DNA of 64,000 nucleotides from Dysgonomonas sp. BGC7 (GTDB lineage Bacteria > Bacteroidota > Bacteroidia > Bacteroidales > Dysgonomonadaceae). The notes beneath the pieces were generated by a model. The model made no database searches. It was given only the letters and a program-made list of their open reading frames with translations, and was not told the DNA's origin. The stretch is from the NCBI RefSeq assembly GCF_001261735.1, contig NZ_CVRP01000019.1, positions 124,001 through 188,000 of the forward strand, written 5' to 3'. Numbering within the stretch: the first letter of the stretch is position 1; every line of letters starts with the position of its first letter. Of this stretch, positions 1-64,000 are shown one piece after another. Both the position numbers and the translations under genes were made by a program.

Positions 1-1103
1 AATCCCACTTCTTGATAACCGCTTGTAGGATCATCTATTGTTTTACCATTAGCCATATAAAATGCATCTACAATACGCTGAGTTGGTCCTACTCCATTCC
101 AACCTCCTGGACGTGGAGTTACATGTTTCTCCAATCCATCAATATCTCCTTTTGTTGTGGCCCACAGAACTTCGCTATTCCATTTTACCAGATGGAGATC
201 TCTTACCGATTTATATGGATTGAAAGTTGGATCACCATTCTCATTATTCATGTAAAGTTTTATACTATGCCCTTTTGGAGCCGATTCGGCTGCGGTTATT
301 ACTGCTTTGGCTGCATCAGCTGCATCTCTCCATTTATTTTCATCGTATGTTGTATTAGCTAATGGTGTTCCATCATGGTTCTTGAATGATATATAATCCT
401 GATTTCCATTCCATTGAGGGCTAGCGGCCATAAGCAGTACTTGCGATTTGACAGCCAGACATGCCATTTGATCTGCCTTACCTAGCCATTTCTGATCGAC
501 TTTCCATGTTAATGGTAATGCTCCACTATCTTTAGCTTCATCCATCATACGGCATATATATGCGACGCATGTTTCGTAGGGTGTGCGAGGAAATTTGTTC
601 CAATCTTCGTCAAATTTTGTTTCTTCTTCTATCAACACGAATGGACCATATTGCTGGAGTAGGCGCCAATAATAGTATCCCCGTAAAAATTTCACTTCTG
701 CTTTATATTGTTTTTTTAATGCATCCGTCAATTCAAAGCATTTATCTACATTGTTTTCAAATACGAATGATGATCTTATTGCTTGATAATAATCACTCCA
801 AGGATCGTAAAGAACGTTTGCCGGACTCCAGTTTCCTACATTTATACTTGCTGTCATATAACGCTCCCATACTATATCCATTTCATCGGATGCTCCAATC
901 CATGGAACCGCATTCCATATTGCGTGCTCATTTGGGAGCTTTGCATATACATTATACAAATAAGCTTCTGTTTCCTTTCTGCTTTTCCAAACCATATCCA
1001 TGGTCTTTTGATCATCAGGCATCTTATCTAAAAAATCGGAACACGAGGCCAATGGTAATAGGCAAAATGCGAAATATATATATATTGCTATTTTAGTTTT
1101 CAT
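1..1103 (-). CDS. SusD/RagB-like outer-membrane lipoprotein (partial, C-terminus outside window)
   Basis: Reading the minus strand from the ATG at 1103 gives an open frame of about 367 residues that runs off the left edge. It starts MKTKIAIYIYFAFCLLPLAS followed by C, a lipoprotein signal with a lipobox Cys, then SDFLD as is usual for SusD proteins. Later segments (WERYMTAS, RGYYYWRLLQQYGPFVLIEE, YDENKWRDAADAAKAVI) match the helical TPR scaffold of the family. SusD proteins are surface glycan-binding lids on SusC channels. It lies 14 bp after the SusC-like gene, so the two are co-transcribed. The C-terminal third is missing only because the window ends. The substrate cannot be told from the sequence. 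Confidence 0.93.
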   Translation of the reverse strand, partial: MKTKIAIYIYFAFCLLPLASCSDFLDKMPDDQKTMDMVWKSRKETEAYLYNVYAKLPNEHAIWNAVPWIGASDEMDIVWERYMTASINVGNWSPANVLYDPWSDYYQAIRSSFVFENNVDKCFELTDALKKQYKAEVKFLRGYYYWRLLQQYGPFVLIEEETKFDEDWNKFPRTPYETCVAYICRMMDEAKDSGALPLTWKVDQKWLGKADQMACLAVKSQVLLMAASPQWNGNQDYISFKNHDGTPLANTTYDENKWRDAADAAKAVITAAESAPKGHSIKLYMNNENGDPTFNPYKSVRDLHLVKWNSEVLWATTKGDIDGLEKHVTPRPGGWNGVGPTQRIVDAFYMANGKTIDDPTSGYQEVG

Positions 1104-1117
1104 ATTATTTTTTAGTT

Positions 1118-4100
1118 TTAAAAGTTAACTCTCAAACCTAGATTCATCTTTCGTTGTAACGGATAGGCATCTCCTCTTCCTTTACCAACCTCCGGATCCC
1201 ACATTTTGAATTTGGAAAACAAGGCCATGTTGCTACCATGGAAGTAAATCCTTAGACCTTTCATCTGAATAGATGATAACAGCTTTCTAGGAAAATTGTA
1301 TCCAACTTCTACATCGGCTAAACGGAGAAAGCTCCCATCACATAACCATTTTGTGGAGTTTCTGTAATTATTTTCGGAATTTCCAATACTAAGTCGAGGA
1401 TAAAAAGCATCTTCTCGTGGGTTGTCTATTGTCCATCTGTTTAAAGCTTCTTTAAATAGATTTCCTCTGTCTCCTCCTTCTTTGAATGGAACGAAACCTT
1501 CACCTCCCAGCATATAAGATACACGGCTCTGGCCTCTGAAAAATAATGCCACATCAAAACCTTCATACTCTACCTGAAATCCGAATCCGTAAATTAATTC
1601 CGGAATATTAGAATGACCGATGGCAACTTCATCGTAAGAGTCTATTTTTCCGTCACCATTTACATCCAGATATTTAATATCTCCCGGACGTACAACCCCA
1701 AATGTTTGTTGAGGGCTAGCGTCTATTTCTGCTTGGTCTTTAAAATAACCAAGGCTTATTAAACCAAATTGTTGTCCATATTTTTTACCTGTTTCATTTT
1801 GATATAGATACTTCCGATTGGGTTCGTCTTTCTCCAAGACTTTATTTTTAGTGAAAGTTCCATTACCATATAACCGAACAGAAACCTTGTTGAAGGAATG
1901 ATTCAACTCGATGGTTCCATCAATTCCCTGATTTCTCATCTTTCCTATGTTAGCAAATGGTCTGTCTATTAATCCCGCTATACCTGGTAATACGTTTCGC
2001 CGAACCAATATGTTAGAACGAGTTTCGTGAAAATAATCCAATTCGATGGCAAGCTTACCTCTAAAGAATTCGGATTGGATTCCGATATTTGATTTTAAGC
2101 CTTTTTCCCATGTAAGGTTAGTTACACCATACTGATTTTCACCCGTACCACCATAATTCGTTTTATCCCAGCCAAAAGAGTAGTCTCCTAGCCCATTGCC
2201 TACAATAGTAAGATAACCATATCTGCGATTGTCGGGAAGAGCTTCGGCTCCAACCAATCCTACTGATCCTTTAATTTTTAGGACATTGATGATGTCAGCT
2301 AAAGGACCTTTTGCCCAAAAGTTTTCGTTAGATATGAGATAACCAACTGCACCGGCAGGGAATACTCCGAAACGTTGACCTTTAGGAAAGTTTTCAGATC
2401 CGTTATACCCAAGATTGAATTCCGCAAAATACTTATCGTCATAAGAGTATGTAGTTCTGAAAGCCAAGCCTTGTTTTCGGTATGGAAGTGATTCTATCGC
2501 ATTTCCTGCATCACCTCTTCTATAGTCGCGCTGATAATACATTGCCATAAGCCCTAGTTTGTGAATTTCAGCAAATGATCTATCATAAATAAGTTGTGCT
2601 TTTAGCTCCATGGCGCGGTTACTATTCAATGCTTTATCATAGCCTAAGTATTCATTTCCTTTATTGGTTTCTACTAGTTCTAATTCGTCTGTTATCGGGT
2701 CTCGTCCGTTAGCTTGATAATATGAACTTGTTTTGTGTCGTTTAGTTGTCGTACTATTGTAAGCATCGAAAGAGAAGGCAACATTACTTTTTAATCCTTT
2801 CAAAGCATCTACTAATGCTCCTATATCTTGGCTCAAACGAGCCTGTCCCATTATTTGACTGCGGTATTCGCTTGAAAATCCAGAACCCATTAATCGCTCC
2901 GCCGGATTTTGTACGGTCGCTGAACCTGAACCTGCCCAAACATAGTGGGTGCTCCCATTCTCATTTACACCATAAGGGTATCGTACCGGTATATTGATAG
3001 GGTTGGATACATAGGCTTTATCAAATAAGTCGCCGGTACTTATTCCCGGGTATTGAGCGTCAATAAGATATCCTCCTAATTCAATCTCCAGAATAGTCGA
3101 TTTAGTGAGTGACACGTCCACGTTTGTTCTAAAATTATATCTGTTGAGTTTGATGTTCGATTTATAGTCATTTTGTGGATCGTTACGGAAATTTCCGGAT
3201 TCGTTGAAAACTCCACCTGATACAAAGTAACGAGCTACCTGTCCTCCACCTCTTACGTTTAATGATATAATACCATTATCCGATTTATCTTTAAATATTT
3301 GGTCTAGCCAATCTACATTTGGGTAAAGATAAGGATCTGTTCCTAGAGCTGTCTGTTCAATACGATCACGTGAGTAAACATCTTTGCCGGCAGCTTCGTT
3401 GTATAACGTCATGTAGTCTACCCCTCCGAGGAGCTTTGGTACACGTGTAAGCTGGCTTATTCCATATTCCATTTTCAATTCAATAGATGGTTTTTCAGAA
3501 GCTCCGCCTTTGCGAGTAGTAACCAACACTACACCATTAGCTGCCCGTACTCCATAAACAGCTGTTGCTGAAGCATCTTTCAGGATAGATACACTTTCTA
3601 TTTCTTCAGGGTCTAAATTGTCCATAGGTCGTTCTACACCATCTACTAATATTAGTGGCGTTTTATTTTCGCCGAAGGTAGAAATACCCCGAATCCAAAA
3701 GTTAGAATTGTCGTATCCCGGTTCTCCCGAACGTTGTACGGCTACAACTCCTGCCATACGGCCACCCAACGAATTGGTAAGTGATCTTGATGCTGTTTTC
3801 AGTTCTGAGACTTTGACAGTAGATATAGCTCCAATGACGCTCGCTTTACGCTGCGATCCCATCCCGACTACCACGACTTCATCGAGTTCTTTTAAATCTT
3901 CTTTCATTACAACATCTATAGTTAATGAAGAAGGAACTGTGACTTCGACTGTTTTATATCCTATATATTTAAAGACAATCGTTTCTCCGGCTTCTGCCTC
4001 AATGACATAATATCCATCAATATCAGACATTACCCCTCTTGTTGTTTCTTTAACACTGACAGTAACTCCAATAAGAGGTTGGCCTTGCTGATCCAGAATT

Positions 4101-4285
4101 TTTCCTTTTACAGGTTTGATATTTTGAGTTAAAGTCTCGTTTTGAAGTAGTTTATTGTTGTTAGGAAGAGCAATTACATTTGAAAAGGGGGACGATATAA
4201 TTAGTCCCATTATGAATAATCTTACAACTCTACCGAGTTCCATTTTCTTCATTTTTTGATTAGGATGTAATTTGTTATTTCTCAT
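1118..4285 (-). CDS. SusC/RagA-like TonB-dependent receptor
   Basis: A 1055-residue outer-membrane receptor. Order seen: signal segment in about the first 40 residues (RVVRLFIMGLIISSPFSNVIA), a carboxypeptidase-regulatory-like domain at about 57-135 (KGKILDQQGQPLIGVTVSVK), a TonB-box-like stretch (LDEVVVVGMG), the plug domain (GGRMAGVV, ILVDGVERPMDNLDPEEIESVSILKD), then a long beta-barrel ending in LRVNF with a terminal Phe. Length and order are typical of SusC proteins, which import oligosaccharides through the outer membrane together with SusD. It is followed after 14 bp by the SusD-like gene. The start could also be the Met at residue 12. It is probably controlled by the adjacent hybrid two-component regulator; no clear TAnnTTTG box was found upstream. 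Confidence 0.96.
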   Translation of the reverse strand: MRNNKLHPNQKMKKMELGRVVRLFIMGLIISSPFSNVIALPNNNKLLQNETLTQNIKPVKGKILDQQGQPLIGVTVSVKETTRGVMSDIDGYYVIEAEAGETIVFKYIGYKTVEVTVPSSLTIDVVMKEDLKELDEVVVVGMGSQRKASVIGAISTVKVSELKTASRSLTNSLGGRMAGVVAVQRSGEPGYDNSNFWIRGISTFGENKTPLILVDGVERPMDNLDPEEIESVSILKDASATAVYGVRAANGVVLVTTRKGGASEKPSIELKMEYGISQLTRVPKLLGGVDYMTLYNEAAGKDVYSRDRIEQTALGTDPYLYPNVDWLDQIFKDKSDNGIISLNVRGGGQVARYFVSGGVFNESGNFRNDPQNDYKSNIKLNRYNFRTNVDVSLTKSTILEIELGGYLIDAQYPGISTGDLFDKAYVSNPINIPVRYPYGVNENGSTHYVWAGSGSATVQNPAERLMGSGFSSEYRSQIMGQARLSQDIGALVDALKGLKSNVAFSFDAYNSTTTKRHKTSSYYQANGRDPITDELELVETNKGNEYLGYDKALNSNRAMELKAQLIYDRSFAEIHKLGLMAMYYQRDYRRGDAGNAIESLPYRKQGLAFRTTYSYDDKYFAEFNLGYNGSENFPKGQRFGVFPAGAVGYLISNENFWAKGPLADIINVLKIKGSVGLVGAEALPDNRRYGYLTIVGNGLGDYSFGWDKTNYGGTGENQYGVTNLTWEKGLKSNIGIQSEFFRGKLAIELDYFHETRSNILVRRNVLPGIAGLIDRPFANIGKMRNQGIDGTIELNHSFNKVSVRLYGNGTFTKNKVLEKDEPNRKYLYQNETGKKYGQQFGLISLGYFKDQAEIDASPQQTFGVVRPGDIKYLDVNGDGKIDSYDEVAIGHSNIPELIYGFGFQVEYEGFDVALFFRGQSRVSYMLGGEGFVPFKEGGDRGNLFKEALNRWTIDNPREDAFYPRLSIGNSENNYRNSTKWLCDGSFLRLADVEVGYNFPRKLLSSIQMKGLRIYFHGSNMALFSKFKMWDPEVGKGRGDAYPLQRKMNLGLRVNF

Positions 4286-4653
4286 AATTTTAGTTCATTT
4301 TCTAAGTTCATTTTATTATGATTTTATAAATAGATTTATTGGTTTATTGGTTTTTTCGTTGTCCCTGTTAGGATACAGTACTTCATTTAAGGAGATTTCT
4401 CAGTCTTGTATGTCATAGAATATTAAATTTAGGTTTAACATAGTTGTATTTGATTAATTATAATAATATGCCTCACAAAAAAAAATCGAAAGAGACACAA
4501 GGAGTCCTCGTCCAGTAAAGCTGTCGCTAAACTGAGAGGACAATTTTAAGCATTATATATTATTGGATAATAAAGAAAGAAAAACTAATTATAATGAATG
4601 GTAATATATGTTCTTCTTTATGTAAATTATGTCTCTAGCTTGACTATATCTTG
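4286..4653. other. Intergenic region between regulator and SusC, with a small inverted repeat
   Basis: 368 bp with no gene. It should hold the SusC/SusD promoter and leader. The only structure I see is an interrupted inverted repeat: GTCCTC (4504-4509) and AGT (4514-4516) pair with ACT (4531-4533) and GAGGAC (4536-4541). This might be a terminator for the regulator, a leader hairpin or a regulator-binding site. The rest is AT-rich. Confidence 0.4.
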
Positions 4654-7600
4654 TTATTTATCTGCATCACGAAATTGCTTTGGAGACATATTATACTTCT
4701 TTGAAAATTCGTTGTAAAAATAAGTTGTATTGGTAAAACCAACCTTGTAAATAATTTCTTTTATAGATAAATTAGTTGTAAGAAGAAGTCGTGCAGAGTA
4801 AGATAACCGGAAATCTTTTATATAATCACTAGTGGAAACAGATAGAATCTTTTTTAATTGACGATACAAATTTCTTGAAGATATATTCATTTTTTCGGCA
4901 ATAAATTCCGGTCCTAATTGAGTATTGGTTATGTTGTTATTTATAATATTAGATAGAGAGTCGATAAATTCTTTGTCTTCGGTATGCATCAGTTTTCCTG
5001 ATGAATATTTGAAAGCGCTATCAGTTGTATTGTAATATTTTTTAAGTTGCTCACTATTATCAAGTAGACGATGAATAATAGACAGTAGAATTTGGGAGGA
5101 AAAAGGTTTTGTTATATACGCATCAGTACCGGCTTCATATCCTTTAATAATATCTATATCTTCTATTTTAGCAGATAAAGCAATAATGGGTAAATGTTTG
5201 TTAAATTTATCTTTTCGGAGCGTTTGAATGAAGGATAAACCATCAATTTCGGGCATCATAATATCTGTAATGATAAGGGCCGGAGTTTCTGACTGAAGAG
5301 CCTTTAAGGCTTCTTTCGCATTGTATGCTTTCAATACAACGAACTGGTATGAAATAATATCTTCAATCAAGTCGACAATTTCTTTGTTGTCATCAACTAT
5401 TAAAATGCGAGCTTTAGCCTTATCTGTTTCCAGTAGAGGAGAATTAAAGGATATTATTTTCTTCGTAGATTTATCATCCGATTTATCAACGATTGGATTA
5501 GTATATGTAATATTTTTATCTTCATCAACTAACCGGGGAAGGGTTACGAGAAAATTAGTAAACTTTCCGAGCTCACTTTCCACAGTTAATTCTCCCTTTA
5601 AATATTTCGTCATGCTGTAACAAATAGATAACCCCAATCCATTACGAGCTGTCATTTGATTGTTGATGTTTACATCAACGTCTTCTAATATCTGAAATCT
5701 GTTAAAAATCAATCCGATCCGATCTTTTTCTATTCCTGCACCTGTATTATAGATATTGATTTTAAGAAGGTTGGCTTCTTCTGATATTGTCACTTTTATT
5801 TCTCCTCCCTGCGGGGTATATTTAAAAGCATTAGATAATAGATTTGAAATAATTTTTTTAAAACTGTTTTTATTCGTATACCAGTATAAGTTTTCTGGTA
5901 TAACTATATCTAAGTCTATGTTATTATCTATTTTTGCTGTAGAAAACGATTTTATAAAGTTTGATATAAAGCTTGTTACAGATATTCTTTCCAAATCAGC
6001 ATATAATTCTTCATGCCCTTCTTCGATTCTCCTATAATCAATAATTTCTTGTAGTAGGTCATTCAGGCTGGATACATTACTTTGTAATACAGATATATAT
6101 TTGTCGATATTTTGTTTATTATTGCTATAGGTTCCAATTCGTTCTACTGCTCCATTTATCAGAGTCAAAGGTGTGAAAAGTTCATGAGTGATGTTAGTGA
6201 AAAACCTCATCTTTGATTCATATAGTTTCTCCTGTTCTTGTCTCTTTATCTTTTTTGCTATTATTTCTTGTTTCCTCTTCAATTTCTTTCTCATATAAAA
6301 AATGATAGAAACAATTAATAATAAAGCTAAAACAGTATAGATAATGTATGCAATACTAGAAAGATACCAAGGAGGCAAAACTGTGATTTGCAAAGAGTAA
6401 ATTTTGTGTTCCGGGTTGGTCACATCGTTTTTATATTTTACTTTAAGAGTGTATTCCCCAGATGGGAGCTGTGTAAAAATAATTTTATTATTCTTTTGTA
6501 AAGGAATCCATTCTGTATTATAATTTTCAAGTTTATAAAAATAATCATAACTATCTCCATTAATGTAATCTAATGTAGCAAAAGAAATCTGGAATGTTCT
6601 CTGATCTGCTTGGAGGATTAATTTTTTCGAATTGTTATTATTATACTCATATAGATTATAATCTTTTCCGTAAAGATTCAAATTAGTAAATAACAGGTCC
6701 GGCTCGAAATCTACATGCTCAGTATTTTTTGAAGGGTCTATCCATGTTAAGCCATCTACTCCTCCCCAAAAAAGCCTACCAGTTATAGGGCAATGCCAAT
6801 ATGCATTATCTGAAAATTCAACAACTTTAAGACTGGGAGATTTCACATTAAAAAATGAATCATTTTTAGGGTTGTATTTTACCAGCCCTTTACTTGTACT
6901 AAGCCAAATTATTCCATCAGAATCTTCTAATACACCATGTATCATGTCGTTTACAATACCATTTTTTCGACCGAATTGTTTTACGATATTCTCTTTTCCT
7001 TCGTGTATTTGTACCTGAGTCAGACCAGTACTAGCTCCCATATACAAAATCGAATCTCCTTTTGCATACATTGAAATAATATCTCCCAAACCTTTATTGT
7101 TTGCATTATTGATATTGATATAATGGTATTGTTTGTTTCTTATATTATATTGAATCGCTCCATATCCTTTGCGACTACCTAATATGAGAGTAGAATCTGA
7201 ATTTTGAAGCATAGAATAAAACACATCGTTAGTATTATTTCCATCTCTTAGAAAAAACTGTTGTTCTTTCCTTTTTATTTTATAAGGGGTCGTTTTTTTA
7301 TCTAGAACAATATGCCATAATCCTTGCGAAGATACCCATAAAGTTGTGTCACTTGTTTCACAAATGGCATGTATCTCCGAAAGATTATCAATCTCGTTAT
7401 TGGCTGTGCCAATGTTATATATCCGATCGTCTTTATATGAATAGTATGAAAACTTATCTCCACCTATCCATAGATCATTCTTGTTATATTTACTTCTTCT
7501 AAAACAATATACAGGACAATTCAAATATTCTCTTTCCCAAATAATCTGCTTGCGGGTTTCAGCTAGATTGTTACTTATTTTATCATAATTTTTTATTTTA

Positions 7601-8706
7601 ATAATACCATCACCTTTAGTTCCTATCCATAATGTATTATATTCATCTGTATAAATTGATCTGATAGGCCTTCTTGCCGTAAAAGGCAATTGTTTTAATA
7701 AAATATTAGTAAAGGTATTTTTCTCACTATAATATAATTCAACTCCCTGCCCATCTGTGGCTATCCATATCGAATTTTGGTAATGATCTCTCATTAAACT
7801 GAAAATTCCGACAGATGTATTTATCGGTTCCCATTTATCTCTATCATTCATATCTACACGAAGCAATCCCCCGTGTAGAAATCCAATGAAGATATTATTA
7901 TTGAAAAAGCACAATGAAGATATTGAAGTGCCATATTTGTTTATAATATTAGAGATGTTGCACAAATTTATTTTTTGTTGTTCTTTTTTGTCATAAACAA
8001 ATAAATTATGATTTTTATCGATAAAATAAATCTTCCCATTCTCGAAAAAAGCATTTTCTATCAATTGATTATGAAACGCCTTCTTCTTGACAGTTAGCGA
8101 GAATGGATTGGACTGAGAGTTGCCATTTTGCTGAAGATTAATAAATAATATCTCTCCTTCCTTTGAGATCAGGCATAGCTGGTCTTTTTCGTCAACAAAC
8201 ATTAACTTTATATCATTCGTATTAAACTCCTTAATAGGGATCTCATAGATTTTTTTCTGACGATTATTATAGTATGAAATAGAATTATCTTTATTAATTA
8301 ACCATGTTTCATTGTTATGATTAACAGAAATCAACGCAATTTTTTCGTAAGCAGGATAAGTTTCTACAACTTTATGTGTTTTCATCGAAAACTTATCTAA
8401 TCCCATATTTGTCGCAACCCATAAATGTTCTTCATCTGCTTGTATAATCCGATGTATTGAGTTGCCTGATAAAGAGTATGGATTACCTAGTTCGAATCGA
8501 AAAGAGGTAACGTCTTTCCCATCATATAAATTAAGCCCATCGTATGTACCTATCCACATAAAGCCATAATTATCCTGATACATGCAAAGAATAGAATTAT
8601 TTGACAATTGATTATTTAGATTTTCAAGACTAAATAAGGTGAATATTGGAAATGCATTTCCAACAAAACAAAATTGAACAAATAAGAGGATAAGGAATTT
8701 CTTCAT
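4654..8706 (-). CDS. Hybrid two-component system sensor/regulator (HTCS, SusR-like class)
   Basis: One polypeptide of 1350 residues carries a whole phosphorelay. From the N-terminus: a signal peptide (MKKFLILLFVQFCFVGNAF); a long periplasmic beta-propeller of repeats such as DNYGFMWIGTYDGLNLYD and DSDGIIWLSTSKGLVKYN; a Y_Y_Y domain; a membrane helix near residue 790; a histidine kinase with the H-box ITHELFTPLTLI near 840 and an ATPase N-box NLLSNAFKYTPQGG; a receiver (ILIVDDNKE near 1102, phospho-Asp in TDIMMPEIDG near 1150); and an AraC HTH at about 1258-1345. The family binds oligosaccharides in the periplasm and activates the adjacent locus. I chose the Met at 8706 over an upstream in-frame start because a TAnnTTTG box at 8744-8737 would put the transcript start between them. 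Confidence 0.95.
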   Translation of the reverse strand: MKKFLILLFVQFCFVGNAFPIFTLFSLENLNNQLSNNSILCMYQDNYGFMWIGTYDGLNLYDGKDVTSFRFELGNPYSLSGNSIHRIIQADEEHLWVATNMGLDKFSMKTHKVVETYPAYEKIALISVNHNNETWLINKDNSISYYNNRQKKIYEIPIKEFNTNDIKLMFVDEKDQLCLISKEGEILFINLQQNGNSQSNPFSLTVKKKAFHNQLIENAFFENGKIYFIDKNHNLFVYDKKEQQKINLCNISNIINKYGTSISSLCFFNNNIFIGFLHGGLLRVDMNDRDKWEPINTSVGIFSLMRDHYQNSIWIATDGQGVELYYSEKNTFTNILLKQLPFTARRPIRSIYTDEYNTLWIGTKGDGIIKIKNYDKISNNLAETRKQIIWEREYLNCPVYCFRRSKYNKNDLWIGGDKFSYYSYKDDRIYNIGTANNEIDNLSEIHAICETSDTTLWVSSQGLWHIVLDKKTTPYKIKRKEQQFFLRDGNNTNDVFYSMLQNSDSTLILGSRKGYGAIQYNIRNKQYHYININNANNKGLGDIISMYAKGDSILYMGASTGLTQVQIHEGKENIVKQFGRKNGIVNDMIHGVLEDSDGIIWLSTSKGLVKYNPKNDSFFNVKSPSLKVVEFSDNAYWHCPITGRLFWGGVDGLTWIDPSKNTEHVDFEPDLLFTNLNLYGKDYNLYEYNNNNSKKLILQADQRTFQISFATLDYINGDSYDYFYKLENYNTEWIPLQKNNKIIFTQLPSGEYTLKVKYKNDVTNPEHKIYSLQITVLPPWYLSSIAYIIYTVLALLLIVSIIFYMRKKLKRKQEIIAKKIKRQEQEKLYESKMRFFTNITHELFTPLTLINGAVERIGTYSNNKQNIDKYISVLQSNVSSLNDLLQEIIDYRRIEEGHEELYADLERISVTSFISNFIKSFSTAKIDNNIDLDIVIPENLYWYTNKNSFKKIISNLLSNAFKYTPQGGEIKVTISEEANLLKINIYNTGAGIEKDRIGLIFNRFQILEDVDVNINNQMTARNGLGLSICYSMTKYLKGELTVESELGKFTNFLVTLPRLVDEDKNITYTNPIVDKSDDKSTKKIISFNSPLLETDKAKARILIVDDNKEIVDLIEDIISYQFVVLKAYNAKEALKALQSETPALIITDIMMPEIDGLSFIQTLRKDKFNKHLPIIALSAKIEDIDIIKGYEAGTDAYITKPFSSQILLSIIHRLLDNSEQLKKYYNTTDSAFKYSSGKLMHTEDKEFIDSLSNIINNNITNTQLGPEFIAEKMNISSRNLYRQLKKILSVSTSDYIKDFRLSYSARLLLTTNLSIKEIIYKVGFTNTTYFYNEFSKKYNMSPKQFRDADK

Positions 8707-8736
8707 AAACAGATTAACATGTGTAACAACATTTTG

Positions 8737-8744
8737 CAAATGTA
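8737..8744 (-). promoter_or_regulatory. Promoter -7 box of the HTCS gene
   Basis: On the minus strand this reads TACATTTG, an exact match to the Bacteroides -7 consensus TAnnTTTG, about 30 bp before the ATG at 8706. A TTTG lies at 8773-8770 but is spaced further than usual. The box supports the start chosen for the regulator. Confidence 0.55.
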
Positions 8745-9320
8745 CAATATTATCTAATTTGGGAGAGAACAAATTGATTGATTAAGGCAATTTTTGTCCG
8801 TTACTTATATTTATCCTCATCTGGAGTTCTTAACCTTTTTTAGACAAAAAGTTAGGAATTCCAGACGTGGATTTTTTTCTTGAGTGTTTTTTTTGTTCTG
8901 TGATTTCTACTTTTAGGCATACTTTTCTTGGTATATAGCATCAGTCAATATTTCAAACACACAAACTTTCCCCGACAACACTAATGGTATTGTTATATAG
9001 CACCTTACAGAAACAGCTATGATGATACAATTGGGAATGGCATCTTTATGCCCAATATCCATCAAACTCTCAACTGAGGATTTGCCACGATAAATCAAAG
9101 CTACAAAATTATTTGATATAATGATTTTGTAGAAAATTTTAATAATCCTTTTTACTAAGAAATTTCAGAACCAAAAGATTTTACTTCCACTAAATAATCT
9201 TTATATTTCTCAAAAAGAAAACTTAAAGTATCATAATGAATTTGATACTATATTGGAGCAAAAAGCGACCAGGAAAATACAATTAAGGAAAACATGAAGC
9301 TCACAAATCGACGAATAGTA

Positions 9321-9492
9321 GTTGTCTGAAACAAAACTTTTATATCTTTACATAAGATAAGTTGCTCTTTAATATAGTGAGGAAATTAAGCATGTCTAAG
9401 AATCAAGCTGGTTTCTAAATCGTTACCTATTGAAAAACGGATGACGTGTAATCTATTGATTAATAGATGATAATAGTTTTTTCTATGCCTTG
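9321..9492 (+). repeat. Imperfect long direct repeat, copy A
   Basis: The stretch beginning GTTGTCTGAAACAAAACTTT aligns over about 170 bp with 24600-24775, with most positions identical by eye. Shared blocks include GATAAGT(T/C)GCTCTTTAA and TTTCTAAATCGTTACCTATT. A weaker third copy starts near 9745. In the second location it lies directly upstream of excisionase-like and recombinase genes, so it is probably an element end or its regulatory region. Confidence 0.7.
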
Positions 9493-9744
9493 CACAATGA
9501 ATAGTAAAGTTACTAAGCAAAACATAGCAAATCACAGCAAAATCTACAAAAACAGGCTTATATTCTAAAAATCAACCAAGTAAAGATAAGAAAAACGCAG
9601 AAAAACAATAGTTACCTTTTTGTAGATATACTACAAGCAGTAAACCTACGAAAATAGTAGAATCTCAATCTCTACCCATTTATATAAAGGCTTGATAACA
9701 GAAAAGCCAGAAATACAGAAAAAGATGTAGTTGAAATATTGCTA

Positions 9745-9830
9745 AGTTAGTGGCAAAATCGTTATCTATTGAGGAATGAGTATTTTATAATCCACTGATT
9801 AATAGCCGATAGTCCTTTTTGTTGTGTCTT
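9745..9830 (+). repeat. Imperfect repeat, degenerate copy C
   Basis: Contains AAATCGTTATCTATTGA (core 9756-9767), then CCACTGATTAATAG, matching the order of blocks in copy A (AAATCGTTACCTATTGA then CTATTGATTAATAG). It is more diverged than copies A and B. Confidence 0.5.
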
Positions 9831-9960
9831 AAGCAATACAGAACGATGCAAATCTACGAAGAAGGTCAGTTATCAAATGAAGTTCAAATTCCTATAATGT
9901 AAATCACAGCAAATCCACGATCCTGATTTTTTTTTTTTAATAGGTTAATAATTCGCTGTT

Positions 9961-10632
9961 TTACTTCACTTTTCTATACTTGAGTGTAAACGCTAGATGA
10001 TAGATGCGCTCATGCACGACTACTTTTTGATTATTATAGAGCATAACGACTTTTTCGGAGTAGATTTTTACATCTACCAGCTTACTGACCAAGGTGTCAG
10101 GAACTGAGTAATGAGAGACTTTCATACAGATAGTAGACCATTTATCTACCTTGTAAGTATCTAACTCAAAGCATCCCATCTCATTATGACATGCTCTAAG
10201 AGCAGCTAACTCTGCTTCCAATTTAGTCTGCTTACCTACGGTAGACAAGCTGCCTTCTTCGGTATTGATATGCTTGCAAGTAGTAGGGAGTTGGTTTTGA
10301 ACTTCCTCTAAACTGTCGAAGCGCAGAAAGACGCTAAAAGCTTTGCGGCGAACATATTCCCCTTTTTTCCAACCTGCACGAGCATTACAAAAGCGATAAT
10401 GACATTGGTAGAAGTTGCTCAGACGAATTAGAGCCTCTGTAGGCCTTTTCTCTGCTCCTACAAACTTCTTGATGGCTAGCATATTTTCGTAAACTGTCAT
10501 GGAGAGAACACCTGTGACTTCACGGACGGAGTTATGATGCGACTCCATAAAAGCCAATGTGTTTTGGTGACGAAAGAGCCAAGCATAGCGGCCATTACTG
10601 TGAATGAAGGTAAAGACAGCTATATGGAAACG
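9961..10632 (-). pseudogene. IS21-family transposase (IstA) fragment
   Basis: The minus-strand frame gives FTFIHSNGRYAWLFRHQNTL, MESHHNSVREV, YENMLAIKKFVGAEKRPTEA, CHYRFCNARAGWKKGEYVRR and, near the end, YSVPDTLVSKLVDVKIYSEK. This is the arrangement of the C-terminal half of IstA: the end of the DDE core and the strand-rich tail. Intact relatives are about 500 residues; here only about 220 remain and an in-frame TAA stops the frame near 10633. After KKG, relatives usually read HVERSVEYVRRKAF, so the GEYVRR junction suggests a short internal deletion. No IstB gene or terminal repeats are present. It cannot be active. Confidence 0.75.
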
Positions 10633-10749
10633 TTATGACTTTCTTAAAACCGTATCTTATGAGTATCTAACTACAGATCGATTAGTACCTATATATAGTT
10701 TGTTTTTTTGTCAAAATACCTATAAAAAGGGATTGTTGAGAAATTACTT

Positions 10750-10772
10750 TTTTGTGACCTTTGTTCACAAAA
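10750..10772 (+). promoter_or_regulatory. CRP/FNR-like inverted repeat upstream of the AraC gene
   Basis: TTTTGTGA (10750-10757) and TCACAAAA (10765-10772) are perfect 8-bp inverted arms separated by 7 bp. The half-sites resemble those of the CRP/FNR family (TGTGA/TCACA), but the spacer is one base longer than the classical six. It sits about 70 bp before the regulator start. Confidence 0.5.
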
Positions 10773-10839
10773 GTTAACGTGTATTACAAAAGTATCTGAC
10801 TCTTTTCAAGTACCGTTATTCAATTCAATTCTCAAATAC

Positions 10840-11655
10840 GTGAATAAAAAGATTATACATGATGATTTTATAGGGATAACTCCAATTGAAGAATGTCGAG
10901 AATATGATCGCCAGAGCATTCATCAACATGATTATTTTGAAATTATCTGGTTTACAGAGGTACAAGGAGAAGATACAATTCTAATCGACTTCGGAGAATT
11001 TCCTATTTCCGCAAATTGTTTCTATTTGGTTGCCGCTGGACATTTGCATCGTATCGACCGGACCAATAAAAAAGGATGGGTAATATCCTTATCCAAGAGT
11101 TTTTATTATGCTGTAACTCCTGTTGAAATACAAGCCAGGTCTACTTATGTTATAAATTCGATTATTAATCAACAGAAGTGTAATATGTGCCGGACACTTA
11201 TTCAAATGATAATTGACGAATATGATATGTCGAGACGTTATGCTTTGTTAGAAGCTTATTTCAAAGCTCTCTTTATCCATTTTAGCCCTATCTTCGAAAA
11301 ATGTCACTGTGCTAAAAATGAAAAAAATAGGGTTTCGGATTTGCTCAATATGATTGAGGAAAATTATACCGTCCATAAAGAATGCGGCTTTTACGCTCAA
11401 CAACTTTCCCTCTCGGAGAAAGCGGCAAACGAGTTTTCAAAAAAGACAACAGGCAAAACTATAAAATCCCTGATACAGGAACGATTAATCTTAGAGATCA
11501 AAAGGGAGGTTGCCACCAACAATCTTTCATTCAAAGAAATCGCAAACAAATTAGGTTTTAGCGAACCCACCTACTTCAGTCGTTTCTTCAAAAAACAAAC
11601 CGGATATACCCCCGAAGAGTATAAAATCCACTTCAACGAATTCTTAGAGGAATAA
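10840..11655 (+). CDS. AraC-family transcriptional regulator
   Basis: 271 residues, starting at GTG. The N-terminal part looks like a cupin sensor (SIHQHDYFEIIWF, GEFPISANCFYLVAAGHLHR). The C-terminal 100 residues are an AraC double HTH with the family signature FKEIANKLGFSEPTYFSRFF and the tail KKQTGYTPEEYK. Such proteins bind a small ligand and activate nearby operons. It is 83 bp upstream of and co-directional with the TonB receptor/lipoprotein operon, so it is the likely activator. Nothing in it identifies the ligand. Confidence 0.93.
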   Translation: MNKKIIHDDFIGITPIEECREYDRQSIHQHDYFEIIWFTEVQGEDTILIDFGEFPISANCFYLVAAGHLHRIDRTNKKGWVISLSKSFYYAVTPVEIQARSTYVINSIINQQKCNMCRTLIQMIIDEYDMSRRYALLEAYFKALFIHFSPIFEKCHCAKNEKNRVSDLLNMIEENYTVHKECGFYAQQLSLSEKAANEFSKKTTGKTIKSLIQERLILEIKREVATNNLSFKEIANKLGFSEPTYFSRFFKKQTGYTPEEYKIHFNEFLEE

Positions 11656-11706
11656 AAGTCCCATTCAAAGTCCGTTTTGTGTCAGTCCTATTCCATCAAG
11701 CAAGGG

Positions 11707-11714
11707 TAACTTTG
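11707..11714 (+). promoter_or_regulatory. Promoter -7 box of the TonB receptor operon
   Basis: TAACTTTG matches TAnnTTTG exactly and lies 25 bp before the ATG at 11739. A TTTG at 11676-11679 is further upstream than usual for the -33 element, which would fit a promoter that needs an activator such as the adjacent AraC protein. Confidence 0.5.
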
Positions 11715-11738
11715 CAATGTAAACGAACAGGACGTTGA

Positions 11739-14183
11739 ATGACATCTTTATGTACCATATGTAAATATTTACTGCTTATAGCATTCTTATCAATACCCTT
11801 AGTCATCTATGGACAAAAGCAGCGTATCGAAGGAGTTGTTACAGACAATCTTGGACTGCCCGTATCCGAAGTAAAAGTTGGAATAAAAATACCCAACATA
11901 AATACTTTGACAGATAATCGCGGATATTTTCAATTTTCCGTACCCAATGGAACTCATTCAATACAGTTTGAACATATTTCCTTCGAAAAAAGAGTAATAA
12001 TTTACGATACCAATAAGCCTGAACGATTACAAATAAGCCTCCAACCAAAAACTCTCTCACTTGCCGAGGTGGTAATATCAGCCAAAGAAAGTTCTACGTC
12101 CCCCTCTTTTCGAATATTAGAAAACACCCACAAACAAATAGCCGGAAGTACCTCTATCGCTGTCATGCAGCCTGAGATTCAACGATTGGAGACATTAAAA
12201 GATGCCTTGCAATTTAATCCCGGAGTGATGATTCAGGAATCCTTCGGAGCTAATGATCTGCCACGTCTGAGCATTCGTGGCAGTGGTATACAGAGTAATC
12301 CTCAACGACGTGGCGTCTATCTTTCGCAAGACGGAATCCCCACCAATTTTGCCGATGGTTCGTATTCCGCAGGTTCATTAGATCCCGCTACGGCTCAATA
12401 TGTAGAAGTGCTCAAAGGAGCCAATTCTCTTCGCTATGGTGCAGCGACTTTGGGTGGAGCCATCGATTTTATATCTCATACCGGTATCAATTCTCCGGGC
12501 ATATATGCAAAAACAGAATTTGGGTCACACGATTATTATGCAGGTATATTACGATATGGGGCAAGTAAAAATAAATGGGATTTCAGTTCAACTCTTTCCG
12601 CCGGAAAACAACACGGATTCCGCCAACATAATAAGAATGAAAAATTTAATCTGTTGGGAAATGTCGGATATAAGTTCAATGAAAAAGTAGAAAGCCGTTT
12701 ATATTTGAGCTATTCTTACAACAAATTTGATATTCCCGGTCCGTTGACGCTTAAAGCGATAGCTGAAGACCCAAGTCAGGTAAATCCGGGTGTAAATCTG
12801 CCTTATACAATGGGGCCAAATATACTTCGGGATAAACCCAAACGGGAGTTATCCCTCTTCAGAATTGCCAACCGAACAGTTATTCAGATTTCTGATAATT
12901 CTAAGGTTACATTTTCTCCGTCGTATCAATATGCCGACGATCGTTTTGTGTTTCCTATCGTATTATCTACTCAACATTCCTTCTATCACGATTTCGGCTT
13001 AAAGGCAGAATGGAATTACCGCACAGGAAGCCATGATATTACATCGGGCATATTAGGCAGCTATGGATACACCGACCGCCGTGGACATATCAATAAGGAC
13101 GGATTGGATTCGTATATGTTCTCGTGGGATCATCTCTACGCTTCCAATATCAGTTTTTATGCAGAGGATAATTGGAAACTATCCGACCGACTGCGACTTG
13201 TTACCAACCTGCAAATAGCCTACAACAGACGCGACAGCAAGGATGTGTTCCCATTTCCCGATCTTCGCCCTTGGTATAGCCATTCGTCTCATAAGTATCG
13301 TTACTTCTATTCTGAAAATATTTCTAAAGACCAGTCTTTCTTTGCCATCAATCCGAGAATAGGGGTTATTTACGACTGTGGTAAGAATAAAGATATTCAG
13401 GTCTATTTCAATTTGAGTCAAAGCTATGAGCCGCCTACATTCGACGAATTGGTTGGCACAGCAGTGACCGAGAATATCAATACCAGTCCGAAAGATTTGT
13501 TTGTGGTAGAACTTGACAAACAAACGGCAAGCACAATAGAACTTGGAACAAGGCATAAAGAAAAACGTTTTGCATGGGATTTAACCCTCTATCATTCTTG
13601 GGTAAAGGATGAACTACTGGAAGTGAAAGACTTTGTCCAAGGAGTGAAAAAGACCCGTAATTATCCCGACACGCAACACAGCGGTATCGAGTTGGGGATA
13701 AGTTATATTCCCTTTTCGGGCATATTTTCCGACAAAGACGAAGATAAAGTCAGCCTGAAGGGAGTGTATAATTACAGTCGTTTCCGTTTTACTTCGGGCG
13801 AATATAAGGGGAACAGGCTTGCTGGCATTCCCCGTCAGTTTCTGGCAGGAGAGTTGGAATACAGGTATCACGGGCTTCTGTCGGTAGCCATCAACGCCGA
13901 ATGTCTGCCCGAATCTACTCCCGTAGATCATACCAACACACTCAATCAACCTTCTTATTCAATCTTCGGATTCAGAGTCGGGATAGAGAAAATAAAGAAT
14001 TGTACGTTTTATTTGGAAGGGAAAAATATATTCAACAAGTATTATGCTTCAAGCTATGTAATCAGCGATCAGATTCATCAGCCGGCAATCCCTTTTCCCG
14101 ATTTCACATCTCATAATATGGCTTTTTTTATGCCGGGCCCTACCAGAGCTTTCTATGTAGGGTTCAGTTATAAACTTAATTGA
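11739..14183 (+). CDS. TonB-dependent receptor, ferric-siderophore (FecA-like) type
   Basis: 814 residues. Signal sequence (YLLLIAFLSIPLVIYGQ), a carboxypeptidase-regulatory-like domain at about 28-110 (IEGVVTDNLGLPVSEVKV), a plug (LKDALQFNPGVMIQ, LPRLSIRGSGIQSNPQRRGV, VEVLKGANSLRYGAATLGGA) and a 22-strand-type barrel with SYEPPTFDELVG, as in ferric-siderophore receptors, ending in Tyr-Lys-Leu-Asn. It is shorter than SusC proteins and has no SusD partner, so it more likely takes up a metal chelate than a glycan. It is the first gene of the AraC-adjacent operon, 55 bp before the methyltransferase. The exact ligand is not determinable. Confidence 0.9.
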   Translation: MTSLCTICKYLLLIAFLSIPLVIYGQKQRIEGVVTDNLGLPVSEVKVGIKIPNINTLTDNRGYFQFSVPNGTHSIQFEHISFEKRVIIYDTNKPERLQISLQPKTLSLAEVVISAKESSTSPSFRILENTHKQIAGSTSIAVMQPEIQRLETLKDALQFNPGVMIQESFGANDLPRLSIRGSGIQSNPQRRGVYLSQDGIPTNFADGSYSAGSLDPATAQYVEVLKGANSLRYGAATLGGAIDFISHTGINSPGIYAKTEFGSHDYYAGILRYGASKNKWDFSSTLSAGKQHGFRQHNKNEKFNLLGNVGYKFNEKVESRLYLSYSYNKFDIPGPLTLKAIAEDPSQVNPGVNLPYTMGPNILRDKPKRELSLFRIANRTVIQISDNSKVTFSPSYQYADDRFVFPIVLSTQHSFYHDFGLKAEWNYRTGSHDITSGILGSYGYTDRRGHINKDGLDSYMFSWDHLYASNISFYAEDNWKLSDRLRLVTNLQIAYNRRDSKDVFPFPDLRPWYSHSSHKYRYFYSENISKDQSFFAINPRIGVIYDCGKNKDIQVYFNLSQSYEPPTFDELVGTAVTENINTSPKDLFVVELDKQTASTIELGTRHKEKRFAWDLTLYHSWVKDELLEVKDFVQGVKKTRNYPDTQHSGIELGISYIPFSGIFSDKDEDKVSLKGVYNYSRFRFTSGEYKGNRLAGIPRQFLAGELEYRYHGLLSVAINAECLPESTPVDHTNTLNQPSYSIFGFRVGIEKIKNCTFYLEGKNIFNKYYASSYVISDQIHQPAIPFPDFTSHNMAFFMPGPTRAFYVGFSYKLN

Positions 14184-14238
14184 ACTAATGATCTAAATAA
14201 CAATAATTTAATAATAATAACTAAAAAGAAAATAAGAT

Positions 14239-15018
14239 ATGAAAACAGAAGCACATCGCAACCCCGAACAAGGACATTGGGTATTGGCAAAGGCAGGTAA
14301 ACGTATTTTACGTCCCGGAGGGATAGAATTGACATACACCATGATAGATAATCTGAAAATATCATCAGATGATGACGTGGTCGAATTTGCTCCCGGACTG
14401 GGAATCACGGCAGCATTGACCTGTGCCAAGAAACCAAACAGCTATACCGGGGTCGACATTAATGCCGAAGCTGCCGACATTGTGAAAAAGCGCCTGAAAT
14501 ATGACAAAGCAAAGGTGGTGATCGCAAGTGCCTCCGAAACAACGTTGCCCGATGCTTATGCAACAAAGGTTTATGGAGAAGCCATGCTCAGCATGCAGAA
14601 CGATAAGCACAAGATAGAAATTATCAAAGAAGCTGCCCGTATCCTTAAACCCGGAGGACTTTATGGTATACACGAATTGGGATTATATCCCGATAATGTC
14701 AGTGATGAAATCAAAAAAGAGACTTTCGGCGACATTAGCCGGGCCATACAGGTTCAGGCTCGTCCGTTGACTGTTAAAGAGTGGTCGGAGATGTTGGAAA
14801 CCGAAGGCTTCAAGGTACTTACAGTCGCATCCAATCCGATGCACTTGGTAAGACCTAAACGTATATTGCAAGACGAAGGATTTTTCCGCACACTGAAGAT
14901 CATGTTTAATGTATTGACACACTCCGATCTACGTTCGAGAGTAAAGCAAATGAGAAAGGTGTTTGACAAGCACGAAAATCACCTGAATGCCATTTCGATA
15001 GTTGCTCAAAAATTGTAG
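14239..15018 (+). CDS. Class I SAM-dependent methyltransferase
   Basis: 259 residues, cytoplasmic. Motif I is VVEFAPGLGITA near residue 48, followed by TGVDINAEA (motif II acidic residue) and AARILKPGGLYGIHELGL (motif III region), a UbiE/Methyltransf_11-type Rossmann fold. The substrate is unknown. Its place between two TonB receptors suggests it modifies or detoxifies the imported compound, or makes a small molecule connected with uptake. It starts 55 bp after the first receptor and is followed after 8 bp by a lipoprotein, so it is in the operon. Confidence 0.88.
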   Translation: MKTEAHRNPEQGHWVLAKAGKRILRPGGIELTYTMIDNLKISSDDDVVEFAPGLGITAALTCAKKPNSYTGVDINAEAADIVKKRLKYDKAKVVIASASETTLPDAYATKVYGEAMLSMQNDKHKIEIIKEAARILKPGGLYGIHELGLYPDNVSDEIKKETFGDISRAIQVQARPLTVKEWSEMLETEGFKVLTVASNPMHLVRPKRILQDEGFFRTLKIMFNVLTHSDLRSRVKQMRKVFDKHENHLNAISIVAQKL

Positions 15019-15026
15019 ACTTTTCC

Positions 15027-15599
15027 ATGCTAAAGTATTTATCGATCGTACTTAGTTTGTTTTTGCTGTTTTCGGCATGCGAAAGAGATGATTATATGTC
15101 ACCCGATCAGGCAAATCCCGATTTGCTCCCTGATACGGGTGACTATCTGGACGAGGATTACAAGACACAGGCTCTCGCCCTCGAAATGGCAGGAGAATAT
15201 AAAAGCAATATAGGTCTTATATATTACGACGAAGAAACAAGAACAATTCCGCAACTATATCTTACACAGGGGGATAAAACAATTCATCTGCAAGAGCTGA
15301 AAAGCGGAGCTGCAGAATTGACTTTCGACCGTTTCAATACAGCATTCATGCCTCTTGAATTATCCGTCAGATTTAAAGTTCTGCTCCAAGAAAAAGGCGA
15401 TACAATATTAATGAAAGGCACAGACGGAATAATCCGGACAAATAATCCAACAGGAGAGATAGGAACACCTCTGCCCGAAAGCGATGACGGTGAGCTAAGC
15501 GGTTATTATCTGAGAGGAGAAAAAAAAATGGTTTTACAAATAGACCTGATGTTGCCCATACCCATAAAGGCAAGCATAAAGGGGATTCAAAATAATTAA
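15027..15599 (+). CDS. Surface lipoprotein, calycin-like, paralogous to the gene at 23273
   Basis: 190 residues with a lipoprotein signal (MLKYLSIVLSLFLLFSA then CERDDYM). Acidic residues right after the Cys resemble the Bacteroidota lipoprotein export signal, so surface display is likely. The body (LAGEYKSNI-like start, LTFDRFNTAFMPLELSVRFK, GDTILMKGTDGIIR) aligns with the protein at 23273-23842 (AGTYRAQI, LFFDKFQKNPMPFQMTVDIN, GNTLLLSGENGTFK). A small beta-barrel, lipid- or ligand-binding type fold is plausible but unproven. It starts 8 bp after the methyltransferase. Confidence 0.85.
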   Translation: MLKYLSIVLSLFLLFSACERDDYMSPDQANPDLLPDTGDYLDEDYKTQALALEMAGEYKSNIGLIYYDEETRTIPQLYLTQGDKTIHLQELKSGAAELTFDRFNTAFMPLELSVRFKVLLQEKGDTILMKGTDGIIRTNNPTGEIGTPLPESDDGELSGYYLRGEKKMVLQIDLMLPIPIKASIKGIQNN

Positions 15600-15617
15600 T
15601 AAAATATTCATAATGAA

Positions 15618-16214
15618 ATGAAACATCCAATATATCGTCCATTCATTATTATACTATCTGTCGCATTACTCTTTGGTGCTTGCAGCAGAGAGTTTGATGA
15701 TAATGAGGATTATCAATACGATCGGGTTGAGCCGGTTCTCGGTGACAATACCTTGCTGTATTCAAAAATATTCCGAAATAAATCTACCGGAACTTACTTG
15801 TGGTTCGACCTCCGTAATGAGATTGCCAATTTCTCGAAACCGACTGTTTCCCTTTCGTTCCTTCAGAATTCGATAGACAGATATACCCAGATTGATATGC
15901 GGGGCAGAATATACGAATACAATAAAGAGACGGAAGAAGTTACCTTCTTAAATATGCCTCTCAATCTTTTTGGTAAAGGAGAGCAGTCTGCCGACCTCAT
16001 CTGCACACTGGCAAGGAAACAAAAGGACGGTTGCGATGACCTGACAGACGAGGCTAAAAAGGAGGAATGTAAACGCACTTATATATTGGTAATCAAACGG
16101 ATCGAAATCAGCGAAATTGATGCAATTCTTACCGTTGGAGTACCTTATACTTATCAAGGTTCCTCTGTGGTTCTGACCACACAAACTGAACAAGAGCTTT
16201 ATTTAACCAATTAA
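15618..16214 (+). CDS. Surface lipoprotein, unknown function
   Basis: 198 residues. Signal and lipobox LLFGAC, then SREFDDNEDY, an acidic export-type tail. The mature part is predicted beta-rich (LLYSKIFRNKSTGTYLWFDL, ILVIKRIEISEIDAILTVG) and contains a pair of cysteines in a short acidic loop (DGCDDLTDEAKKEECK) that could form a disulfide. I do not recognise the family. Position directly before the haem/haemoglobin-type receptor (11 bp) suggests a receptor-partner role similar to accessory lipoproteins of haem systems, by analogy only. Confidence 0.82.
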   Translation: MKHPIYRPFIIILSVALLFGACSREFDDNEDYQYDRVEPVLGDNTLLYSKIFRNKSTGTYLWFDLRNEIANFSKPTVSLSFLQNSIDRYTQIDMRGRIYEYNKETEEVTFLNMPLNLFGKGEQSADLICTLARKQKDGCDDLTDEAKKEECKRTYILVIKRIEISEIDAILTVGVPYTYQGSSVVLTTQTEQELYLTN

Positions 16215-16225
16215 CCGATAGAAAC

Positions 16226-18661
16226 ATGTTCAGATTTATATACATATATAGTTTTGTCTTGCTATTACTGCTACCCTTGGGGCTAAAAGCACAAGATGCA
16301 GAAAAAAAAGACAGTATAGGTACTCAGAATCTTCAGGAAGTAACAATCACTGCAAGGAAGAAACAGGATATAGGGCACGAGAAAATAGGACAGGTTCAGT
16401 TGGCAACCGAAATGACTTCGGATATACGCGACTTGGTACGTTATATACCCGGAGTAGGAATTTCCTATTCGGGAACACGAGGAGGATCGAGAGGTTTTGC
16501 CATTCGGGGAGTGGAAGCAAATCGGGTAGCGATAACCGTAGACGGCGTACCGCAACCCGAAATACACGAAAATATGGTGTTCAGTGCCTATGGGCTGTCC
16601 AATGCCTCACGAGTAGAATTTGATCCTTATTTTGTATCGGCAATTGATATACAGAAAGGCGCAGCATCATTTAACTCGGGAACAGGAGCATTGGGTGGAG
16701 CCGTTAATTATACAACCAAGAGAATTAATGACTTGATTAGACCTGGCAATAGCGTAGGAGCTACCATTCAAACGTCGTATAACAGCAAAGACAACCTAAA
16801 AATGGTTCTCGGTGGAGCTGCAGTTAAATTGGGTAAGTTCGAAGGGCTAGCTATGTTTGCAACCCGTTATGGCGATCAGATCAAAAATTTCGAATATGGT
16901 GAACTAACCCGAAATGTGACCTCTACCCGTATTGATCCGATGGATTACGAGCAACAGACATTTCTAGGTAAAGTTGCTTATATCCCCAATACTTTTCATC
17001 GAATTGAGTTTTCTTATTATATGCTCAATAAAAAGATAAACAGCGAAATATGGTCGCAAGAACCTTTGGATATCTTTACCTCTGATGGCAAGCCTTATTA
17101 CTATTCACACGATCAGGCTCTAAATCATTCATACACGTTAAATTATAACTACATACCTAATTCGGAGTGGATGGAAAGATTTAATGTGAGAGTAAATCTT
17201 CAGAATACTTACATGGATGCCCGTACATGGTCGGAATATTACAACCCCAATTTCTTTGGAAACGGACAATACGAATTAATTTATGAAGGCCGTAGAGATA
17301 AATACAGAGGCTTAGAGATTAAAGACAAATTGGCAAAAGCCACGCTCGATTTCAAACCTTTGAGTAGCGAAATATTTGGAACGCATACCTTTTCGATAAA
17401 TGGCTTCTATGCGAATAAATTTAATGATAGTCGTAACGTGGATGTCGAAAATCCGTATGCTTCGAACAAAATAGATGGCTATACCATCCGGATGGGTGTC
17501 CGTTACGAATTTGGAGAAAGCATGGGTAAATATACTAATGCCTATTCTTACCAGCGTCCTGTTTCGCGAGACAATTATTCGGTTAGCTTTATGGATAAAA
17601 TCAAGATGACCAACTATCTTAATATGGTTCTGGGTATCCGCCAAGATTTTTTTCAGACCAAAGACAAGAATTGGAATTATAGAAATGACCAATACTATAT
17701 GGATAATCTGATGCAGAATATCCAAGGCGTGTCTATGAATTCTGAACGCATATCCGATAACGATCACGGTACATCATTTATAGGGACGGCTACTTACGAA
17801 TTTGACAAATATCTCCAGTTGAGCTACAAGTTTTCGACTGGTTTTAGAATGCCTACTACCGAAGAACGACATTTTCAATATTACAGTTCGTGGCCTTCGT
17901 TTTTGGTATTATCCAATCGCAACCTGAAACCCGAAACATCCATCAATCATGAGATAGAAATTGCTGGTAGCGGAAAGTTGATTACCTATATGTTCAATCT
18001 GTATTTCACCAATTATAAAAACTTTATTGATATCGAACAAGGTACGATAGACGTTGCCAATAGCCTGGACAACAGCACAAAAAAAATATCTTATTCTCAA
18101 AATATGAACAGAAACTCTGCCGACTTATGGGGAATAGATGCTAAGATGTACCTCTACCTGCAAGAACTGTGTAGCTCGTTGAGAGGATTCTCGTTCAACG
18201 CAGCAGTCAGTTATGCCAAAGGTAGCACCTCATATGGTACAAGTATGTTGGGAGTGCAACCATTGACTGGATTTTTAGGATTAGAATATCTATCGCCTAA
18301 CGAAAAATGGAATGTGAACGCAAAAATAAATGCCTTTTTTGCCAAAGACAGAAAAGATACTCGTTTCATCGAAAAAACAGCAACGAAAGAAATTCAGCGT
18401 ACTTTTCCCACACTATTCCTTAATGATTCCTATACATTCGATCTGTATGCATCGTACTCTCCCTTACCAATGCTTACAATTCGAGCAGGAGTCTATAACC
18501 TATTCAATACAAAATATTGGAGATGGGATGATTTGCGACAACTAACCAACCCTGCATTATTACCCCATATAGAGAGTTTCTTTCGTGAGGGAAAAAATAC
18601 AATTACCCGATTCTCACAACCCAAAAGGTATTTTAGCACAAGTGTAGAATTAAGATTTTAA
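16226..18661 (+). CDS. TonB-dependent receptor, haemoglobin/transferrin/lactoferrin type
   Basis: 811 residues. Signal peptide (FVLLLLLPLGLKAQ), no carboxypeptidase-like domain, a TonB-box-like LQEVTITARKK, then a plug with GGSRGFAIRGVEANRVAITV and DGVPQPE. This last motif is close to the RGxxxNRVAxxVDGxPQ signature of the haemoglobin/transferrin/lactoferrin receptor class. The barrel contains STGFRMPTTEERHFQYYSSW and LKPETSINHEIEIAG and ends in VELRF with a terminal Phe. The likely role is taking haem or iron from a host or dietary protein, with a neighbouring lipoprotein. It is co-transcribed with the genes on both sides (11 and 14 bp). Confidence 0.9.
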   Translation: MFRFIYIYSFVLLLLLPLGLKAQDAEKKDSIGTQNLQEVTITARKKQDIGHEKIGQVQLATEMTSDIRDLVRYIPGVGISYSGTRGGSRGFAIRGVEANRVAITVDGVPQPEIHENMVFSAYGLSNASRVEFDPYFVSAIDIQKGAASFNSGTGALGGAVNYTTKRINDLIRPGNSVGATIQTSYNSKDNLKMVLGGAAVKLGKFEGLAMFATRYGDQIKNFEYGELTRNVTSTRIDPMDYEQQTFLGKVAYIPNTFHRIEFSYYMLNKKINSEIWSQEPLDIFTSDGKPYYYSHDQALNHSYTLNYNYIPNSEWMERFNVRVNLQNTYMDARTWSEYYNPNFFGNGQYELIYEGRRDKYRGLEIKDKLAKATLDFKPLSSEIFGTHTFSINGFYANKFNDSRNVDVENPYASNKIDGYTIRMGVRYEFGESMGKYTNAYSYQRPVSRDNYSVSFMDKIKMTNYLNMVLGIRQDFFQTKDKNWNYRNDQYYMDNLMQNIQGVSMNSERISDNDHGTSFIGTATYEFDKYLQLSYKFSTGFRMPTTEERHFQYYSSWPSFLVLSNRNLKPETSINHEIEIAGSGKLITYMFNLYFTNYKNFIDIEQGTIDVANSLDNSTKKISYSQNMNRNSADLWGIDAKMYLYLQELCSSLRGFSFNAAVSYAKGSTSYGTSMLGVQPLTGFLGLEYLSPNEKWNVNAKINAFFAKDRKDTRFIEKTATKEIQRTFPTLFLNDSYTFDLYASYSPLPMLTIRAGVYNLFNTKYWRWDDLRQLTNPALLPHIESFFREGKNTITRFSQPKRYFSTSVELRF

Positions 18662-18684
18662 CTATTCAATTATATATGTTTGTT

Positions 18685-19677
18685 ATGAAATATAAATTAT
18701 TAATATTCTCAATATTTACTTTTACGGTATTCTCATCCTGCTCTAAAGAACTGGATTTAGATGAGGAAACCCAGATTGCAATTGAAAAACAAGAAATATT
18801 GAAAAAGCTGGATCTTTTATTTGATTTAGCTTTTGAAGATCCCTCTAAAGCGGAAGAAGATTACAATACCTTTTTTACGGAAGAATTACTCCGCGACGGA
18901 CAAAACTTTATTGTGGATAATGATATTCGTATGAGAACTACTTTTACGGACTTGGCTATTCGATTGAATGTTCATTTCGACGAAATAAAATCGCAAAAAC
19001 TTCCCGAATCGTTATTCGATATCTATTATTCTAAATTTGAGAGTATTCTATTCAATCGTTCATTGTTGGGTGAAATACCACAACAAATACGGAAAGGCGA
19101 TAAATTGGCTACGTTTGAAGCTAAAGTCGATGAAGTTTCTAATTTTTTTGACGAAAAGATCAAGGAAATAGAAAGCAATGCACAGCCAAATCAAAATTTG
19201 TTGGGAAAGCAATGGAAGGCTACGAAATGGGCAATAAAACCGGATTATTCAGCTTTCTATATTATGGATTATAATTTTAGTTTTTTGGCTGATGGAGGCT
19301 TAGAAATAAACAATTTTTATCTATATCCTCTATTGAATATCAGGATGGGAAATCAGCCGATCAAAGCTGAGGAATCCAGCAATTTCCCAGACGATATAGC
19401 GAACACACAGTTATCTCCGGCAAAATTCATGCTTTACAATAACAAAATACTCTTTTACTTTCATTTAGAAGCCAATCCTAATGCAGCTGATATTAAGTTT
19501 AACAGAGAATGGATATATGAATTTGATTATAAGTTAGAAAACAATTCTTTAACTTTTTCGAATCCAAGAGTTATGCGATTTATGCATCCCTTTCTTTATG
19601 TTGGAGGCTATGGAACTGAGACTTACGAAGAACTATACTTTGAAGATCTAAGATCCGTAACGCTCACTGCTGAATAA
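18685..19677 (+). CDS. Surface lipoprotein, unknown function
   Basis: 330 residues from the ATG at 18685 (MKYKLLIFSIFTFTVFSSC, then SKELDLDEE); the ATG at 18676 would add only three residues in front of the signal. The first half of the mature protein is helical and charged (KQEILKKLDLLFDLAFEDPS); the second half is beta-rich, starting at LLGKQWKATKWAIKPDY, like many Bacteroidota lipocalin-type lipoproteins. I do not recognise a family. It lies directly after the second receptor in the operon. Confidence 0.82.
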   Translation: MKYKLLIFSIFTFTVFSSCSKELDLDEETQIAIEKQEILKKLDLLFDLAFEDPSKAEEDYNTFFTEELLRDGQNFIVDNDIRMRTTFTDLAIRLNVHFDEIKSQKLPESLFDIYYSKFESILFNRSLLGEIPQQIRKGDKLATFEAKVDEVSNFFDEKIKEIESNAQPNQNLLGKQWKATKWAIKPDYSAFYIMDYNFSFLADGGLEINNFYLYPLLNIRMGNQPIKAEESSNFPDDIANTQLSPAKFMLYNNKILFYFHLEANPNAADIKFNREWIYEFDYKLENNSLTFSNPRVMRFMHPFLYVGGYGTETYEELYFEDLRSVTLTAE

Positions 19678-19702
19678 TTGATGAGAAATAAAAAATGAAG
19701 AA

Positions 19703-20848
19703 ATGAAACAATATATAATAATAACTTTAGTCATGGCAACTCTGTGTTCTATAGCTGGTTGCACGAAAGATGAGATTGAAATCTACAATACCCGAAACAC
19801 TCCCGACTTAAGCAATCCAATCATCCAGAAGCTAAGTAATACTGTTTGGTACAATAAGATCGGCATCAGTGAGACAACCGCAAAAGAAATATGGACAAGC
19901 AAGAATAATATTTATAAGCCATCCGATTACGCTTCATCGCTATTGTATCAGGCAGCTTGGACAAGTATAGCATTGTATCGTGACGGCACTTCCAATATGG
20001 TATTTGTTCCACCATTCTTAGCCAATACGGCTATTCATGCGCAAGGAAACTGGTCAGTATCTACTGAAGAAGAGAACACCATCATTTTAAGTACCAAAAC
20101 ACCAGTATCGAGTGTTACGGGAAAGATAAAAATACTAAATCTGGAAATAAAAGATAATGTAAGCAGTCTCAAATTATCATTGGATTTTGGAGATCGATTA
20201 CTGACTACAACTCTATCTAATGAAAATCCTTACGAATATATTAATCCGCCTTTATTTAGATCTTTAGACTATAACTGGTTCTCAAAGCACTCAGCTCTGA
20301 CGGAAGCACTAGATGCTAATGACTTCATAGGAGTTTGGACTAACCATGACTCCAACGAAGTAACAGATGAAAGTATAATAAGATATACACATATAGAAGA
20401 CCTACTTATGGATACTCCTGCTTTCGCACTTGGGTATACACTCAACTTGAAGAAAGATGGTAGCGCTCAGATAGCCTATACCGGCTATACCTATAAAAGT
20501 GTATTTGAAACGCAGAATAATTTGGGAAATACGGTTTTTTCAAATGCTAAATGGTGGATAAAAGGAAATAAACTATGGCTTGAAACTGACGAAGAATACT
20601 TTGGCTGTATAGGGGAACAGTTAATGGCTTTTATTCCATACTCTGATAATCAAACCTTACTGGGATATCAGTGGGGAGTTCCGATTCGCATACGATCTAA
20701 TAAGAAATACTGTATCGAGATCGTAGAAAAGACAACAGACGGATTTTGGATACGAGTAACGACGAAGGAAGAGACCTGCTATGCTTTCTTAAAGAAATCT
20801 ACTTTTGACAATGCAAACCTTATCAATATTAAAGACATATTTAAATAG
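19703..20848 (+). CDS. Surface lipoprotein, unknown function
   Basis: 381 residues. Lipobox SIAGC followed by TKDEIEIYN. The mature part seems to have two similar beta-rich halves, each with a small-molecule-carrier look: NTVWYNKIGISE ... GNWSVSTEEENTIILSTK and FIGVWTNHDSNEV ... AKWWIKGNKLWLETDEEYFG. No catalytic motif is visible. Its spacing (25 bp after the previous gene) fits the operon. A duplicated lipocalin-like protein is my best guess. Confidence 0.82.
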   Translation: MKQYIIITLVMATLCSIAGCTKDEIEIYNTRNTPDLSNPIIQKLSNTVWYNKIGISETTAKEIWTSKNNIYKPSDYASSLLYQAAWTSIALYRDGTSNMVFVPPFLANTAIHAQGNWSVSTEEENTIILSTKTPVSSVTGKIKILNLEIKDNVSSLKLSLDFGDRLLTTTLSNENPYEYINPPLFRSLDYNWFSKHSALTEALDANDFIGVWTNHDSNEVTDESIIRYTHIEDLLMDTPAFALGYTLNLKKDGSAQIAYTGYTYKSVFETQNNLGNTVFSNAKWWIKGNKLWLETDEEYFGCIGEQLMAFIPYSDNQTLLGYQWGVPIRIRSNKKYCIEIVEKTTDGFWIRVTTKEETCYAFLKKSTFDNANLINIKDIFK

Positions 20849-20864
20849 TAAATATATTATTACA

Positions 20865-22517
20865 ATGAAAAAAATATTCACCATTTGCATAACAAGTCTT
20901 CTTATACTGTTTTTATTCCAAGCATGTACACAAGAAGAACTTGTAACAGTCAATGATCCACTTGAACTAGATGAGAATTCATTGCAATATCAGCAATACA
21001 TGGAAGAACGTGCTATTGAGCTGATCAAAAGCTATAGATTCGACCAACTCGGCAATACTATTGACCGTATTAAAGACCCTGTAGTAAAAGAAAAGATATT
21101 GGCTTTGCTAACCGAATATAGGACGATTGCATTTAATGAAGCTTTATACATAGCAAAACCTACTAATGATACACTTTTCTTTTTCCCTCCCAATGTAGAA
21201 GATAGAAAAGAGGCAAAAGGAATTACTCTTAATTATACAATGAATTCGATGGTTACACTCAATGAAATAGGGGTGTTACATGGGTTTAAAAATTTTCCAA
21301 AACTAGAACTCTTGATATTCTACAACTCATTGGTTACAAGCATAAAAGATTTAAATACATTACCGGAATTGAAAAGATTTGATTGGCGAGTAGATGCATA
21401 CGATTTCAGTCAACGATATCCTGACATCGAATTGACTCCTTCGGCTGTAAATTTTGATTTCTCTCAAAATAACAAGCTAGAAGACTTACTCTTAGAATAT
21501 GTAGAAATGGGTAAAATGAAGTATCCTGTCGGCAAAATAAAAACCGGAACTATCAGAGATGCTATCGTCAATAAAGGTGAAGATATAGATGCTATCGCAG
21601 CAAATAACTTAGCTATTTACGGTGCGTCTAAATCCACTGAATTAACTTTGAAATCAAGAAATATTGATTCATTAACTCTTTATCTCGATGGTTTAAGTTC
21701 TCTGGATATTAGTGGAGCAAGTATGTTAAAACTTGATCTGTCGTATAAAGAAAATCTTGAGAAAATTAAACTGAATGAAGGATTAAAGAAGCTGGTATCA
21801 TTCAGAGCCGGAAAACTGACCGAAAAGCCAAATTTCCCGAAGAGCTTGCAAGAACTCTATATTGAGAATTACTCATTATCGGATAAAAATTTCTCTATAC
21901 TTACCAATCTGAATAAAATGACGTTGGGTAGCGAAGGCTTTGATGGACTAACCTTGCCTACAAATATAGAAGAAATATTATTTACTATTCCTTGGCCTTA
22001 TACGGCTAAATTTGGTTCTGGCTTCAATCGGGATTATAGCAACCTGACAAAATTGAAAAAAGTGATAATAAATAATATTCCGATCAATCAAACGGGATTA
22101 ATATTCCCAGCTAATTTGGAATATCTCGAATTTAAGGATTACACTTCAGGAAATAAAATAAGTGGTACTGGGGACTACAGTAACATTAGTAATCTGAAAA
22201 CATTTAGAGCAAATCATACTGTCGAATTCGAATTTGCACCAAAACTACCACCATATTTATCAACTCTTTATCTTTACAGATTAATTTTACCGACAGGTGC
22301 CACATTCGATATAAGCAATCTGACAAATCTTCAATTTCTGAATATTAGTATGTCCAGTCCCAATCCTATCACGCTTATACTACCAACTAATCTGGCTGAG
22401 GATGCCGTAAAAGCAGGATCTGCACTTGTGGGAGGTGTAGCATCACTTTTATTACCCAAAGGTAGTACAATAGTCAATGAACCCGAATGGTTGTCTAAAT
22501 ATGTTCAATTATATTAA
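20865..22517 (+). CDS. Leucine-rich-repeat surface lipoprotein
   Basis: 550 residues from the ATG at 20865, which gives a proper signal (MKKIFTICITSLLILFLFQA then CTQEEL); an upstream in-frame ATG at 20805 lies inside the preceding gene and would bury the signal. Irregular leucine-rich repeats fill the C-terminal two thirds: LTLYLDGLSSLDISGASMLK, LKKLVSFRAGKL, FPKSLQELYIENYSL, LTNLNKMTLGSEGF, PPYLSTLYLYRLIL, LTNLQFLNISMS. LRR proteins of this type bind proteins or surfaces. In an uptake operon it may capture a host or dietary protein for the receptor. Confidence 0.85.
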   Translation: MKKIFTICITSLLILFLFQACTQEELVTVNDPLELDENSLQYQQYMEERAIELIKSYRFDQLGNTIDRIKDPVVKEKILALLTEYRTIAFNEALYIAKPTNDTLFFFPPNVEDRKEAKGITLNYTMNSMVTLNEIGVLHGFKNFPKLELLIFYNSLVTSIKDLNTLPELKRFDWRVDAYDFSQRYPDIELTPSAVNFDFSQNNKLEDLLLEYVEMGKMKYPVGKIKTGTIRDAIVNKGEDIDAIAANNLAIYGASKSTELTLKSRNIDSLTLYLDGLSSLDISGASMLKLDLSYKENLEKIKLNEGLKKLVSFRAGKLTEKPNFPKSLQELYIENYSLSDKNFSILTNLNKMTLGSEGFDGLTLPTNIEEILFTIPWPYTAKFGSGFNRDYSNLTKLKKVIINNIPINQTGLIFPANLEYLEFKDYTSGNKISGTGDYSNISNLKTFRANHTVEFEFAPKLPPYLSTLYLYRLILPTGATFDISNLTNLQFLNISMSSPNPITLILPTNLAEDAVKAGSALVGGVASLLLPKGSTIVNEPEWLSKYVQLY

Positions 22518-22529
22518 AATAGAAATAAT

Positions 22530-23270
22530 ATGAAACTAAAACAATTATTATTATCAAGCATATTGCTATTATCATTGTACAGTTGTTCCAGTGATGACGA
22601 TTCTAATATAGTGGACGATCAGGTAAACCCTCCGTCATTCATACAAATAATCACTGCTGATAATAAAGCCATTATTAGTGGAAAAGCCGATATCGGTAGC
22701 GAAGTGACTCTGAAGTACAATGCAGAAACAGGGCAAATATTAAGACAGGTGAAAGCAGATGCTTCAGGAAGCTTTACCACTAATATCGATCTATTGGTCG
22801 ATTATAAACAAGAGTTGGTTGCATTTGCTACGAAAAACAATCAAGTATCAGAAACGGTGATCTTGGATAAAATTCCGGCGAAGTTAGCATATAACGAAGG
22901 TTGGGATAAAGCCAAAGAAATTATACTGTCTCACCGCTGGAAATCTGACCAAACTATATCTCGGATTATCATCAAGCAGACTTCTGCCACACCACCCTAT
23001 GATTTGTTTGCAACTACTGCTCAGAAGTATTTCGATTTTAAATCAAACGGGAACTTTCATTTTGAAGTTACATCTCCATTACAATTCACACATACAACAG
23101 GATCATGGAGTCTGGATGATAAAGGGATCATAAAAATAAATACAATGATTCCCTTAGGAGCGATGGAAATAACTGATGCAAAGATACAACACTTGGATTC
23201 TGAGCGTCTGAGCCTCTTAGCTAAAATATCAGATGGATTATTTTTATTGAGTTTCACCCCCAATAAATAA
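22530..23270 (+). CDS. Lipoprotein with Ig-like domain and lipocalin-like C-terminus
   Basis: 246 residues. Lipobox LLSLYSC followed by SSDDDSN, a strongly acidic surface-export tail. Residues about 35-110 resemble a bacterial Ig-like module (IQIITADNKAIISGKADIGS, QVKADASGSFTTNIDLL). The remainder (GWDKAKEIILSHRWKSDQTI, FKSNGNFHFEV, TGSWSLDDKGIIKI) is typical of Bacteroidota lipocalin-like lipoproteins. It begins 12 bp after the LRR gene and ends 2 bp before the next start. Confidence 0.83.
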   Translation: MKLKQLLLSSILLLSLYSCSSDDDSNIVDDQVNPPSFIQIITADNKAIISGKADIGSEVTLKYNAETGQILRQVKADASGSFTTNIDLLVDYKQELVAFATKNNQVSETVILDKIPAKLAYNEGWDKAKEIILSHRWKSDQTISRIIIKQTSATPPYDLFATTAQKYFDFKSNGNFHFEVTSPLQFTHTTGSWSLDDKGIIKINTMIPLGAMEITDAKIQHLDSERLSLLAKISDGLFLLSFTPNK

Positions 23271-23272
23271 CA

Positions 23273-23842
23273 ATGAAGAATTTCAGAACAAAATGGATTG
23301 TCTTGTTTATATTTCTCGGTACGTTCTGGGGATGTAGCAATTCGGATGATGAAAATGGTCAGGATCTGATAATATCATATCAGCTGGCAGGAACCTATCG
23401 TGCACAGATAACTCCCACATTTATGGGTTCTTCGCCCATAACAACAGGTGAACATACTATCAGTATTGAGGATTTGGGAAATGGTAGCATTCGTCTCTTT
23501 TTCGACAAATTTCAAAAAAATCCGATGCCATTCCAGATGACAGTCGATATTAATATGAAAGTCAGTAAGGGGTCAGGCAATACACTTCTCCTTTCAGGAG
23601 AAAATGGAACTTTTAAGGCAGAGCCTCCTAGTGGAGGAGCTATTGATCCTAATGATATCCCTCCTGGTATACAGCTACCCGAAGGAGCGGAAAGCGGTAT
23701 GAAATCATCTAAAGCCTCAATAAAAGGAAATTTTGGAGAGAGAGATAAAGATGGAAACACAGCTATGAGATTCGATCTTGACCTGACTCCAGGTATTGCA
23801 CTCCCGATACAGATACTTATTTATACCCATGAGAAGAAGTAA
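23273..23842 (+). CDS. Surface lipoprotein, calycin-like, paralogous to the gene at 15027
   Basis: 189 residues. Lipobox GTFWGC followed by SNSDDENG. The central part (LFFDKFQKNPMPFQMTVDIN, GNTLLLSGENGTFKAEPPSG) is similar to the first lipoprotein of the same operon. The C-terminal half repeats the pattern (KSSKASIKGNFGERDKDGNT, AMRFDLDLTPGIALPIQILI). The two copies at the start and end of the lipoprotein series suggest an old duplication within the operon. Confidence 0.83.
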   Translation: MKNFRTKWIVLFIFLGTFWGCSNSDDENGQDLIISYQLAGTYRAQITPTFMGSSPITTGEHTISIEDLGNGSIRLFFDKFQKNPMPFQMTVDINMKVSKGSGNTLLLSGENGTFKAEPPSGGAIDPNDIPPGIQLPEGAESGMKSSKASIKGNFGERDKDGNTAMRFDLDLTPGIALPIQILIYTHEKK

Positions 23843-23870
23843 TAATCACTAGTTTTTAAACAAAAACATT

Positions 23871-24206
23871 ATGTCAGAAAAAAAAGTAGTAGAGCATAGC
23901 TCTATTTTCAACCCTTGCGAGTTGAGTAAATACAGTAAAGGAGGTATTGTAAGCCAACAGCTTATCAATAATTCCGGAGGTAATATTTCTTTATTTGCTT
24001 TCGATGAAGGACAAAATCTAAGTGAGCATTCTGCCCCTTTTGATGCTATGGTACAGGTACTAGAAGGAACTGGAGAATATATCATCGGAGGAAAAAGTCA
24101 TCAACTCCACGCAGGGGAGATGATCATCATGCCGGCTAATGTACCACATGCCGTTAAGGCAGTCACTCCGTTCAAAATGCTATTGGTAATGATTAAAGGG
24201 AGCTAA
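23871..24206 (+). CDS. Small cupin-domain protein
   Basis: 111 residues, one conserved beta-barrel cupin without a signal peptide, so cytoplasmic. Cupin motif 1 is G-NISLFAFDEGQNLSEHSAPFDA and motif 2 is LHAGEMIIMPANVPHAVKAV. Metal-ligand residues (the His in SEHSA, the His in VPHAV) are present, though motif 1 has only one obvious His. Similar proteins are found beside uptake genes and may bind a metal or small ligand. It is the last gene before a strong terminator, 28 bp after the previous stop. Confidence 0.88.
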   Translation: MSEKKVVEHSSIFNPCELSKYSKGGIVSQQLINNSGGNISLFAFDEGQNLSEHSAPFDAMVQVLEGTGEYIIGGKSHQLHAGEMIIMPANVPHAVKAVTPFKMLLVMIKGS

Positions 24207-24220
24207 ACTCCCCGATCGGA

Positions 24221-24291
24221 TTTAAATAAGAGACTGTCCCAAATTATATGTAAGTGTCATTCCAAACTTACGAAGGAGCTCCTTATTTAAA
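24221..24291. repeat. Nested inverted repeats, possible small element remnant
   Basis: TTTAAATAAG (24221-24230) is perfectly inverted at 24282-24291, and GTAAGT (24250-24255) at 24266-24271 lies inside. The inner sequence has GAGACTGTCCCAAA, which resembles ends of some transposable elements. It could also be a first transcription terminator for the operon. Confidence 0.4.
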
Positions 24292-24310
24292 AATTCCTCG
24301 GGATGCCCAT

Positions 24311-24352
24311 AAATGAAAGACTACAGGTAGAAATACCTGCAGTCTTTCATTT
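24311..24352 (+). terminator. Strong hairpin terminator of the AraC-adjacent operon
   Basis: A 19-bp stem with one mismatch (AAATGAAAGACTACAGGTA, loop gaaa, then TACCTGCAGTCTTTCATTT). It lies 105 bp after the cupin stop and marks the end of the receptor/lipoprotein operon. Confidence 0.8.
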
Positions 24353-24762
24353 ACATAATATTATGGATAGCGTCATCAACTTCAATTCTAAAGGTTAAAA
24401 TCAGAGGGGCTAATTCAATTCATAAGATTACGAATGAAATTTTGCAAGTTTTGTTGTATATAAATGCGTAGATATTTATCTTAAATTTTCTGAGAAGAAA
24501 AAAGAAAAAAAGCTTTTCTATCATAAGAAGAGTGCACTATATCATTATGTTTATTCTTTTCCATATTTTCAAAGAGGATAAAAAAACTAATAATTTTAGT
24601 TGTTTGAAATAAAACTTTTTTATCTTTAGAAAAGATAAGTCGCTCTTTAAAATAGTGAGTAAGTTAAGCATATCGAAGAACCAAGTTGGTTTCTAAATCG
24701 TTACCTATTGAAAAATAGGTGCGATATAATTGACTGATTAACAAATTATAAGATATTCTCCT
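24353..24762. repeat. Non-coding region with long direct repeat, copy B (24600-24775)
   Basis: No gene is seen from the terminator to 24762. From about 24600 the sequence (GTTGTTTGAAATAAAACTTT onwards) matches copy A at 9321-9492, including TTTCTAAATCGTTACCTATT at 24691-24710. It lies directly upstream of the decayed excisionase-like pair, in the position of a regulatory or attachment region. Confidence 0.65.
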
Positions 24763-25017
24763 GTGTCGCTTAAAAGGCAGATTGGCAGGCTTACATTGGA
24801 AACTGCTGCCTTGAAAGAACTATACTGCACCAATCCCCGAGATGGCTGAATGGATTCGGCTGATGTCTGCCGTGCTTTGGGAATTTCAAAACGTACTTTG
24901 CAAACATGGAGGGGCAATGGGAAAATTCCATTTTCTATGTTGGGAGGAAAAGTATATTACAAAGAGTCAAATGTTAGAGACTTGCTTTTGTCAGGAATGA
25001 AACCGATAAAGAAATAG
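24763..25017 (+). pseudogene. Excisionase-like HTH gene with an in-frame stop (first of pair)
   Basis: In one frame the plus strand reads RQIGRLTLETAALKELYCTN, PRDG, stop (TGA at 24847-24849), then MDSADVCRALGISKRTLQ, TWRGNGKIPF and YYKESNVRDLL. The intact homologue at 58660-58947 has EDWLDNQDVCQMLNISKCTL, so the TGA falls exactly at its Trp codon: a TGG to TGA change. The N-terminal part has no clear start (a GTG at 24763 is possible). Such proteins bind DNA through a MerR-like HTH and act with integrases. Translation from the internal ATG at 24850 would give only the HTH. Confidence 0.72.
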
Positions 25018-25021
25018 CTTT

Positions 25022-25322
25022 ATGGATAAGTATATCAATTATGAGTCCGAGGAGGTCAAAGAACTCGAAGGACAAATAGAGCAAGCCTTTGATAACATTG
25101 CCGATGTAAGGGACAAACATCGTCCGACTTTAGCCGATGAACATTACCTAAGCGGGGAGGAAGTCATGAAATACCTACATAATTTCGCCCCGAACGCTCC
25201 AAACTTTGAGAGACAAGCGGATAATTTGTTATACGACCATTGGAGGAAAGATACTTTATCCCGAAAAAGAACTTCAAGAGGTATTGCATAATAACTACCA
25301 ATCACCCGAACTGCCTTTCTAA
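25022..25322 (+). pseudogene. Excisionase-like HTH gene with a frameshift (second of pair)
   Basis: The first 53 codons read MDKYINYESEEVKELEGQIE ... ADEHYLSGEEVMKYLH, then the frame must shift at the run near 25180-25182 to continue ISPRTLQTLRDKR, TTIGGKILYPEKELQEVLHN and NYQSPELPF before the TAA at 25320. Unshifted, the frame yields an unrelated tail and stops at 25291. The intact homologue at 58371-58667 has FLTDTEMAKKLKISRRTLQL. One extra base therefore inactivated the gene. It lies 4 bp after the first pseudogene, the same order as the intact pair. Confidence 0.78.
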
Positions 25323-25664
25323 TGGAAAATAAAACAATAGATATGCAGATTCTAAGGAGAGGGAGTTGAAGTTGCCTCAAGCATAAAATGAAAACAAGCA
25401 TTCTTGATGTTAATCAGGGATGCTTGTTTTAGTTTGAAGATATGCGTCATCGTCGGGTCGGTCGTTTTCGTTGCAGGATACTTTTTTACACTTCGAGCAG
25501 GCAAACAGGCAAGCCTCGGAGCGAAAATACGATCCGAAAGGATGGAGATTTTCGTTCCCGACCCATAGGGCTTCGGGCTTGACTGATTTGCTCTGCAAGA
25601 AGTAACCTTCTCCTGCAACAAAAGGACTGAGCTGACCATTATTATTATTTTATTCCACTTTAGC
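25323..25664. terminator. Non-coding stretch with inverted repeat terminator (25391-25431)
   Basis: AAAACAAGCATTCTTGAT (25391-25408) pairs with ATCAGGGATGCTTGTTTT with two mismatches; it could terminate transcription from either side. The rest (25440-25660) is conserved-looking mobile-element sequence with open stretches on the minus strand, but I see no convincing gene. Confidence 0.55.
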
Positions 25665-27011
25665 TCATTTGGGAATGATGTATTTTGTCGGGTTGACAGG
25701 ATTATTCTCTCTCTTTTTCTGAGGTAGCATACCTTTTTGTTTCTTGGTGACTCGCTTGATATTTCTGAAATCGGATTGAGGACGATCTGTCTCAAGTTTA
25801 TACTTATCTCCGATTTTATCTGTCAATGCCGCCATATCTTTACTTATCTTGTCATTCGTGATTTTAGCATAAATTTGAGTCGTAGTAATGCAGCTGTGTC
25901 CGAGCATCTGAGAGACCGTTTCAATGGGTACACCTTGTGAGAGGCACACTGTCGTTGCCATCGTATGGCGCCCCATGTGCGACGAGATCCACTTCGTAAT
26001 GCCACATTGTTTAGCGATTCGCCTTAAAGATCGGTTCATATTTTCGACATTGCTTGGAACTGGAAAAATGAATTGACTTTTTGCGACTAAACGATATTGC
26101 TCAATTAGTTGCTTCGCCACAGGCAATAATTTTACATAAAATGTAGCATTGGTTTTCTTACGCTTGGCTATCAGCCACAATTCTCCATCGAAAGAGGTTT
26201 GTATATCATCGAAAGTGAGCTTTCGGACATCGGCAAATGCCAAACCCGTGAAAGACTGAAAAACGAATATATCCCGAATCTGACGTTGCTTGTATCTTCT
26301 GAGTTCCACTGTCATAAATCTTCGAAGTTCGTCTTCAGTTAGATAGCCTCTATCTCGGGTCTGTGCTTTGAAACGGAAAGCAGCAAAAGGATTAATGTGT
26401 ATATATCCTTTACGTTGGGCAATAAGCATGATTTGCTTAAGTTTGGTGATTGCGATAAGTAAAGTACTACCTGCCAGCTTTCGGACTTCGAGTAAATAGG
26501 TATAATAGTCCTCAATAAATTGAGGCTCTATTTCTTTAATTGGGATATCGGATAGGTTGTATCTGTCCCGAAGGAACATTTCAACTCTCCTGCGATTGAT
26601 GATTAGTTGCTCGTATGAACCTTCGGTACGGTCTTTACCCACACGTTTGGCATAACTCCCATAAAATTCATCAGCAATGGAAAAGAAAGTTCGGAACTCA
26701 TCTCCAAAACCCAGATAAGCGTTTTTAACTTTTTCAGCAGAAACAAAGTTATCCTTGTCACAGATACTTTGGTATTGCTTGCCGATTTGAGTTTTGATGT
26801 TGTCTAACTTCTGATTGATCTTTTGTGCTTCTACTCCTTTGCCTTTAGCCCGATTACCCTTGGTATCCCAAAGCTCAGGCTTGATGTTTAGCTTACAGCT
26901 AAACTGTGCGATGGTGCTGTTGACTGTAATTCTTCCCATCACTGGGGCTTTACCTTCTTTCAGATTGTTCTTTTTGAGGTAGAACAGAACCTTAAATGTA
27001 CTTCTTGCCAT
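25665..27011 (-). CDS. Tyrosine recombinase/integrase (IntDOT-like)
   Basis: 448 residues. N-terminal arm-binding part (STFKVLFYLKKNNLKEGKAP), a SAM-like core-binding domain (about 115-205), then the catalytic domain. Box I reads FQSFTGLAFADV, with Ala in place of the usual Arg, as in IntDOT-type Bacteroides integrases; the others are present: SHMGRHTMAT (His and Arg), MLGHSCITTTQIYAKI (His and Tyr nucleophile). It has an extra basic C-terminal tail of about 60 residues. A -7 box lies upstream at 27120-27113. It is probably the integrase of the element whose excisionase-like pair has decayed next to it. Confidence 0.93.
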   Translation of the reverse strand: MARSTFKVLFYLKKNNLKEGKAPVMGRITVNSTIAQFSCKLNIKPELWDTKGNRAKGKGVEAQKINQKLDNIKTQIGKQYQSICDKDNFVSAEKVKNAYLGFGDEFRTFFSIADEFYGSYAKRVGKDRTEGSYEQLIINRRRVEMFLRDRYNLSDIPIKEIEPQFIEDYYTYLLEVRKLAGSTLLIAITKLKQIMLIAQRKGYIHINPFAAFRFKAQTRDRGYLTEDELRRFMTVELRRYKQRQIRDIFVFQSFTGLAFADVRKLTFDDIQTSFDGELWLIAKRKKTNATFYVKLLPVAKQLIEQYRLVAKSQFIFPVPSNVENMNRSLRRIAKQCGITKWISSHMGRHTMATTVCLSQGVPIETVSQMLGHSCITTTQIYAKITNDKISKDMAALTDKIGDKYKLETDRPQSDFRNIKRVTKKQKGMLPQKKRENNPVNPTKYIIPK

Positions 27012-27112
27012 AACTCTAATTTTTTGTTACAAATTTAGTTTACTTAGAGTTATCCGGTGCTATGCAAAATTACGCAAACTATTGAATAAGTGACGAATAA
27101 ACTCCAATTCGA

Positions 27113-27120
27113 CAAAGTTA
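27113..27120 (-). promoter_or_regulatory. Promoter -7 box of the integrase at 25665
   Basis: The minus strand reads TAACTTTG, an exact TAnnTTTG match, about 100 bp upstream of the integrase start. Directly before it lies the core-like motif AAATCATTACCT (27135-27124 on the minus strand). Confidence 0.55.
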
Positions 27121-27253
27121 CTCAGGTAATGATTTGGTAACTGAACTCGTCGTCATCTTTGCTTTTTTGTGCATTTATTCTCTTTTGGTCAAAAGAACCG
27201 TTTTGCTTAATCCGTTGATTCAGTTACTGTTACCTTCGTTTGCTTTCCCTTTT

Positions 27254-28270
27254 CTAAATGGCTGCTGTTTCCTTCAAATAAGAGTTCATCTTCTGATTGC
27301 ACATTGTCGGAAGAACTTTGTTGTTCTTTTGTTTCCCTCTATATTTCTCTATTATAGAAAGTGGTATATCCATTAAAGGAACAGTTATATCAGTATTTGT
27401 TTTAACACGCTTCTTCATAATCCATAAATTATCATCAAAATGAGACTTTATATCGTCATACGTTAATTCATATATATCTGCATATGAAAGTCCAGTGAAA
27501 CAGGAAAATATAAATATATCCCTTACCTTTTCGATCCGACCAATAGAGAAGTCTTTCTCAATAATCGCTTTTATCTCTTCTTCGGTCAGATATCCTCTAT
27601 CAACCTTCTCAAAATGTATTTTATAATTCGCATAAGGGTCTGCTATGATCCAACCATTGTTTTTTGCAATATTGATAATCTTCTTCAGAAGCCTCATGTT
27701 GCGCCCGATTGTATTGGTCTGGCAATTCCCTTCAATTCTGAGATAAGTTTCAAAGTCCGTTAAGAAACTGTGTTTAATATCTTTCAGTTTAATATCAGAC
27801 AGATTGTATTTGAATTTTAAGAATGTCTGAATCTTTTTATAAACACATTTGTATTTTTGCAGGATAGCTGGAGAGAATTTTTTGCCGACCAGTTTTTCCA
27901 TATCTTCATTATGCTGACGATAGACTTCCAAAAGATAGATTGGAATATCATTAGGAGAGGAGGAGATACCCAGAATGCTGTTTTTCAAGCCTTCTGCAGA
28001 CACAATCCCGTCACGATCGAATATCTCGCTGTATTTTTCATTGATAAGGCTGGTATAAGAATCTATAATCTTATTGATACTTAAAGCTTCTCTGCTTTTA
28101 CCGATTGCTCTGCCTGTACTTGATTCCCATATACTTGTGTTTATTGCAGCTTTTATATTAAAACTGACTTTTTCCTGAGAGATGGTAATCCGGCAAAAGA
28201 TAGGTGCTGTTCCGTCCTTTTTAAGTTTGTCTCGACGGATGTAATAAATGACATTGAATGTACTTTTCAT
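27254..28270 (-). pseudogene. Tyrosine recombinase truncated before its catalytic end
   Basis: 338 residues of an integrase of the same family as its neighbour: STFNVIYYIRRDKLKKDGTA, core-binding domain, FSCFTGLSYADIYELTYDDI. It stops at a TAG after NSYLKETAAI, just where relatives continue with the HxxR, LGH and tyrosine motifs. Without these it cannot cut DNA. It may be dead or, less likely, a DNA-binding regulator. The sequence downstream of the stop bears no trace of the lost end; it runs into the upstream region of the next integrase, as if another insertion or deletion removed it. Confidence 0.85.
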
Positions 28271-28534
28271 AACGACTCATTTTAAATTACAAATAAAACA
28301 TTATTGTTTTTCGAATGAGTAAATCTTGCACTTCCAAAAAAGTCTGATACAGTGCCAATTATGGACAATTTAGGGTGAACACTTTTTTCGGTTAGGGTGA
28401 ACACTTTGGGGAACGAATTAAGGCGTTCGATGCCCGTTTTATGTCTTTTTCTGGCTATATGGACAAAAAGAAAAATCCTACAATATATTGATATTGTAGG
28501 ATTTAACTAACTTCTTTCGCCTTCTGGCTTTAAC
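28271..28534. other. Intergenic region with two 16-bp direct repeats and a perfect hairpin
   Basis: TTAGGGTGAACACTTT occurs at 28370-28385 and 28392-28407, 22 bp apart (two helical turns), which resembles the multiple terminal repeats of IS21-type elements or paired protein-binding sites. A perfect 14-bp hairpin follows at 28473-28504 (AAATCCTACAATAT, loop ATTG), probably a terminator. No gene is seen. Confidence 0.55.
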
Positions 28535-28553
28535 TTTGGCGGTATGGACGGGA
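28535..28553. repeat. Left attachment site (attL core) of the integrative mobilizable element
   Basis: TTTGGCGGTATGGACGGGA, identical to 43237-43255. Its complement ends GTCCATACCGCCA, the layout of a tRNA 3' end (T-stem strand, acceptor strand, discriminator, CCA). No tRNA body is next to it, so this is the copy carried by the element. Confidence 0.85.
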
Positions 28554-28664
28554 CTCTTATTTATTTATGATAGTTTTCTGTAATTTACAATAGTTGCTAT
28601 ATATCAATATTTTATCTTTTTATAATTCCCTGTTTTGTTTGCATTATTCAATAGTTTTTGTAGA

Positions 28665-28686
28665 TTTGCACGACATATGCACGACA
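28665..28686 (+). repeat. Tandem GCACGACA integrase arm-type site, left end
   Basis: TTTGCACGACATATGCACGACA: two GCACGACA units 11 bp apart. It differs by one base from 43174-43195 near the other end of the element. It lies 10 bp before the integrase start, so integrase binding could also repress its own gene. Confidence 0.7.
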
Positions 28687-28695
28687 CTTTTAAAT

Positions 28696-29961
28696 ATGAA
28701 AAGTATGGCAAATTATGTTCCTTATATACTAGCGAAACGTATTTCTCAAGATGGGACTACTCCTTTGTATGTATGCTATAACTATTCTCGTTCTCGAAGG
28801 ACTCTTATCGCAACAGGTTACGACATAAAGCCTGACCATTGGGACAATAAGAAAAAATGGATAAAGCGAGCTTGTCCACAATATGAAGAGATTGATCTTG
28901 TACTTACCAAAATAACATCCAAACTTGGCGAAATACTGAGTTATGCAGTAGATAATGCAATTGACCCGACTGTGGATTATATTCTACTCGAATTGGAGAA
29001 GAATAGAGAGTATGAGCAACGTTCGAATAGAGTGGATATGTTCAAAACATTGGAACTGTATATTGAAGAGAAAGCTCCTCATGTATCTAAAGACCAAGTA
29101 AAAGACTATAAGACATTACGAAAGCACCTCACTAATTTCAAAGAATATTCTTCTCAGCCTGTTACGTTTAGAAATTTGAATCTAAAATTCTACAATGAAT
29201 TTATGGATTATCTTTTCTACAAAGCCGTTAAGCCAGATGGGACAGTTGGTTTAGTTACCAACTCAGCCGGAAAAGTTATACGATTGCTAAAAGGATTTGT
29301 CAACTATCAAATCACAAAGGGAGTGATTCCCAATATTGACTTAAAATCATTCAAGGTTGTAGAAGAAGAAACTGATGCAATTTATCTCAACGAGAAAGAA
29401 TTAGAGGCTATTTATAGGCTTGATTTATCTGAGGATAAGGAGTTGGAAGAAATCAGAGATATTTTCATTGTGGGCTGTTATACAGGACTTCGTTACAGTG
29501 ATTTATCTACTCTAAATTCGGAACATATTGACCATATTAATGGAAATATCAACATAAAACAACGGAAAGTACACAAAGCAGTCGTTATCCCCATGATTGA
29601 CTATGTACCTGATATTCTGAGAAAATATCATTATAATCTACCGAAAGTACATAGTTATAAGTTCAACGAACGAGTCAAAGAATTAGGACAGGAAATAAAG
29701 CTTACCCACAAAGTGGAAGTTGTGAGAAAAAAAGGGAACAATAGGATTGCAGAAGTAAATAAGAAATGGGAAATGATTTCGTCACATACCTGTAGACGCT
29801 CTTTTTGTACAAATATGTATCTATCAGGGTTCCCTGCCGAGGAACTAATGAAGATATCTGGGCACAAAAGTCCTGCTGCATTTATGCGGTACATTAAAGT
29901 CGATAATTTTCAAGCTGCTGATAGATTGAAAGCATTGAGAAATAACTTAAAAAAACGATAA
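28696..29961 (+). CDS. Tyrosine recombinase (integrase of the element)
   Basis: 421 residues from the ATG at 28696. An open frame extends upstream through the arm-type repeats, but that part is not protein-like. The sequence has an arm-binding N-terminus (YVPYILAKRISQDGTTPLYV), a SAM-like domain, and a complete catalytic set: Arg in CYTGLRYSDL, HTCRRSF, SGHKSPAAF and the Tyr in MRYIKV. Unlike the other recombinases in the window it has the standard box I arginine, so it belongs to a different subgroup. It sits next to attL, as expected for an integrase that uses these ends. Confidence 0.93.
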   Translation: MKSMANYVPYILAKRISQDGTTPLYVCYNYSRSRRTLIATGYDIKPDHWDNKKKWIKRACPQYEEIDLVLTKITSKLGEILSYAVDNAIDPTVDYILLELEKNREYEQRSNRVDMFKTLELYIEEKAPHVSKDQVKDYKTLRKHLTNFKEYSSQPVTFRNLNLKFYNEFMDYLFYKAVKPDGTVGLVTNSAGKVIRLLKGFVNYQITKGVIPNIDLKSFKVVEEETDAIYLNEKELEAIYRLDLSEDKELEEIRDIFIVGCYTGLRYSDLSTLNSEHIDHINGNINIKQRKVHKAVVIPMIDYVPDILRKYHYNLPKVHSYKFNERVKELGQEIKLTHKVEVVRKKGNNRIAEVNKKWEMISSHTCRRSFCTNMYLSGFPAEELMKISGHKSPAAFMRYIKVDNFQAADRLKALRNNLKKR

Positions 29962-29965
29962 GAAG

Positions 29966-29987
29966 GTGAATAGATTCACTATTTTTG
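29966..29987 (+). promoter_or_regulatory. Operator-like inverted repeat and -7 box before the YhcG-type gene
   Basis: GTGAATAGATTCAC (29966-29979) is a 6-bp perfect inverted repeat, directly followed by TATTTTTG (29980-29987), an exact TAnnTTTG box. Transcription would start at about 29994, which supports the ATG at 30006 for the next gene. Confidence 0.5.
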
Positions 29988-30005
29988 CATAAATACATTT
30001 TCGTC

Positions 30006-31136
30006 ATGGCAATAGAACAACAGAACTTCAACCAACTAATTGATAATGTTTATCAAACCCATTGTCAACTCCAACTGAATGCAAAAAAAGTAGTAAATAT
30101 CAATTTAACTATCCGAAATTGGCTCGTTGGTTGTTACATTGTTGAGTTTGAACAAAACGGAGAAGATCGGGCAAAGTATGGTACGAATTTGATTGGAGAA
30201 CTGGCTTCAAAATTGAGAGCAAAAGGCTTGAAGGGTTTTTCTGTTAGCGCATTAAAGAATCATAGAACCTTCTATTTATTGTATCCTCAAATAGGCCAAT
30301 CAGTGATTAGCTTTTTGAAAGATGGGAAAAGCCAGTCAACGACTGGCGAATTACAAAAACGTTTACCTCTCTCAATTCGGAGGTCAGCAACCCCCGAATT
30401 GCAAGAAGAGTATCCTATTTTATCTGAAACCCTTTTGTCTCAATTAAGTTTCACCCATTTTATAGAATTGATAAAATTTGATGACCCACTCGAACGCCTA
30501 TTCTACGAAGTAGAAACAATAAAGAATAACTGGAGTGTTCGAGAACTTGAACGTGCTATCAATACGGCTTTATATGTCCGAACTGGTTTGTCTAAGAATA
30601 AAGAAGCTATCATCAGAAAATTCAAGAATCAGAAACCAGCTCAAAGCATAGATGTTATCCGTGACCCTTACTTTTTGGAGTTTCTCGGGTTGGAAGAACG
30701 GTCAGAATATAGTGAATCGGAATTAGAACAAGCTATTTTAGATCATTTGCAGAAATTTTTGATAGAACTTGGCACTGGCTTTTGCTTTGAAGCTCGCCAA
30801 AAACGGATTACATTTGACAATACACATTATCGCATTGACCTGGTTTTCTACCATCGTATTTTGAAGAGCCATATTCTGATTGATTTGAAAATCGGAAAAT
30901 TCGATCATGCCGATGCTGGACAGATGAATGTCTATCTTAATTATTACAAAGACATTGAAATGTCGGATGGAGATAATCCGCCTATCGGAATTATTCTTTG
31001 TGGCAGCAAAGGTGAAGCTTTGGCAAAATATGCTACGTCTGGCATAGATAACCAACTATTTGTTTCTAAATATTTAGTTCAGTTACCAGACAAGAAAGTC
31101 TTGGAAAATTTTATCAAAGAAGAGTTGAATAAATAA
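30006..31136 (+). CDS. YhcG/DUF1016-family PD-(D/E)XK nuclease
   Basis: 376 residues from the ATG at 30006; an upstream in-frame ATG at 29985 would precede the predicted transcript start. The N-terminal DUF1016 domain is clear (NINLTIRNWLVGCYIVEFEQ, GLKGFSVSALKNHRTFYLLY), as is the C-terminal nuclease fold: RIDLVFYHR, then ILIDLKIGKF (the D and DLK of the PD-(D/E)XK site) and AGQMNVYLNYY (conserved Gln). A region in between (SFTHFIELIKFDDPLERLFY) is typical of the family. Such proteins occur in mobile elements and near restriction systems; role uncertain, with defence or element stability possible. It follows the integrase by 44 bp with its own promoter. Confidence 0.9.
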   Translation: MAIEQQNFNQLIDNVYQTHCQLQLNAKKVVNINLTIRNWLVGCYIVEFEQNGEDRAKYGTNLIGELASKLRAKGLKGFSVSALKNHRTFYLLYPQIGQSVISFLKDGKSQSTTGELQKRLPLSIRRSATPELQEEYPILSETLLSQLSFTHFIELIKFDDPLERLFYEVETIKNNWSVRELERAINTALYVRTGLSKNKEAIIRKFKNQKPAQSIDVIRDPYFLEFLGLEERSEYSESELEQAILDHLQKFLIELGTGFCFEARQKRITFDNTHYRIDLVFYHRILKSHILIDLKIGKFDHADAGQMNVYLNYYKDIEMSDGDNPPIGIILCGSKGEALAKYATSGIDNQLFVSKYLVQLPDKKVLENFIKEELNK

Positions 31137-31205
31137 GTTGGTATTCCATGTCCCCAATAATTACGTTAGGAAGAAAATACAGAAGAAATAATATAAACCG
31201 TTAAT

Positions 31206-31970
31206 ATGGAGAAGACATATCCAGTTTTGTATAAATACCTTGATGTAAATGGAGCAAAAGCAATGTTGTATAACAGCAATATTCAATTCACCAATGCGAC
31301 AAAACTCAATGACCCTTTCGATTGCCATCCGGGGTTGATAGATTTTTCCCAAATAACACCTCACCAGTGCAAGGGATGGCCTAAAGATATTGCGATTGAT
31401 TTGGAATCCCATCGTTTTGAACGAGACAGAGACAGAGCGTGGTTATGTTGTCTCTCAAAAAATTTCCAGTCAATTCTGATGTGGAGCTACTATAACAATC
31501 ACAGGGGCGTTTGCATTGGATTGGACATAGAAAAAGTAAAAAAGGATATCCACTATATGCTCGGGGCATCGGTCGACAACAATTGCCATGAAGTAGTATA
31601 TCGAGACATTATAGAAAAACCCAATTACTTTGCCGATAAGGAGAATTTTTTCTACTATCAAATGTTAACTAAAGCAAAGGAATGGGCACACGAAGAAGAG
31701 GCTCGAATGCTTATTTTTGAGCCAGTGCCTTGGATTATGGCTTTGACTCGTAACCCGAAAAAAGATGAGATAACAGACTGGAAAGAAGTTCGTGCATATC
31801 CTCAAATCGATGGAGAATGTTTTTCTGCAATTTATTTGGGAGTGAATATCAGCAAAGAAGATGAAAAGGAAATTATAAAAATGAGTAGGAAATTGAATCC
31901 CAATATCCATATTTATCAGATGAAAGTCAATCCTGGCGCTTTCAAATTAGATTTTAGTGAAGTGGTTTAG
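31206..31970 (+). CDS. DUF2971-family protein
   Basis: 254 residues, soluble. The start (YPVLYKYLDVNGAKAMLYNS, NIQFTNATKLNDPFDCHPGL) and middle (WLCCLSKNFQSILMWSYYNN HRGVCIGLD, shown in parts) match the DUF2971 pattern, in which a C-x-S segment and the W-x-Y-x(2)-N-H-x-G box recur. The last part includes KEWAHEEEARMLIF. Function is unknown; the family is common in mobile elements and defence islands. It lies 69 bp after the nuclease gene in the same direction. Confidence 0.82.
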   Translation: MEKTYPVLYKYLDVNGAKAMLYNSNIQFTNATKLNDPFDCHPGLIDFSQITPHQCKGWPKDIAIDLESHRFERDRDRAWLCCLSKNFQSILMWSYYNNHRGVCIGLDIEKVKKDIHYMLGASVDNNCHEVVYRDIIEKPNYFADKENFFYYQMLTKAKEWAHEEEARMLIFEPVPWIMALTRNPKKDEITDWKEVRAYPQIDGECFSAIYLGVNISKEDEKEIIKMSRKLNPNIHIYQMKVNPGAFKLDFSEVV

Positions 31971-32029
31971 ATAACCAACTCTTTTCTAAGATGATTCTCT
32001 TCCATTATAGTATCAATACGACCCATTGT

Positions 32030-32791
32030 TTAGTTCTTTAATGAATATTTATTTATTATAATACTGTATTTGTTAGAAATGGAAAACGGATTAGTATTCT
32101 TTTCTGAATCGAATTTTTGGATTAAATTCTTCACAGACAAACCATCTATATTAACTAATTCTTCAACCAATAGGCATTCTCTTATGAAATCACGAATTAA
32201 ATTATAATTATATCTTAACTCATATACATCATAAAAACTTGAATCATCCTTTTTATACAATATGAATTGTTTATAAATAATTGCCCCGCTTGTAGTTCTA
32301 AATCCACAAGAATGGAAAATTCGAAACCCATGAAAATCTGACTCTCTGATTCTTTTTAACAATTCTTGTACTTTTGGCACAAAATCTTCATAAAAGACAT
32401 AATCACACACATCTTGTTCATCTTTAGACATATATGAATTAACTACATTTAAGCTAACATTCCGCTTGGCCGTCTCTACATTTGGAAAAAAAGACGAACT
32501 CCCATATAAAGAATTGCTTATAGATGGTAATTGCCATAACATTCGATTTGCCTTTGCTGTTCTTCTTTGGTCAGCCATTCTATATAATTGCTCTTGTTCT
32601 CTATATATGTCAGCTAGCCAATATAAACTGTCTACATGTTCTATAATTGTTGAGCATTCAAAATAATCATAACAATCATATTGAGTCAAGACATAGTGCT
32701 CCATATATTGTTTAACTTTTTCTTCTTCTGTTTGGTTCTCATCACAAGACAGAAGAAAAAAAGAAATAAAAATAATATTTATATATTTCAT
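32030..32791 (-). CDS. Lipoprotein, last gene of the element's envelope cargo operon
   Basis: 253 residues from the ATG at 32791, chosen because it begins the lipoprotein signal (MKYINIIFISFFLLSC, then DENQTEEEKVKQ); a longer in-frame start overlaps the upstream gene. The mature part is mostly helical with several Cys (YDCYDYFECSTI, FHSCGFRTTSGAIIY). I do not recognise the family. It starts one base after the membrane-protein gene, so the two are coupled. Confidence 0.8.
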   Translation of the reverse strand: MKYINIIFISFFLLSCDENQTEEEKVKQYMEHYVLTQYDCYDYFECSTIIEHVDSLYWLADIYREQEQLYRMADQRRTAKANRMLWQLPSISNSLYGSSSFFPNVETAKRNVSLNVVNSYMSKDEQDVCDYVFYEDFVPKVQELLKRIRESDFHGFRIFHSCGFRTTSGAIIYKQFILYKKDDSSFYDVYELRYNYNLIRDFIRECLLVEELVNIDGLSVKNLIQKFDSEKNTNPFSISNKYSIIINKYSLKN

Positions 32792-32792
32792 A

Positions 32793-34136
32793 CTATAATT
32801 CTCGTTTAATGCGTTCAACTAAGCCTTCAAGTAAATCAACATTATCTTTGTTTTCTATTGCAGCAGAATATATTTCATTTGCTATTGAAAGTTTATCTGG
32901 GTTATAGGGATTTATGTATTGTTTTGGATTTGCTTTTTCAAGAATGAAGGTGTATAATTTATTTGTATCAAACATAATATTCAATTTTGTATGCGCTTCG
33001 TTCCGAATAGATAATAATAGGTTGTTATCATCAGGATGACTTGTTAATATTCTTTGATACAATATGTTTGATTTCTGCACCATGTCTTGATTGTAAGGGT
33101 TCATAAAATTTTCAGGATTGCATTTTTCAAGTAACTCCTCATATAATGAAGAATAAGATTTTATTTGTAGAAGAGTTTTTATTTTACTTTTCTTTTTTAT
33201 TAAATATGCAAGCCAAAAGAATAGAGGGAGTAAAAGAAGAACATATATAATTGAAGAAATCGTTATCCACTTATTGTAGATCGCATTTTTATCTATATCA
33301 TAATTATATTTATTAAAACCTACGGCAAAAGTAGCTAATGGATAAACGTCATAATACAATCGATAATAATTATTATAAATCCAACTTATTCGGTGTCCAT
33401 AAACATTCTGTTCTGAACTGTCTTCTGCTTGAAAAGATTCAAAATTGAACGATGTTCCAGTATATTTATCATCTGATTGCTGATTTTGTAGATAATAATA
33501 TCTATTGCATAATGATAATACATCTTTAATAATAGGGCCACAGTTTGGGTCAAAGCATGACTTAAAATCTTTGTCTTCTTTTGTTATATATTCTAAAGCA
33601 CTTTCTGAACATTCATCCAAAGAAGGTCTAAACTCTCGCAAATAGAAATCGCCTTTTAAATAAGCTATTGCAACAGGTTTAAATACGACATAATAGATTT
33701 TATCTTTTTCGGTTCTATTAACCATTACTATTTGCCACGGTTGTTTATTGATAGCATATATTTCATCAATACCTTTAAAATTTCCGGGTTTCAAACATTT
33801 AAACATCGTAGATACCAGATGTTGGTATCTTCCATAAGGAAAGCATTCTTCAACTGTACTCCAATAATAAAGATTATCGGAATCCCTCTTGTCAATTAGA
33901 TTTACAGCATCAATATCCATAGGAGTATAAGATGCATTTCCATATTCTTCAGCTATCATAAGACGATTATTCTTTTTAAAAGAATTGTCTAATTTTTCAT
34001 AAAAATCAGCCTCTAACATGGTACTTTTTTCTCGAACTGTTTCTATTGAATAGTTTTCTATATAAGAAAAACCATATAAGAATAAACCTGTAAGGACTAT
34101 TACGAGGAATACTATTATTATGATTAAATTTTTCAT
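32793..34136 (-). CDS. Membrane protein with two transmembrane segments, cargo operon
   Basis: 447 residues. The N-terminal membrane segment (MKNLIIIIVFLVIVLTGLFL) and a second in the middle (SIIYVLLLLPLFFWLAYLI, followed by KKKSK) enclose a large extracytoplasmic domain of about 260 residues rich in Tyr and Cys (FKSCFDPNCGPIIKDVLSLC, YRLYYDVYPLATFAVG). The C-terminal 130 residues are cytoplasmic and contain two similar repeats, each with a NPY(N) core: CNPENFMNPYNQDMVQKSNI and ANPKQYINPYNPDKLSIANE. No known family is evident. It has the layout of a membrane sensor or anchor. Confidence 0.82.
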   Translation of the reverse strand: MKNLIIIIVFLVIVLTGLFLYGFSYIENYSIETVREKSTMLEADFYEKLDNSFKKNNRLMIAEEYGNASYTPMDIDAVNLIDKRDSDNLYYWSTVEECFPYGRYQHLVSTMFKCLKPGNFKGIDEIYAINKQPWQIVMVNRTEKDKIYYVVFKPVAIAYLKGDFYLREFRPSLDECSESALEYITKEDKDFKSCFDPNCGPIIKDVLSLCNRYYYLQNQQSDDKYTGTSFNFESFQAEDSSEQNVYGHRISWIYNNYYRLYYDVYPLATFAVGFNKYNYDIDKNAIYNKWITISSIIYVLLLLPLFFWLAYLIKKKSKIKTLLQIKSYSSLYEELLEKCNPENFMNPYNQDMVQKSNILYQRILTSHPDDNNLLLSIRNEAHTKLNIMFDTNKLYTFILEKANPKQYINPYNPDKLSIANEIYSAAIENKDNVDLLEGLVERIKREL

Positions 34137-34159
34137 TTGCTATATTTCATTAATTTAGA

Positions 34160-34825
34160 CTATCGTATATTGCTAATCCTGAAACTATTTAAAATAGTAG
34201 CAAAATCACTCTTCCAAACATTGGCTTCTGATAAACGGTAGGAAAGAGTAAATGTGTGCATTCTATCATTATTATGGAAAATATACATATTTACTAATAC
34301 AAAAGGGTTATCATTCAGTTGCCGTTTATAACTAATACGAATACATGACATACCGTTTACCTTCTCTATTTTTATGGGATACCATTCTGTAAGTCTCAAA
34401 CCAGTACCTGAAAAACCTTGTCGTATTTGTTGTTTGAACATATTATTCATTTCCAAAATGTCAGCCTTTGTAAATTTGCAAATATTAAAACTCAATTTTT
34501 CATAATCTCCTACTGCTCCAATATCTGTTTTAATCATTACACGAGCATATTTTTCAAAGCCTTTTTCCTCCAGTTCATTTAATCCTTTCTGCTGTGCAGT
34601 TATTTGAGTAGCATCAAATCCGTATATTTTTTTAGCATTATCGTTAAATTCTTTATACTTGCCTTTTTGAACTTCCATCGTTGGTGGTAAGTCATAACTA
34701 CCCACATCTTTAATGTAAATTCTACTCCATCCTGTTTTTAATAGAGGCAAAGATTTGGATAATGTTTGTGAATAACTCCCTAAAATAAGCAAAAGAGAAG
34801 ACAATAATAAAAGCGCTTTTTTCAT
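34160..34825 (-). CDS. Secreted protein, cargo operon
   Basis: 221 residues with a cleavable signal (MKKALLLLSSLLLILGSYSQ). The mature part is predicted alpha/beta (DIGAVGDYEKLSFNICKFTK, MSCIRISYKRQLNDNPFVLV, YIFHNNDRMHTFTLSYRLSE). The final segment resembles the beta-sheet end of small secreted proteins that assess or bind a ligand, but no family is recognised. It lies between two other envelope genes of the operon (15 and 23 bp gaps). Confidence 0.8.
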   Translation of the reverse strand: MKKALLLLSSLLLILGSYSQTLSKSLPLLKTGWSRIYIKDVGSYDLPPTMEVQKGKYKEFNDNAKKIYGFDATQITAQQKGLNELEEKGFEKYARVMIKTDIGAVGDYEKLSFNICKFTKADILEMNNMFKQQIRQGFSGTGLRLTEWYPIKIEKVNGMSCIRISYKRQLNDNPFVLVNMYIFHNNDRMHTFTLSYRLSEANVWKSDFATILNSFRISNIR

Positions 34826-34840
34826 GACTATATTTTAAAA

Positions 34841-35527
34841 TTACTTTCTTTCAGAAGATGCTTTTATTACTTTGTGATATTTAACGTTCTCATCATCTTT
34901 AAACTGAATCATTCTATATAATCCTCCTCCAACATAATATTTTCCACCTGTGCCGTAATAATCATAGGTAAAATCAACTTCAATATTATGATATATATAG
35001 TTTCGATAATCATTTGGAGGTAATGTGTTTTTGATGAACATCATTTTACACCCTTTCAGCTGATACTCATAAAAATATGTATCTTTACAATTAATATCTA
35101 GTAAATTAATTTTCCATCCAAATTTTCTAAACATAGGATCAAGAATACCCATTTGATCTTGAGATAATCCTGCCGAGTTGTAACCTTTAAAAGACCTTAA
35201 CAACTCCTCAAAAATATCTGCATATATTTGTATTTCGTCAATCATTCTATAGTATTGTTGGACTTTTGGATTTGATAATATAGACGTGGACATTTGATAC
35301 TTAGATGATTGTTGATCTTTGCATAATTTTTTTATTGTTACTACTCTATCGTATATGTTAATTGTATTAGAATGTGTTTCAGGAAACTCCATAAATGAAG
35401 CCATACAATCAATTAAAATATCATTAACTTTATTAATTTCTTCTACGCTTTGCTCAAATACATCTTTCTGGGCAAAGCTAAACAAAGGCATAAGCAAAAA
35501 TAATAAACTAAATACGATTCTTCTCAT
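34841..35527 (-). CDS. Secreted protein, first gene of the cargo operon
   Basis: 228 residues with a signal peptide ending in LFSFAQ. The mature part starts helical (DVFEQSVEEINKVNDILIDC) and ends in a beta-rich segment with many Tyr and Gly (VDFTYDYYGTGGKYYVGGGL). I do not recognise the family. Being first in the operon, it follows a folded-looking non-coding region at 35545-35726, which could form its leader. Confidence 0.8.
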   Translation of the reverse strand: MRRIVFSLLFLLMPLFSFAQKDVFEQSVEEINKVNDILIDCMASFMEFPETHSNTINIYDRVVTIKKLCKDQQSSKYQMSTSILSNPKVQQYYRMIDEIQIYADIFEELLRSFKGYNSAGLSQDQMGILDPMFRKFGWKINLLDINCKDTYFYEYQLKGCKMMFIKNTLPPNDYRNYIYHNIEVDFTYDYYGTGGKYYVGGGLYRMIQFKDDENVKYHKVIKASSERK

Positions 35528-35544
35528 AAATTTTCTATATGCTA

Positions 35545-35726
35545 ATCTCTCTCAGTCCCATAGAAAGACTATATGCTACAAAAAAAGCGTAGGAACTGAG
35601 TACTGCTCTGCTAATGAGGCTCTGGTAAACCCAAGATACAAAACAGACAACAGCCCCACGCCATATTGCGTGAGAACCATCGACCTATTCTTGTATCTTT
35701 TAAAAATTTACCAGATTTTCATTAGC
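35545..35726. ncRNA. Nested multi-stem structure between mobA and the cargo operon
   Basis: Four perfectly complementary pairs nest around one hairpin: GCTAATGA (35610-35617) with 35719-35726; TCTGGTAAA (35621-35629) with 35707-35715; AAGATACAA (35633-35641) with 35691-35699; CACGC (35657-35661) with 35668-35672. A further imperfect pair (CTCAGTcCC near 35551 with GGaACTGAG near 35592) lies on the left flank. The strand is undetermined. It could be a structured RNA, a leader of the cargo operon or a single-strand DNA origin. I cannot match it to a known RNA family. Confidence 0.5.
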
Positions 35727-35829
35727 AAGAATTAAGCACAACGCTCTTCAAAAATGTTATTAAAACATACGTTTATGTTCTTTCTGCAAAAATAATAAAA
35801 ATATTTGGATATAATTATCATTCAGACTA

Positions 35830-37248
35830 TCATCTTTTTACACCTCTATTTTTCTCTTCTTTTGACTTAATATTTACTCCAATACTTTGCTGAAACTCCC
35901 TGTACTTTCTCCTACACCAATTTGTATCATCTACTCCGTCAATAGTCAGTTCATATTTGTCTGGCTTTTCGGGATGTTGCTTGATCTCCGCAACAGATCT
36001 TTCTGTTTTGAAATACCGTTTGTATTCGGGAGAATATACGTCCCCTTTGAATACAATAGGCTTTATTTCTAATATATTTTTGATAAGACTTTCTGTAAAC
36101 TTCATAGTCTGTAACAACCTTTCAATCCATAGCAACTCTTTGATCTTGGGAAACAAGTCATGGATTTTCTTTAGTTCCTGTTTTAGTTTATCATATGTCG
36201 TCTCATGTTCCTTTTGCTTGGTCTGCATATCCTGTTTCAGAGTCTTCACTTCTTGAACTAGATTTTTCTTTTCTTCTTTAAGATTCTCTATTTCCTGTTG
36301 TTGCCGTTTCACTTTGGAAGAACCTATCATAGCGCTAATCCCATCCATAATAGTAGAACCTACATCGGCCGCCGTATTTTTGAGTTTTTCGGTTTTCAAT
36401 TCGCCCTTAGTTTTACTAAGAACTTGTTCCGTTTGTTGCAATTCAGCTTCTTTTTGTTGTTTCTGCTTCTCGGCTTGTTCGTAATCTTGCTTTGCTTCTT
36501 GTTCCTTCCGGTTGAATTGCTCAATGCTCTTGCGTTTAGATTCTTCCTGCATCAGTAACAGACCTATATTAATTTGTAGATTATTGGATTCTTCCTTTTG
36601 ATTACGAAAGTGTTCCGATGTTGAAATATGTCGAGCTTCCGATCCTTTGATGCCACGATCCAATCCATAGTTAGCCATAGCCTCCGCATAGCTATCCTGA
36701 TATTTTGTTAGCTTATCTCTTGTCATTACATCGTCTGCACATAAGCGAGGCCTATTTGTGTTTTTCTTCTTGTACTGATTTTTAGGGGTTTCCGGTTCTT
36801 TGTTTGACTTCTTTTTTCTGCGTTCTCCTTGAACAATTGGAACTACCGAAGCATGTATATGTGGGGCATCTTCATCCAGATGTAATGTTGCTGCCACAAT
36901 GTTTTTCTCTCCATATTCTTTTTTGAGCCAATCCATACTATCCTTACACCAATAGTCGAGCTTTCCTTCTGCCTGTATTCTTAACATATCTTCGGTACTG
37001 CCGGAGAGTATAAGCCGAATAACCTGTACCTGATTCTTTCCGACCTTACGGCTTAATCCTGCATTTTCGATCCTATACTTTATCGCTTCCGTCCTGTTGG
37101 TTACCCCTTCGGGGAATGGAACTAACTCTTTATTCAGATGTGTCCGTTTCGGGTCTACATTCGGAGCTATTACTTTCCGTTCTATATGGTCTGTCATCGC
37201 CGCTTCGTTTCGCGGTGATTTATCTAAATGGAGAACAACATATCCCAT
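35830..37248 (-). CDS. MobV/Pre-type mobilization relaxase
   Basis: 472 residues. The N-terminal 210 residues are a Pre/Mob relaxase: a start MGYVVLHLDKSP, an ERKVIAPNVDPKRTHLN segment, and the metal site HLDEDAPHIH at residues 123-132 (HxDExxPHxH). The C-terminal half is a long charged coiled coil (about 220-360), as is usual. The protein nicks DNA at oriT and pilots the strand during conjugal transfer with a helper. A palindrome-rich oriT candidate lies directly upstream. I see no start better than the ATG at 37248. Confidence 0.92.
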   Translation of the reverse strand: MGYVVLHLDKSPRNEAAMTDHIERKVIAPNVDPKRTHLNKELVPFPEGVTNRTEAIKYRIENAGLSRKVGKNQVQVIRLILSGSTEDMLRIQAEGKLDYWCKDSMDWLKKEYGEKNIVAATLHLDEDAPHIHASVVPIVQGERRKKKSNKEPETPKNQYKKKNTNRPRLCADDVMTRDKLTKYQDSYAEAMANYGLDRGIKGSEARHISTSEHFRNQKEESNNLQINIGLLLMQEESKRKSIEQFNRKEQEAKQDYEQAEKQKQQKEAELQQTEQVLSKTKGELKTEKLKNTAADVGSTIMDGISAMIGSSKVKRQQQEIENLKEEKKNLVQEVKTLKQDMQTKQKEHETTYDKLKQELKKIHDLFPKIKELLWIERLLQTMKFTESLIKNILEIKPIVFKGDVYSPEYKRYFKTERSVAEIKQHPEKPDKYELTIDGVDDTNWCRRKYREFQQSIGVNIKSKEEKNRGVKR

Positions 37249-37506
37249 GATTATTTTTATATTAAAAGTTCGTAATTTTGATAATTGGAAACCATGCCTG
37301 CCGACTATACTTTGTCGGTGGACAATGATTTATCATTGTAAATAGTCGCTTATAGCGACTGTGGTCATCAGACCACTCAGGGGGATTCAAAAGGGGGAAC
37401 ACCCTTTGCCTATTGGGATTTTTTAGTGGTAGTGAAACGAGAGCGTAAAGAAAAATCCCTAATAGGCTATGGCTTTTTCAAAAGCCCCTGGGGTACGCAC
37501 CAAAGC
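37249..37506. other. Palindrome cluster, candidate origin of transfer (oriT)
   Basis: Six inverted repeats in about 170 bp: ACAATGAT-tt-ATCATTGT (37322-37339), AGTCGCT-tat-AGCGACT (37344-37360), GTGGTC-atca-GACCAC (37361-37376), AAAGGG/CCCTTT (about 37390-37407), a long imperfect arm pair GCCTATTGGGATTTTT / AAAAATCCCTAATAGGC (about 37408-37467), and GGCTTTT-tc-AAAAGCC (37471-37486). It lies between the relaxase and the primase-like gene, where oriT usually sits in such elements. Confidence 0.6.
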
Positions 37507-38472
37507 TTAGGGTCTGAAACCTTTGAACGGTTTCCGTTTGACTTCCGTTTTAGGCTTCTCTTTTTGCTGTATCCGTCTGATCGAAATAAGATACTCATTC
37601 AGGTCTTTATAGCCTGCATATTTTGCCGACTGATCGATTACTGCCGGATGAGTTTGTTTAATGGTTAGAGTAGCTTTCTTTCCCGGATTATCATTATCGA
37701 GATAAGTATGGACTTCTTTGTATTCTTTTAGCTTGTCGATAGCTTTGGGAAGGTTGGATAGTGAATTAAGCACTATTACATCCTCTTGAGGTACAAGTAT
37801 ATTCTTTAGTGACAGGTAGGAAAGGAAATCGGTAAAACCTTCAAAGACCGAGCACGATTCTTTTTTACTGTTGGTATTATTTGCTCCGCCATATGTTGTT
37901 ACCTCCATAGAGGTACAGCCCTTAAATGGCTCGCTCCGTAATATCCAACCTTTACTGTCATTTGGAAACCCGATAGCAAAAAAAGGTTTTCCGTTTACGG
38001 AATAATGAATTTCAGAGCAATATTGCTTAGCGATATCAAGACTTATCTTTCTTTCCGATAGATAATCAATCAGGGCTTGATGTGTTATTGGCTGTACCTT
38101 TTGTATTGTTATAGCAGGAATATTTTTATTTGAATTATTGCCGTGAAAAGAAAAAGACTGTGATTGCTGTTGTGCTGTCGTATTGTTGTACAGATTTACT
38201 GACGTACTGTTGTATCGATTCAGCTCTTGCATTGCCTCGTTCAATGAACAATTATTGATTCGCATAACCAAATCTATTATTGTTCCCCCGTCATTGCTCC
38301 CGAAATCGATCCATAAGTTTTTATTATAATCGACTTTCAGACTTGCATTAATATCATCCCTGAATGGGGAATGGTACATGCCATAATAACCATGATCTTT
38401 AACCGGGTAAATACCTTTGCTTGCTAGATAGGCTTTGATACTTATTTTATTTGCTTCATTATATGTTGTCAT
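37507..38472 (-). CDS. Primase-like protein (CHC2-type zinc-finger remnant plus Toprim)
   Basis: 321 residues. Residues about 1-75 have the CHC2 primase zinc-finger fold (KDHGYYGMYHSPFRDDINAS, NKNLWIDFGSNDGGTIIDLV), but the usual cysteines are replaced. The later part is Toprim-like (VIVLNSLSNL, VHTYLDNDNPGKKATL with the acidic pair). Similar proteins accompany mobilization genes in Bacteroidota elements and help replicate or re-synthesise the transferred strand. The N-terminus starts at MTTYNEANKI. The iteron region lies upstream. Confidence 0.85.
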   Translation of the reverse strand: MTTYNEANKISIKAYLASKGIYPVKDHGYYGMYHSPFRDDINASLKVDYNKNLWIDFGSNDGGTIIDLVMRINNCSLNEAMQELNRYNSTSVNLYNNTTAQQQSQSFSFHGNNSNKNIPAITIQKVQPITHQALIDYLSERKISLDIAKQYCSEIHYSVNGKPFFAIGFPNDSKGWILRSEPFKGCTSMEVTTYGGANNTNSKKESCSVFEGFTDFLSYLSLKNILVPQEDVIVLNSLSNLPKAIDKLKEYKEVHTYLDNDNPGKKATLTIKQTHPAVIDQSAKYAGYKDLNEYLISIRRIQQKEKPKTEVKRKPFKGFRP

Positions 38473-38718
38473 AATCTTGTTTTTAATTTTGTAGAACTTT
38501 TTCTTACTACATACTACAAATGATTTAAGTGTCTTATTTTTAAGTTATAATATGTAGTGTCTATATTGAATTGTAGTAACTATGTACCTTACAACTGTAG
38601 TAAGGTAATAACAGGAGAGTAAGATGATATTTTTGCACCTACTACAGCTAATCTTTTTTCTTTCATGGGATTATCTGTTATGTAGTAGGGTCGTAAGCAA
38701 AAAAATGAATCATCTTTA
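38473..38718. other. Iteron-like region between the primase-like and VapE-like genes
   Basis: Seven copies of TGTAGTA(A/G/T) or a one-base variant in 185 bp: minus strand at 38504-38511, 38511-38518 and 38639-38646; plus strand at 38553-38560 (TGTAGTGT), 38572-38579, 38596-38603 and 38681-38688. The sequence around them is AT-rich. This layout resembles a plasmid-type replication origin or a multi-site operator. Confidence 0.6.
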
Positions 38719-39927
38719 TTACAGTTCTTGATCGACAAAGGGATTTGGCTTAATCTTCTTTATCCGGTAACCATATACAGGAGAGGGATTACGGTTTATT
38801 CGTTTCTGAGTTCGTATAAATCCAGCTTTGCGGATGGCTTCGCCCATCCGCTTCTCGGACAGGGGCAAAGAGCTGAACATCCTAAGATAGTTCAGTACCT
38901 GAGCCGTTGTCATAAACGAATCGTCCGTATCATCCGGCTTTTCAAAACCCTGCATCAGCATTTCATATTCTACTGTCTGCACATGAAAGCCCGAACTTAA
39001 CCGATGTAATTCTTCTATTTCCACATCTTCAAACCAATAGCGGACACCTTGTTTGTATAAATAGATGATTTCAGAGAAAACATGATCCATATTGATGGAT
39101 AAAGCCTTGTCGATATCAATACGGATAACCTCGAAAGGAAGAAAACGTCTGCTGCCTGTCGGATCAGTCAGAAAGTCGTTGCCGTTGACCGATGCCATAA
39201 AGCTCGCCAGATGTGAATATTCTTCAATATAGGTATCGTATGGTCTGCGGTACTTGACAGCTGGAGTCGTGATCAGGTTTTTGAGTTCGTTCTCATCCCG
39301 TTTGTTTAAAGCGCGTAATTGGTCATCAATATTGATAAACAGGTATTCGGCTATCAGGGTTAATACATCTTTTCCTTGCGGATCTATCTTCCCTGTAAAC
39401 AGGTAGCTTTTTAACGGATCGGGACAAAGGTGGTCGAGCCATGTTGTTTTGAACTTGCCCTGTTCGCCAGTCAGCACTAAACAGGTATGATTCTGACAAC
39501 CGACATCATTCATTGCATTAGCAACAACACCTATCAGCCACTTTACCAGATACTCGTTCCATTTATCAGGATTGGAGACTTCGACGGTTTGCAAGAGTTG
39601 CTCCGTATAACCAAAGTCCAACGGATTCAGCAAAGGCAATCGAGAAAGATATTCCCGGATGGGATGTACTTTTTCCGCAAAATTGCTTTCGAGGATAGCC
39701 CGGATATTATCGGCTGAAGTGGTAATACCAATGCGGACATCAATCTCCCTGCGGAGGGAATTCAGGAAGTATTTGGTTACAGGCTTGGATTCCCCTTGTG
39801 CATGGATATCCCGGTACTCCGTCCGGCTCTTTACGGTATTGAACCGAAAGTTGTACAGCGTTCGGAGTTGTTGTTCTATCCGTTCATTTTTCGACTGGCG
39901 GACAGAGGCTGATGCTTTTTCTTTCAT
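38719..39927 (-). CDS. VapE/DUF3987-like replicative ATPase
   Basis: 402 residues. A Walker A motif GEQGKFKTTW near residues 153-162, Walker B-like EYLFINIDDQL, and a sensor region VNGNDFLTDPTGSRRFLPFEV that marks the virulence-associated E superfamily of phage/plasmid primase-helicases. The C-terminus ends with a domain (MTTAQVLNYLRMFSSLPLSE) followed by basic residues. It probably unwinds or helps replicate the element. It starts 4 bp after the HTH gene stop, so the two are coupled. Confidence 0.88.
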   Translation of the reverse strand: MKEKASASVRQSKNERIEQQLRTLYNFRFNTVKSRTEYRDIHAQGESKPVTKYFLNSLRREIDVRIGITTSADNIRAILESNFAEKVHPIREYLSRLPLLNPLDFGYTEQLLQTVEVSNPDKWNEYLVKWLIGVVANAMNDVGCQNHTCLVLTGEQGKFKTTWLDHLCPDPLKSYLFTGKIDPQGKDVLTLIAEYLFINIDDQLRALNKRDENELKNLITTPAVKYRRPYDTYIEEYSHLASFMASVNGNDFLTDPTGSRRFLPFEVIRIDIDKALSINMDHVFSEIIYLYKQGVRYWFEDVEIEELHRLSSGFHVQTVEYEMLMQGFEKPDDTDDSFMTTAQVLNYLRMFSSLPLSEKRMGEAIRKAGFIRTQKRINRNPSPVYGYRIKKIKPNPFVDQEL

Positions 39928-39931
39928 GGCA

Positions 39932-40216
39932 TCAAGAATCTCCTGTGGTATCGAATTGGTTTAGGATAAAGTTTAAGATTTCCTCCTTGTTGTTAAAGAC
40001 AAGTTTTTGGCCGAACCGATATTCTTTATAATAACCAAGTCGGGCATATTTACGGACTGTGGGAGCAGAGGCTTTGAGAAGTTTAACTGCCTCTTTCATC
40101 TTGATTAGGTTACTTATCGCCTTGTCAACCGGCGATGCTTGTTCTTGAGGAATACTATTTTCAACAGCTTCCTCATTTTCTGATTTTAACCAGAATTTCT
40201 TGAATGTCTTTCTCAT
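39932..40216 (-). CDS. Small HTH DNA-binding protein
   Basis: 94 residues from the ATG at 40216. An upstream in-frame TTG at 40249 overlaps a TAnnTTTG box (40254-40247) and is unlikely. The C-terminal half has a MerR/excisionase-like helix-turn-helix: KEAVKLLKASAPTVRKYARL GYYKEYRFGQKLVF (in two parts). It may regulate the VapE-like and primase-like genes or act at the origin. It is directly coupled to the VapE-like gene. Confidence 0.78.
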   Translation of the reverse strand: MRKTFKKFWLKSENEEAVENSIPQEQASPVDKAISNLIKMKEAVKLLKASAPTVRKYARLGYYKEYRFGQKLVFNNKEEILNFILNQFDTTGDS

Positions 40217-40246
40217 TTTACTAATAGTTTTAAAAAATTCGAAAGA

Positions 40247-40254
40247 CAAATATA
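40247..40254 (-). promoter_or_regulatory. Promoter -7 box of the HTH/VapE-like operon
   Basis: The minus strand reads TATATTTG, an exact TAnnTTTG match, 30 bp upstream of the ATG at 40216. Confidence 0.55.
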
Positions 40255-40386
40255 TATAACAATTTATCTGATAATAAGCAACATATCCTCACGGGACAGG
40301 TTGGGACAACAACTCACTAAACAGGACAAATCCGTGTGTCATACTAAGAATAAATAAGGGTAAATGCAAGAAATAAGGAGAGAGTA

Positions 40387-41103
40387 TCAGGCGCCTTTAT
40401 GCGATAAGATCTTCATATCCTTTTCGATAATGGAAACTGCTTTTATTAGTCCGATTCCGGAATAAAATTCTCGAATCGTATCCAAATGCTTTAGAAGTGT
40501 TTTAGTATCTACGTTACTACGGTTTAAGGACGGGTTGGCGTGTAGTTTTGTATCGGACGGAGCAATTTTTTCGCCTATAAGCATTTGCCATGCTTGTAAT
40601 CGCTCTTCAGGTGTATAGGCGGAAATAAGTTCCGAAGCCAATAAATAGCCGAAGATACGGTCGCCTAATTGCTTCCGGCCTTTTATAGAATAACATTTGA
40701 AAATTTTATCCTTTACTACCTGTATCATATCTTCTTTTGTCAAGCTACCAGCTTGTGTAAAAGGTGATATGCCATACAATATAGATTTTATGGCTTCATC
40801 CGAAATATCATCCTGTATGAATAGCGTCTCTACTTCTTCACGTTTAGTTCTTATTATTTCAGCTATATGTTTTTGTTCTCTACCTGTTCCAAAAAGCAAA
40901 TTAAAGAACGGTATTACGCTGGAAACCTTTAGCATAAGGTTACTCTCTTCAGATATTTTCGCACAATCATCTAAAAAGACATTTACATCAGGAGCTTTAC
41001 CTTTTGCTTGTTGTATCTTAAAGCTGGCATAATAGAATTTAAGGATGGAAACACCTGATGTTCCCAAGAAGTTATCGTTGTATATTTTTCGATACTTTTC
41101 CAT
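40387..41103 (-). CDS. Hypothetical protein of the mobilizable element
   Basis: 238 residues, largely helical, no signal peptide or membrane segment. Segments such as FYYASFKIQQAKGKAPDVNV and LLFGTGREQKHIAEIIRTKR show no motif I know. It has its own -7 box at 41130-41123 (TAATTTTG on the minus strand, 20 bp before the start) and is divergent from the TIR gene. It could be an element regulator or maintenance protein. Confidence 0.75.
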   Translation of the reverse strand: MEKYRKIYNDNFLGTSGVSILKFYYASFKIQQAKGKAPDVNVFLDDCAKISEESNLMLKVSSVIPFFNLLFGTGREQKHIAEIIRTKREEVETLFIQDDISDEAIKSILYGISPFTQAGSLTKEDMIQVVKDKIFKCYSIKGRKQLGDRIFGYLLASELISAYTPEERLQAWQMLIGEKIAPSDTKLHANPSLNRSNVDTKTLLKHLDTIREFYSGIGLIKAVSIIEKDMKILSHKGA

Positions 41104-41219
41104 ACTTCACTAAATTTCTCTACAAAATTACGAAGATTTTTTATTTTTACGATACTTGTTGATTTTCAGTATGATTAGGATTAACTATCTTTACTATTTA
41201 TAACAAAATTATCATTCTC

Positions 41220-42077
41220 ATGAGCATACAAAGCATAAACAGTTCTATTTCTAGCGTTGACAGGGAAATACATAGTCTTGAAAATCAAATTCAAACAATA
41301 AATAATAATATTACTCGTAAAGAGAGAGAAGCTAACAGTATCTTAGATAAGATGAATAGAGAAAAAGACTTGAAACGTATAATAACACATCAGAAAGATC
41401 TAACAAAAAAAAATGAGGATATAAATAAACTAACCAAAGATAAAGCAGGAAAGGTAAAAACATTATCAGACAAACAAATTAAACGGACTAAATTGACCCA
41501 AGAGCTTAGTAAGGAAGAGCAAAAAGAGCGAGATAAAACAAAGAAAGAACAAAAAGAGATGCTCTCTTTACAACAAAGTATTACTCGTGAAATGGAAAGA
41601 CAAAGAACAATTTCAGCAGATAGCTTCCAAACAACACATTTTCAGACAGAATCCATATTGCCAGATAAAAAATATGATGTGTTTGTTTCTCACGCATCTG
41701 AAGATAAAGAAAATTTTGTTCGACCTTTTGTTGAGGCATTGCAAGCTCAAAATATTGCTGTTTGGTATGATGAGTTTGAACTTCGATTGGGAGATAGTCT
41801 AAGGCGTTCTATCGATAATGGCCTGAGAAATTCCACTTATGGAATAGTCGTGCTTTCTGAATCATTCTTTAATAAAGAATGGCCTCAAAGAGAATTGGAT
41901 GGACTTTTTGCCAGAGAGGTAAATGGGGCTAAAGTTATATTACCGTTGTGGCATAAAATATCGAAAAATGAGGTAATGAATTATAGCCCTTTAATAGCAG
42001 ATATGCTGGCTATTAATACGACAGATTATACTATTGAAGAAATTGCTGATAAAATTGCTCAAAGAATTAAAATCTAA
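41220..42077 (+). CDS. TIR-domain protein with N-terminal coiled coil
   Basis: 285 residues. Residues about 10-130 are a charged coiled coil. The TIR domain starts at YDVFVSHASEDKENFVRPF (about 152) and continues with VWYDEFELRLGDSLRRSID, YGIVVLSESFFNKEWPQREL and KVILPLWHKI. The Glu at about 225 in WPQREL is in the position of the catalytic Glu of NAD-cleaving TIR domains. Bacterial TIR proteins are frequent effectors in anti-phage defence. It is followed after 6 bp by a nucleoside-deoxyribosyltransferase-like gene, so the two are co-expressed. The coiled coil may bring about oligomerisation on sensing phage. Confidence 0.9.
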   Translation: MSIQSINSSISSVDREIHSLENQIQTINNNITRKEREANSILDKMNREKDLKRIITHQKDLTKKNEDINKLTKDKAGKVKTLSDKQIKRTKLTQELSKEEQKERDKTKKEQKEMLSLQQSITREMERQRTISADSFQTTHFQTESILPDKKYDVFVSHASEDKENFVRPFVEALQAQNIAVWYDEFELRLGDSLRRSIDNGLRNSTYGIVVLSESFFNKEWPQRELDGLFAREVNGAKVILPLWHKISKNEVMNYSPLIADMLAINTTDYTIEEIADKIAQRIKI

Positions 42078-42083
42078 AAAGAT

Positions 42084-43097
42084 ATGATAAAAAAAGAGGA
42101 TAAGAAAATTTGTTTTGTGATATCTCCCATTGGGGAGGAAGGATCTGAAACCAGAACACGCTCAGATCAAATACTAAAACATATCATTACACAACCGGTA
42201 TTACAATTAGGGTATGAAGTAATCAGAGCGGATAAAATCTCCGAACCGGGAATCATCACAACTCAAATTATAGAGTATATAGTAGATGCCGAACTTGTGA
42301 TTGCTGATTTGACAGACCATAATCCAAACGTGTTTTATGAACTGGCAATTAGACATGCAATGAGAAAACCTCTCGTTCAAATGATAAGAAAAGGTGATGT
42401 TATTCCTTTTGATGTCGCTGCAACAAGGGTAATACAGTTTGACCTTCACAACTTAGATAGTGTAGCAGCTGCGAAAGAGGAAATATCGTCGCAAGTGAAA
42501 TCGATTGAAATCGGAGGTAGTGAAGTTCAAAACCCTATATCTGTATCCTTAGACTTAAAGGTTTTAAAAGAAAGTGGAGACGCAGAAGAACGGTCTTTGG
42601 CTGATATTGTTGAAGCAATTTCCGATTTGCGACTGACTGTTGCTGGTATAGATAAAGGATTACAATCCTCTAAATCAATGGAAGAATTGAAAGCGAAAAT
42701 AGAAACATTACCGTCTCTAATTGAAAATAGATTATATGACCCTGAAAGAAGAAGACGAAGGAAATTTCATCCAATGATGTTGGATGAAATAATGCATATG
42801 GAATTGAAAGAAAAAAATCCAACCTTGAGTTTCTTGATGATGATTAGTTTATTTAAGGATGATTTTCCTTGGATATATGAAGTCGGACTTGAAACTTATA
42901 ATATTCTTAAATCGTCAAAATCTAAAGAAGAAAAAGAAAAGTCCCTTGAAACTTTTGAGCAATCGTTAGACATACTTGGACAACCAATATATCGGGAAAT
43001 GTTCGGTAAATCAGAAGAGTTATATATGTTTAGTAAAGATATGAGGCATTTTACTCGCCGATATTTAGAACGATATTATCAAGAAGAACTGAAATAA
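42084..43097 (+). CDS. Nucleoside 2-deoxyribosyltransferase-like protein, partner of TIR
   Basis: 337 residues. The N-terminal 140 residues form a Rossmann-like domain: KICFVISPIGEEGSETRTRS, LGYEVIRADKISEPGIITTQ, AELVIADLTDHNPNVFYELA and IRHAMRKPLVQMI. The (D)LTDxNPNVFYELA box is the hallmark of the nucleoside 2-deoxyribosyltransferase-like superfamily, related to TIR folds and occurring as an effector in defence systems. The remaining 190 residues are helical and unfamiliar (AEERSLADIVEAISDLRLTV). It follows the TIR gene by 6 bp and ends 76 bp before the inner repeat of attR. A nucleotide-handling role is likely. Confidence 0.83.
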   Translation: MIKKEDKKICFVISPIGEEGSETRTRSDQILKHIITQPVLQLGYEVIRADKISEPGIITTQIIEYIVDAELVIADLTDHNPNVFYELAIRHAMRKPLVQMIRKGDVIPFDVAATRVIQFDLHNLDSVAAAKEEISSQVKSIEIGGSEVQNPISVSLDLKVLKESGDAEERSLADIVEAISDLRLTVAGIDKGLQSSKSMEELKAKIETLPSLIENRLYDPERRRRRKFHPMMLDEIMHMELKEKNPTLSFLMMISLFKDDFPWIYEVGLETYNILKSSKSKEEKEKSLETFEQSLDILGQPIYREMFGKSEELYMFSKDMRHFTRRYLERYYQEELK

Positions 43098-43173
43098 CTT
43101 CGTGAAATTATCTTGTTCTGCTAATATTATCTTGTATTGCATAATGTCAGGAAAAGAATAGGACAAATATGAA

Positions 43174-43195
43174 TTTGCACGACAGATGCACGACA
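43174..43195 (+). repeat. Tandem GCACGACA integrase arm-type site, right end
   Basis: TTTGCACGACAGATGCACGACA, one base different from the left-end copy at 28665-28686, 41 bp inside the attR core. Confidence 0.7.
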
Positions 43196-43203
43196 ATAAA
43201 ATA

Positions 43204-43239
43204 AAAAGCCTTGATAATCAACAGACTATCAAGGCTTTT
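43204..43239 (+). terminator. Hairpin terminator at the right end of the element
   Basis: AAAAGCCTTGATA pairs perfectly with TATCAAGGCTTTT (13 bp, 10-nt loop). It abuts the attR core, so it serves the TIR operon, or originally terminated the target tRNA, whose 3' end is copied next to it. Confidence 0.75.
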
Positions 43240-43255
43240 GGCGGTATGGACGGGA
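43237..43255. repeat. Right attachment site (attR core)
   Basis: TTTGGCGGTATGGACGGGA, identical to 28535-28553. The bases to the right do not continue a tRNA body, so the target tRNA is not directly at this junction; a second insertion probably separates them. Confidence 0.85.
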
Positions 43256-44152
43256 TAGATAGCCTCTCCCCAATGCGCTTATTATCAGTCTGTTATGAAT
43301 CCCTAAAAACCATCTCCACCTCCTGCTCCAATCATCTGATCTTTAACATGTTGTAGCACTGCATAAGAGCGTTTATTTACAAAGATAGTATTTGTTTTTC
43401 AATTTATCGGATTAATGGGATGATGAATTACTTAACATTGTAAGTGAGTGAAGTTTGTATTGAAAACTAAGATCTTAAAACAATCGTTTATTTGTTATAA
43501 TAGTTATACCTAAATGAGGAATAGCTTTTCTCAGATTCATATTTTATTGGGTGGTGTGTATATTCCTAAGGCTTCGTTTCACTCATCCTTAGGCATGGGG
43601 TAGGAAAGTTTTGAGCTGTTTCTTTCATACCAGTCATTTAAATGCTTAAATTTAGTCTTTATTCGTCTGTTCCTGTTTATCTTAGCCTTTAGTAAATAAA
43701 TACTGCAAATCGAAAATAAAAATGGAATCCAAAGTAATATGCAATGAAGAAATCTTAAATATAAGAAAAAGTAAAAATTTTAAAGAGCTTCTATTTTGTG
43801 ATAATAATGAAAAGGAGAATATTATGACCAAACTATACTCTGTTTTGGAAAGAAAACAGCAACAGTTTTATTTGCTTTAAGGGAGCAATTTTTATTACTC
43901 TAGGGACTTAGAGATAAAGTGGAATATATAAAGCATTTGAAGCTGAATTTGGTTTGATAAATATTGCATCGGGAGTAAATCGTTATGTAATTTACAAGTG
44001 ATGACGAAATAAAACCGAATTGTATAGTTAGAACCGAAATAGAGGATGTCATTAATATCTTGAATAATTAACAATAGATAAATGACTTAATCAAAAGTCA
44101 ATTATCTGTACATTTTGCATGTTAAACCTAAACCCTTTTTTAATTAGTATTT
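43256..44152 (+). pseudogene. Gene-poor region with one decayed reading frame (43722-44070)
   Basis: An ATG at 43722 opens 52 codons (MESKVICNEEILNIRKSKNF ... MTKLYSVLER) to a stop at 43880. After frame changes, protein-like sequence continues (TATVLFALREQFLLL, then AFEAEFGLINIASGVNRYVI, then KPNCIVRTEIEDVINILNN), as if a gene of about 110 codons has suffered several frameshifts. No family is recognised. The rest of the region holds nothing I can support. Confidence 0.45.
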
Positions 44153-44788
44153 ATGACTACAAAGAAATCAAACAAACCAATTTTTTCAAGAAACGATGAA
44201 ATTGATAAAATGGCATTTATGAGTTGGAGGATGGGACTCGGTCAAATTAACAATACAATTAATTTAGCGGAAGGCTATTTTGAATCTGCTATTGTTCAGA
44301 CTGAAAGTTGTTTACAAGATAACGAATGGAAAAGAGCTGATATTCTTATTTTCCCAATGTTAATGTGTTTAAATCATGGAATAGAACTATACTTAAAGGC
44401 TAGTATTTCTATTTACAACGAATTACTAAATAATAACTTAAAAGTCGATGGAACACATAACTTGAGTCAATTATATACAACTCTTAAGGCTCGAATCAAA
44501 GATTTAGATGGTCAAAAAGCATCAAATGAATTTGAGAAAAACTTTAAAGTACTATCTGATTATATTGATGAGTTAATTTCAAAAATACAAACTTCACCAA
44601 ACAATGATAAGATGGATTTTTCAAGGTATTCATTTGGCAAGAAAGGGGAAAGTCATTTTTATGTAGATAGACTATCTACTAATGAGATAGATTTAGAAAA
44701 TTTATTATCAATTATGAATATCATGTTTGAGAAGTTTGATGCATATACCGAATATTTGTATTATGATAAGCTTCAACAAGGTGAATGA
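44153..44788 (+). CDS. HEPN-like helical protein
   Basis: 211 residues, cytoplasmic. The central motif (LMCLNHGIELYLKASISIYN, then GTHNLSQLYTTLKARI) is the pattern of HEPN domains of toxins and Abi proteins, where a conserved His follows the first helix and a second GTHNL-type motif precedes the last ones. The catalytic Rx4-6H motif of RNase HEPN members is not clearly present, so it may be inactive or regulatory. It stands at the left of the Wadjet genes in an AT-rich stretch and is followed by a second helical protein of related type. Confidence 0.7.
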   Translation: MTTKKSNKPIFSRNDEIDKMAFMSWRMGLGQINNTINLAEGYFESAIVQTESCLQDNEWKRADILIFPMLMCLNHGIELYLKASISIYNELLNNNLKVDGTHNLSQLYTTLKARIKDLDGQKASNEFEKNFKVLSDYIDELISKIQTSPNNDKMDFSRYSFGKKGESHFYVDRLSTNEIDLENLLSIMNIMFEKFDAYTEYLYYDKLQQGE

Positions 44789-44811
44789 AAATTATACATG
44801 TAAATGTTTTT

Positions 44812-44819
44812 TATATTTG
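44812..44819 (+). promoter_or_regulatory. Promoter -7 box of the gene at 44865
   Basis: TATATTTG is an exact TAnnTTTG match, 45 bp before the ATG, indicating transcription separate from the previous gene. Confidence 0.5.
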
Positions 44820-44864
44820 TAATAGTTAAAAATGATATCTCATAATTATTAAAATAAAATATTA

Positions 44865-45635
44865 ATGAATAAAGAGTTAGAATCTATTGAATATAAAAAA
44901 GCTTGGTTACAATTTCAGACGATGAAGAATTGTTTACTTCACTGTACATTATTCTCATATTATGATACAATTAGAGATGGCATTAGTAATAAAAGCAATT
45001 TCTTTTTAAGAATGATTGATGATATCACTCAATCAACTATCAGTATTGAAATTTTAGCAAAAGAGGGAATTATCAATACATGCAAAAGAGAATTGAGATA
45101 TTTATTAGAGTTAGCGATAAAAGCAACCTTCATATCAATGAATAATACCCAATCTGATATAAACGATCAGATAGAAGAGTATAAAAACTTGCTTAATTCA
45201 TCAAATATTAATCCAATAAACGCCCTTCAACTTAATTTCTTTAACAAACAGGATGCTACCGATTTTATAACAGATGTAAAGAGAACTTATGGACTCCTTT
45301 CTAAATTTACACATGCTAGTTCGGAACAGATTACAGAAAGAATAAATAGATCGATGGAAGGAAGAACCATTGGATTTGAGGGAATTATTGAGCAGATAAG
45401 TTTAAATAAATTGGTCGACAAAGTGTTTTCTCAAGTAATTGTTTTTACTTTCAATGTAGTACCTAAGTATGTAGTTGGAGATTATCTTGTTGAAAATGAT
45501 GGTGCTATAAATAATTGGTATTTTAGAAAGTCAAAATATATTTCTTTAATTGATGAATACTTTGATTATAAGCAGGAAAGACAACATGTGATAGAACAAA
45601 TTAAACACGAAAGGCTGAAAAATATAGAGAATTAA
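44865..45635 (+). CDS. Helical protein, HEPN/DUF5677-like
   Basis: 256 residues, predicted all-helical. CKRELRYLLELAIKATFISM and KRTYGLLSKFTHASSEQI resemble the two conserved helices of DUF5677/HEPN-like proteins, where R-x-L-x-E and Y-x-x-LS-x-x-(T/S)H recur. No catalytic site is certain. It has its own promoter box and stands 217 bp before jetA. It may be an independent abortive-infection type gene. Confidence 0.6.
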   Translation: MNKELESIEYKKAWLQFQTMKNCLLHCTLFSYYDTIRDGISNKSNFFLRMIDDITQSTISIEILAKEGIINTCKRELRYLLELAIKATFISMNNTQSDINDQIEEYKNLLNSSNINPINALQLNFFNKQDATDFITDVKRTYGLLSKFTHASSEQITERINRSMEGRTIGFEGIIEQISLNKLVDKVFSQVIVFTFNVVPKYVVGDYLVENDGAINNWYFRKSKYISLIDEYFDYKQERQHVIEQIKHERLKNIEN

Positions 45636-45852
45636 ATCATCCAAAGTATAAATCCTACTCATAAAGAGTAAAATATAAAACTCTAAAATTTTAGTCCTGA
45701 CTATTTATTTTATTATTATCTTACTTCGTTTTGATATAAAATTTTTACATGGAAGAAAATAAAGGTACATATCAACCTAAGGTGCTCTACAGATAATGAT
45801 AGATCTGAAAAATACATGAATTGGGTTGATTTAAATAAAGATATAGAAATTA

Positions 45853-47175
45853 ATGGAGAGTTTTAATTTATATAGAGAGGCGAAGAATCAATATGAGAAA
45901 TTAATTCCAGGAAAAAATGATGGATTAATTCTCCTATCTCTCTATGCCAAATATAAGGACAGAGACTTTTCCGAAGAAAATATTAATACGATTATCAACA
46001 AAGTTTTCAAAGATCAAGGAGTTGAAAATTCAAGAACAGAATATAATAGAAATAATACAATAATATTAAGACTACAAGAATCATTTTTATGGCGTAATGA
46101 AACAAAAAGGACCTATCAATTTAAAAAATATGGATTAGAACTTTGCCAGCATATTGAAAAGCGACTTATAAAAAAATATAGCCCAGCCAAGATAAAGCGT
46201 TTTTTTGACGAATTACATAAAAGCTTGACTGAAAATATTGAAAAGGAAAATGATTTTAATGAGTGGGTAGAAGACCATTTCGATCTGAGAATACCAGAAC
46301 TTATTTCTCAAATTGAAATACTTGATCAACAAGTCAACGAATCAGTAAATGATTTCAAAATCAGTATTAAGTCTGAAAATAAAAATGTTATTTATGTTTT
46401 GAAAGGAATTGAAATTCATTTAGAAATAATTAAAAAACAGGCTTCTGAGCTCAAGAATGCATTTCAGGTTTCATATGAAATTGACGAAATCCTAACAGGA
46501 ATTCTCCAAAAGCCAGACAACCACGACTATATTAGAAATATTCAAAAGGTTCAAAAATTTCATGACAATTCGCGAAATCAGTTAGAACAGATAAGTAAAA
46601 GAATTGAAAAAATAAAACCTCGTCTCCGAGAGTTTATTTATGATTTTAACAAACAGGATTTTGATCGAAAAACAAATAAATTCATTGATTATTTGTTAGA
46701 AAACTCTTTTGTAAAAAAAGAAGGAAGTAGAAAAAAAATTAAATTTCCAAATAATCTTTTAACCCTAAGGGTGAAATTAACAGAACACCTTCCTATATTT
46801 AATATAGTTCCGACCAGAGAGATAAGCTATAAATTACCTATGGAAATTTCGAAAAGGCAAATAGATTTCTCTAAAAGGAAAGAGTTACTAGATAAAACCA
46901 ATAAATGGAAACAAGATAAAGAAAAAATATTGTATTGGACAAATATTGCCTTTAAAGAATTAGACGAAAATGGTACATTAGCTTTTACTCCATTATTTTT
47001 TAAGATTATAGATACCAATGAATTATCTATAGCAGTTAAAACTGCTCATAACATTTTAAGGAGAAGTACCAAATTTAAACATAAATATAAAATTGAAATT
47101 AATCGAGAAGCTGTTAATCATACAGTGAATAAAAGTATTTCATTATGGCAGATGACTATTCAGAAAATGGAGTAA
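45853..47175 (+). CDS. jetA: Wadjet subunit JetA (kleisin-like)
   Basis: 440 residues. The N-terminus suggests winged-helix domains (GKNDGLILLSLYAKYKDRDF, LRLQESFLWRNETKRTYQF), the middle is a long coiled coil (about 120-290), and the C-terminus has a beta-rich small domain, as in MukF/MksF-type kleisins. Identification rests mostly on position: it is followed by a small MukE-like gene, a large SMC-like ATPase and a Toprim protein, the order of Wadjet jetABCD. It links the two SMC heads. The next start overlaps its stop by 31 bp, so they are translationally coupled. Divergent from well-known members, so subtype is not assigned. Confidence 0.85.
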   Translation: MESFNLYREAKNQYEKLIPGKNDGLILLSLYAKYKDRDFSEENINTIINKVFKDQGVENSRTEYNRNNTIILRLQESFLWRNETKRTYQFKKYGLELCQHIEKRLIKKYSPAKIKRFFDELHKSLTENIEKENDFNEWVEDHFDLRIPELISQIEILDQQVNESVNDFKISIKSENKNVIYVLKGIEIHLEIIKKQASELKNAFQVSYEIDEILTGILQKPDNHDYIRNIQKVQKFHDNSRNQLEQISKRIEKIKPRLREFIYDFNKQDFDRKTNKFIDYLLENSFVKKEGSRKKIKFPNNLLTLRVKLTEHLPIFNIVPTREISYKLPMEISKRQIDFSKRKELLDKTNKWKQDKEKILYWTNIAFKELDENGTLAFTPLFFKIIDTNELSIAVKTAHNILRRSTKFKHKYKIEINREAVNHTVNKSISLWQMTIQKME

Positions 47176-47825
47176 AATATAGTTTTCTATATGAAAAGAA
47201 AGTAATGAGTGTTTTTGCTAAGCTGGACTATGCGCTTAGAAGTGGTACTCATATCCAGAGAGAATATCCTTTTGACGTGAATTTATATCGTTTCTTGAAT
47301 GATAATGACAATTTTGAATCATTAAAAAAGTATTATAAAGACTTTTTTAATCTCAACCTTAAAATTGAAGGAAATGAGTTTAATCAATACTACTATCTGG
47401 AACTGAACGAAGATGGTAAAAGCAATGTGTCTTCTGATTACAGAGATTATTTAAAAAGTGAGTTTATAATTATCGGAATGCTCTTTCTTAAGATGTACAA
47501 ACTAGATGGTAATATTGAGTTAGATAGTATTTCTGACTTTATAAACCTCCTTTATGAAGAATATGAAGAAGAGAAAAACGCCTTGAGAAAATTAATAAAT
47601 GACAACTCTTCAGACAAGGGAACAGATACTACTGATCAAAGATTTGAAGACATTGTAAAAAAAGCCTTTATCAAATTTGGCGAATTAGGATGGTTAATGT
47701 GGGAGGATGAAAGTGAGAAAAACAAATTTAAGATTTTACCATCTTTCGAACGACTAAGAATAGCATATCAGCCCCAGATAGAAACAATAGACGACTTAAT
47801 TAAAGATGTGAAAAATGCAGAATAA
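47145..47825 (+). CDS. jetB: Wadjet subunit JetB (MukE-like)
   Basis: 226 residues with winged-helix character, e.g. SVFAKLDYALRSGTHIQREY and FEDIVKKAFIKFGELGWLMW. Size and position between the kleisin and the SMC gene fit the MukE/MksE-type subunit that contacts both. It overlaps jetA by 31 bp and jetC by 11 bp. An internal Met at 47205 is a possible alternative start. Confidence 0.83.
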   Translation: MADDYSENGVKYSFLYEKKVMSVFAKLDYALRSGTHIQREYPFDVNLYRFLNDNDNFESLKKYYKDFFNLNLKIEGNEFNQYYYLELNEDGKSNVSSDYRDYLKSEFIIIGMLFLKMYKLDGNIELDSISDFINLLYEEYEEEKNALRKLINDNSSDKGTDTTDQRFEDIVKKAFIKFGELGWLMWEDESEKNKFKILPSFERLRIAYQPQIETIDDLIKDVKNAE

Positions 47826-50800
47826 TTTTCCACGTATATATAGTTTATCTACGATAGGTATTAAGCAGCACTTTAATGCAGACTATTTATTTCACCCATA
47901 CAGAACAGATTTTAGTGGTGAAAGTGGTAGCGGAAAAAGTATGATCGCAGATATGATTCAATTGATTTTAGTAGGATCTAGCGAATTTCAATCTGCTACA
48001 GACGGCAATAAAGATAGAGATGTCAAAGGGATGCTTTTGGGGAGCAAAGGCAAAACTTCTTCCAGAGGTTACATTTTTATGAATATCGAAGTCAAGCCAA
48101 AGCAATATATTGCAATGGGCGCCTACCTTGAAAGTTCCAGTAATGTGGCTGAGATGTTTATTATCCAAAATGGATATGATTGGGAAATGTTAACGACTCT
48201 CAATCGTCCAATTTTTACAAAAGATTTAATTATAGATGATAAGGTTGAGGCGCTAAATAATCTTTGTGATAAGATTGCGTTTGTAAGGATTAAATCATTT
48301 AGGAGGAAAAATTATCATCAAATTCTTTATGATAATGAAATACTCTCTTTAGACTTGACTAAAGAAACAACATTAAAAGCTTACGCAAGTATTTTAAGGT
48401 CGTTCTCTAGAGGAAAAGGTTTTAAAAAAGAATCCGAGAATCTTAAAAGATTTCTTTTCGGAGATGACGATAAAAATATCATTAAGGCTAAATATGATGA
48501 AGAGGTGAAAAATATTACAAATGACTTTCACGAACATAAAAGATATTTGGATGAAATCAGATTAATTAATGAAAAACAAACTTTATTAAAAAATGTGCTG
48601 GAGAAAAGTAAAGTCTATAAATCGACTTATTCTGAATATTTAATTAAACGATACAATTTTTGGAATACACAAAAGAAGAAATCATCCCAAGAGCAACAAG
48701 AACTTAATGATGAATTGGAAAAACAGATTGAAGAATTAAAATTCATAAAAAATCAAATAATAAAGATACAAATTAAAGAATTGAAAGAACTTCAAAATTT
48801 AAAAGAAACAGTGGTTAGACTTGAAAACAAAGAAGAGTCTAATACTGATATTGAAAATAAATTTTTGAAGATAAGCCAGTCCAAAGCTTCTATCGAAACG
48901 GTTGAATATTGGTTGAGATTAAATAACAATCAATTAGAAAGAGTTAAAGAATGGTTTTCTTTTCAAAAGAAAGAACATAAAAGTAAAAAAAACTTGCAAA
49001 GTTTTACTGATTATCTTAAGGAAAATAATGCATTAAGTGATTTTGAAGCATCCAACTGGTTAATTGATTTTGAGAAAGAAAATATCGAATTTCCAAGGAG
49101 AATCGAAAGAATAGAAAAGGAAATAGCGGAACTTCAATCATTCTCTAAGTTTACAGATATTAACAATCCAGAATCTCTTTTAAATTGGGCTATAGAAAGC
49201 TTAAAATTCCCAGTCTCACCCAATATTGAGAGCGCTCTAATCTACTTTCAAAAATATGGTAAAATAAGACCTTCTGAAAGAAATGCTGAAAGATATGTAC
49301 CTTCCCCAGGAGACTTGTTTGAAAACATGAACTCTAAAATTAAAGAAGAAACAGATCATGGCTTCTGGTTAAACCTTGATGGTGTTTATGAATATATTGA
49401 ACATTCGTCTAGCCATGTTTTAAATGTTAGCGATCCAAAACAACTTTTAGGACCTATTCAAAAAGTAAAAGAAGGTATTACAAATCGTTTGTCAACACTT
49501 AAGATTGAAAAGAAACAGGAACAAAAATTAAAAGAGATATTATTTGCCTATGGCAACTTAAAGGAATCTATTAGTTTATATAAACGGAAGAATGATCTTT
49601 CTAATTTCAATATTGAAGAAACTTTAAAAGAGATTTCTGAAGAAACTTTAATCCAAAATATTGAGTTGTATAATAACAAAAAGAGTATTGATTTAGAATT
49701 CACTTCTATTCAGAAAGAATATCAAGATTTTTTAACTCAAAAGAACACAATTGATGAGTATAACAAAAAAATCAAAGAGCTGGAAAGTAAATTCTTTAAA
49801 GAAGATTTAGTAATTGGCATAAACTCTATTGAAAACGAAATTGAGCAATTTATAAATAATATGTATAAATTGAAAAATGGCTTTGATAAAGAATTATTAA
49901 AGGAAAAGTATGTTAAAGACATTAGCCATGAATCGAAATTATTAAGTACAAAATTTGATCTTAAACAAACAATAGACGATCTTGAAAAAAATAAAAAAGA
50001 AAAAGAAGATAATCATACTAAAGCAAACCTAGAGTTGGATGAAACAATTAGGTTGAATGAGTATCTATTTAAATCAGAAATTAAGTTTTCTGAAGATATT
50101 ATAGAATTAACCAATCCTGAAAACGGAGAGTTAAACTCTTTGAAATTCAAAGCGGAACAATCAAAAGTTGCCTACGATGAATACTTAAAAATCGTTACTG
50201 AAAATACACCTTATAATGAATTAATTTCTATTGGTAAGCTTGCTAATTATTTACTCCCCACAGTTTTTCCCACTTCCACAATTGATGAAAATCTAATTAC
50301 TTATAATATAGTAGAAAGGTTGAATAAACTCACACAGGATATTCAGGAGATTGGTTCAAGAAAAATGGAGATATTGGGAAGTATTTTCAATGAGGTATAT
50401 AGGGTTTACAATAATTATCTTACTAAAATTAGTGAAATTGATTCCTATCTCAAAAAGAAAAACAAAGTTATTACTGGAGGTAATCGAGCCTCCTTATTGT
50501 CTAAACCTTCAATACATTTCCCAACTAGTTGGCTTTTTAATTTTAGAAAGCAACTGAATAATCAACTGAATAATGTTGGATTATTTAGCGAACTTCGGGA
50601 AGAAATAGATATTAACGTGATGATGGTAAAGGCTTTTCATCAATTTGGAGGTAGTGCTAAAATCGATCCCGAAGATTTAATGAATCCTAAATCTTATTTC
50701 GATCTAGAGTTTGATTTAAAACTTGACAATGATGAGAGTAATTCTGGGAGTAATGGTCAAACTTATACTGCTAATGCGTTATTATGCTTAGCAAGGTTGT

Positions 50801-51096
50801 CTCTAATTGAGGTAGAAGGAAGAAGAGGGCTAAAGATAATGCCAATAGATGAAGCCGAAGGTTTAGGGAGTAATTATGATATGCTTCATAAATTAGCCAA
50901 AACAGAAAAACACCAAATCATCACGATGGCTATAGAGACAGCAGGAGAAATTACGAATGATGGACAATATATCTACATTATGAATGAAAATAACTTAGCT
51001 GATACAGATACCTATGTTCCACCTTTGGGGATTTTTTCTGATATCATTGTAGAAGATATTACCAATTATATTAACACAATACCGAGCAATGAATAA
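47815..51096 (+). CDS. jetC: Wadjet subunit JetC (SMC/MukB-like ATPase)
   Basis: 1093 residues. Walker A is GESGSGKS at residues 35-42, in the N-terminal SMC head. Two long coiled-coil arms (about 230-450 and 600-760) enclose a short hinge-like part. The C-terminal head has an ABC signature-like SGSNGQTYTANALLCLARL near 975 and Walker B IMPIDEAEGLG near 1010. Such SMC motors extrude DNA loops; in Wadjet they recognise small circular plasmids so the Toprim partner can cut them. It overlaps jetB by 11 bp and jetD by 8 bp. Confidence 0.93.
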   Translation: MQNNFPRIYSLSTIGIKQHFNADYLFHPYRTDFSGESGSGKSMIADMIQLILVGSSEFQSATDGNKDRDVKGMLLGSKGKTSSRGYIFMNIEVKPKQYIAMGAYLESSSNVAEMFIIQNGYDWEMLTTLNRPIFTKDLIIDDKVEALNNLCDKIAFVRIKSFRRKNYHQILYDNEILSLDLTKETTLKAYASILRSFSRGKGFKKESENLKRFLFGDDDKNIIKAKYDEEVKNITNDFHEHKRYLDEIRLINEKQTLLKNVLEKSKVYKSTYSEYLIKRYNFWNTQKKKSSQEQQELNDELEKQIEELKFIKNQIIKIQIKELKELQNLKETVVRLENKEESNTDIENKFLKISQSKASIETVEYWLRLNNNQLERVKEWFSFQKKEHKSKKNLQSFTDYLKENNALSDFEASNWLIDFEKENIEFPRRIERIEKEIAELQSFSKFTDINNPESLLNWAIESLKFPVSPNIESALIYFQKYGKIRPSERNAERYVPSPGDLFENMNSKIKEETDHGFWLNLDGVYEYIEHSSSHVLNVSDPKQLLGPIQKVKEGITNRLSTLKIEKKQEQKLKEILFAYGNLKESISLYKRKNDLSNFNIEETLKEISEETLIQNIELYNNKKSIDLEFTSIQKEYQDFLTQKNTIDEYNKKIKELESKFFKEDLVIGINSIENEIEQFINNMYKLKNGFDKELLKEKYVKDISHESKLLSTKFDLKQTIDDLEKNKKEKEDNHTKANLELDETIRLNEYLFKSEIKFSEDIIELTNPENGELNSLKFKAEQSKVAYDEYLKIVTENTPYNELISIGKLANYLLPTVFPTSTIDENLITYNIVERLNKLTQDIQEIGSRKMEILGSIFNEVYRVYNNYLTKISEIDSYLKKKNKVITGGNRASLLSKPSIHFPTSWLFNFRKQLNNQLNNVGLFSELREEIDINVMMVKAFHQFGGSAKIDPEDLMNPKSYFDLEFDLKLDNDESNSGSNGQTYTANALLCLARLSLIEVEGRRGLKIMPIDEAEGLGSNYDMLHKLAKTEKHQIITMAIETAGEITNDGQYIYIMNENNLADTDTYVPPLGIFSDIIVEDITNYINTIPSNE

Positions 51097-52027
51097 AAAT
51101 ATTACATGGAAAGAATTAAAAGCCCTTGATGACTTATTTCATTTAAAGAAAACAAGAGCGAATATTCAAGAGCATCCTTATATTAAATATTTATTGGAAG
51201 ACAAATGTATTCTTGATAGAAAGATCGGAAATACTAAAATTGTTGTTTCTACTGATTGTTTTGGCAAATTCTATGAGGGTACATTTAAAATACAGTATGA
51301 TGAAGCTAAGAACTTTCTAATCGAAAATGGGATTGAACCTAATGCTAAAAAGAATTTCACACTTGAAGACGTAAAAACTTTAATGCTCATCGCAGAAAAT
51401 AAAACTGAGTTGAAAAATAATCCTACTAATATAGAAGACTTCTCCAATGAATTTTTTAATACCTCAAAATACTTAAAGAATAAGACAAGCATAAGAAATG
51501 CTGTATTTAAAATTTTAGGGATCACAGAATTTTCTTTAGATAAAAAGGAAAATCAATGGAGAATTGTCGTTGATCATCCTAATCCTAGAGCTATTGTATT
51601 GTGCGAAAATAAATCCTTTTTAAAACAACCCTGGATAGCTAGAAATGCAGAAATTAAGTTATGGTATGTTGGTGGGAATAACATAAAAATAATTGATGAT
51701 ATTGATGAAATAGAGCTTTCAAAACCTATCTATTATTCTTGTGATTGGGATTTAGCAGGATTACAAATTTACACAAGAATAAAAGAAAAGCTTAGAAAAA
51801 GAAATAAAGATATATCCATTCTCTACCCTAATGAGCCTCATAAGAAAATAAGCACATATATCGACTACCACTATAGTCATTGGGATTTATCAAAAAAAGT
51901 ATCTGGATTATCTATTGATTTATTCTTAGAAAAAGAATTAATTCTTATTAATAATCTGATTCAAAGTCAAATGTGGATTGAGGAAGAATCATTTGATTTG
52001 ATAGAAATGCTAAATTGCACAAAATAA
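51089..52027 (+). CDS. jetD: Wadjet nuclease subunit JetD (Toprim)
   Basis: 312 residues. The last 150 residues form a Toprim domain: AIVLCENKSFL with the conserved Glu at about 173, YYSCDWDLAGLQIYTRIKEK with the DxD pair at about 219/221, and DYHYSHWDLSKKVSG. The N-terminal part is a DNA-binding-like extension, as in JetD. This subunit cleaves the plasmid DNA entrapped by the SMC complex. It starts 8 bp inside the jetC end. The operon ends here. Confidence 0.92.
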   Translation: MNKNITWKELKALDDLFHLKKTRANIQEHPYIKYLLEDKCILDRKIGNTKIVVSTDCFGKFYEGTFKIQYDEAKNFLIENGIEPNAKKNFTLEDVKTLMLIAENKTELKNNPTNIEDFSNEFFNTSKYLKNKTSIRNAVFKILGITEFSLDKKENQWRIVVDHPNPRAIVLCENKSFLKQPWIARNAEIKLWYVGGNNIKIIDDIDEIELSKPIYYSCDWDLAGLQIYTRIKEKLRKRNKDISILYPNEPHKKISTYIDYHYSHWDLSKKVSGLSIDLFLEKELILINNLIQSQMWIEEESFDLIEMLNCTK

Positions 52028-52632
52028 AAAAAGACGACTAAACAGCCATCTTTTCATTTGCTTTTTGTAAATATTATGATGATTCCCAAATGTTTAAGTT
52101 TTTATTTCCTAATCTGATACATTATCACTCTCATATTACTTACACCATTTCTGTAAAGCTCACAATTTTTTTCTCAATAGCTACCATCTCATTAAAAACC
52201 TTTCTTTGGGTGATTTTACCATATATCTGCGTGTTTTTAATACTACGATGCCCCAATACACTAGTGAGTGTTTCCATTGTCGCTCCATTATCTAGCATGA
52301 CAGTAGTGGCAAATGTATGGCGATGTATGTGAAAAAAACACAAGAAAAGGGATATACGCAAATCGCAATACTTCAATAGGTAACAGTCTTGAAATTAGCA
52401 TATTTGCTTAGATTTAGGAAGTTCGTAAAATTGGAATCTAAGCAAATCTTAGACATACTTCAGTTACTAAGTCGTTAACCACTCAGTTACTAAATTAAAA
52501 CAGGTAACAAGATGCGAATAAACGAACTTCTTATGTTCTGATTTGCTTATAATTACGCACTAAAGAGCACTTATATAACAAGTAACTTTGCCGTTGTTTT
52601 GCAACGGCAAAGGATAATAAAAATATAAGTGT
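52028..52632. pseudogene. Tyrosine recombinase C-terminal remnant (about 52134-52340) and recombinase regulatory region
   Basis: On the minus strand, 52340-52140 reads HIHRHTFATTVMLDNGATME, TLTSVLGHRSIKNTQIYGKI and VFNEMVAIEKKIVSFTEMV: the HxxR, LGH and Tyr motifs of a recombinase without its N-terminal two thirds. To its right lie a perfect 13-bp inverted repeat (52402-52414 with 52435-52447, ATTTGCTTAGATT) and two copies of CAGTTACTAA (52461, 52483), probably attachment or binding sites for the integrases downstream. Confidence 0.7.
52583..52612 (+). promoter_or_regulatory. Promoter -7 box overlapped by a perfect hairpin
   Basis: TAACTTTG (52583-52590) is an exact -7 box for the recombinase at 52633. 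The perfect 11-bp inverted repeat CTTTGCCGTTG-ttttg-CAACGGCAAAG (52586-52612) overlaps it and covers the expected transcript start: an operator or leader hairpin. Confidence 0.6.
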
Positions 52633-53862
52633 ATGAAAGCAGAAAAATTCAAGGTATTACTCTACCTCAAAAAGAGTAGTTCCGACAAATCGGGTAAAAC
52701 TCCGATAATGGGACGTATCACTGTCGGCAAGTCGATGGTACAATTCAGTTGTAAACTTTCTTGTACATTCTCGCTATGGAATTCGCGTGAAAGTCGGTTG
52801 AATGGAAAAAGTAAAGAAGCCATAACGACCAACGCTCAGTTGGATAAGTTGATGCTTTCCATCAACGAAGCATACGACACGCTCATTGATCGTAAACAGC
52901 CTTTCGATGCCCAAGCTATCAAGAACTTGTTTCAAGGAGCAATGTCCGCACAAACGACCCTGCTACAACAATTCGATAAACATATCGAAAGCGTTAAAGA
53001 GCGTATTGGCGTTGATCGTTCCCCAAGAACACTTCCCAATCATCTCTATACCAAACGAGTTGTAGCTGAATTTATCAAGAAAAAGTTTAATGCTTCCGAT
53101 CTGGCTTTCGGTCAGTTAAGCGAACAGTTTATCCGGGACTTCCAATCTTTTGTATTGGAGGATAAAGGACTTGCACTTGATACCTTACGACACTATCTGG
53201 CAATCCTAAAAAAAGTTTGCAAGATAGCTTTCAAAGAAGGTAACTCGGATAAAAACTATTTTGCTTATTACAAGCTACCTAAACAAAAAGAAAGTACCCC
53301 AAAAACCCTCAGCCGGGAAGATTTTGAGAAAATTCGGGATTTAGAAATTCCCGAACGTCGCCGATCACATGTCATAACACGTGATATGTTCCTATTTTCC
53401 TGCTACACAGGCACGGCCTACATTGATACGGTATCCGTCACCAAAGATGATTTATCAACGGATGATGATGGTGCATGGTGGCTCAAATACAAGCGGGGCA
53501 AAAACGGACAACTTGCCCGCATCAAATTATTACCGGAAGCCATTGCCCTGATTGATAAATATCGGGACGACAACAGGGAAACTTTGTTCCCAATGATACA
53601 CAACGGTACGATTAAAAGAAATATGCAAGGCATACGGATTCTTGCTGATATAAAAGGACGTCTCCACTATCACATGAGCCGTCATTCCTTTGCCAGTCTA
53701 ATTACACTCGAAGCAGGTGTACCCATCGAAACGGTATCAAAAATGCTCGGTCACAGCGATATAAAAACAACACAAATTTATGCACGTGTGACCCCTAAAA
53801 AGCTCTTTGAGGATATGGATAAGTATATTGAGACAACACAAGATTTAGTATTAACCCTATAA
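52633..53862 (+). CDS. Tyrosine recombinase (first of a tandem pair)
   Basis: 409 residues. N-terminal arm-binding domain (EKFKVLLYLKKSSSDKSGKT), SAM-like domain (about 100-200) and a catalytic domain with box I FSCYTGTAYIDTV (no Arg, as in IntDOT-like enzymes), YHMSRHSFASLITL, MLGHSDIKTTQIYARV. All other catalytic residues are present. It is 11 bp before a second recombinase in the same direction and has a strong promoter. Tandem recombinases of this kind often act jointly in integration of a conjugative element. Confidence 0.93.
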   Translation: MKAEKFKVLLYLKKSSSDKSGKTPIMGRITVGKSMVQFSCKLSCTFSLWNSRESRLNGKSKEAITTNAQLDKLMLSINEAYDTLIDRKQPFDAQAIKNLFQGAMSAQTTLLQQFDKHIESVKERIGVDRSPRTLPNHLYTKRVVAEFIKKKFNASDLAFGQLSEQFIRDFQSFVLEDKGLALDTLRHYLAILKKVCKIAFKEGNSDKNYFAYYKLPKQKESTPKTLSREDFEKIRDLEIPERRRSHVITRDMFLFSCYTGTAYIDTVSVTKDDLSTDDDGAWWLKYKRGKNGQLARIKLLPEAIALIDKYRDDNRETLFPMIHNGTIKRNMQGIRILADIKGRLHYHMSRHSFASLITLEAGVPIETVSKMLGHSDIKTTQIYARVTPKKLFEDMDKYIETTQDLVLTL

Positions 53863-53873
53863 TATCAACGATC

Positions 53874-55094
53874 ATGCGAAGTACATTTAAAATATTATTC
53901 TACATCAACCGCAGTAAAATAAAAACCGACGGCACTACTCCTATTCTGTGCCGTATCACGGTTGATAATAAACAGACAGTTTTGACAACCGGAATCTATT
54001 GTGAACCGAACGATTGGAACAGCAAGAAAGGGAAAGTACGAGACGGGGCGACCAATCATAAATTGGATAAACTTCGGGAACGTATCGAACAGACCTACGA
54101 AGAGACTCTTAAAGAACAAGGAGTTATCAGTGCAGAATTACTCAAAAATATAATTTTAGGAGTAAATAGTGTGTCCACCTTTCTTTTACAAGCAGGTGAA
54201 GTGGAGCGTGAACGATTGAGAAAACGATCTCTGGAGATTAATTCAACATCCACCTACCGACAATCAAAAACAACCCAGAGCAACCTGCGTGATTTTGTCC
54301 TTTCACGAGGAATGGATGATATTGCCTTTTCAGATATTACGGAAGAGTTTGGAGAATCGTTCAAAAACTTCTTAAAAAAAGATTTAGGCTATGCGACAAC
54401 CCATGTGAATCACTGTCTATGCTGGCTAAACAGGCTGGTTTATATTGCGGTTGATCAGGAAGTGTTAAGAAGTAGTCCGATTGAAGATGTGGAGTATGAG
54501 AAAAAAAATCCTCCTAAATTACGGCATATTACCCGAAATGAACTGAAAAAGATTATGGACACTCCAATGCCCTACGAACGGCAAGAGTTAGCTCGCAGAG
54601 CGTTTATTTTTTCAGCCTTTACCGGACTTGCTTTTGTTGATGTGCACAACCTCTATCCTCAGAATATAGGCAAAACAGCGGAAGGTAGATTATATATCCG
54701 AAGTAGCAGAACTAAAACAAAAGTTGAAGCATTTATCCCACTGCATCCGATAGCAGAACAAATCTTGATGCTTTACAATACAACCGATAATACTGCTCCT
54801 ATCTTCCCTTTACCAAGTCGGGATCAGATTTGGTTTGAAGTTCATGAGATAGGCTTTGCTTTAGCGTTCAAGGAGAATCTCAGCTATCATCAAGCCCGAC
54901 ATTCGTTCGGAACCCTTATGTTATCGGCTGGTATTCCTATTGAGAGTATTAGTAAAATGATGGGGCATACCAATATTTCGAGTACACAGATTTACTCGAA
55001 AGTTACTGATGATAAAATATCAGAGGATATGGACAAGCTAATGGAACGACGAAAAGCAATTAGTAATAAAACATCTCAACCGATAGAGCTATGA
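53874..55094 (+). CDS. Tyrosine recombinase (second of a tandem pair)
   Basis: 406 residues, a relative of the first but clearly diverged. STFKILFYINRSKIKTDGTT, then catalytic box I FSAFTGLAFVDVH (Arg replaced), YHQARHSFGTLML, MMGHTNISSTQIYSKV. Its stop overlaps the next start by 4 bp (ATGA). With its partner it probably forms a two-recombinase module for the element to its right. Confidence 0.92.
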   Translation: MRSTFKILFYINRSKIKTDGTTPILCRITVDNKQTVLTTGIYCEPNDWNSKKGKVRDGATNHKLDKLRERIEQTYEETLKEQGVISAELLKNIILGVNSVSTFLLQAGEVERERLRKRSLEINSTSTYRQSKTTQSNLRDFVLSRGMDDIAFSDITEEFGESFKNFLKKDLGYATTHVNHCLCWLNRLVYIAVDQEVLRSSPIEDVEYEKKNPPKLRHITRNELKKIMDTPMPYERQELARRAFIFSAFTGLAFVDVHNLYPQNIGKTAEGRLYIRSSRTKTKVEAFIPLHPIAEQILMLYNTTDNTAPIFPLPSRDQIWFEVHEIGFALAFKENLSYHQARHSFGTLMLSAGIPIESISKMMGHTNISSTQIYSKVTDDKISEDMDKLMERRKAISNKTSQPIEL

Positions 55095-55447
55095 AAAACA
55101 CAAAAATCAAGATAAGTGATAATGGAACTGTACATGTTCCAAGAAATGTTAGAATGAATATTACAGAGATCGCCGAACTCTTTCAAATCTTCTATCAAGC
55201 GGCAAAGAAGAATATTCGTTCTATTGAGAAATTAGGTATTTGTACGGGAGATCAGTCGATGAGTGGAACGGTAGAAGGAGCCAAAATCGTTTCCGATTAT
55301 TACGGTTTGGATATGATAATCGCTATTGCTTTTCGGGTGCAATCAGTCAAAGCAAATATCTTTCGTAAGTGGATAATTGATCAATCTACCAAGCCAGAAG
55401 TAACAACAATGCCTCTATTGTCGATTCAAAATGCAATGCTCAACTAA
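55091..55447 (+). CDS. Small RhuM-like protein coupled to the recombinases
   Basis: 118 residues. Features SDNGTVHVPRNVRMNITEIA and SDYYGLDMIIAIAFRVQSVK, then ANIFRKWI, resemble the N-terminal portion of RhuM/virulence-RhuM family proteins (HTH plus the YxLDxIIAVGYRVxSxxGxxFRxWA motif), but it is shorter than full-length members. It overlaps the preceding recombinase by 4 bp, so it is probably co-translated and may act as an accessory recombination factor. Confidence 0.7.
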   Translation: MKNTKIKISDNGTVHVPRNVRMNITEIAELFQIFYQAAKKNIRSIEKLGICTGDQSMSGTVEGAKIVSDYYGLDMIIAIAFRVQSVKANIFRKWIIDQSTKPEVTTMPLLSIQNAMLN

Positions 55448-55469
55448 TGCAGGACGTCATAAGTAATTA

Positions 55470-55504
55470 AAAACAGGCTTCGAGTTTATTTCGAAGCCTG
55501 TTTT
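55470..55504 (+). terminator. Hairpin terminator after the recombinase operon (copy 1 of a repeated hairpin)
   Basis: AAAACAGGCTTCGA (55470-55483) pairs with TCGAAGCCTGTTTT (55491-55504), 14 bp perfect, followed by ATTAT. A closely similar hairpin stands at 58311-58345. Confidence 0.8.
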
Positions 55505-55524
55505 ATTATAAGACCTGTTGATTC

Positions 55525-55872
55525 TTAAAGAATCCTATTGATAAAATCTTCCTTATGCTTATCTCCCCATTGCCATAACTGATCAATAATCGGGATTAAT
55601 TCGCGACCTGTCTCTGTTAGATAATATTCTACTTTCAATGGCAAAACCGGATATACTTTCTTTTCCAAGATACCCATCCTTTCCAGTTCGCCTAATTGCT
55701 TTGTCAGCACTCTTTTGGGTGCAACACTGATACTTCGTTGCAAATCGCACGGTCTTACAATTCCTTTACTAATTTCCAGTATCAACCATGCATTCCAACT
55801 AGATGATAAAATATCAATGGCAATCCGAACAGGACAATCGGAATAGTCCATTGGATTTTTCTTTATATACAT
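55525..55872 (-). CDS. HxlR-family winged-helix regulator
   Basis: 115 residues. DCPVRIAIDILSSSWNAWLI gives the conserved Cys near the start and the first helices; LQRSISVAPKRVLTKQLGEL is the recognition region and GILEKKVYPVLPLKVEYYLT the wing, followed by the typical ETGRELIPIIDQLWQWG end. HxlR regulators sense redox or small molecules and are frequently divergent from the gene they control. It is divergent from the UvrA-like gene (138 bp between starts) and probably represses it. Confidence 0.9.
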   Translation of the reverse strand: MYIKKNPMDYSDCPVRIAIDILSSSWNAWLILEISKGIVRPCDLQRSISVAPKRVLTKQLGELERMGILEKKVYPVLPLKVEYYLTETGRELIPIIDQLWQWGDKHKEDFINRIL

Positions 55873-55984
55873 TTTTTTCCTTTGTTTTTCTTATTTCAAA
55901 GATAATCAATTATTATCCAAATAGGGATAAATTTATCACCCGATGAAAGATTTATCCCTTATTGTCCAGCCGATTATAAGTCTT

Positions 55985-55992
55985 TATTTTTG
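55985..55992 (+). promoter_or_regulatory. Promoter -7 box of the UvrA-like gene
   Basis: TATTTTTG is an exact TAnnTTTG match, 18 bp before the ATG at 56011. Confidence 0.5.
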
Positions 55993-56010
55993 TGACAAGC
56001 AACCACGAAT

Positions 56011-58272
56011 ATGAGTAAGAATGAAATTATAGTAAGAGGTGCAAGGGAAAATAATCTGAAAGATATATCTGTCAGAATTCCTAAGAAAAAAATAACCGTA
56101 TTTACAGGAGTATCAGGTTCAGGCAAAACCTCTTTAGTTTTCGACACAATAGCTGCCGAATCGCAAAGGTTATTGAATGAAACTTATGATAGTTTTATTC
56201 GCCACCGATTACAACAATATGGAAAGCCGGATGTAGATAGCTTAGATAATTTATCGGTAGCGATTATTGTCAATCAGAAGAAGATAGAAGGTAATGCCCG
56301 CTCGACAGTGGGTACAACAACCGACATATATTCGCTTTTACGGTTATTATTTTCGCGTATAGGAAATCCGTTTACAGGACATTCTACTGTCTTCTCATTT
56401 AACAACCCTCTAGGAATGTGTTCCTGTTGCGAAGGCTTAGGAAAGACTAGCATAGTGGATTTAGATGAATTGATTGATAAAACTAAATCTCTAAATGAAG
56501 GAGCAATCAGATTCCCCACATTTGAGGTTGGAGGATGGCGTTGGACTCGTTATGTCTATTCCGGATTATTCGACAATGATAAGAAGATAAAAGATTATAG
56601 TTCTCAGGAATGGTATAATCTGATATATGCAGATGATCTGAAACTGCCACACCCTGATCCTCAATTTCCTAAAACAGGAATATACGAGGGAATATTACCT
56701 CGCTTTGAGCGTAGTTTTTTCAAGAAGGAATCAAAAGAAATTACAGGTAAAAATGCATTAAGATATAAAGAGGTCGTAAAACAAGGGCTCTGCCCCGAAT
56801 GTAATGGAGCCCGTTTAAATCCAAAAGTTTTAACTTGTAAAATATCAGAAAAGAATATTGCAGATTGCTGTAATATGCAGATAGACGATTTACTTGAGTT
56901 TATTAAAACAATAGATAGTAATACTGTTACGCCGTTATTAAATACAATTATTGAAAACCTTGAAAATTTATTGGCTATTGGTTTGGGGTATCTGACCTTA
57001 AGCAGAAATACTTCTTCATTATCAGGAGGAGAATCACAACGGATAAAACTAGTCCGACATTTGGGAAGCAGCCTGACAGACCTCACTTATATATTCGATG
57101 AACCAAGTGTCGGGTTACATCCTAATGATGTACAACGCTTAAATAAATTGCTAATCGAATTACGGGATAAAGGAAATACGGTGCTGATTGTAGAACACGA
57201 CCCTGATGTAATAACCATTGCAGACCATATTATCGATATGGGAATCGGTGCAGGCAAAGGCGGTGGAAATATTGTTTACGAAGGAGATTTTGAGGGGTTA
57301 AAAAAAGTAGAAACACTGACAGGACGTTATCTTAATCATAAAAATCAACTTAAAGCCAAATATAGAACTGCTTCCAGCTATTTATCTGTAGATAATACTT
57401 CTATCCACAACTTGAAAAATATATCTGTTCAGATACCTAAAGAGGTATTGACCGTTATTACAGGAGTCGCAGGTTCAGGGAAAAGTTCCCTTGTCAAATC
57501 TTTTATTAGTCAATATAAAGATATAGTGGTAATTGACCAAAGTGACTTACGAGGTAGTAAAAGGTCGAATATTGCAACCTATACAGGGATATTGGATGTA
57601 ATAAGAAGACTATTTGCGAAGCAGAACAATGTGAATCAGTCGCTATTTAGCAATAATTCAGATGGAGCTTGCCCCGAATGCAGAGGATTAGGCATTATAT
57701 CTACCGATCTTGCTTTTTTAGATGCTGTCGAAGTTCGTTGCGAACAATGTAATGGTAGTGGATTTAAGCCCGAAGTTTTAAAGTATAAACTGAATGGTAA
57801 AAATATTACTGAAATTATGGCTATGACCATCAGCGAAGCAAATACTTTTTTTGATATACAGGAAATAATACAACCTCTTAACCGGCTTTGCGAAGTCGGC
57901 TTACATTACTTAACATTGGGACAATCCTTAAATACATTTTCAGGAGGAGAGCGTCAACGCTTGAAATTAGCAACCGAATTAGGAAAGAAAGGAAATATAT
58001 ACGTTTTTGATGAGCCGACAACAGGACTTCATGGTTCAGATATATCCAAACTTATGAAGCTTTTTGACAGACTAGTAAATGAAGAGAATACAGTTATCAT
58101 TATCGAACACAATATGGATATTATCTCTCAAGCTGACTGGATTATTGACATGGGACTTGGTGCAGGTAAAAATGGAGGAGAGATCGTTTTTGAAGGCTTA
58201 GCAAAGGATATAATAAAAAACAGCCAATCACTAACGGGCATATACTTAGACAAATATCTAAGTACCAAATAA
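56011..58272 (+). CDS. Short UvrA-like (UvrA2/DrrC-type) ABC ATPase
   Basis: 753 residues against about 940 for housekeeping UvrA; the lost parts are in the insertion domains, as in UvrA2/DrrC proteins. Two ABC modules: Walker A GVSGSGKTS near residue 34 and GVAGSGKSS near 490; signatures LSGGESQRIKLVRHLG and FSGGERQRLKLATELG; Walker B YIFDEPSVGLHP and YVFDEPTTGLHG. CxxC zinc-finger pairs are present (CPECNGARLNP, CPECRGLGI and CEQCNGSGF). Known relatives protect against DNA-intercalating antibiotics. It is divergent from an HxlR gene. Specific drug unknown. Confidence 0.92.
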   Translation: MSKNEIIVRGARENNLKDISVRIPKKKITVFTGVSGSGKTSLVFDTIAAESQRLLNETYDSFIRHRLQQYGKPDVDSLDNLSVAIIVNQKKIEGNARSTVGTTTDIYSLLRLLFSRIGNPFTGHSTVFSFNNPLGMCSCCEGLGKTSIVDLDELIDKTKSLNEGAIRFPTFEVGGWRWTRYVYSGLFDNDKKIKDYSSQEWYNLIYADDLKLPHPDPQFPKTGIYEGILPRFERSFFKKESKEITGKNALRYKEVVKQGLCPECNGARLNPKVLTCKISEKNIADCCNMQIDDLLEFIKTIDSNTVTPLLNTIIENLENLLAIGLGYLTLSRNTSSLSGGESQRIKLVRHLGSSLTDLTYIFDEPSVGLHPNDVQRLNKLLIELRDKGNTVLIVEHDPDVITIADHIIDMGIGAGKGGGNIVYEGDFEGLKKVETLTGRYLNHKNQLKAKYRTASSYLSVDNTSIHNLKNISVQIPKEVLTVITGVAGSGKSSLVKSFISQYKDIVVIDQSDLRGSKRSNIATYTGILDVIRRLFAKQNNVNQSLFSNNSDGACPECRGLGIISTDLAFLDAVEVRCEQCNGSGFKPEVLKYKLNGKNITEIMAMTISEANTFFDIQEIIQPLNRLCEVGLHYLTLGQSLNTFSGGERQRLKLATELGKKGNIYVFDEPTTGLHGSDISKLMKLFDRLVNEENTVIIIEHNMDIISQADWIIDMGLGAGKNGGEIVFEGLAKDIIKNSQSLTGIYLDKYLSTK

Positions 58273-58310
58273 AAAATCACTAAACAGCATAAAGAAAGCG
58301 GTTCACATAA

Positions 58311-58345
58311 AAAACAGGCTTCGAGTTAATTCTGAAGCCTGTTTT
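58311..58345 (+). terminator. Hairpin terminator after the UvrA-like gene (copy 2)
   Basis: AAAACAGGCTTCGAGTT is shared with the hairpin at 55470-55504, as is GAAGCCTGTTTT on the right arm. The two hairpins bracket the HxlR/UvrA-like pair. Confidence 0.75.
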
Positions 58346-58370
58346 CTGTTGTAGACCTAGGAATAGAATA

Positions 58371-58667
58371 CTATTTCAGTTCTTGAATATAGTTTCGATC
58401 TAATATCTTCTGAATATCAGATTCTCGATACAGGGTTTTACCCCCAAACTGAAAATAAGGAATTTTACCCTCTGTACGATAGAGTTGTAATGTTCTTCTG
58501 CTTATTTTTAACTTTTTAGCCATCTCCGTATCAGTCAAAAATCGTTCTCCAAAGAGCGATGGCTTCTCGGAGGTCAGGACAACTTCAATTCGATCCAACA
58601 TCTTGTCAAGCAAAGCAAAAAACTTCTTTACTCGCTCGTTTCGCTTTGTTAAAATGTCATTATCCAT
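58371..58667 (-). CDS. Excisionase-like HTH protein (second of pair)
   Basis: 98 residues. N-terminal helix (RVKKFFALLDKMLDRIEVVL), then FLTDTEMAKKLKISRRTLQL, YRTEGKIPYFQFGGKTLY and RESDIQKIL, a MerR-like HTH with the wing, as in the excisionase-type regulators of Bacteroidota elements. It starts 8 bp inside the previous gene of the pair. Intact counterpart of the pseudogene at 25022-25322. Confidence 0.86.
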   Translation of the reverse strand: MDNDILTKRNERVKKFFALLDKMLDRIEVVLTSEKPSLFGERFLTDTEMAKKLKISRRTLQLYRTEGKIPYFQFGGKTLYRESDIQKILDRNYIQELK

Positions 58668-58947
58668 GTTGTTGCAATTCTAATTCGTGAATAAGTTTTC
58701 TTACATCTTTGACTCTATAATAGAGTTTCCGGCTAATCTTGGTATAGGGCAACATACCACTATCTCGATAACCTTGAAGAGTACATTTAGATATATTAAG
58801 CATCTGGCACACATCCTGATTATCTAACCAATCTTCAAGTCCTTTACTTGTATGGCGTTCACACAGCTTGTTCACTTTATGAGCGAACAGTTCAAACTGC
58901 GTCATCATTGCCTCGAATGTTCGGGCTTCAATATATATTATCTCCAT
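58660..58947 (-). CDS. Excisionase-like HTH protein (first of pair)
   Basis: 95 residues. A helical N-terminus (FEAMMTQFELFAHKVNKLCE) and the HTH WLDNQDVCQMLNISKCTLQG with YRDSGMLPYTKISRKLYYRV. Typical of the DNA-bending proteins that cooperate with tyrosine recombinases. A -7 box (TATATTTG on the minus strand, 58996-58989) lies 42 bp upstream. Intact counterpart of the pseudogene at 24763-25017. Confidence 0.86.
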   Translation of the reverse strand: MEIIYIEARTFEAMMTQFELFAHKVNKLCERHTSKGLEDWLDNQDVCQMLNISKCTLQGYRDSGMLPYTKISRKLYYRVKDVRKLIHELELQQHG

Positions 58948-59407
58948 AGTAATTTACTTTTTTGTTCATACTATGATTACGGGGGGAGCAAATATAAGTC
59001 ATTAAATTACAGTATACATAAGTAATTTATAGGCTGGTAGCTTTAGTCTATACTTGTCTATGCCTAAAAAACATTTTATACTCTTTCGATAGCTTCAGGA
59101 AAGGGTAAAAGGGATTTTTTCTACTTGTTTCATAATTTCTTCCCCTTTAAGCGAAATGTCATCAGAGCCTAATGAGTATTCGATTTCAGTCGCAAAGGTA
59201 TTCCGTGTTCTTCACGCTGACAGCAAGGTAAGCCCTAAAGGGTTTGGCGAAAAATCTTCCTCTTTCCCTTCTTCTGCTATTCGGGCGAGCGTATTTATTC
59301 GTCAAAACCTTGCACAGCTAAACACTACCCTTTTTTTAAGCTTCTGAAACTCGAATACTCCTCACCGGCTCCGATACGGCATAGCGTTAAAAAAAAGGTC
59401 AGAAATT
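58948..59407. other. Non-coding region before the conjugative-element module
   Basis: 460 bp. It holds the -7 box for the HTH pair (58989-58996). A 63-codon open stretch on the plus strand at 59156-59347 has a composition typical of non-coding mobile-element sequence; I do not call it a gene. Otherwise I see nothing. Confidence 0.5.
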
Positions 59408-59644
59408 ATGAAACTAACAGCAGAAAAAAATAAGAAACAACGATCCTCCTACCTTCCAATTAGCATAGGTTGGGTTTTGAAAATAGTCTTAATTATCGTG
59501 GGTTACTCCTTATGGGGAGCTGGGTTTATTTGGGCTTTGGTGGGCTTGTATCTCTTCTATGATGTGATTCGGGGTATTCTCTCGTGCCTGCTGATGTTGG
59601 GTGCTGTAATTACCCTTATTTATCTAATGCTGACTTATTTATAA
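59408..59644 (+). CDS. Small membrane protein
   Basis: 78 residues. A basic N-terminus (MKLTAEKNKKQRSS) is followed by two or three hydrophobic helices (WVLKIVLIIVGYSLWGAGFI, WALVGLYLFYDVI and ILSCLLMLGAVITLIYLMLT). No family known to me. It is first of the co-directional small-gene series leading to pcfK/pcfJ-like genes, 20 bp before the next gene. Confidence 0.7.
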   Translation: MKLTAEKNKKQRSSYLPISIGWVLKIVLIIVGYSLWGAGFIWALVGLYLFYDVIRGILSCLLMLGAVITLIYLMLTYL

Positions 59645-59664
59645 TCTATTAAAACGCAAAAGTT

Positions 59665-60666
59665 ATGACAAAGGTATTTTTATTAGGTGCGAACAAAGAA
59701 ATTGACAGAGCCGAACAAGTAGTAGAGGTCAATCAAGTTATCCAAATGGAGGGGTACAGCTATCACAGATATGTAGTGTACGACATTACAAAAAATCAAT
59801 GGGGCATCACTTACAAGTTGATAAACCTAACGACAAAGGACTTTCATACTGCCGACATTATTCGACCATTGAAAGAAAAATTTGGTATTGGATTCTATTA
59901 CGACACCGACAACCCTCAATTTATGGACAGCTTTGAAGTAGCAATATTGCTCCAAGAAGCACAAGCCAAAGCCAATACAGAAGCGGACGAGGAAGAAAAA
60001 AAACGCATACGAGTGGAGGAAGTCAAAGCGATAGGTAGCAAACGTTTTGCCGAAATACTCCCAGAAAATGCACAAGCGGTTATCGTGGCACGTTTGAAGC
60101 AAGACGAGAGCGACAGCCAAAGAGACTACTTTGCATCAAGAACAACACGGACTGTCATCTTAGGCTTTTCTACCCACAAAAGAGATATCTTTTCTGAAAT
60201 GCGGAAACACGCATCCAATTTTGAAGAAACTGCCTATTTAACGGAGTACAACGAAGATTACGAACATCGGGAAAAGTATTCGATGGGTGCAGGGTACTAT
60301 TTAGGCGAAAGCAAATATCATGGATGGATAATCGAAAAAGAGCCTATTTACAACCGAGAACAAGCAATTAAATTATTTGCCTATGCAGCAGGGAGCGAAG
60401 ATAACATTCGCATAAAAAAGACTGATGATACACCACCAACACCACCAAGCGACAAGAACGGCACAAGCAAGAACGGTTGCACATTAGTAGAGTATTCAGA
60501 GAAAGCGGTAGCAGTATTTGGAGAAACAAGAGCCATCAAAGACGAACTCAAAGCAATGGGAGGAAAGTTTAACAGCAGACTGACCTTTAACGGAAAAAGG
60601 TTAGCAGGATGGATATTTTCAAAGTCGCAGGAGCAACGCTTAGCGTACTACTTTGGATTAAATTAA
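59665..60666 (+). CDS. Conserved conjugative-element protein with C-terminal FGETRAIKDELKAMG domain
   Basis: 333 residues, soluble, highly charged. The last 55 residues (AVAVFGETRAIKDELKAMGG, KFNSRLTFNGKRLAGWIFSK) form a small domain that recurs in Bacteroidota conjugative transposons, alone or joined to other domains. The N-terminal 250 residues include a LYPD-free linker rich in Thr/Pro (TDDTPPTPPSDKNGTSKNG). Role unknown; perhaps DNA binding or anti-restriction. It belongs to the same plus-strand series as its neighbours. Confidence 0.75.
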   Translation: MTKVFLLGANKEIDRAEQVVEVNQVIQMEGYSYHRYVVYDITKNQWGITYKLINLTTKDFHTADIIRPLKEKFGIGFYYDTDNPQFMDSFEVAILLQEAQAKANTEADEEEKKRIRVEEVKAIGSKRFAEILPENAQAVIVARLKQDESDSQRDYFASRTTRTVILGFSTHKRDIFSEMRKHASNFEETAYLTEYNEDYEHREKYSMGAGYYLGESKYHGWIIEKEPIYNREQAIKLFAYAAGSEDNIRIKKTDDTPPTPPSDKNGTSKNGCTLVEYSEKAVAVFGETRAIKDELKAMGGKFNSRLTFNGKRLAGWIFSKSQEQRLAYYFGLN

Positions 60667-60710
60667 TTATCAGAAAACTAAGGAAGTATAAATATAAAGC
60701 ATAGGATATA

Positions 60711-60971
60711 ATGAAAACGAATAGAAAAGTAACAGCTAAGTCTGTAACAATCAATTTCAGAAATTATGGCGAAATAACAATCCCTAAAGGTGTTTTAGTG
60801 ACCAATGAGACGGCAATGGGAATAGATGATAAATACAATTTTGTAGATGAATTTGATTGGATTGATACCAACTACCCCCAAGTAGCACGATCATTAAAAA
60901 TGGATGCTCAAAACTATGGAATAAACATACCCAAAGAACATATAATCACTCAAGAAGATGAAAACATTTAA
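60711..60971 (+). CDS. Small hypothetical protein
   Basis: 86 residues (VTINFRNYGEITIPKGVLVT, DKYNFVDEFDWIDTNYPQVA). No known motif. It overlaps the next start by 14 bp, so the two are coupled. It is part of the conjugative-element small-gene series. Confidence 0.65.
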   Translation: MKTNRKVTAKSVTINFRNYGEITIPKGVLVTNETAMGIDDKYNFVDEFDWIDTNYPQVARSLKMDAQNYGINIPKEHIITQEDENI

Positions 60972-61191
60972 AAGAGCAAACCTCCCCGAACAAATAAACT
61001 ATAACAGCAAGGTTTATAAAGTTGATATTGAACTAAGTGCTTTGTATTCAATTGGTAGAACAAATAAAGTACCGAATGATGCTATAAAAGTCGAAGTATT
61101 AAGCCGAAAACTAAAAAGCAGTACCGATATATATAACAGACCTTACAAGCCTTCAATTTTCATATTCATTCCCATAGAGCCAAAGAAATAA
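60958..61191 (+). CDS. Small hypothetical protein
   Basis: 77 residues (KVYKVDIELSALYSIGRTNK, DAIKVEVLSRKLKSSTDIYN), predicted beta-rich and basic. No known family. Its start overlaps the preceding gene, which supports real translation. Confidence 0.65.
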   Translation: MKTFKRANLPEQINYNSKVYKVDIELSALYSIGRTNKVPNDAIKVEVLSRKLKSSTDIYNRPYKPSIFIFIPIEPKK

Positions 61192-61237
61192 AATAATAAC
61201 AAGGGGCGGTAAACCTGCCCTACAACACCCCAAGATT

Positions 61238-61651
61238 ATGAAAGCAACAAACCATTTCCAAAATACGATAAAGGCATATTTAGACAAACGTGCAGAGATA
61301 GATTTACTTTTTTCATTCCGTTACTCCCTGCCCGAAAAGAAGTTAGAGGATTGCGTGACTTATATCCTAAACCAAGTACAGAAAAGCGGTTGCAATGGTT
61401 TTCACGATGATGAAATATTCGGCATGGCGGTACATTTCTATGACGAAGACAACATCAAAATAGGTAAACCGATGCACAATGCACAGGTAGCAGTCAATCA
61501 TGTAGTCGTATTAACAGCCGAAGAAAAAGAGAAAGCACGTCAAGAGGCTATGCAAAAGGCACAAGACGAAGCCTATCGAAAAATGACACAGCCAACTAAG
61601 AAAGCCAAAAGAGTAGCATTAAATCTCCAACCAAGTCTATTTGACTTTTAA
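61238..61651 (+). CDS. PcfK-like protein
   Basis: 137 residues. The N-terminal part (FQNTIKAYLDKRAEIDLLFS, DCVTYILNQVQKSGCNGFHD, DDEIFGMAVHFYDED) matches the PcfK-like family found with PcfJ in conjugative elements. The C-terminus is charged and ends PSLFDF. It is 11 bp before the PcfJ-like gene. Its exact role in transfer is not established. Confidence 0.85.
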   Translation: MKATNHFQNTIKAYLDKRAEIDLLFSFRYSLPEKKLEDCVTYILNQVQKSGCNGFHDDEIFGMAVHFYDEDNIKIGKPMHNAQVAVNHVVVLTAEEKEKARQEAMQKAQDEAYRKMTQPTKKAKRVALNLQPSLFDF

Positions 61652-61662
61652 ATTATCGACCT

Positions 61663-62958
61663 ATGAAACCAAAGAATAAACTCCAAAAACAAGTAGTAGA
61701 AGCAAGTAAAACATTGCCCAAACTTACCAAAACGCAAATCCAATGGGGATACGACCACGCTATGCAATATGTTGGACGAAGAACTGAGAAAGGAATTGTT
61801 ACTTGTACCAAGTGCGGTCACTCGTGGCAAGGGATGGGAGAATTAGCCAATACCCTTTTGGGGTGCGAGTGCCCGAATTGTCAATCAAAATTAATAGCTA
61901 AGACCACCAAGAAACGAACATTTGATGATAGTTATTATATGAACATCATCACGGCTCACAAAGGCTATCAAGTGATACGCACCATCATGTTAAGTTATAA
62001 ATCCAAAATAGGAGAACCGACAAAACTTTCATATTCCGAAGTGATGCAACGTTGGATTGCCCCCGATGGGAAACATTACACCTTTGCCCGACTTCGCCAA
62101 ACGATGGGGACGTATTGTATTGATTCATGGTTTTTTCATACTCCATTAGAATTGCGAAACGAGAATAGCAACAATAAGTTTTACATAAACGTCTATGACA
62201 AAATAGGAAGTATGGGCGAAATCTATCCACCTCAGAAACTTATACCCGAATTGAAAAGAAGTGGCTATAAAAAAGCATTATATGGACAGAACCCTTTAGA
62301 CTTATTCCGTACCCTACTGAGTGACAGCAGAGCCGAAACACTTATCAAAGCAGGCTATACAAAGCTATTAGAACGTATTATGAATATGGGTTGGAAGAAT
62401 ATTGACAGTTATTGGCAATCCATCAAAATAGCTATCCGCAACAAATACAAAATTGAAGATGCCATTCTTTGGTGCGACTATATAGATATGCTTCGATTCT
62501 TTGGCAAAGATTTGCACAATGCAAAATACGTTTGTCCGACTAACCTAAAAACCGAACATGACCGATATGTTATTAGGAGAGCTAAAGCAGATGCACAAGC
62601 CGAAATAGAAAAGCAAATTGCAAAGGAAGATTCATTCAGAGAAGAAAAAGGCAAATTTTTCGGACTTTCGTTTTCAGATGGTACTATCAGTGTTCGTGTC
62701 TTGGAGAGCATAGCAGATATAATATTGGAAGGAAAAATGATGCATCATTGCGTAGGTGGTTATTACTCAAAAGCCGATTCGCTAATCTTATCGGCTTGTA
62801 TTGATGGCAAACGCATTGAAACAATTGAGGTATCAATTTCGCAATTAAAAGTTGTTCAAAGCCGTGGAGTATGTAACAAGAACACTAAACACCACAATAG
62901 AATAATACAACTTGTAGAGCAAAATATATCACTTATAGAAAATAGATTAGCAGCATGA
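61663..62958 (+). CDS. PcfJ-like protein
   Basis: 431 residues. A zinc ribbon near residues 48-80 (VTCTKCGHSW and CECPNCQSKL) and, near the C-terminus, the PcfJ motif MMHHCVGGYYSKADSLILSA with IETIEVSISQLKVVQSRG. PcfJ-like proteins accompany PcfK in conjugative and plasmid modules; function not established. It overlaps the next start by 4 bp. Confidence 0.88.
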   Translation: MKPKNKLQKQVVEASKTLPKLTKTQIQWGYDHAMQYVGRRTEKGIVTCTKCGHSWQGMGELANTLLGCECPNCQSKLIAKTTKKRTFDDSYYMNIITAHKGYQVIRTIMLSYKSKIGEPTKLSYSEVMQRWIAPDGKHYTFARLRQTMGTYCIDSWFFHTPLELRNENSNNKFYINVYDKIGSMGEIYPPQKLIPELKRSGYKKALYGQNPLDLFRTLLSDSRAETLIKAGYTKLLERIMNMGWKNIDSYWQSIKIAIRNKYKIEDAILWCDYIDMLRFFGKDLHNAKYVCPTNLKTEHDRYVIRRAKADAQAEIEKQIAKEDSFREEKGKFFGLSFSDGTISVRVLESIADIILEGKMMHHCVGGYYSKADSLILSACIDGKRIETIEVSISQLKVVQSRGVCNKNTKHHNRIIQLVEQNISLIENRLAA

Positions 62959-63140
62959 TGAAAGAAAATGTTTACACCTTATTTGTTGGCTTCCGAAAAT
63001 TGGGAGAGTTCAAATCTATTTTGGAAGCCAAGAAGTTTGCTCAAAGTAGCAATCTGGCAGGAGCTTTTAACCTTCTTGGCGAGAATTATAGAGATAGTTG
63101 GTATGTGTTTAAATCAGAAACTAAAGACGATGAAAATTAA
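62955..63140 (+). CDS. Small hypothetical protein
   Basis: 61 residues (YTLFVGFRKLGEFKSILEAK, NYRDSWYVFKSETKDDEN). No known family. Start overlaps the PcfJ-like stop by 4 bp (ATGA), and its stop overlaps the next start by 11 bp, which supports it as real. Confidence 0.68.
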   Translation: MMKENVYTLFVGFRKLGEFKSILEAKKFAQSSNLAGAFNLLGENYRDSWYVFKSETKDDEN

Positions 63141-63309
63141 AAATATAACAGGGAAGTCCATCGAAGTTACAAATTTGAATAAGGCTATTAAGCAATGCAA
63201 ATTGTGCAGGAATAGTCCCTTTCTGATGGATTCTGGACATACGGTTGGAGAGAATTACTCGTTTATGCTCCTGCAATTGGAAGAACTGAAACGAAAATTG
63301 AAGACCTGA
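63130..63309 (+). CDS. Small hypothetical protein with CxxC
   Basis: 59 residues from the ATG at 63130 (MKIKNITGKSIEVTNLNKAI then KQCKLCRNSPF). A longer in-frame start at 62968 would overlap the previous gene almost completely and is unlikely. The CKLC pair could bind a metal. It is the last gene before the terminator at 63310. Confidence 0.65.
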   Translation: MKIKNITGKSIEVTNLNKAIKQCKLCRNSPFLMDSGHTVGENYSFMLLQLEELKRKLKT

Positions 63310-63340
63310 CGGCGGAGAGAAATTTCCGCCGCTTCTTTTT
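63310..63340 (+). terminator. Terminator after the pcfK/pcfJ-like operon
   Basis: CGGCGGA (63310-63316) pairs with TCCGCCG (63325-63331), followed by CTTCTTTTT, a classical intrinsic terminator. Confidence 0.78.
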
Positions 63341-63446
63341 CCATGAGCTGTTAACAAAATTTTATGCGGAGAAAAAGAAGCAAAAATCCTGTCTTTCATA
63401 GTTTTATAACAATGATCAGTTCTTGAGAGAAGTATAATAACAAATC

Positions 63447-63494
63447 GGCAAATAAATAATCAAATAGAAAATCCACCTATTATCTATTTGCCGA
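63447..63494 (-). terminator. Terminator of the cation-efflux gene
   Basis: CGGCAAATA (63447-63455) pairs perfectly with TATTTGCCG (63486-63494), with further short pairing inside. It lies 10 bp after the stop of the minus-strand transporter. Confidence 0.6.
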
Positions 63495-63504
63495 ACAAAG
63501 ACTT

Positions 63505-64000
63505 TTAATTTCTAGCAAGTTTCAGTATCCTCAATGCTCCTCTTATTACGAAAAGAAATACAATACTACCTATAATAAGGTCAGGTACTTGATTATCTAA
63601 CAACCATACCAATAATCCAGCAATAACAACACCAATATTTGTAATTACATCATTAGACGAACAGATAACACTTGCTTGAATATGGGCATCCTTACTTTTT
63701 GTTCGTTGGAGCAAAAACAGGCATATAACATTGGCTACCAAGGCAAGTATAGATATACCTATCATCGTTTGAAAGACAGGCATTTCCTCCGCACCTGTAA
63801 AGCGTCTGATTACTTCAATAAAACCAATTGCAGCCAGTAATATCTGAAAATATCCACAGATCAGAGCAACACGTTTCTTTCTGCTAATTGCTGTGCCCAC
63901 AGCTAACAGACTCAGTCCATAGACAAAGGAATCAGCAAGCATATCAAGGCTATCGGCAACTAATCCCATTGATTTAGAGATAATACCCGTTGACATTTCA
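63505..64000 (-). CDS. Cation diffusion facilitator family transporter (partial, N-terminus outside window)
   Basis: The visible 165 residues have four to five hydrophobic helices in the order of a CDF transporter: GLVADSLDMLADSFVYGLSL (helix 2 with the D-x-x-x-D metal site), VALICGYFQILLAAIGFIEV, GISILALVANVICLFLLQRT, and SVICSSNDVITNIGVVIAGL (helix 5, with Asp for metal). The frame is open to the right edge (the codon before the first Met is Glu), so the N-terminus is cut. It exports divalent cations such as Zn or Co from the cytoplasm. It could be cargo or chromosomal. Confidence 0.87.
   Translation of the reverse strand, partial: EMSTGIISKSMGLVADSLDMLADSFVYGLSLLAVGTAISRKKRVALICGYFQILLAAIGFIEVIRRFTGAEEMPVFQTMIGISILALVANVICLFLLQRTKSKDAHIQASVICSSNDVITNIGVVIAGLLVWLLDNQVPDLIIGSIVFLFVIRGALRILKLARN

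Follow-up and report, generated by a model that had tools for sequence, protein, structure and literature searches.

Coiled-coil TIR gene in an exchangeable slot ahead of an NDT-like gene: candidate anti-phage cargo of a Dysgonomonas mobilizable element

Introduction

TIR, DrHyd and SLOG domains form one fold class, whose members act as NAD or nucleotide enzymes, effectors, sensors and signal makers (PMC9503650). TIR NADases act by self-association and are often kept apart by extra regions of the protein (PMC11204291). The TIR protein AbTIR makes 2'cADPR, and its catalytic glutamate is numbered Glu208 (PMC10022894). The PADLOC family PDC-S66, to which coiled-coil TIR proteins are matched below, occurs in PMC12482510. 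Nucleoside 2'-deoxyribosyltransferases (NDT) and DNPH1 have a tyrosine that is bonded to the catalytic glutamate and tied to deoxy-selectivity, and NADase TIRs usually have phenylalanine or alanine at the position of that tyrosine (PMC11204291). In the TM-macro Thoeris system of Escherichia coli, ThsB1 is paired with ThsB2, which has an NDT-like active site (PMC11204291). In Swarozyc, a TIR-like NADase is triggered once its auxiliary part binds the phage portal (PMC13174449). In addition, Mrr, TIR and NDT domains have been described as alternating behind Abi N-terminal domains (PMC3710099).

The window, that is, the whole stretch of DNA that was analysed, comprises 64 kb of one contig from the 4.3 Mb genome of Dysgonomonas sp. 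BGC7. It contains a TIR gene followed by a gene for a protein with a DrHyd/NDT-like head and a helical tail, hereafter the NDT-tail gene. An initial annotation of this DNA regarded the two genes as a candidate two-gene defence system. The pair is not a conserved system; in related loci the second gene is found again, with the gene of an Mrr-type endonuclease in first place. This exchange of the first gene, together with a tail that is common to TIR-headed proteins, is more informative than the pair itself.

The gene pair and its mobilizable element

The two genes lie on the plus strand with a gap of 6 bp according to the ORF calls, and they are the final two genes before the right end repeat of an integrative mobilizable element of 14,722 bp (~14.7 kb), which the pair closes. 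The initial annotation had placed them 6 bp apart at the end of such an element, and the ORFs, end repeats, integrase and MobV relaxase agree with this. The main features are as follows.

28534..28553, no strand: left end repeat (attL-like), from a repeat search
28594..29961, plus strand: tyrosine integrase just inside the left end repeat (PF00589, E 2e-16)
35830..37248, minus strand: MobV-family relaxase (NF041497, 207.5 bits, cut-off 100)
38719..39927, minus strand: VapE-like ATPase of the element backbone (PF05272, E 2.3e-34)
41220..42077, plus strand: TIR gene, 285 aa (ORF call, Pfam, PADLOC, alignment to AbTIR)
42084..43097, plus strand: second gene (NDT-tail), complete, 337 aa (ORF call), also retained where an Mrr-type gene precedes it, in four related loci
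43236..43255, no strand: right end repeat (attR-like), from a repeat search, 138 bp past the second gene

The end repeats are two copies of 20 bases with one difference, and shuffled sequence yielded none. In the related locus L028, the counterpart of the right end repeat is the end of a tRNA-Asp gene. The element also has a DnaG primase match below the NCBIfam cut-off. There is no third gene in the operon, the next plus-strand ORF of at least 60 aa beginning only at 44153.

The TIR protein

The first protein consists of a coiled-coil region (residues ~1-148) and an AbTIR-like TIR domain (149-285) with the candidate catalytic residue Glu225. The domain matches TIR_2 of Pfam (E 1.1e-20), and the structures closest to it are the AbTIR chains 7uwg and 8g83 (E 2e-52 and 6e-52). 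The TIR sequences printed for the two chains agree, and the name AbTIR is given for 8g83. The glutamate of the motif WPQREL, to which the initial annotation had already drawn attention, is residue 225 and aligns with the glutamate of YELDGL in AbTIR, which we take to be the catalytic Glu208, the positions being matched by construct numbering.

The region in front of the TIR domain had been described as an unfamiliar coiled coil of 120 residues. An extra region is indeed present, its size is ~148 residues instead, and it is familiar: PDC-S66 matches the protein end to end (301.8 bits; residues 1-281 of 285, model positions 1-278 of 282), and phrog_15646 matches residues 1-281 (228.7 bits). Because both matches span the coil as well as the TIR domain, the coil is part of a known architecture. 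The second-best PADLOC family is ThsB1 (PDLC00417), which covers the TIR domain only and is weaker than PDC-S66 (147.6 bits). The first gene is of a known type, an AbTIR-like coiled-coil TIR, for which NADase activity is predicted. It is like AbTIR, PDC-S66 and phrog_15646 in its whole-length match, coil included, and in its aligned glutamate, and it differs from the AbTIR and PDC-S66 type in being paired with an NDT-tail gene.

The relatives of this gene have other neighbours. The three closest relatives found are 67-68% identical to it (58-59% in the coil) and sit behind restriction-modification genes: one lies 9 bp behind a cytosine methylase gene, one lies 2 bp behind an Eco57I-type restriction-modification gene, and the third, at a contig start, begins 4 bp into a gene that ends in a TaqI_C domain. 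Matches were also found in 126 plasmid records, and the three plasmid relatives inspected among these all adjoin other genes.

The head of the second protein

The second protein is composed of a head, a linker and a tail, of which the two folded parts are located as follows.

42084..42443, plus strand: DrHyd/nucleoside-deoxyribosyltransferase-like head, residues ~1-120, with candidate catalytic Glu86 (profile, AlphaFold, Foldseek)
42660..43097, plus strand: C-terminal helical tail module, residues ~193-337, common to TIR-headed proteins

In Pfam at E up to 1, nothing meaningful matches the protein (only COG4_N at 0.17 and BamE at 0.24) and no family of the NDT kind appears, so that the head is not assigned by a curated NDT model; in NCBIfam at E up to 0.1 no match is found. 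A profile built from 34 rows of heads matches 12 distinct Rcl/DNPH1 sequences (E 2.3e-4 to 0.32), and in this match Glu86 aligns with the glutamate of the DNPH1 motif YEL. Glu86 is conserved in all 40 Bacteroidota heads, followed by Asp110 (39/40), Asn82 (38/40) and Asp50 (37/40); these heads were collected by profile with no motif selection, the search pattern used for viral heads being one that did contain YEL. The AlphaFold model of the second protein (44-row alignment) has a mean pLDDT of 73.6 and a pTM of 0.47, and the blocks of the head mostly reach pLDDT 74-94, with 62 for the first block. Foldseek places this model closest to DNPH1 and NDT (E 2.8e-4 and 3.5e-4), and TIR structures match as well. 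The partner of the TIR protein had been called nucleoside-deoxyribosyltransferase-like with a retained sequence box, and the profile, the model and the conservation of Glu86 sustain that description.

As in DNPH1/Rcl and the nucleoside 2'-deoxyribosyltransferases, the head is Rossmann-like, with the YEL glutamate equally placed; unlike them, the protein has Phe11 in strand 1 and an additional linker and tail. Phe11 is invariant in the 34 rows of the profile, and it is suspected to sit where NDT and DNPH1 would have their deoxy-selecting tyrosine, on a strand that lies outside the alignment. A preference of the head for NAD+ over deoxynucleotides is thus something we infer only, as the DNPH1 match starts after the Phe11 strand and this strand is not alignable to DNPH1.

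The PADLOC model PDLC00733 (labelled 'Effector' and 'TIR', 388 positions) weakly matches the NDT-like head with 34 bits. It has matches in 11 of 198 Bacteroidota genomes, and since all 11 matches listed are confined to model positions 229-382, a natural TIR-NDT fusion is unsupported by this model.

A tail shared with TIR-headed proteins

The initial annotation had described the rest of the second protein as one helical tail of 190 residues. A tail is present, and it consists of two parts, a linker (~145-195) that is poorly modelled by AlphaFold and a helical module that extends from ~195 to 337. A protein with a TIR-like head from a genome of the same genus (G005) shares 43% identity with residues 193-336 in its C-terminus.

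When the tail alignment was used for a pattern scan of 84,980 genomes, one per species (~85,000), 25 loci were obtained. According to the profile, the head is TIR-like in 18 of these and NDT-like in five (L026-L029 and L031), is unreadable in L032 and is neither in L050, a weak match that is regarded as chance. Four of the loci coincide with places in genomes of the survey: L027 with G030, L028 with G021, L029 with G029 and L037 with G005. From the numbers of TIR-like and NDT-like heads, it is concluded that either kind of head can take the place of the other on a single module. The five TIR-headed tail proteins that were scanned all match the PADLOC family TIR-TM (PDLC03016), with 43.9-383.6 bits. 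This family combines a TIR head with the same tail, homologous to residues ~193-337 of the second protein, whereas the window protein bears a DrHyd/NDT-like head and is not matched by the TIR-TM model at E 0.1. The term 'TIR-TM' is absent from the literature searched, which was mostly open-access.

The two kinds of tail gene differ in their upstream neighbours. A same-strand ORF at most 30 bp upstream is present for one of the 18 TIR-tail genes, some of which start near contig ends. The NDT-tail genes have a same-strand partner 6-20 bp upstream in all five cases with a visible upstream region (the window and L026-L029), four of which are one related element group and not independent; the NDT-tail gene of L031 begins 128 bp from its contig end. 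With no meaningful match in Pfam or NCBIfam at E up to 1 and 0.1, respectively, the tail is of interest as a compact candidate sensor, a single module found behind TIR heads and NDT-like heads alike.

Exchange of the first gene

The clearest result of the analysis is that the following segment has been exchanged.

41141..42083, no strand: exchanged segment (TIR cassette), dissimilar to L026 by blastn between flanks that are similar

In L026 (Parabacteroides sp. PH5-46), an Mrr gene fills the slot that is held by the TIR gene in the window. By blastn, the similarity between the window and L026 covers 38285-41140 (73%), breaks, and then covers 42084-43253 (88%); with L027 it stops at 41095 and resumes at 42084, so that in both loci it resumes at the start codon of the second gene. 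With L028 and L029, it stops at 40135 and 40120, respectively, and resumes in both at 42090, 6 bp past the second start codon. Since similarity resumes at or 6 bp after this start codon, a clean cassette exchange of 41141-42083 is concluded. In all four loci, the second gene is retained in a like element and the first gene encodes an Mrr-type endonuclease. These four cases represent one element type and not independent events.

The intact copies of the second protein are 93% (L026), 81% (L028) and 80% (L029) identical to that of the window; the second gene of L027 has an internal stop. The Mrr of L026 matches PDC-S02 and mREase_IV of PADLOC with 87-90 bits, and in L011, which is the same place as L027, Mrr_cat (E 2.7e-28) and Mrr_N (E 2.9e-17) are found. 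Compared with L026, the Mrr proteins of L027 and L029 are 97% and 83% identical and their NDT-tail proteins 94% and 82%. In L028, the Mrr is 75 and 90% identical in two frames and the NDT-tail protein 82%; since L028 is a metagenome assembly, the two frames may be an error. The Mrr of L029 has no internal stop and lacks ATG, GTG or TTG at the expected start. Some of these copies look defective. By the identities given, the Mrr and NDT-tail proteins have diverged together in the four loci.

Mrr homologues are also found where the second gene is absent, namely in L237 and L239, which are one chromosomal place in two species; the contig of L238 ends at the position where the second gene would lie. 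In the window, tblastn found no match to Mrr and nothing below E 0.16. The link to Mrr-type (type IV) restriction is thus that such a gene fills the exchanged slot in the four related loci, and Mrr is expected to cut DNA rather than NAD. The alternation of Mrr, TIR and NDT domains behind Abi domains (PMC3710099) fits with this first-slot exchange. The same second gene beside a predicted nuclease or a predicted NADase can be viewed as a natural experiment in the assembly of abortive infection.

Occurrence of TIR and NDT genes side by side

The fixed pair that was initially proposed fails on its own terms, as homologues of the two genes are almost never adjacent. Within the family, the second protein has matches in nine of 101 genomes (E up to 1e-5) and the TIR protein in eight (E up to 1e-10), and the only genome with both genes is that of the window itself. 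Matches to the TIR protein occur in 14 of 395 genomes of the class (E up to 1e-25) and, in the family of genome G633, in one of 120, namely G633 (E up to 1e-50). Among 15 regions around TIR relatives, some of which are cut by contig ends, none has an NDT ORF at a distance of up to three ORFs from the TIR.

Both kinds of domain are common by themselves: NDT-like heads occur in 78 and TIR_2 in 155 of 395 Bacteroidota genomes. Neighbours were inspected for 49 NDT ORFs, comprising 40 regions mainly from the top of the head-match list and nine from other searches. With an iterated TIR profile, a TIR ORF was found within 600 bp (and two ORFs) of five of these. Three of the five (L017, L083 and L084) combine NDT-TPR-S with a ThsB-like TIR; L098 is a row of NDT, TIR and patatin genes; and in L099 a TIR-headed gene of 1391 aa lies 195 bp upstream of the NDT gene. 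The NDT-TPR-S and ThsB_TIR pairs resemble the window in that an NDT-headed gene is coupled to a TIR gene, there 0-1 bp apart, and differ from it in their TPR-S sensor, their small coil-less ThsB-like TIR and their reversed gene order. Patatin partners NDT genes of ~650 aa in seven of eight loci, one of them confirmed by Pfam. Near prophage or viral NDT heads, the iterated profile found no TIR ORF in the 80 loci listed of 209 in IMG/VR, many of which are near-identical (39 distinct). Among the papers listed by searches of the mostly open-access literature, none dealt with the TIR/NDT-tail pair, with an Mrr-NDT pair or with the tail.

Proposed function and alternatives

The explanation that is tentatively put first, and that is close to an even call, is an anti-phage cargo operon of two self-contained abortive-infection enzymes, stacked, with an exchangeable first slot. 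The two enzymes appear to belong to the same fold class, and each has an extension of its own and a candidate catalytic glutamate. The second gene would be the resident, and in this element the swappable slot would be occupied by the coiled-coil AbTIR-like NADase, presumably co-transcribed with it. In a healthy cell, the catalytic head would be held inactive by the tail or, for the TIR protein, by the coil. Upon infection, tail or coil would bind a trigger linked to phage or damage, after which the heads would cluster and cut N-glycosidic bonds, the TIR on NAD+ and the NDT-like head on NAD+ or another nucleotide, so that growth of the cell would halt before the phage matures. A defence role, as assumed in the initial annotation, is in this sense plausible.

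The tail and coil are taken as sensor or clustering parts by reason of TIR self-association and the analogy with Swarozyc, which is the nearest published head-plus-sensor model found: a TIR/NDT-like NADase head is joined to an auxiliary part whose ligand is a phage protein. Swarozyc (DUF4062) belongs to another domain family. The role given to the tail is a guess from the architecture and from a model of medium confidence.

This stacked, probably self-sufficient reading was chosen because no ThsA-type relay partner was found and because the halves occur apart. Candidate catalytic residues are present in both proteins, the TIR-tail genes look single, and the exchange at the second start codon points in the same direction, as do the restriction-modification genes beside the three closest TIR relatives found. 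Mrr and relatives of the TIR occur without the second gene, and the TIR-tail genes and the prophage NDT-headed genes listed have no TIR or Mrr partner in view, all of which argues against strict dependence. The second gene itself has not been seen alone, which argues for dependence: a self-sufficient gene would not need the close co-directional partner that is present in all five visible NDT-tail loci. If each gene works alone, mobile elements would stack independent defences in one operon.

The main rival, somewhat unlikely in comparison, is an obligate two-component system. Here the NDT-tail protein would act as sensor or switch for an effector from the first slot, TIR or Mrr, the two being coupled through complex formation or a nucleotide product. 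The effector could then be swapped with the switch unchanged, in keeping with the similarity that resumes at or 6 bp past the second start codon. The constant presence of a partner 6-20 bp upstream, the joint divergence of Mrr (83-97%) and NDT-tail (82-94%) between L026 and L029 or L027, and the regular partners of other NDT-headed genes, both patatin and the ThsB-like TIR, are also what such a system would show. However, L237 and L239 have Mrr but no NDT-tail gene, the TIR relatives inspected do not adjoin an NDT gene, the TIR-tail genes mostly lack a close partner, the four Mrr pairs count as one element group, and an Mrr nuclease and a TIR have no obvious activation signal in common. A modular form of immunity, in which one DrHyd-tail switch would control either a DNA-cutting Mrr or an NAD-cleaving coiled-coil TIR, swapped at the start codon of the switch, is likewise unlikely; if the second gene does work with both partners, the choice of effector would be a plug-in property.

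That the genes are chance neighbours, unrelated cargo of separate histories at the right end of the element with neither joint function nor co-regulation, is distinctly unlikely. Cargo slots beside element ends turn over quickly, and none of the other genomes searched showed the pair; nevertheless, the genes share a strand with a gap of 6 bp, and related elements fill the first slot with another defence-type gene at a similar distance.

A Thoeris-like relay is considered very unlikely. In such a relay, a cyclic ADP-ribose or adenine dinucleotide produced by the TIR upon infection would serve as the signal, and its binding or processing by the NDT-like head would activate the tail. The rank of ThsB1 among the PADLOC families of the TIR and the 2'cADPR made by its relative AbTIR (PMC10022894) are in line with a relay, and so is the TM-macro Thoeris of E. 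coli, where two proteins of the TIR/NDT class are also encoded together and of which the window TIR recalls ThsB1 (PMC11204291). In contrast to that system, no ThsA was found here, and the second protein joins an NDT-like head to a tail of its own. By Pfam, the partner contains no SIR2, SLOG, macro or transmembrane ThsA-type domain; a search of its genome for Macro gave nothing at E up to 0.01, and the sole SIR2_2 protein encoded there adjoins a HerA gene (PF01935, E 2.8e-18). Since ThsA is lacking, identity with Thoeris is rejected. Moreover, the head retains its catalytic glutamate, unlike a plain receptor, and in related elements the same partner is found next to Mrr, for which no synthesis of a signal of this kind is known.

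A role other than against phage, whether in element stability (addiction or exclusion of rival elements) or in nucleotide salvage, is highly improbable: the genes do ride a mobilizable element beside its end, and the head has its fold relatives, NDT and DNPH1, among the enzymes of nucleotide metabolism, but the operon has no third gene, a tail in common with TIR heads is unexpected for a salvage enzyme, and both the TIR and the tail proteins with TIR heads match families catalogued as defence candidates.

NDT-headed genes and their neighbours

Genes with an NDT-like (DrHyd/nucleoside-deoxyribosyltransferase-like) head, as in the second gene of the pair in the window, are found in the following loci of other genomes.

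L248, L249, L250, L251, L094, L098 and L101: NDT-headed gene and patatin-like gene with the GGGIRG motif
L017, 5609-7259: NDT-TPR-S gene and ThsB-like TIR gene
L083, 4505 onward: NDT-TPR-S gene and ThsB-like TIR gene
L084, 983 onward: NDT-TPR-S gene and ThsB-like TIR gene
L016, 97-3622: NDT-like head preceded by an unassigned N-terminal region

The patatin-like gene is located 3' of ~650-aa NDT-headed genes in seven of the eight Bacteroidota loci inspected, and this combination looks like a separate, recurring operon. The Pfam check, made on L248 only, gave Patatin at 8e-29. In L098, a TIR gene lies between the two genes, and in L252, the remaining inspected locus, no patatin-like gene was found after the NDT-headed gene. 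In L017, L083 and L084, the NDT-like head is fused to a TPR-S sensor (Pfam, 3/3), and the TIR gene follows 0-1 bp downstream. In L016, a Pycsar-like pair, consisting of one PycTM and one AGS_C/guanylate-cyclase-like gene, is present 584 bp past the NDT-headed gene.

NDT-headed genes are also commonly carried by viral contigs (209 IMG/VR loci), and their size is mostly ~200-400 aa in the 80 of these covered (L152-L231). Weaker relatives occur in phage records, with 21 of 40 from Streptococcus and 14 of 40 from Staphylococcus. The viral genes are candidate superinfection-defence cargo.

Relatives of the TIR

Among the relatives found of the window TIR, the nearest three (L133, L134 and L135) either follow a restriction-modification gene at a distance of 2-9 bp or overlap its end by 4 bp, possibly as a back-up arrangement.

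Other genes in the window and its genome

Window, 29985-31136: YhcG-type PDDEXK nuclease gene (PF06250, 4e-56)
Window, 45853-52027: condensin-like row of four genes, just beyond the mobilizable element
L253 (elsewhere in the window's genome), 3-893: HerA gene (PF01935, 2.8e-18)
L253, 883-2091: SIR2_2 protein (402 aa)

The condensin-like row is a candidate Wadjet/MksBEFG-like defence system, with matches to MksE (PF21980, 1.7e-18), to PADLOC JetC1 in the SMC-like protein (3.8e-11) and, weakly, to JetD_C (0.0041). The nuclease gene is immediately 3' of the element's integrase. The L253 genes overlap, and their arrangement resembles SIR2-HerA defence.
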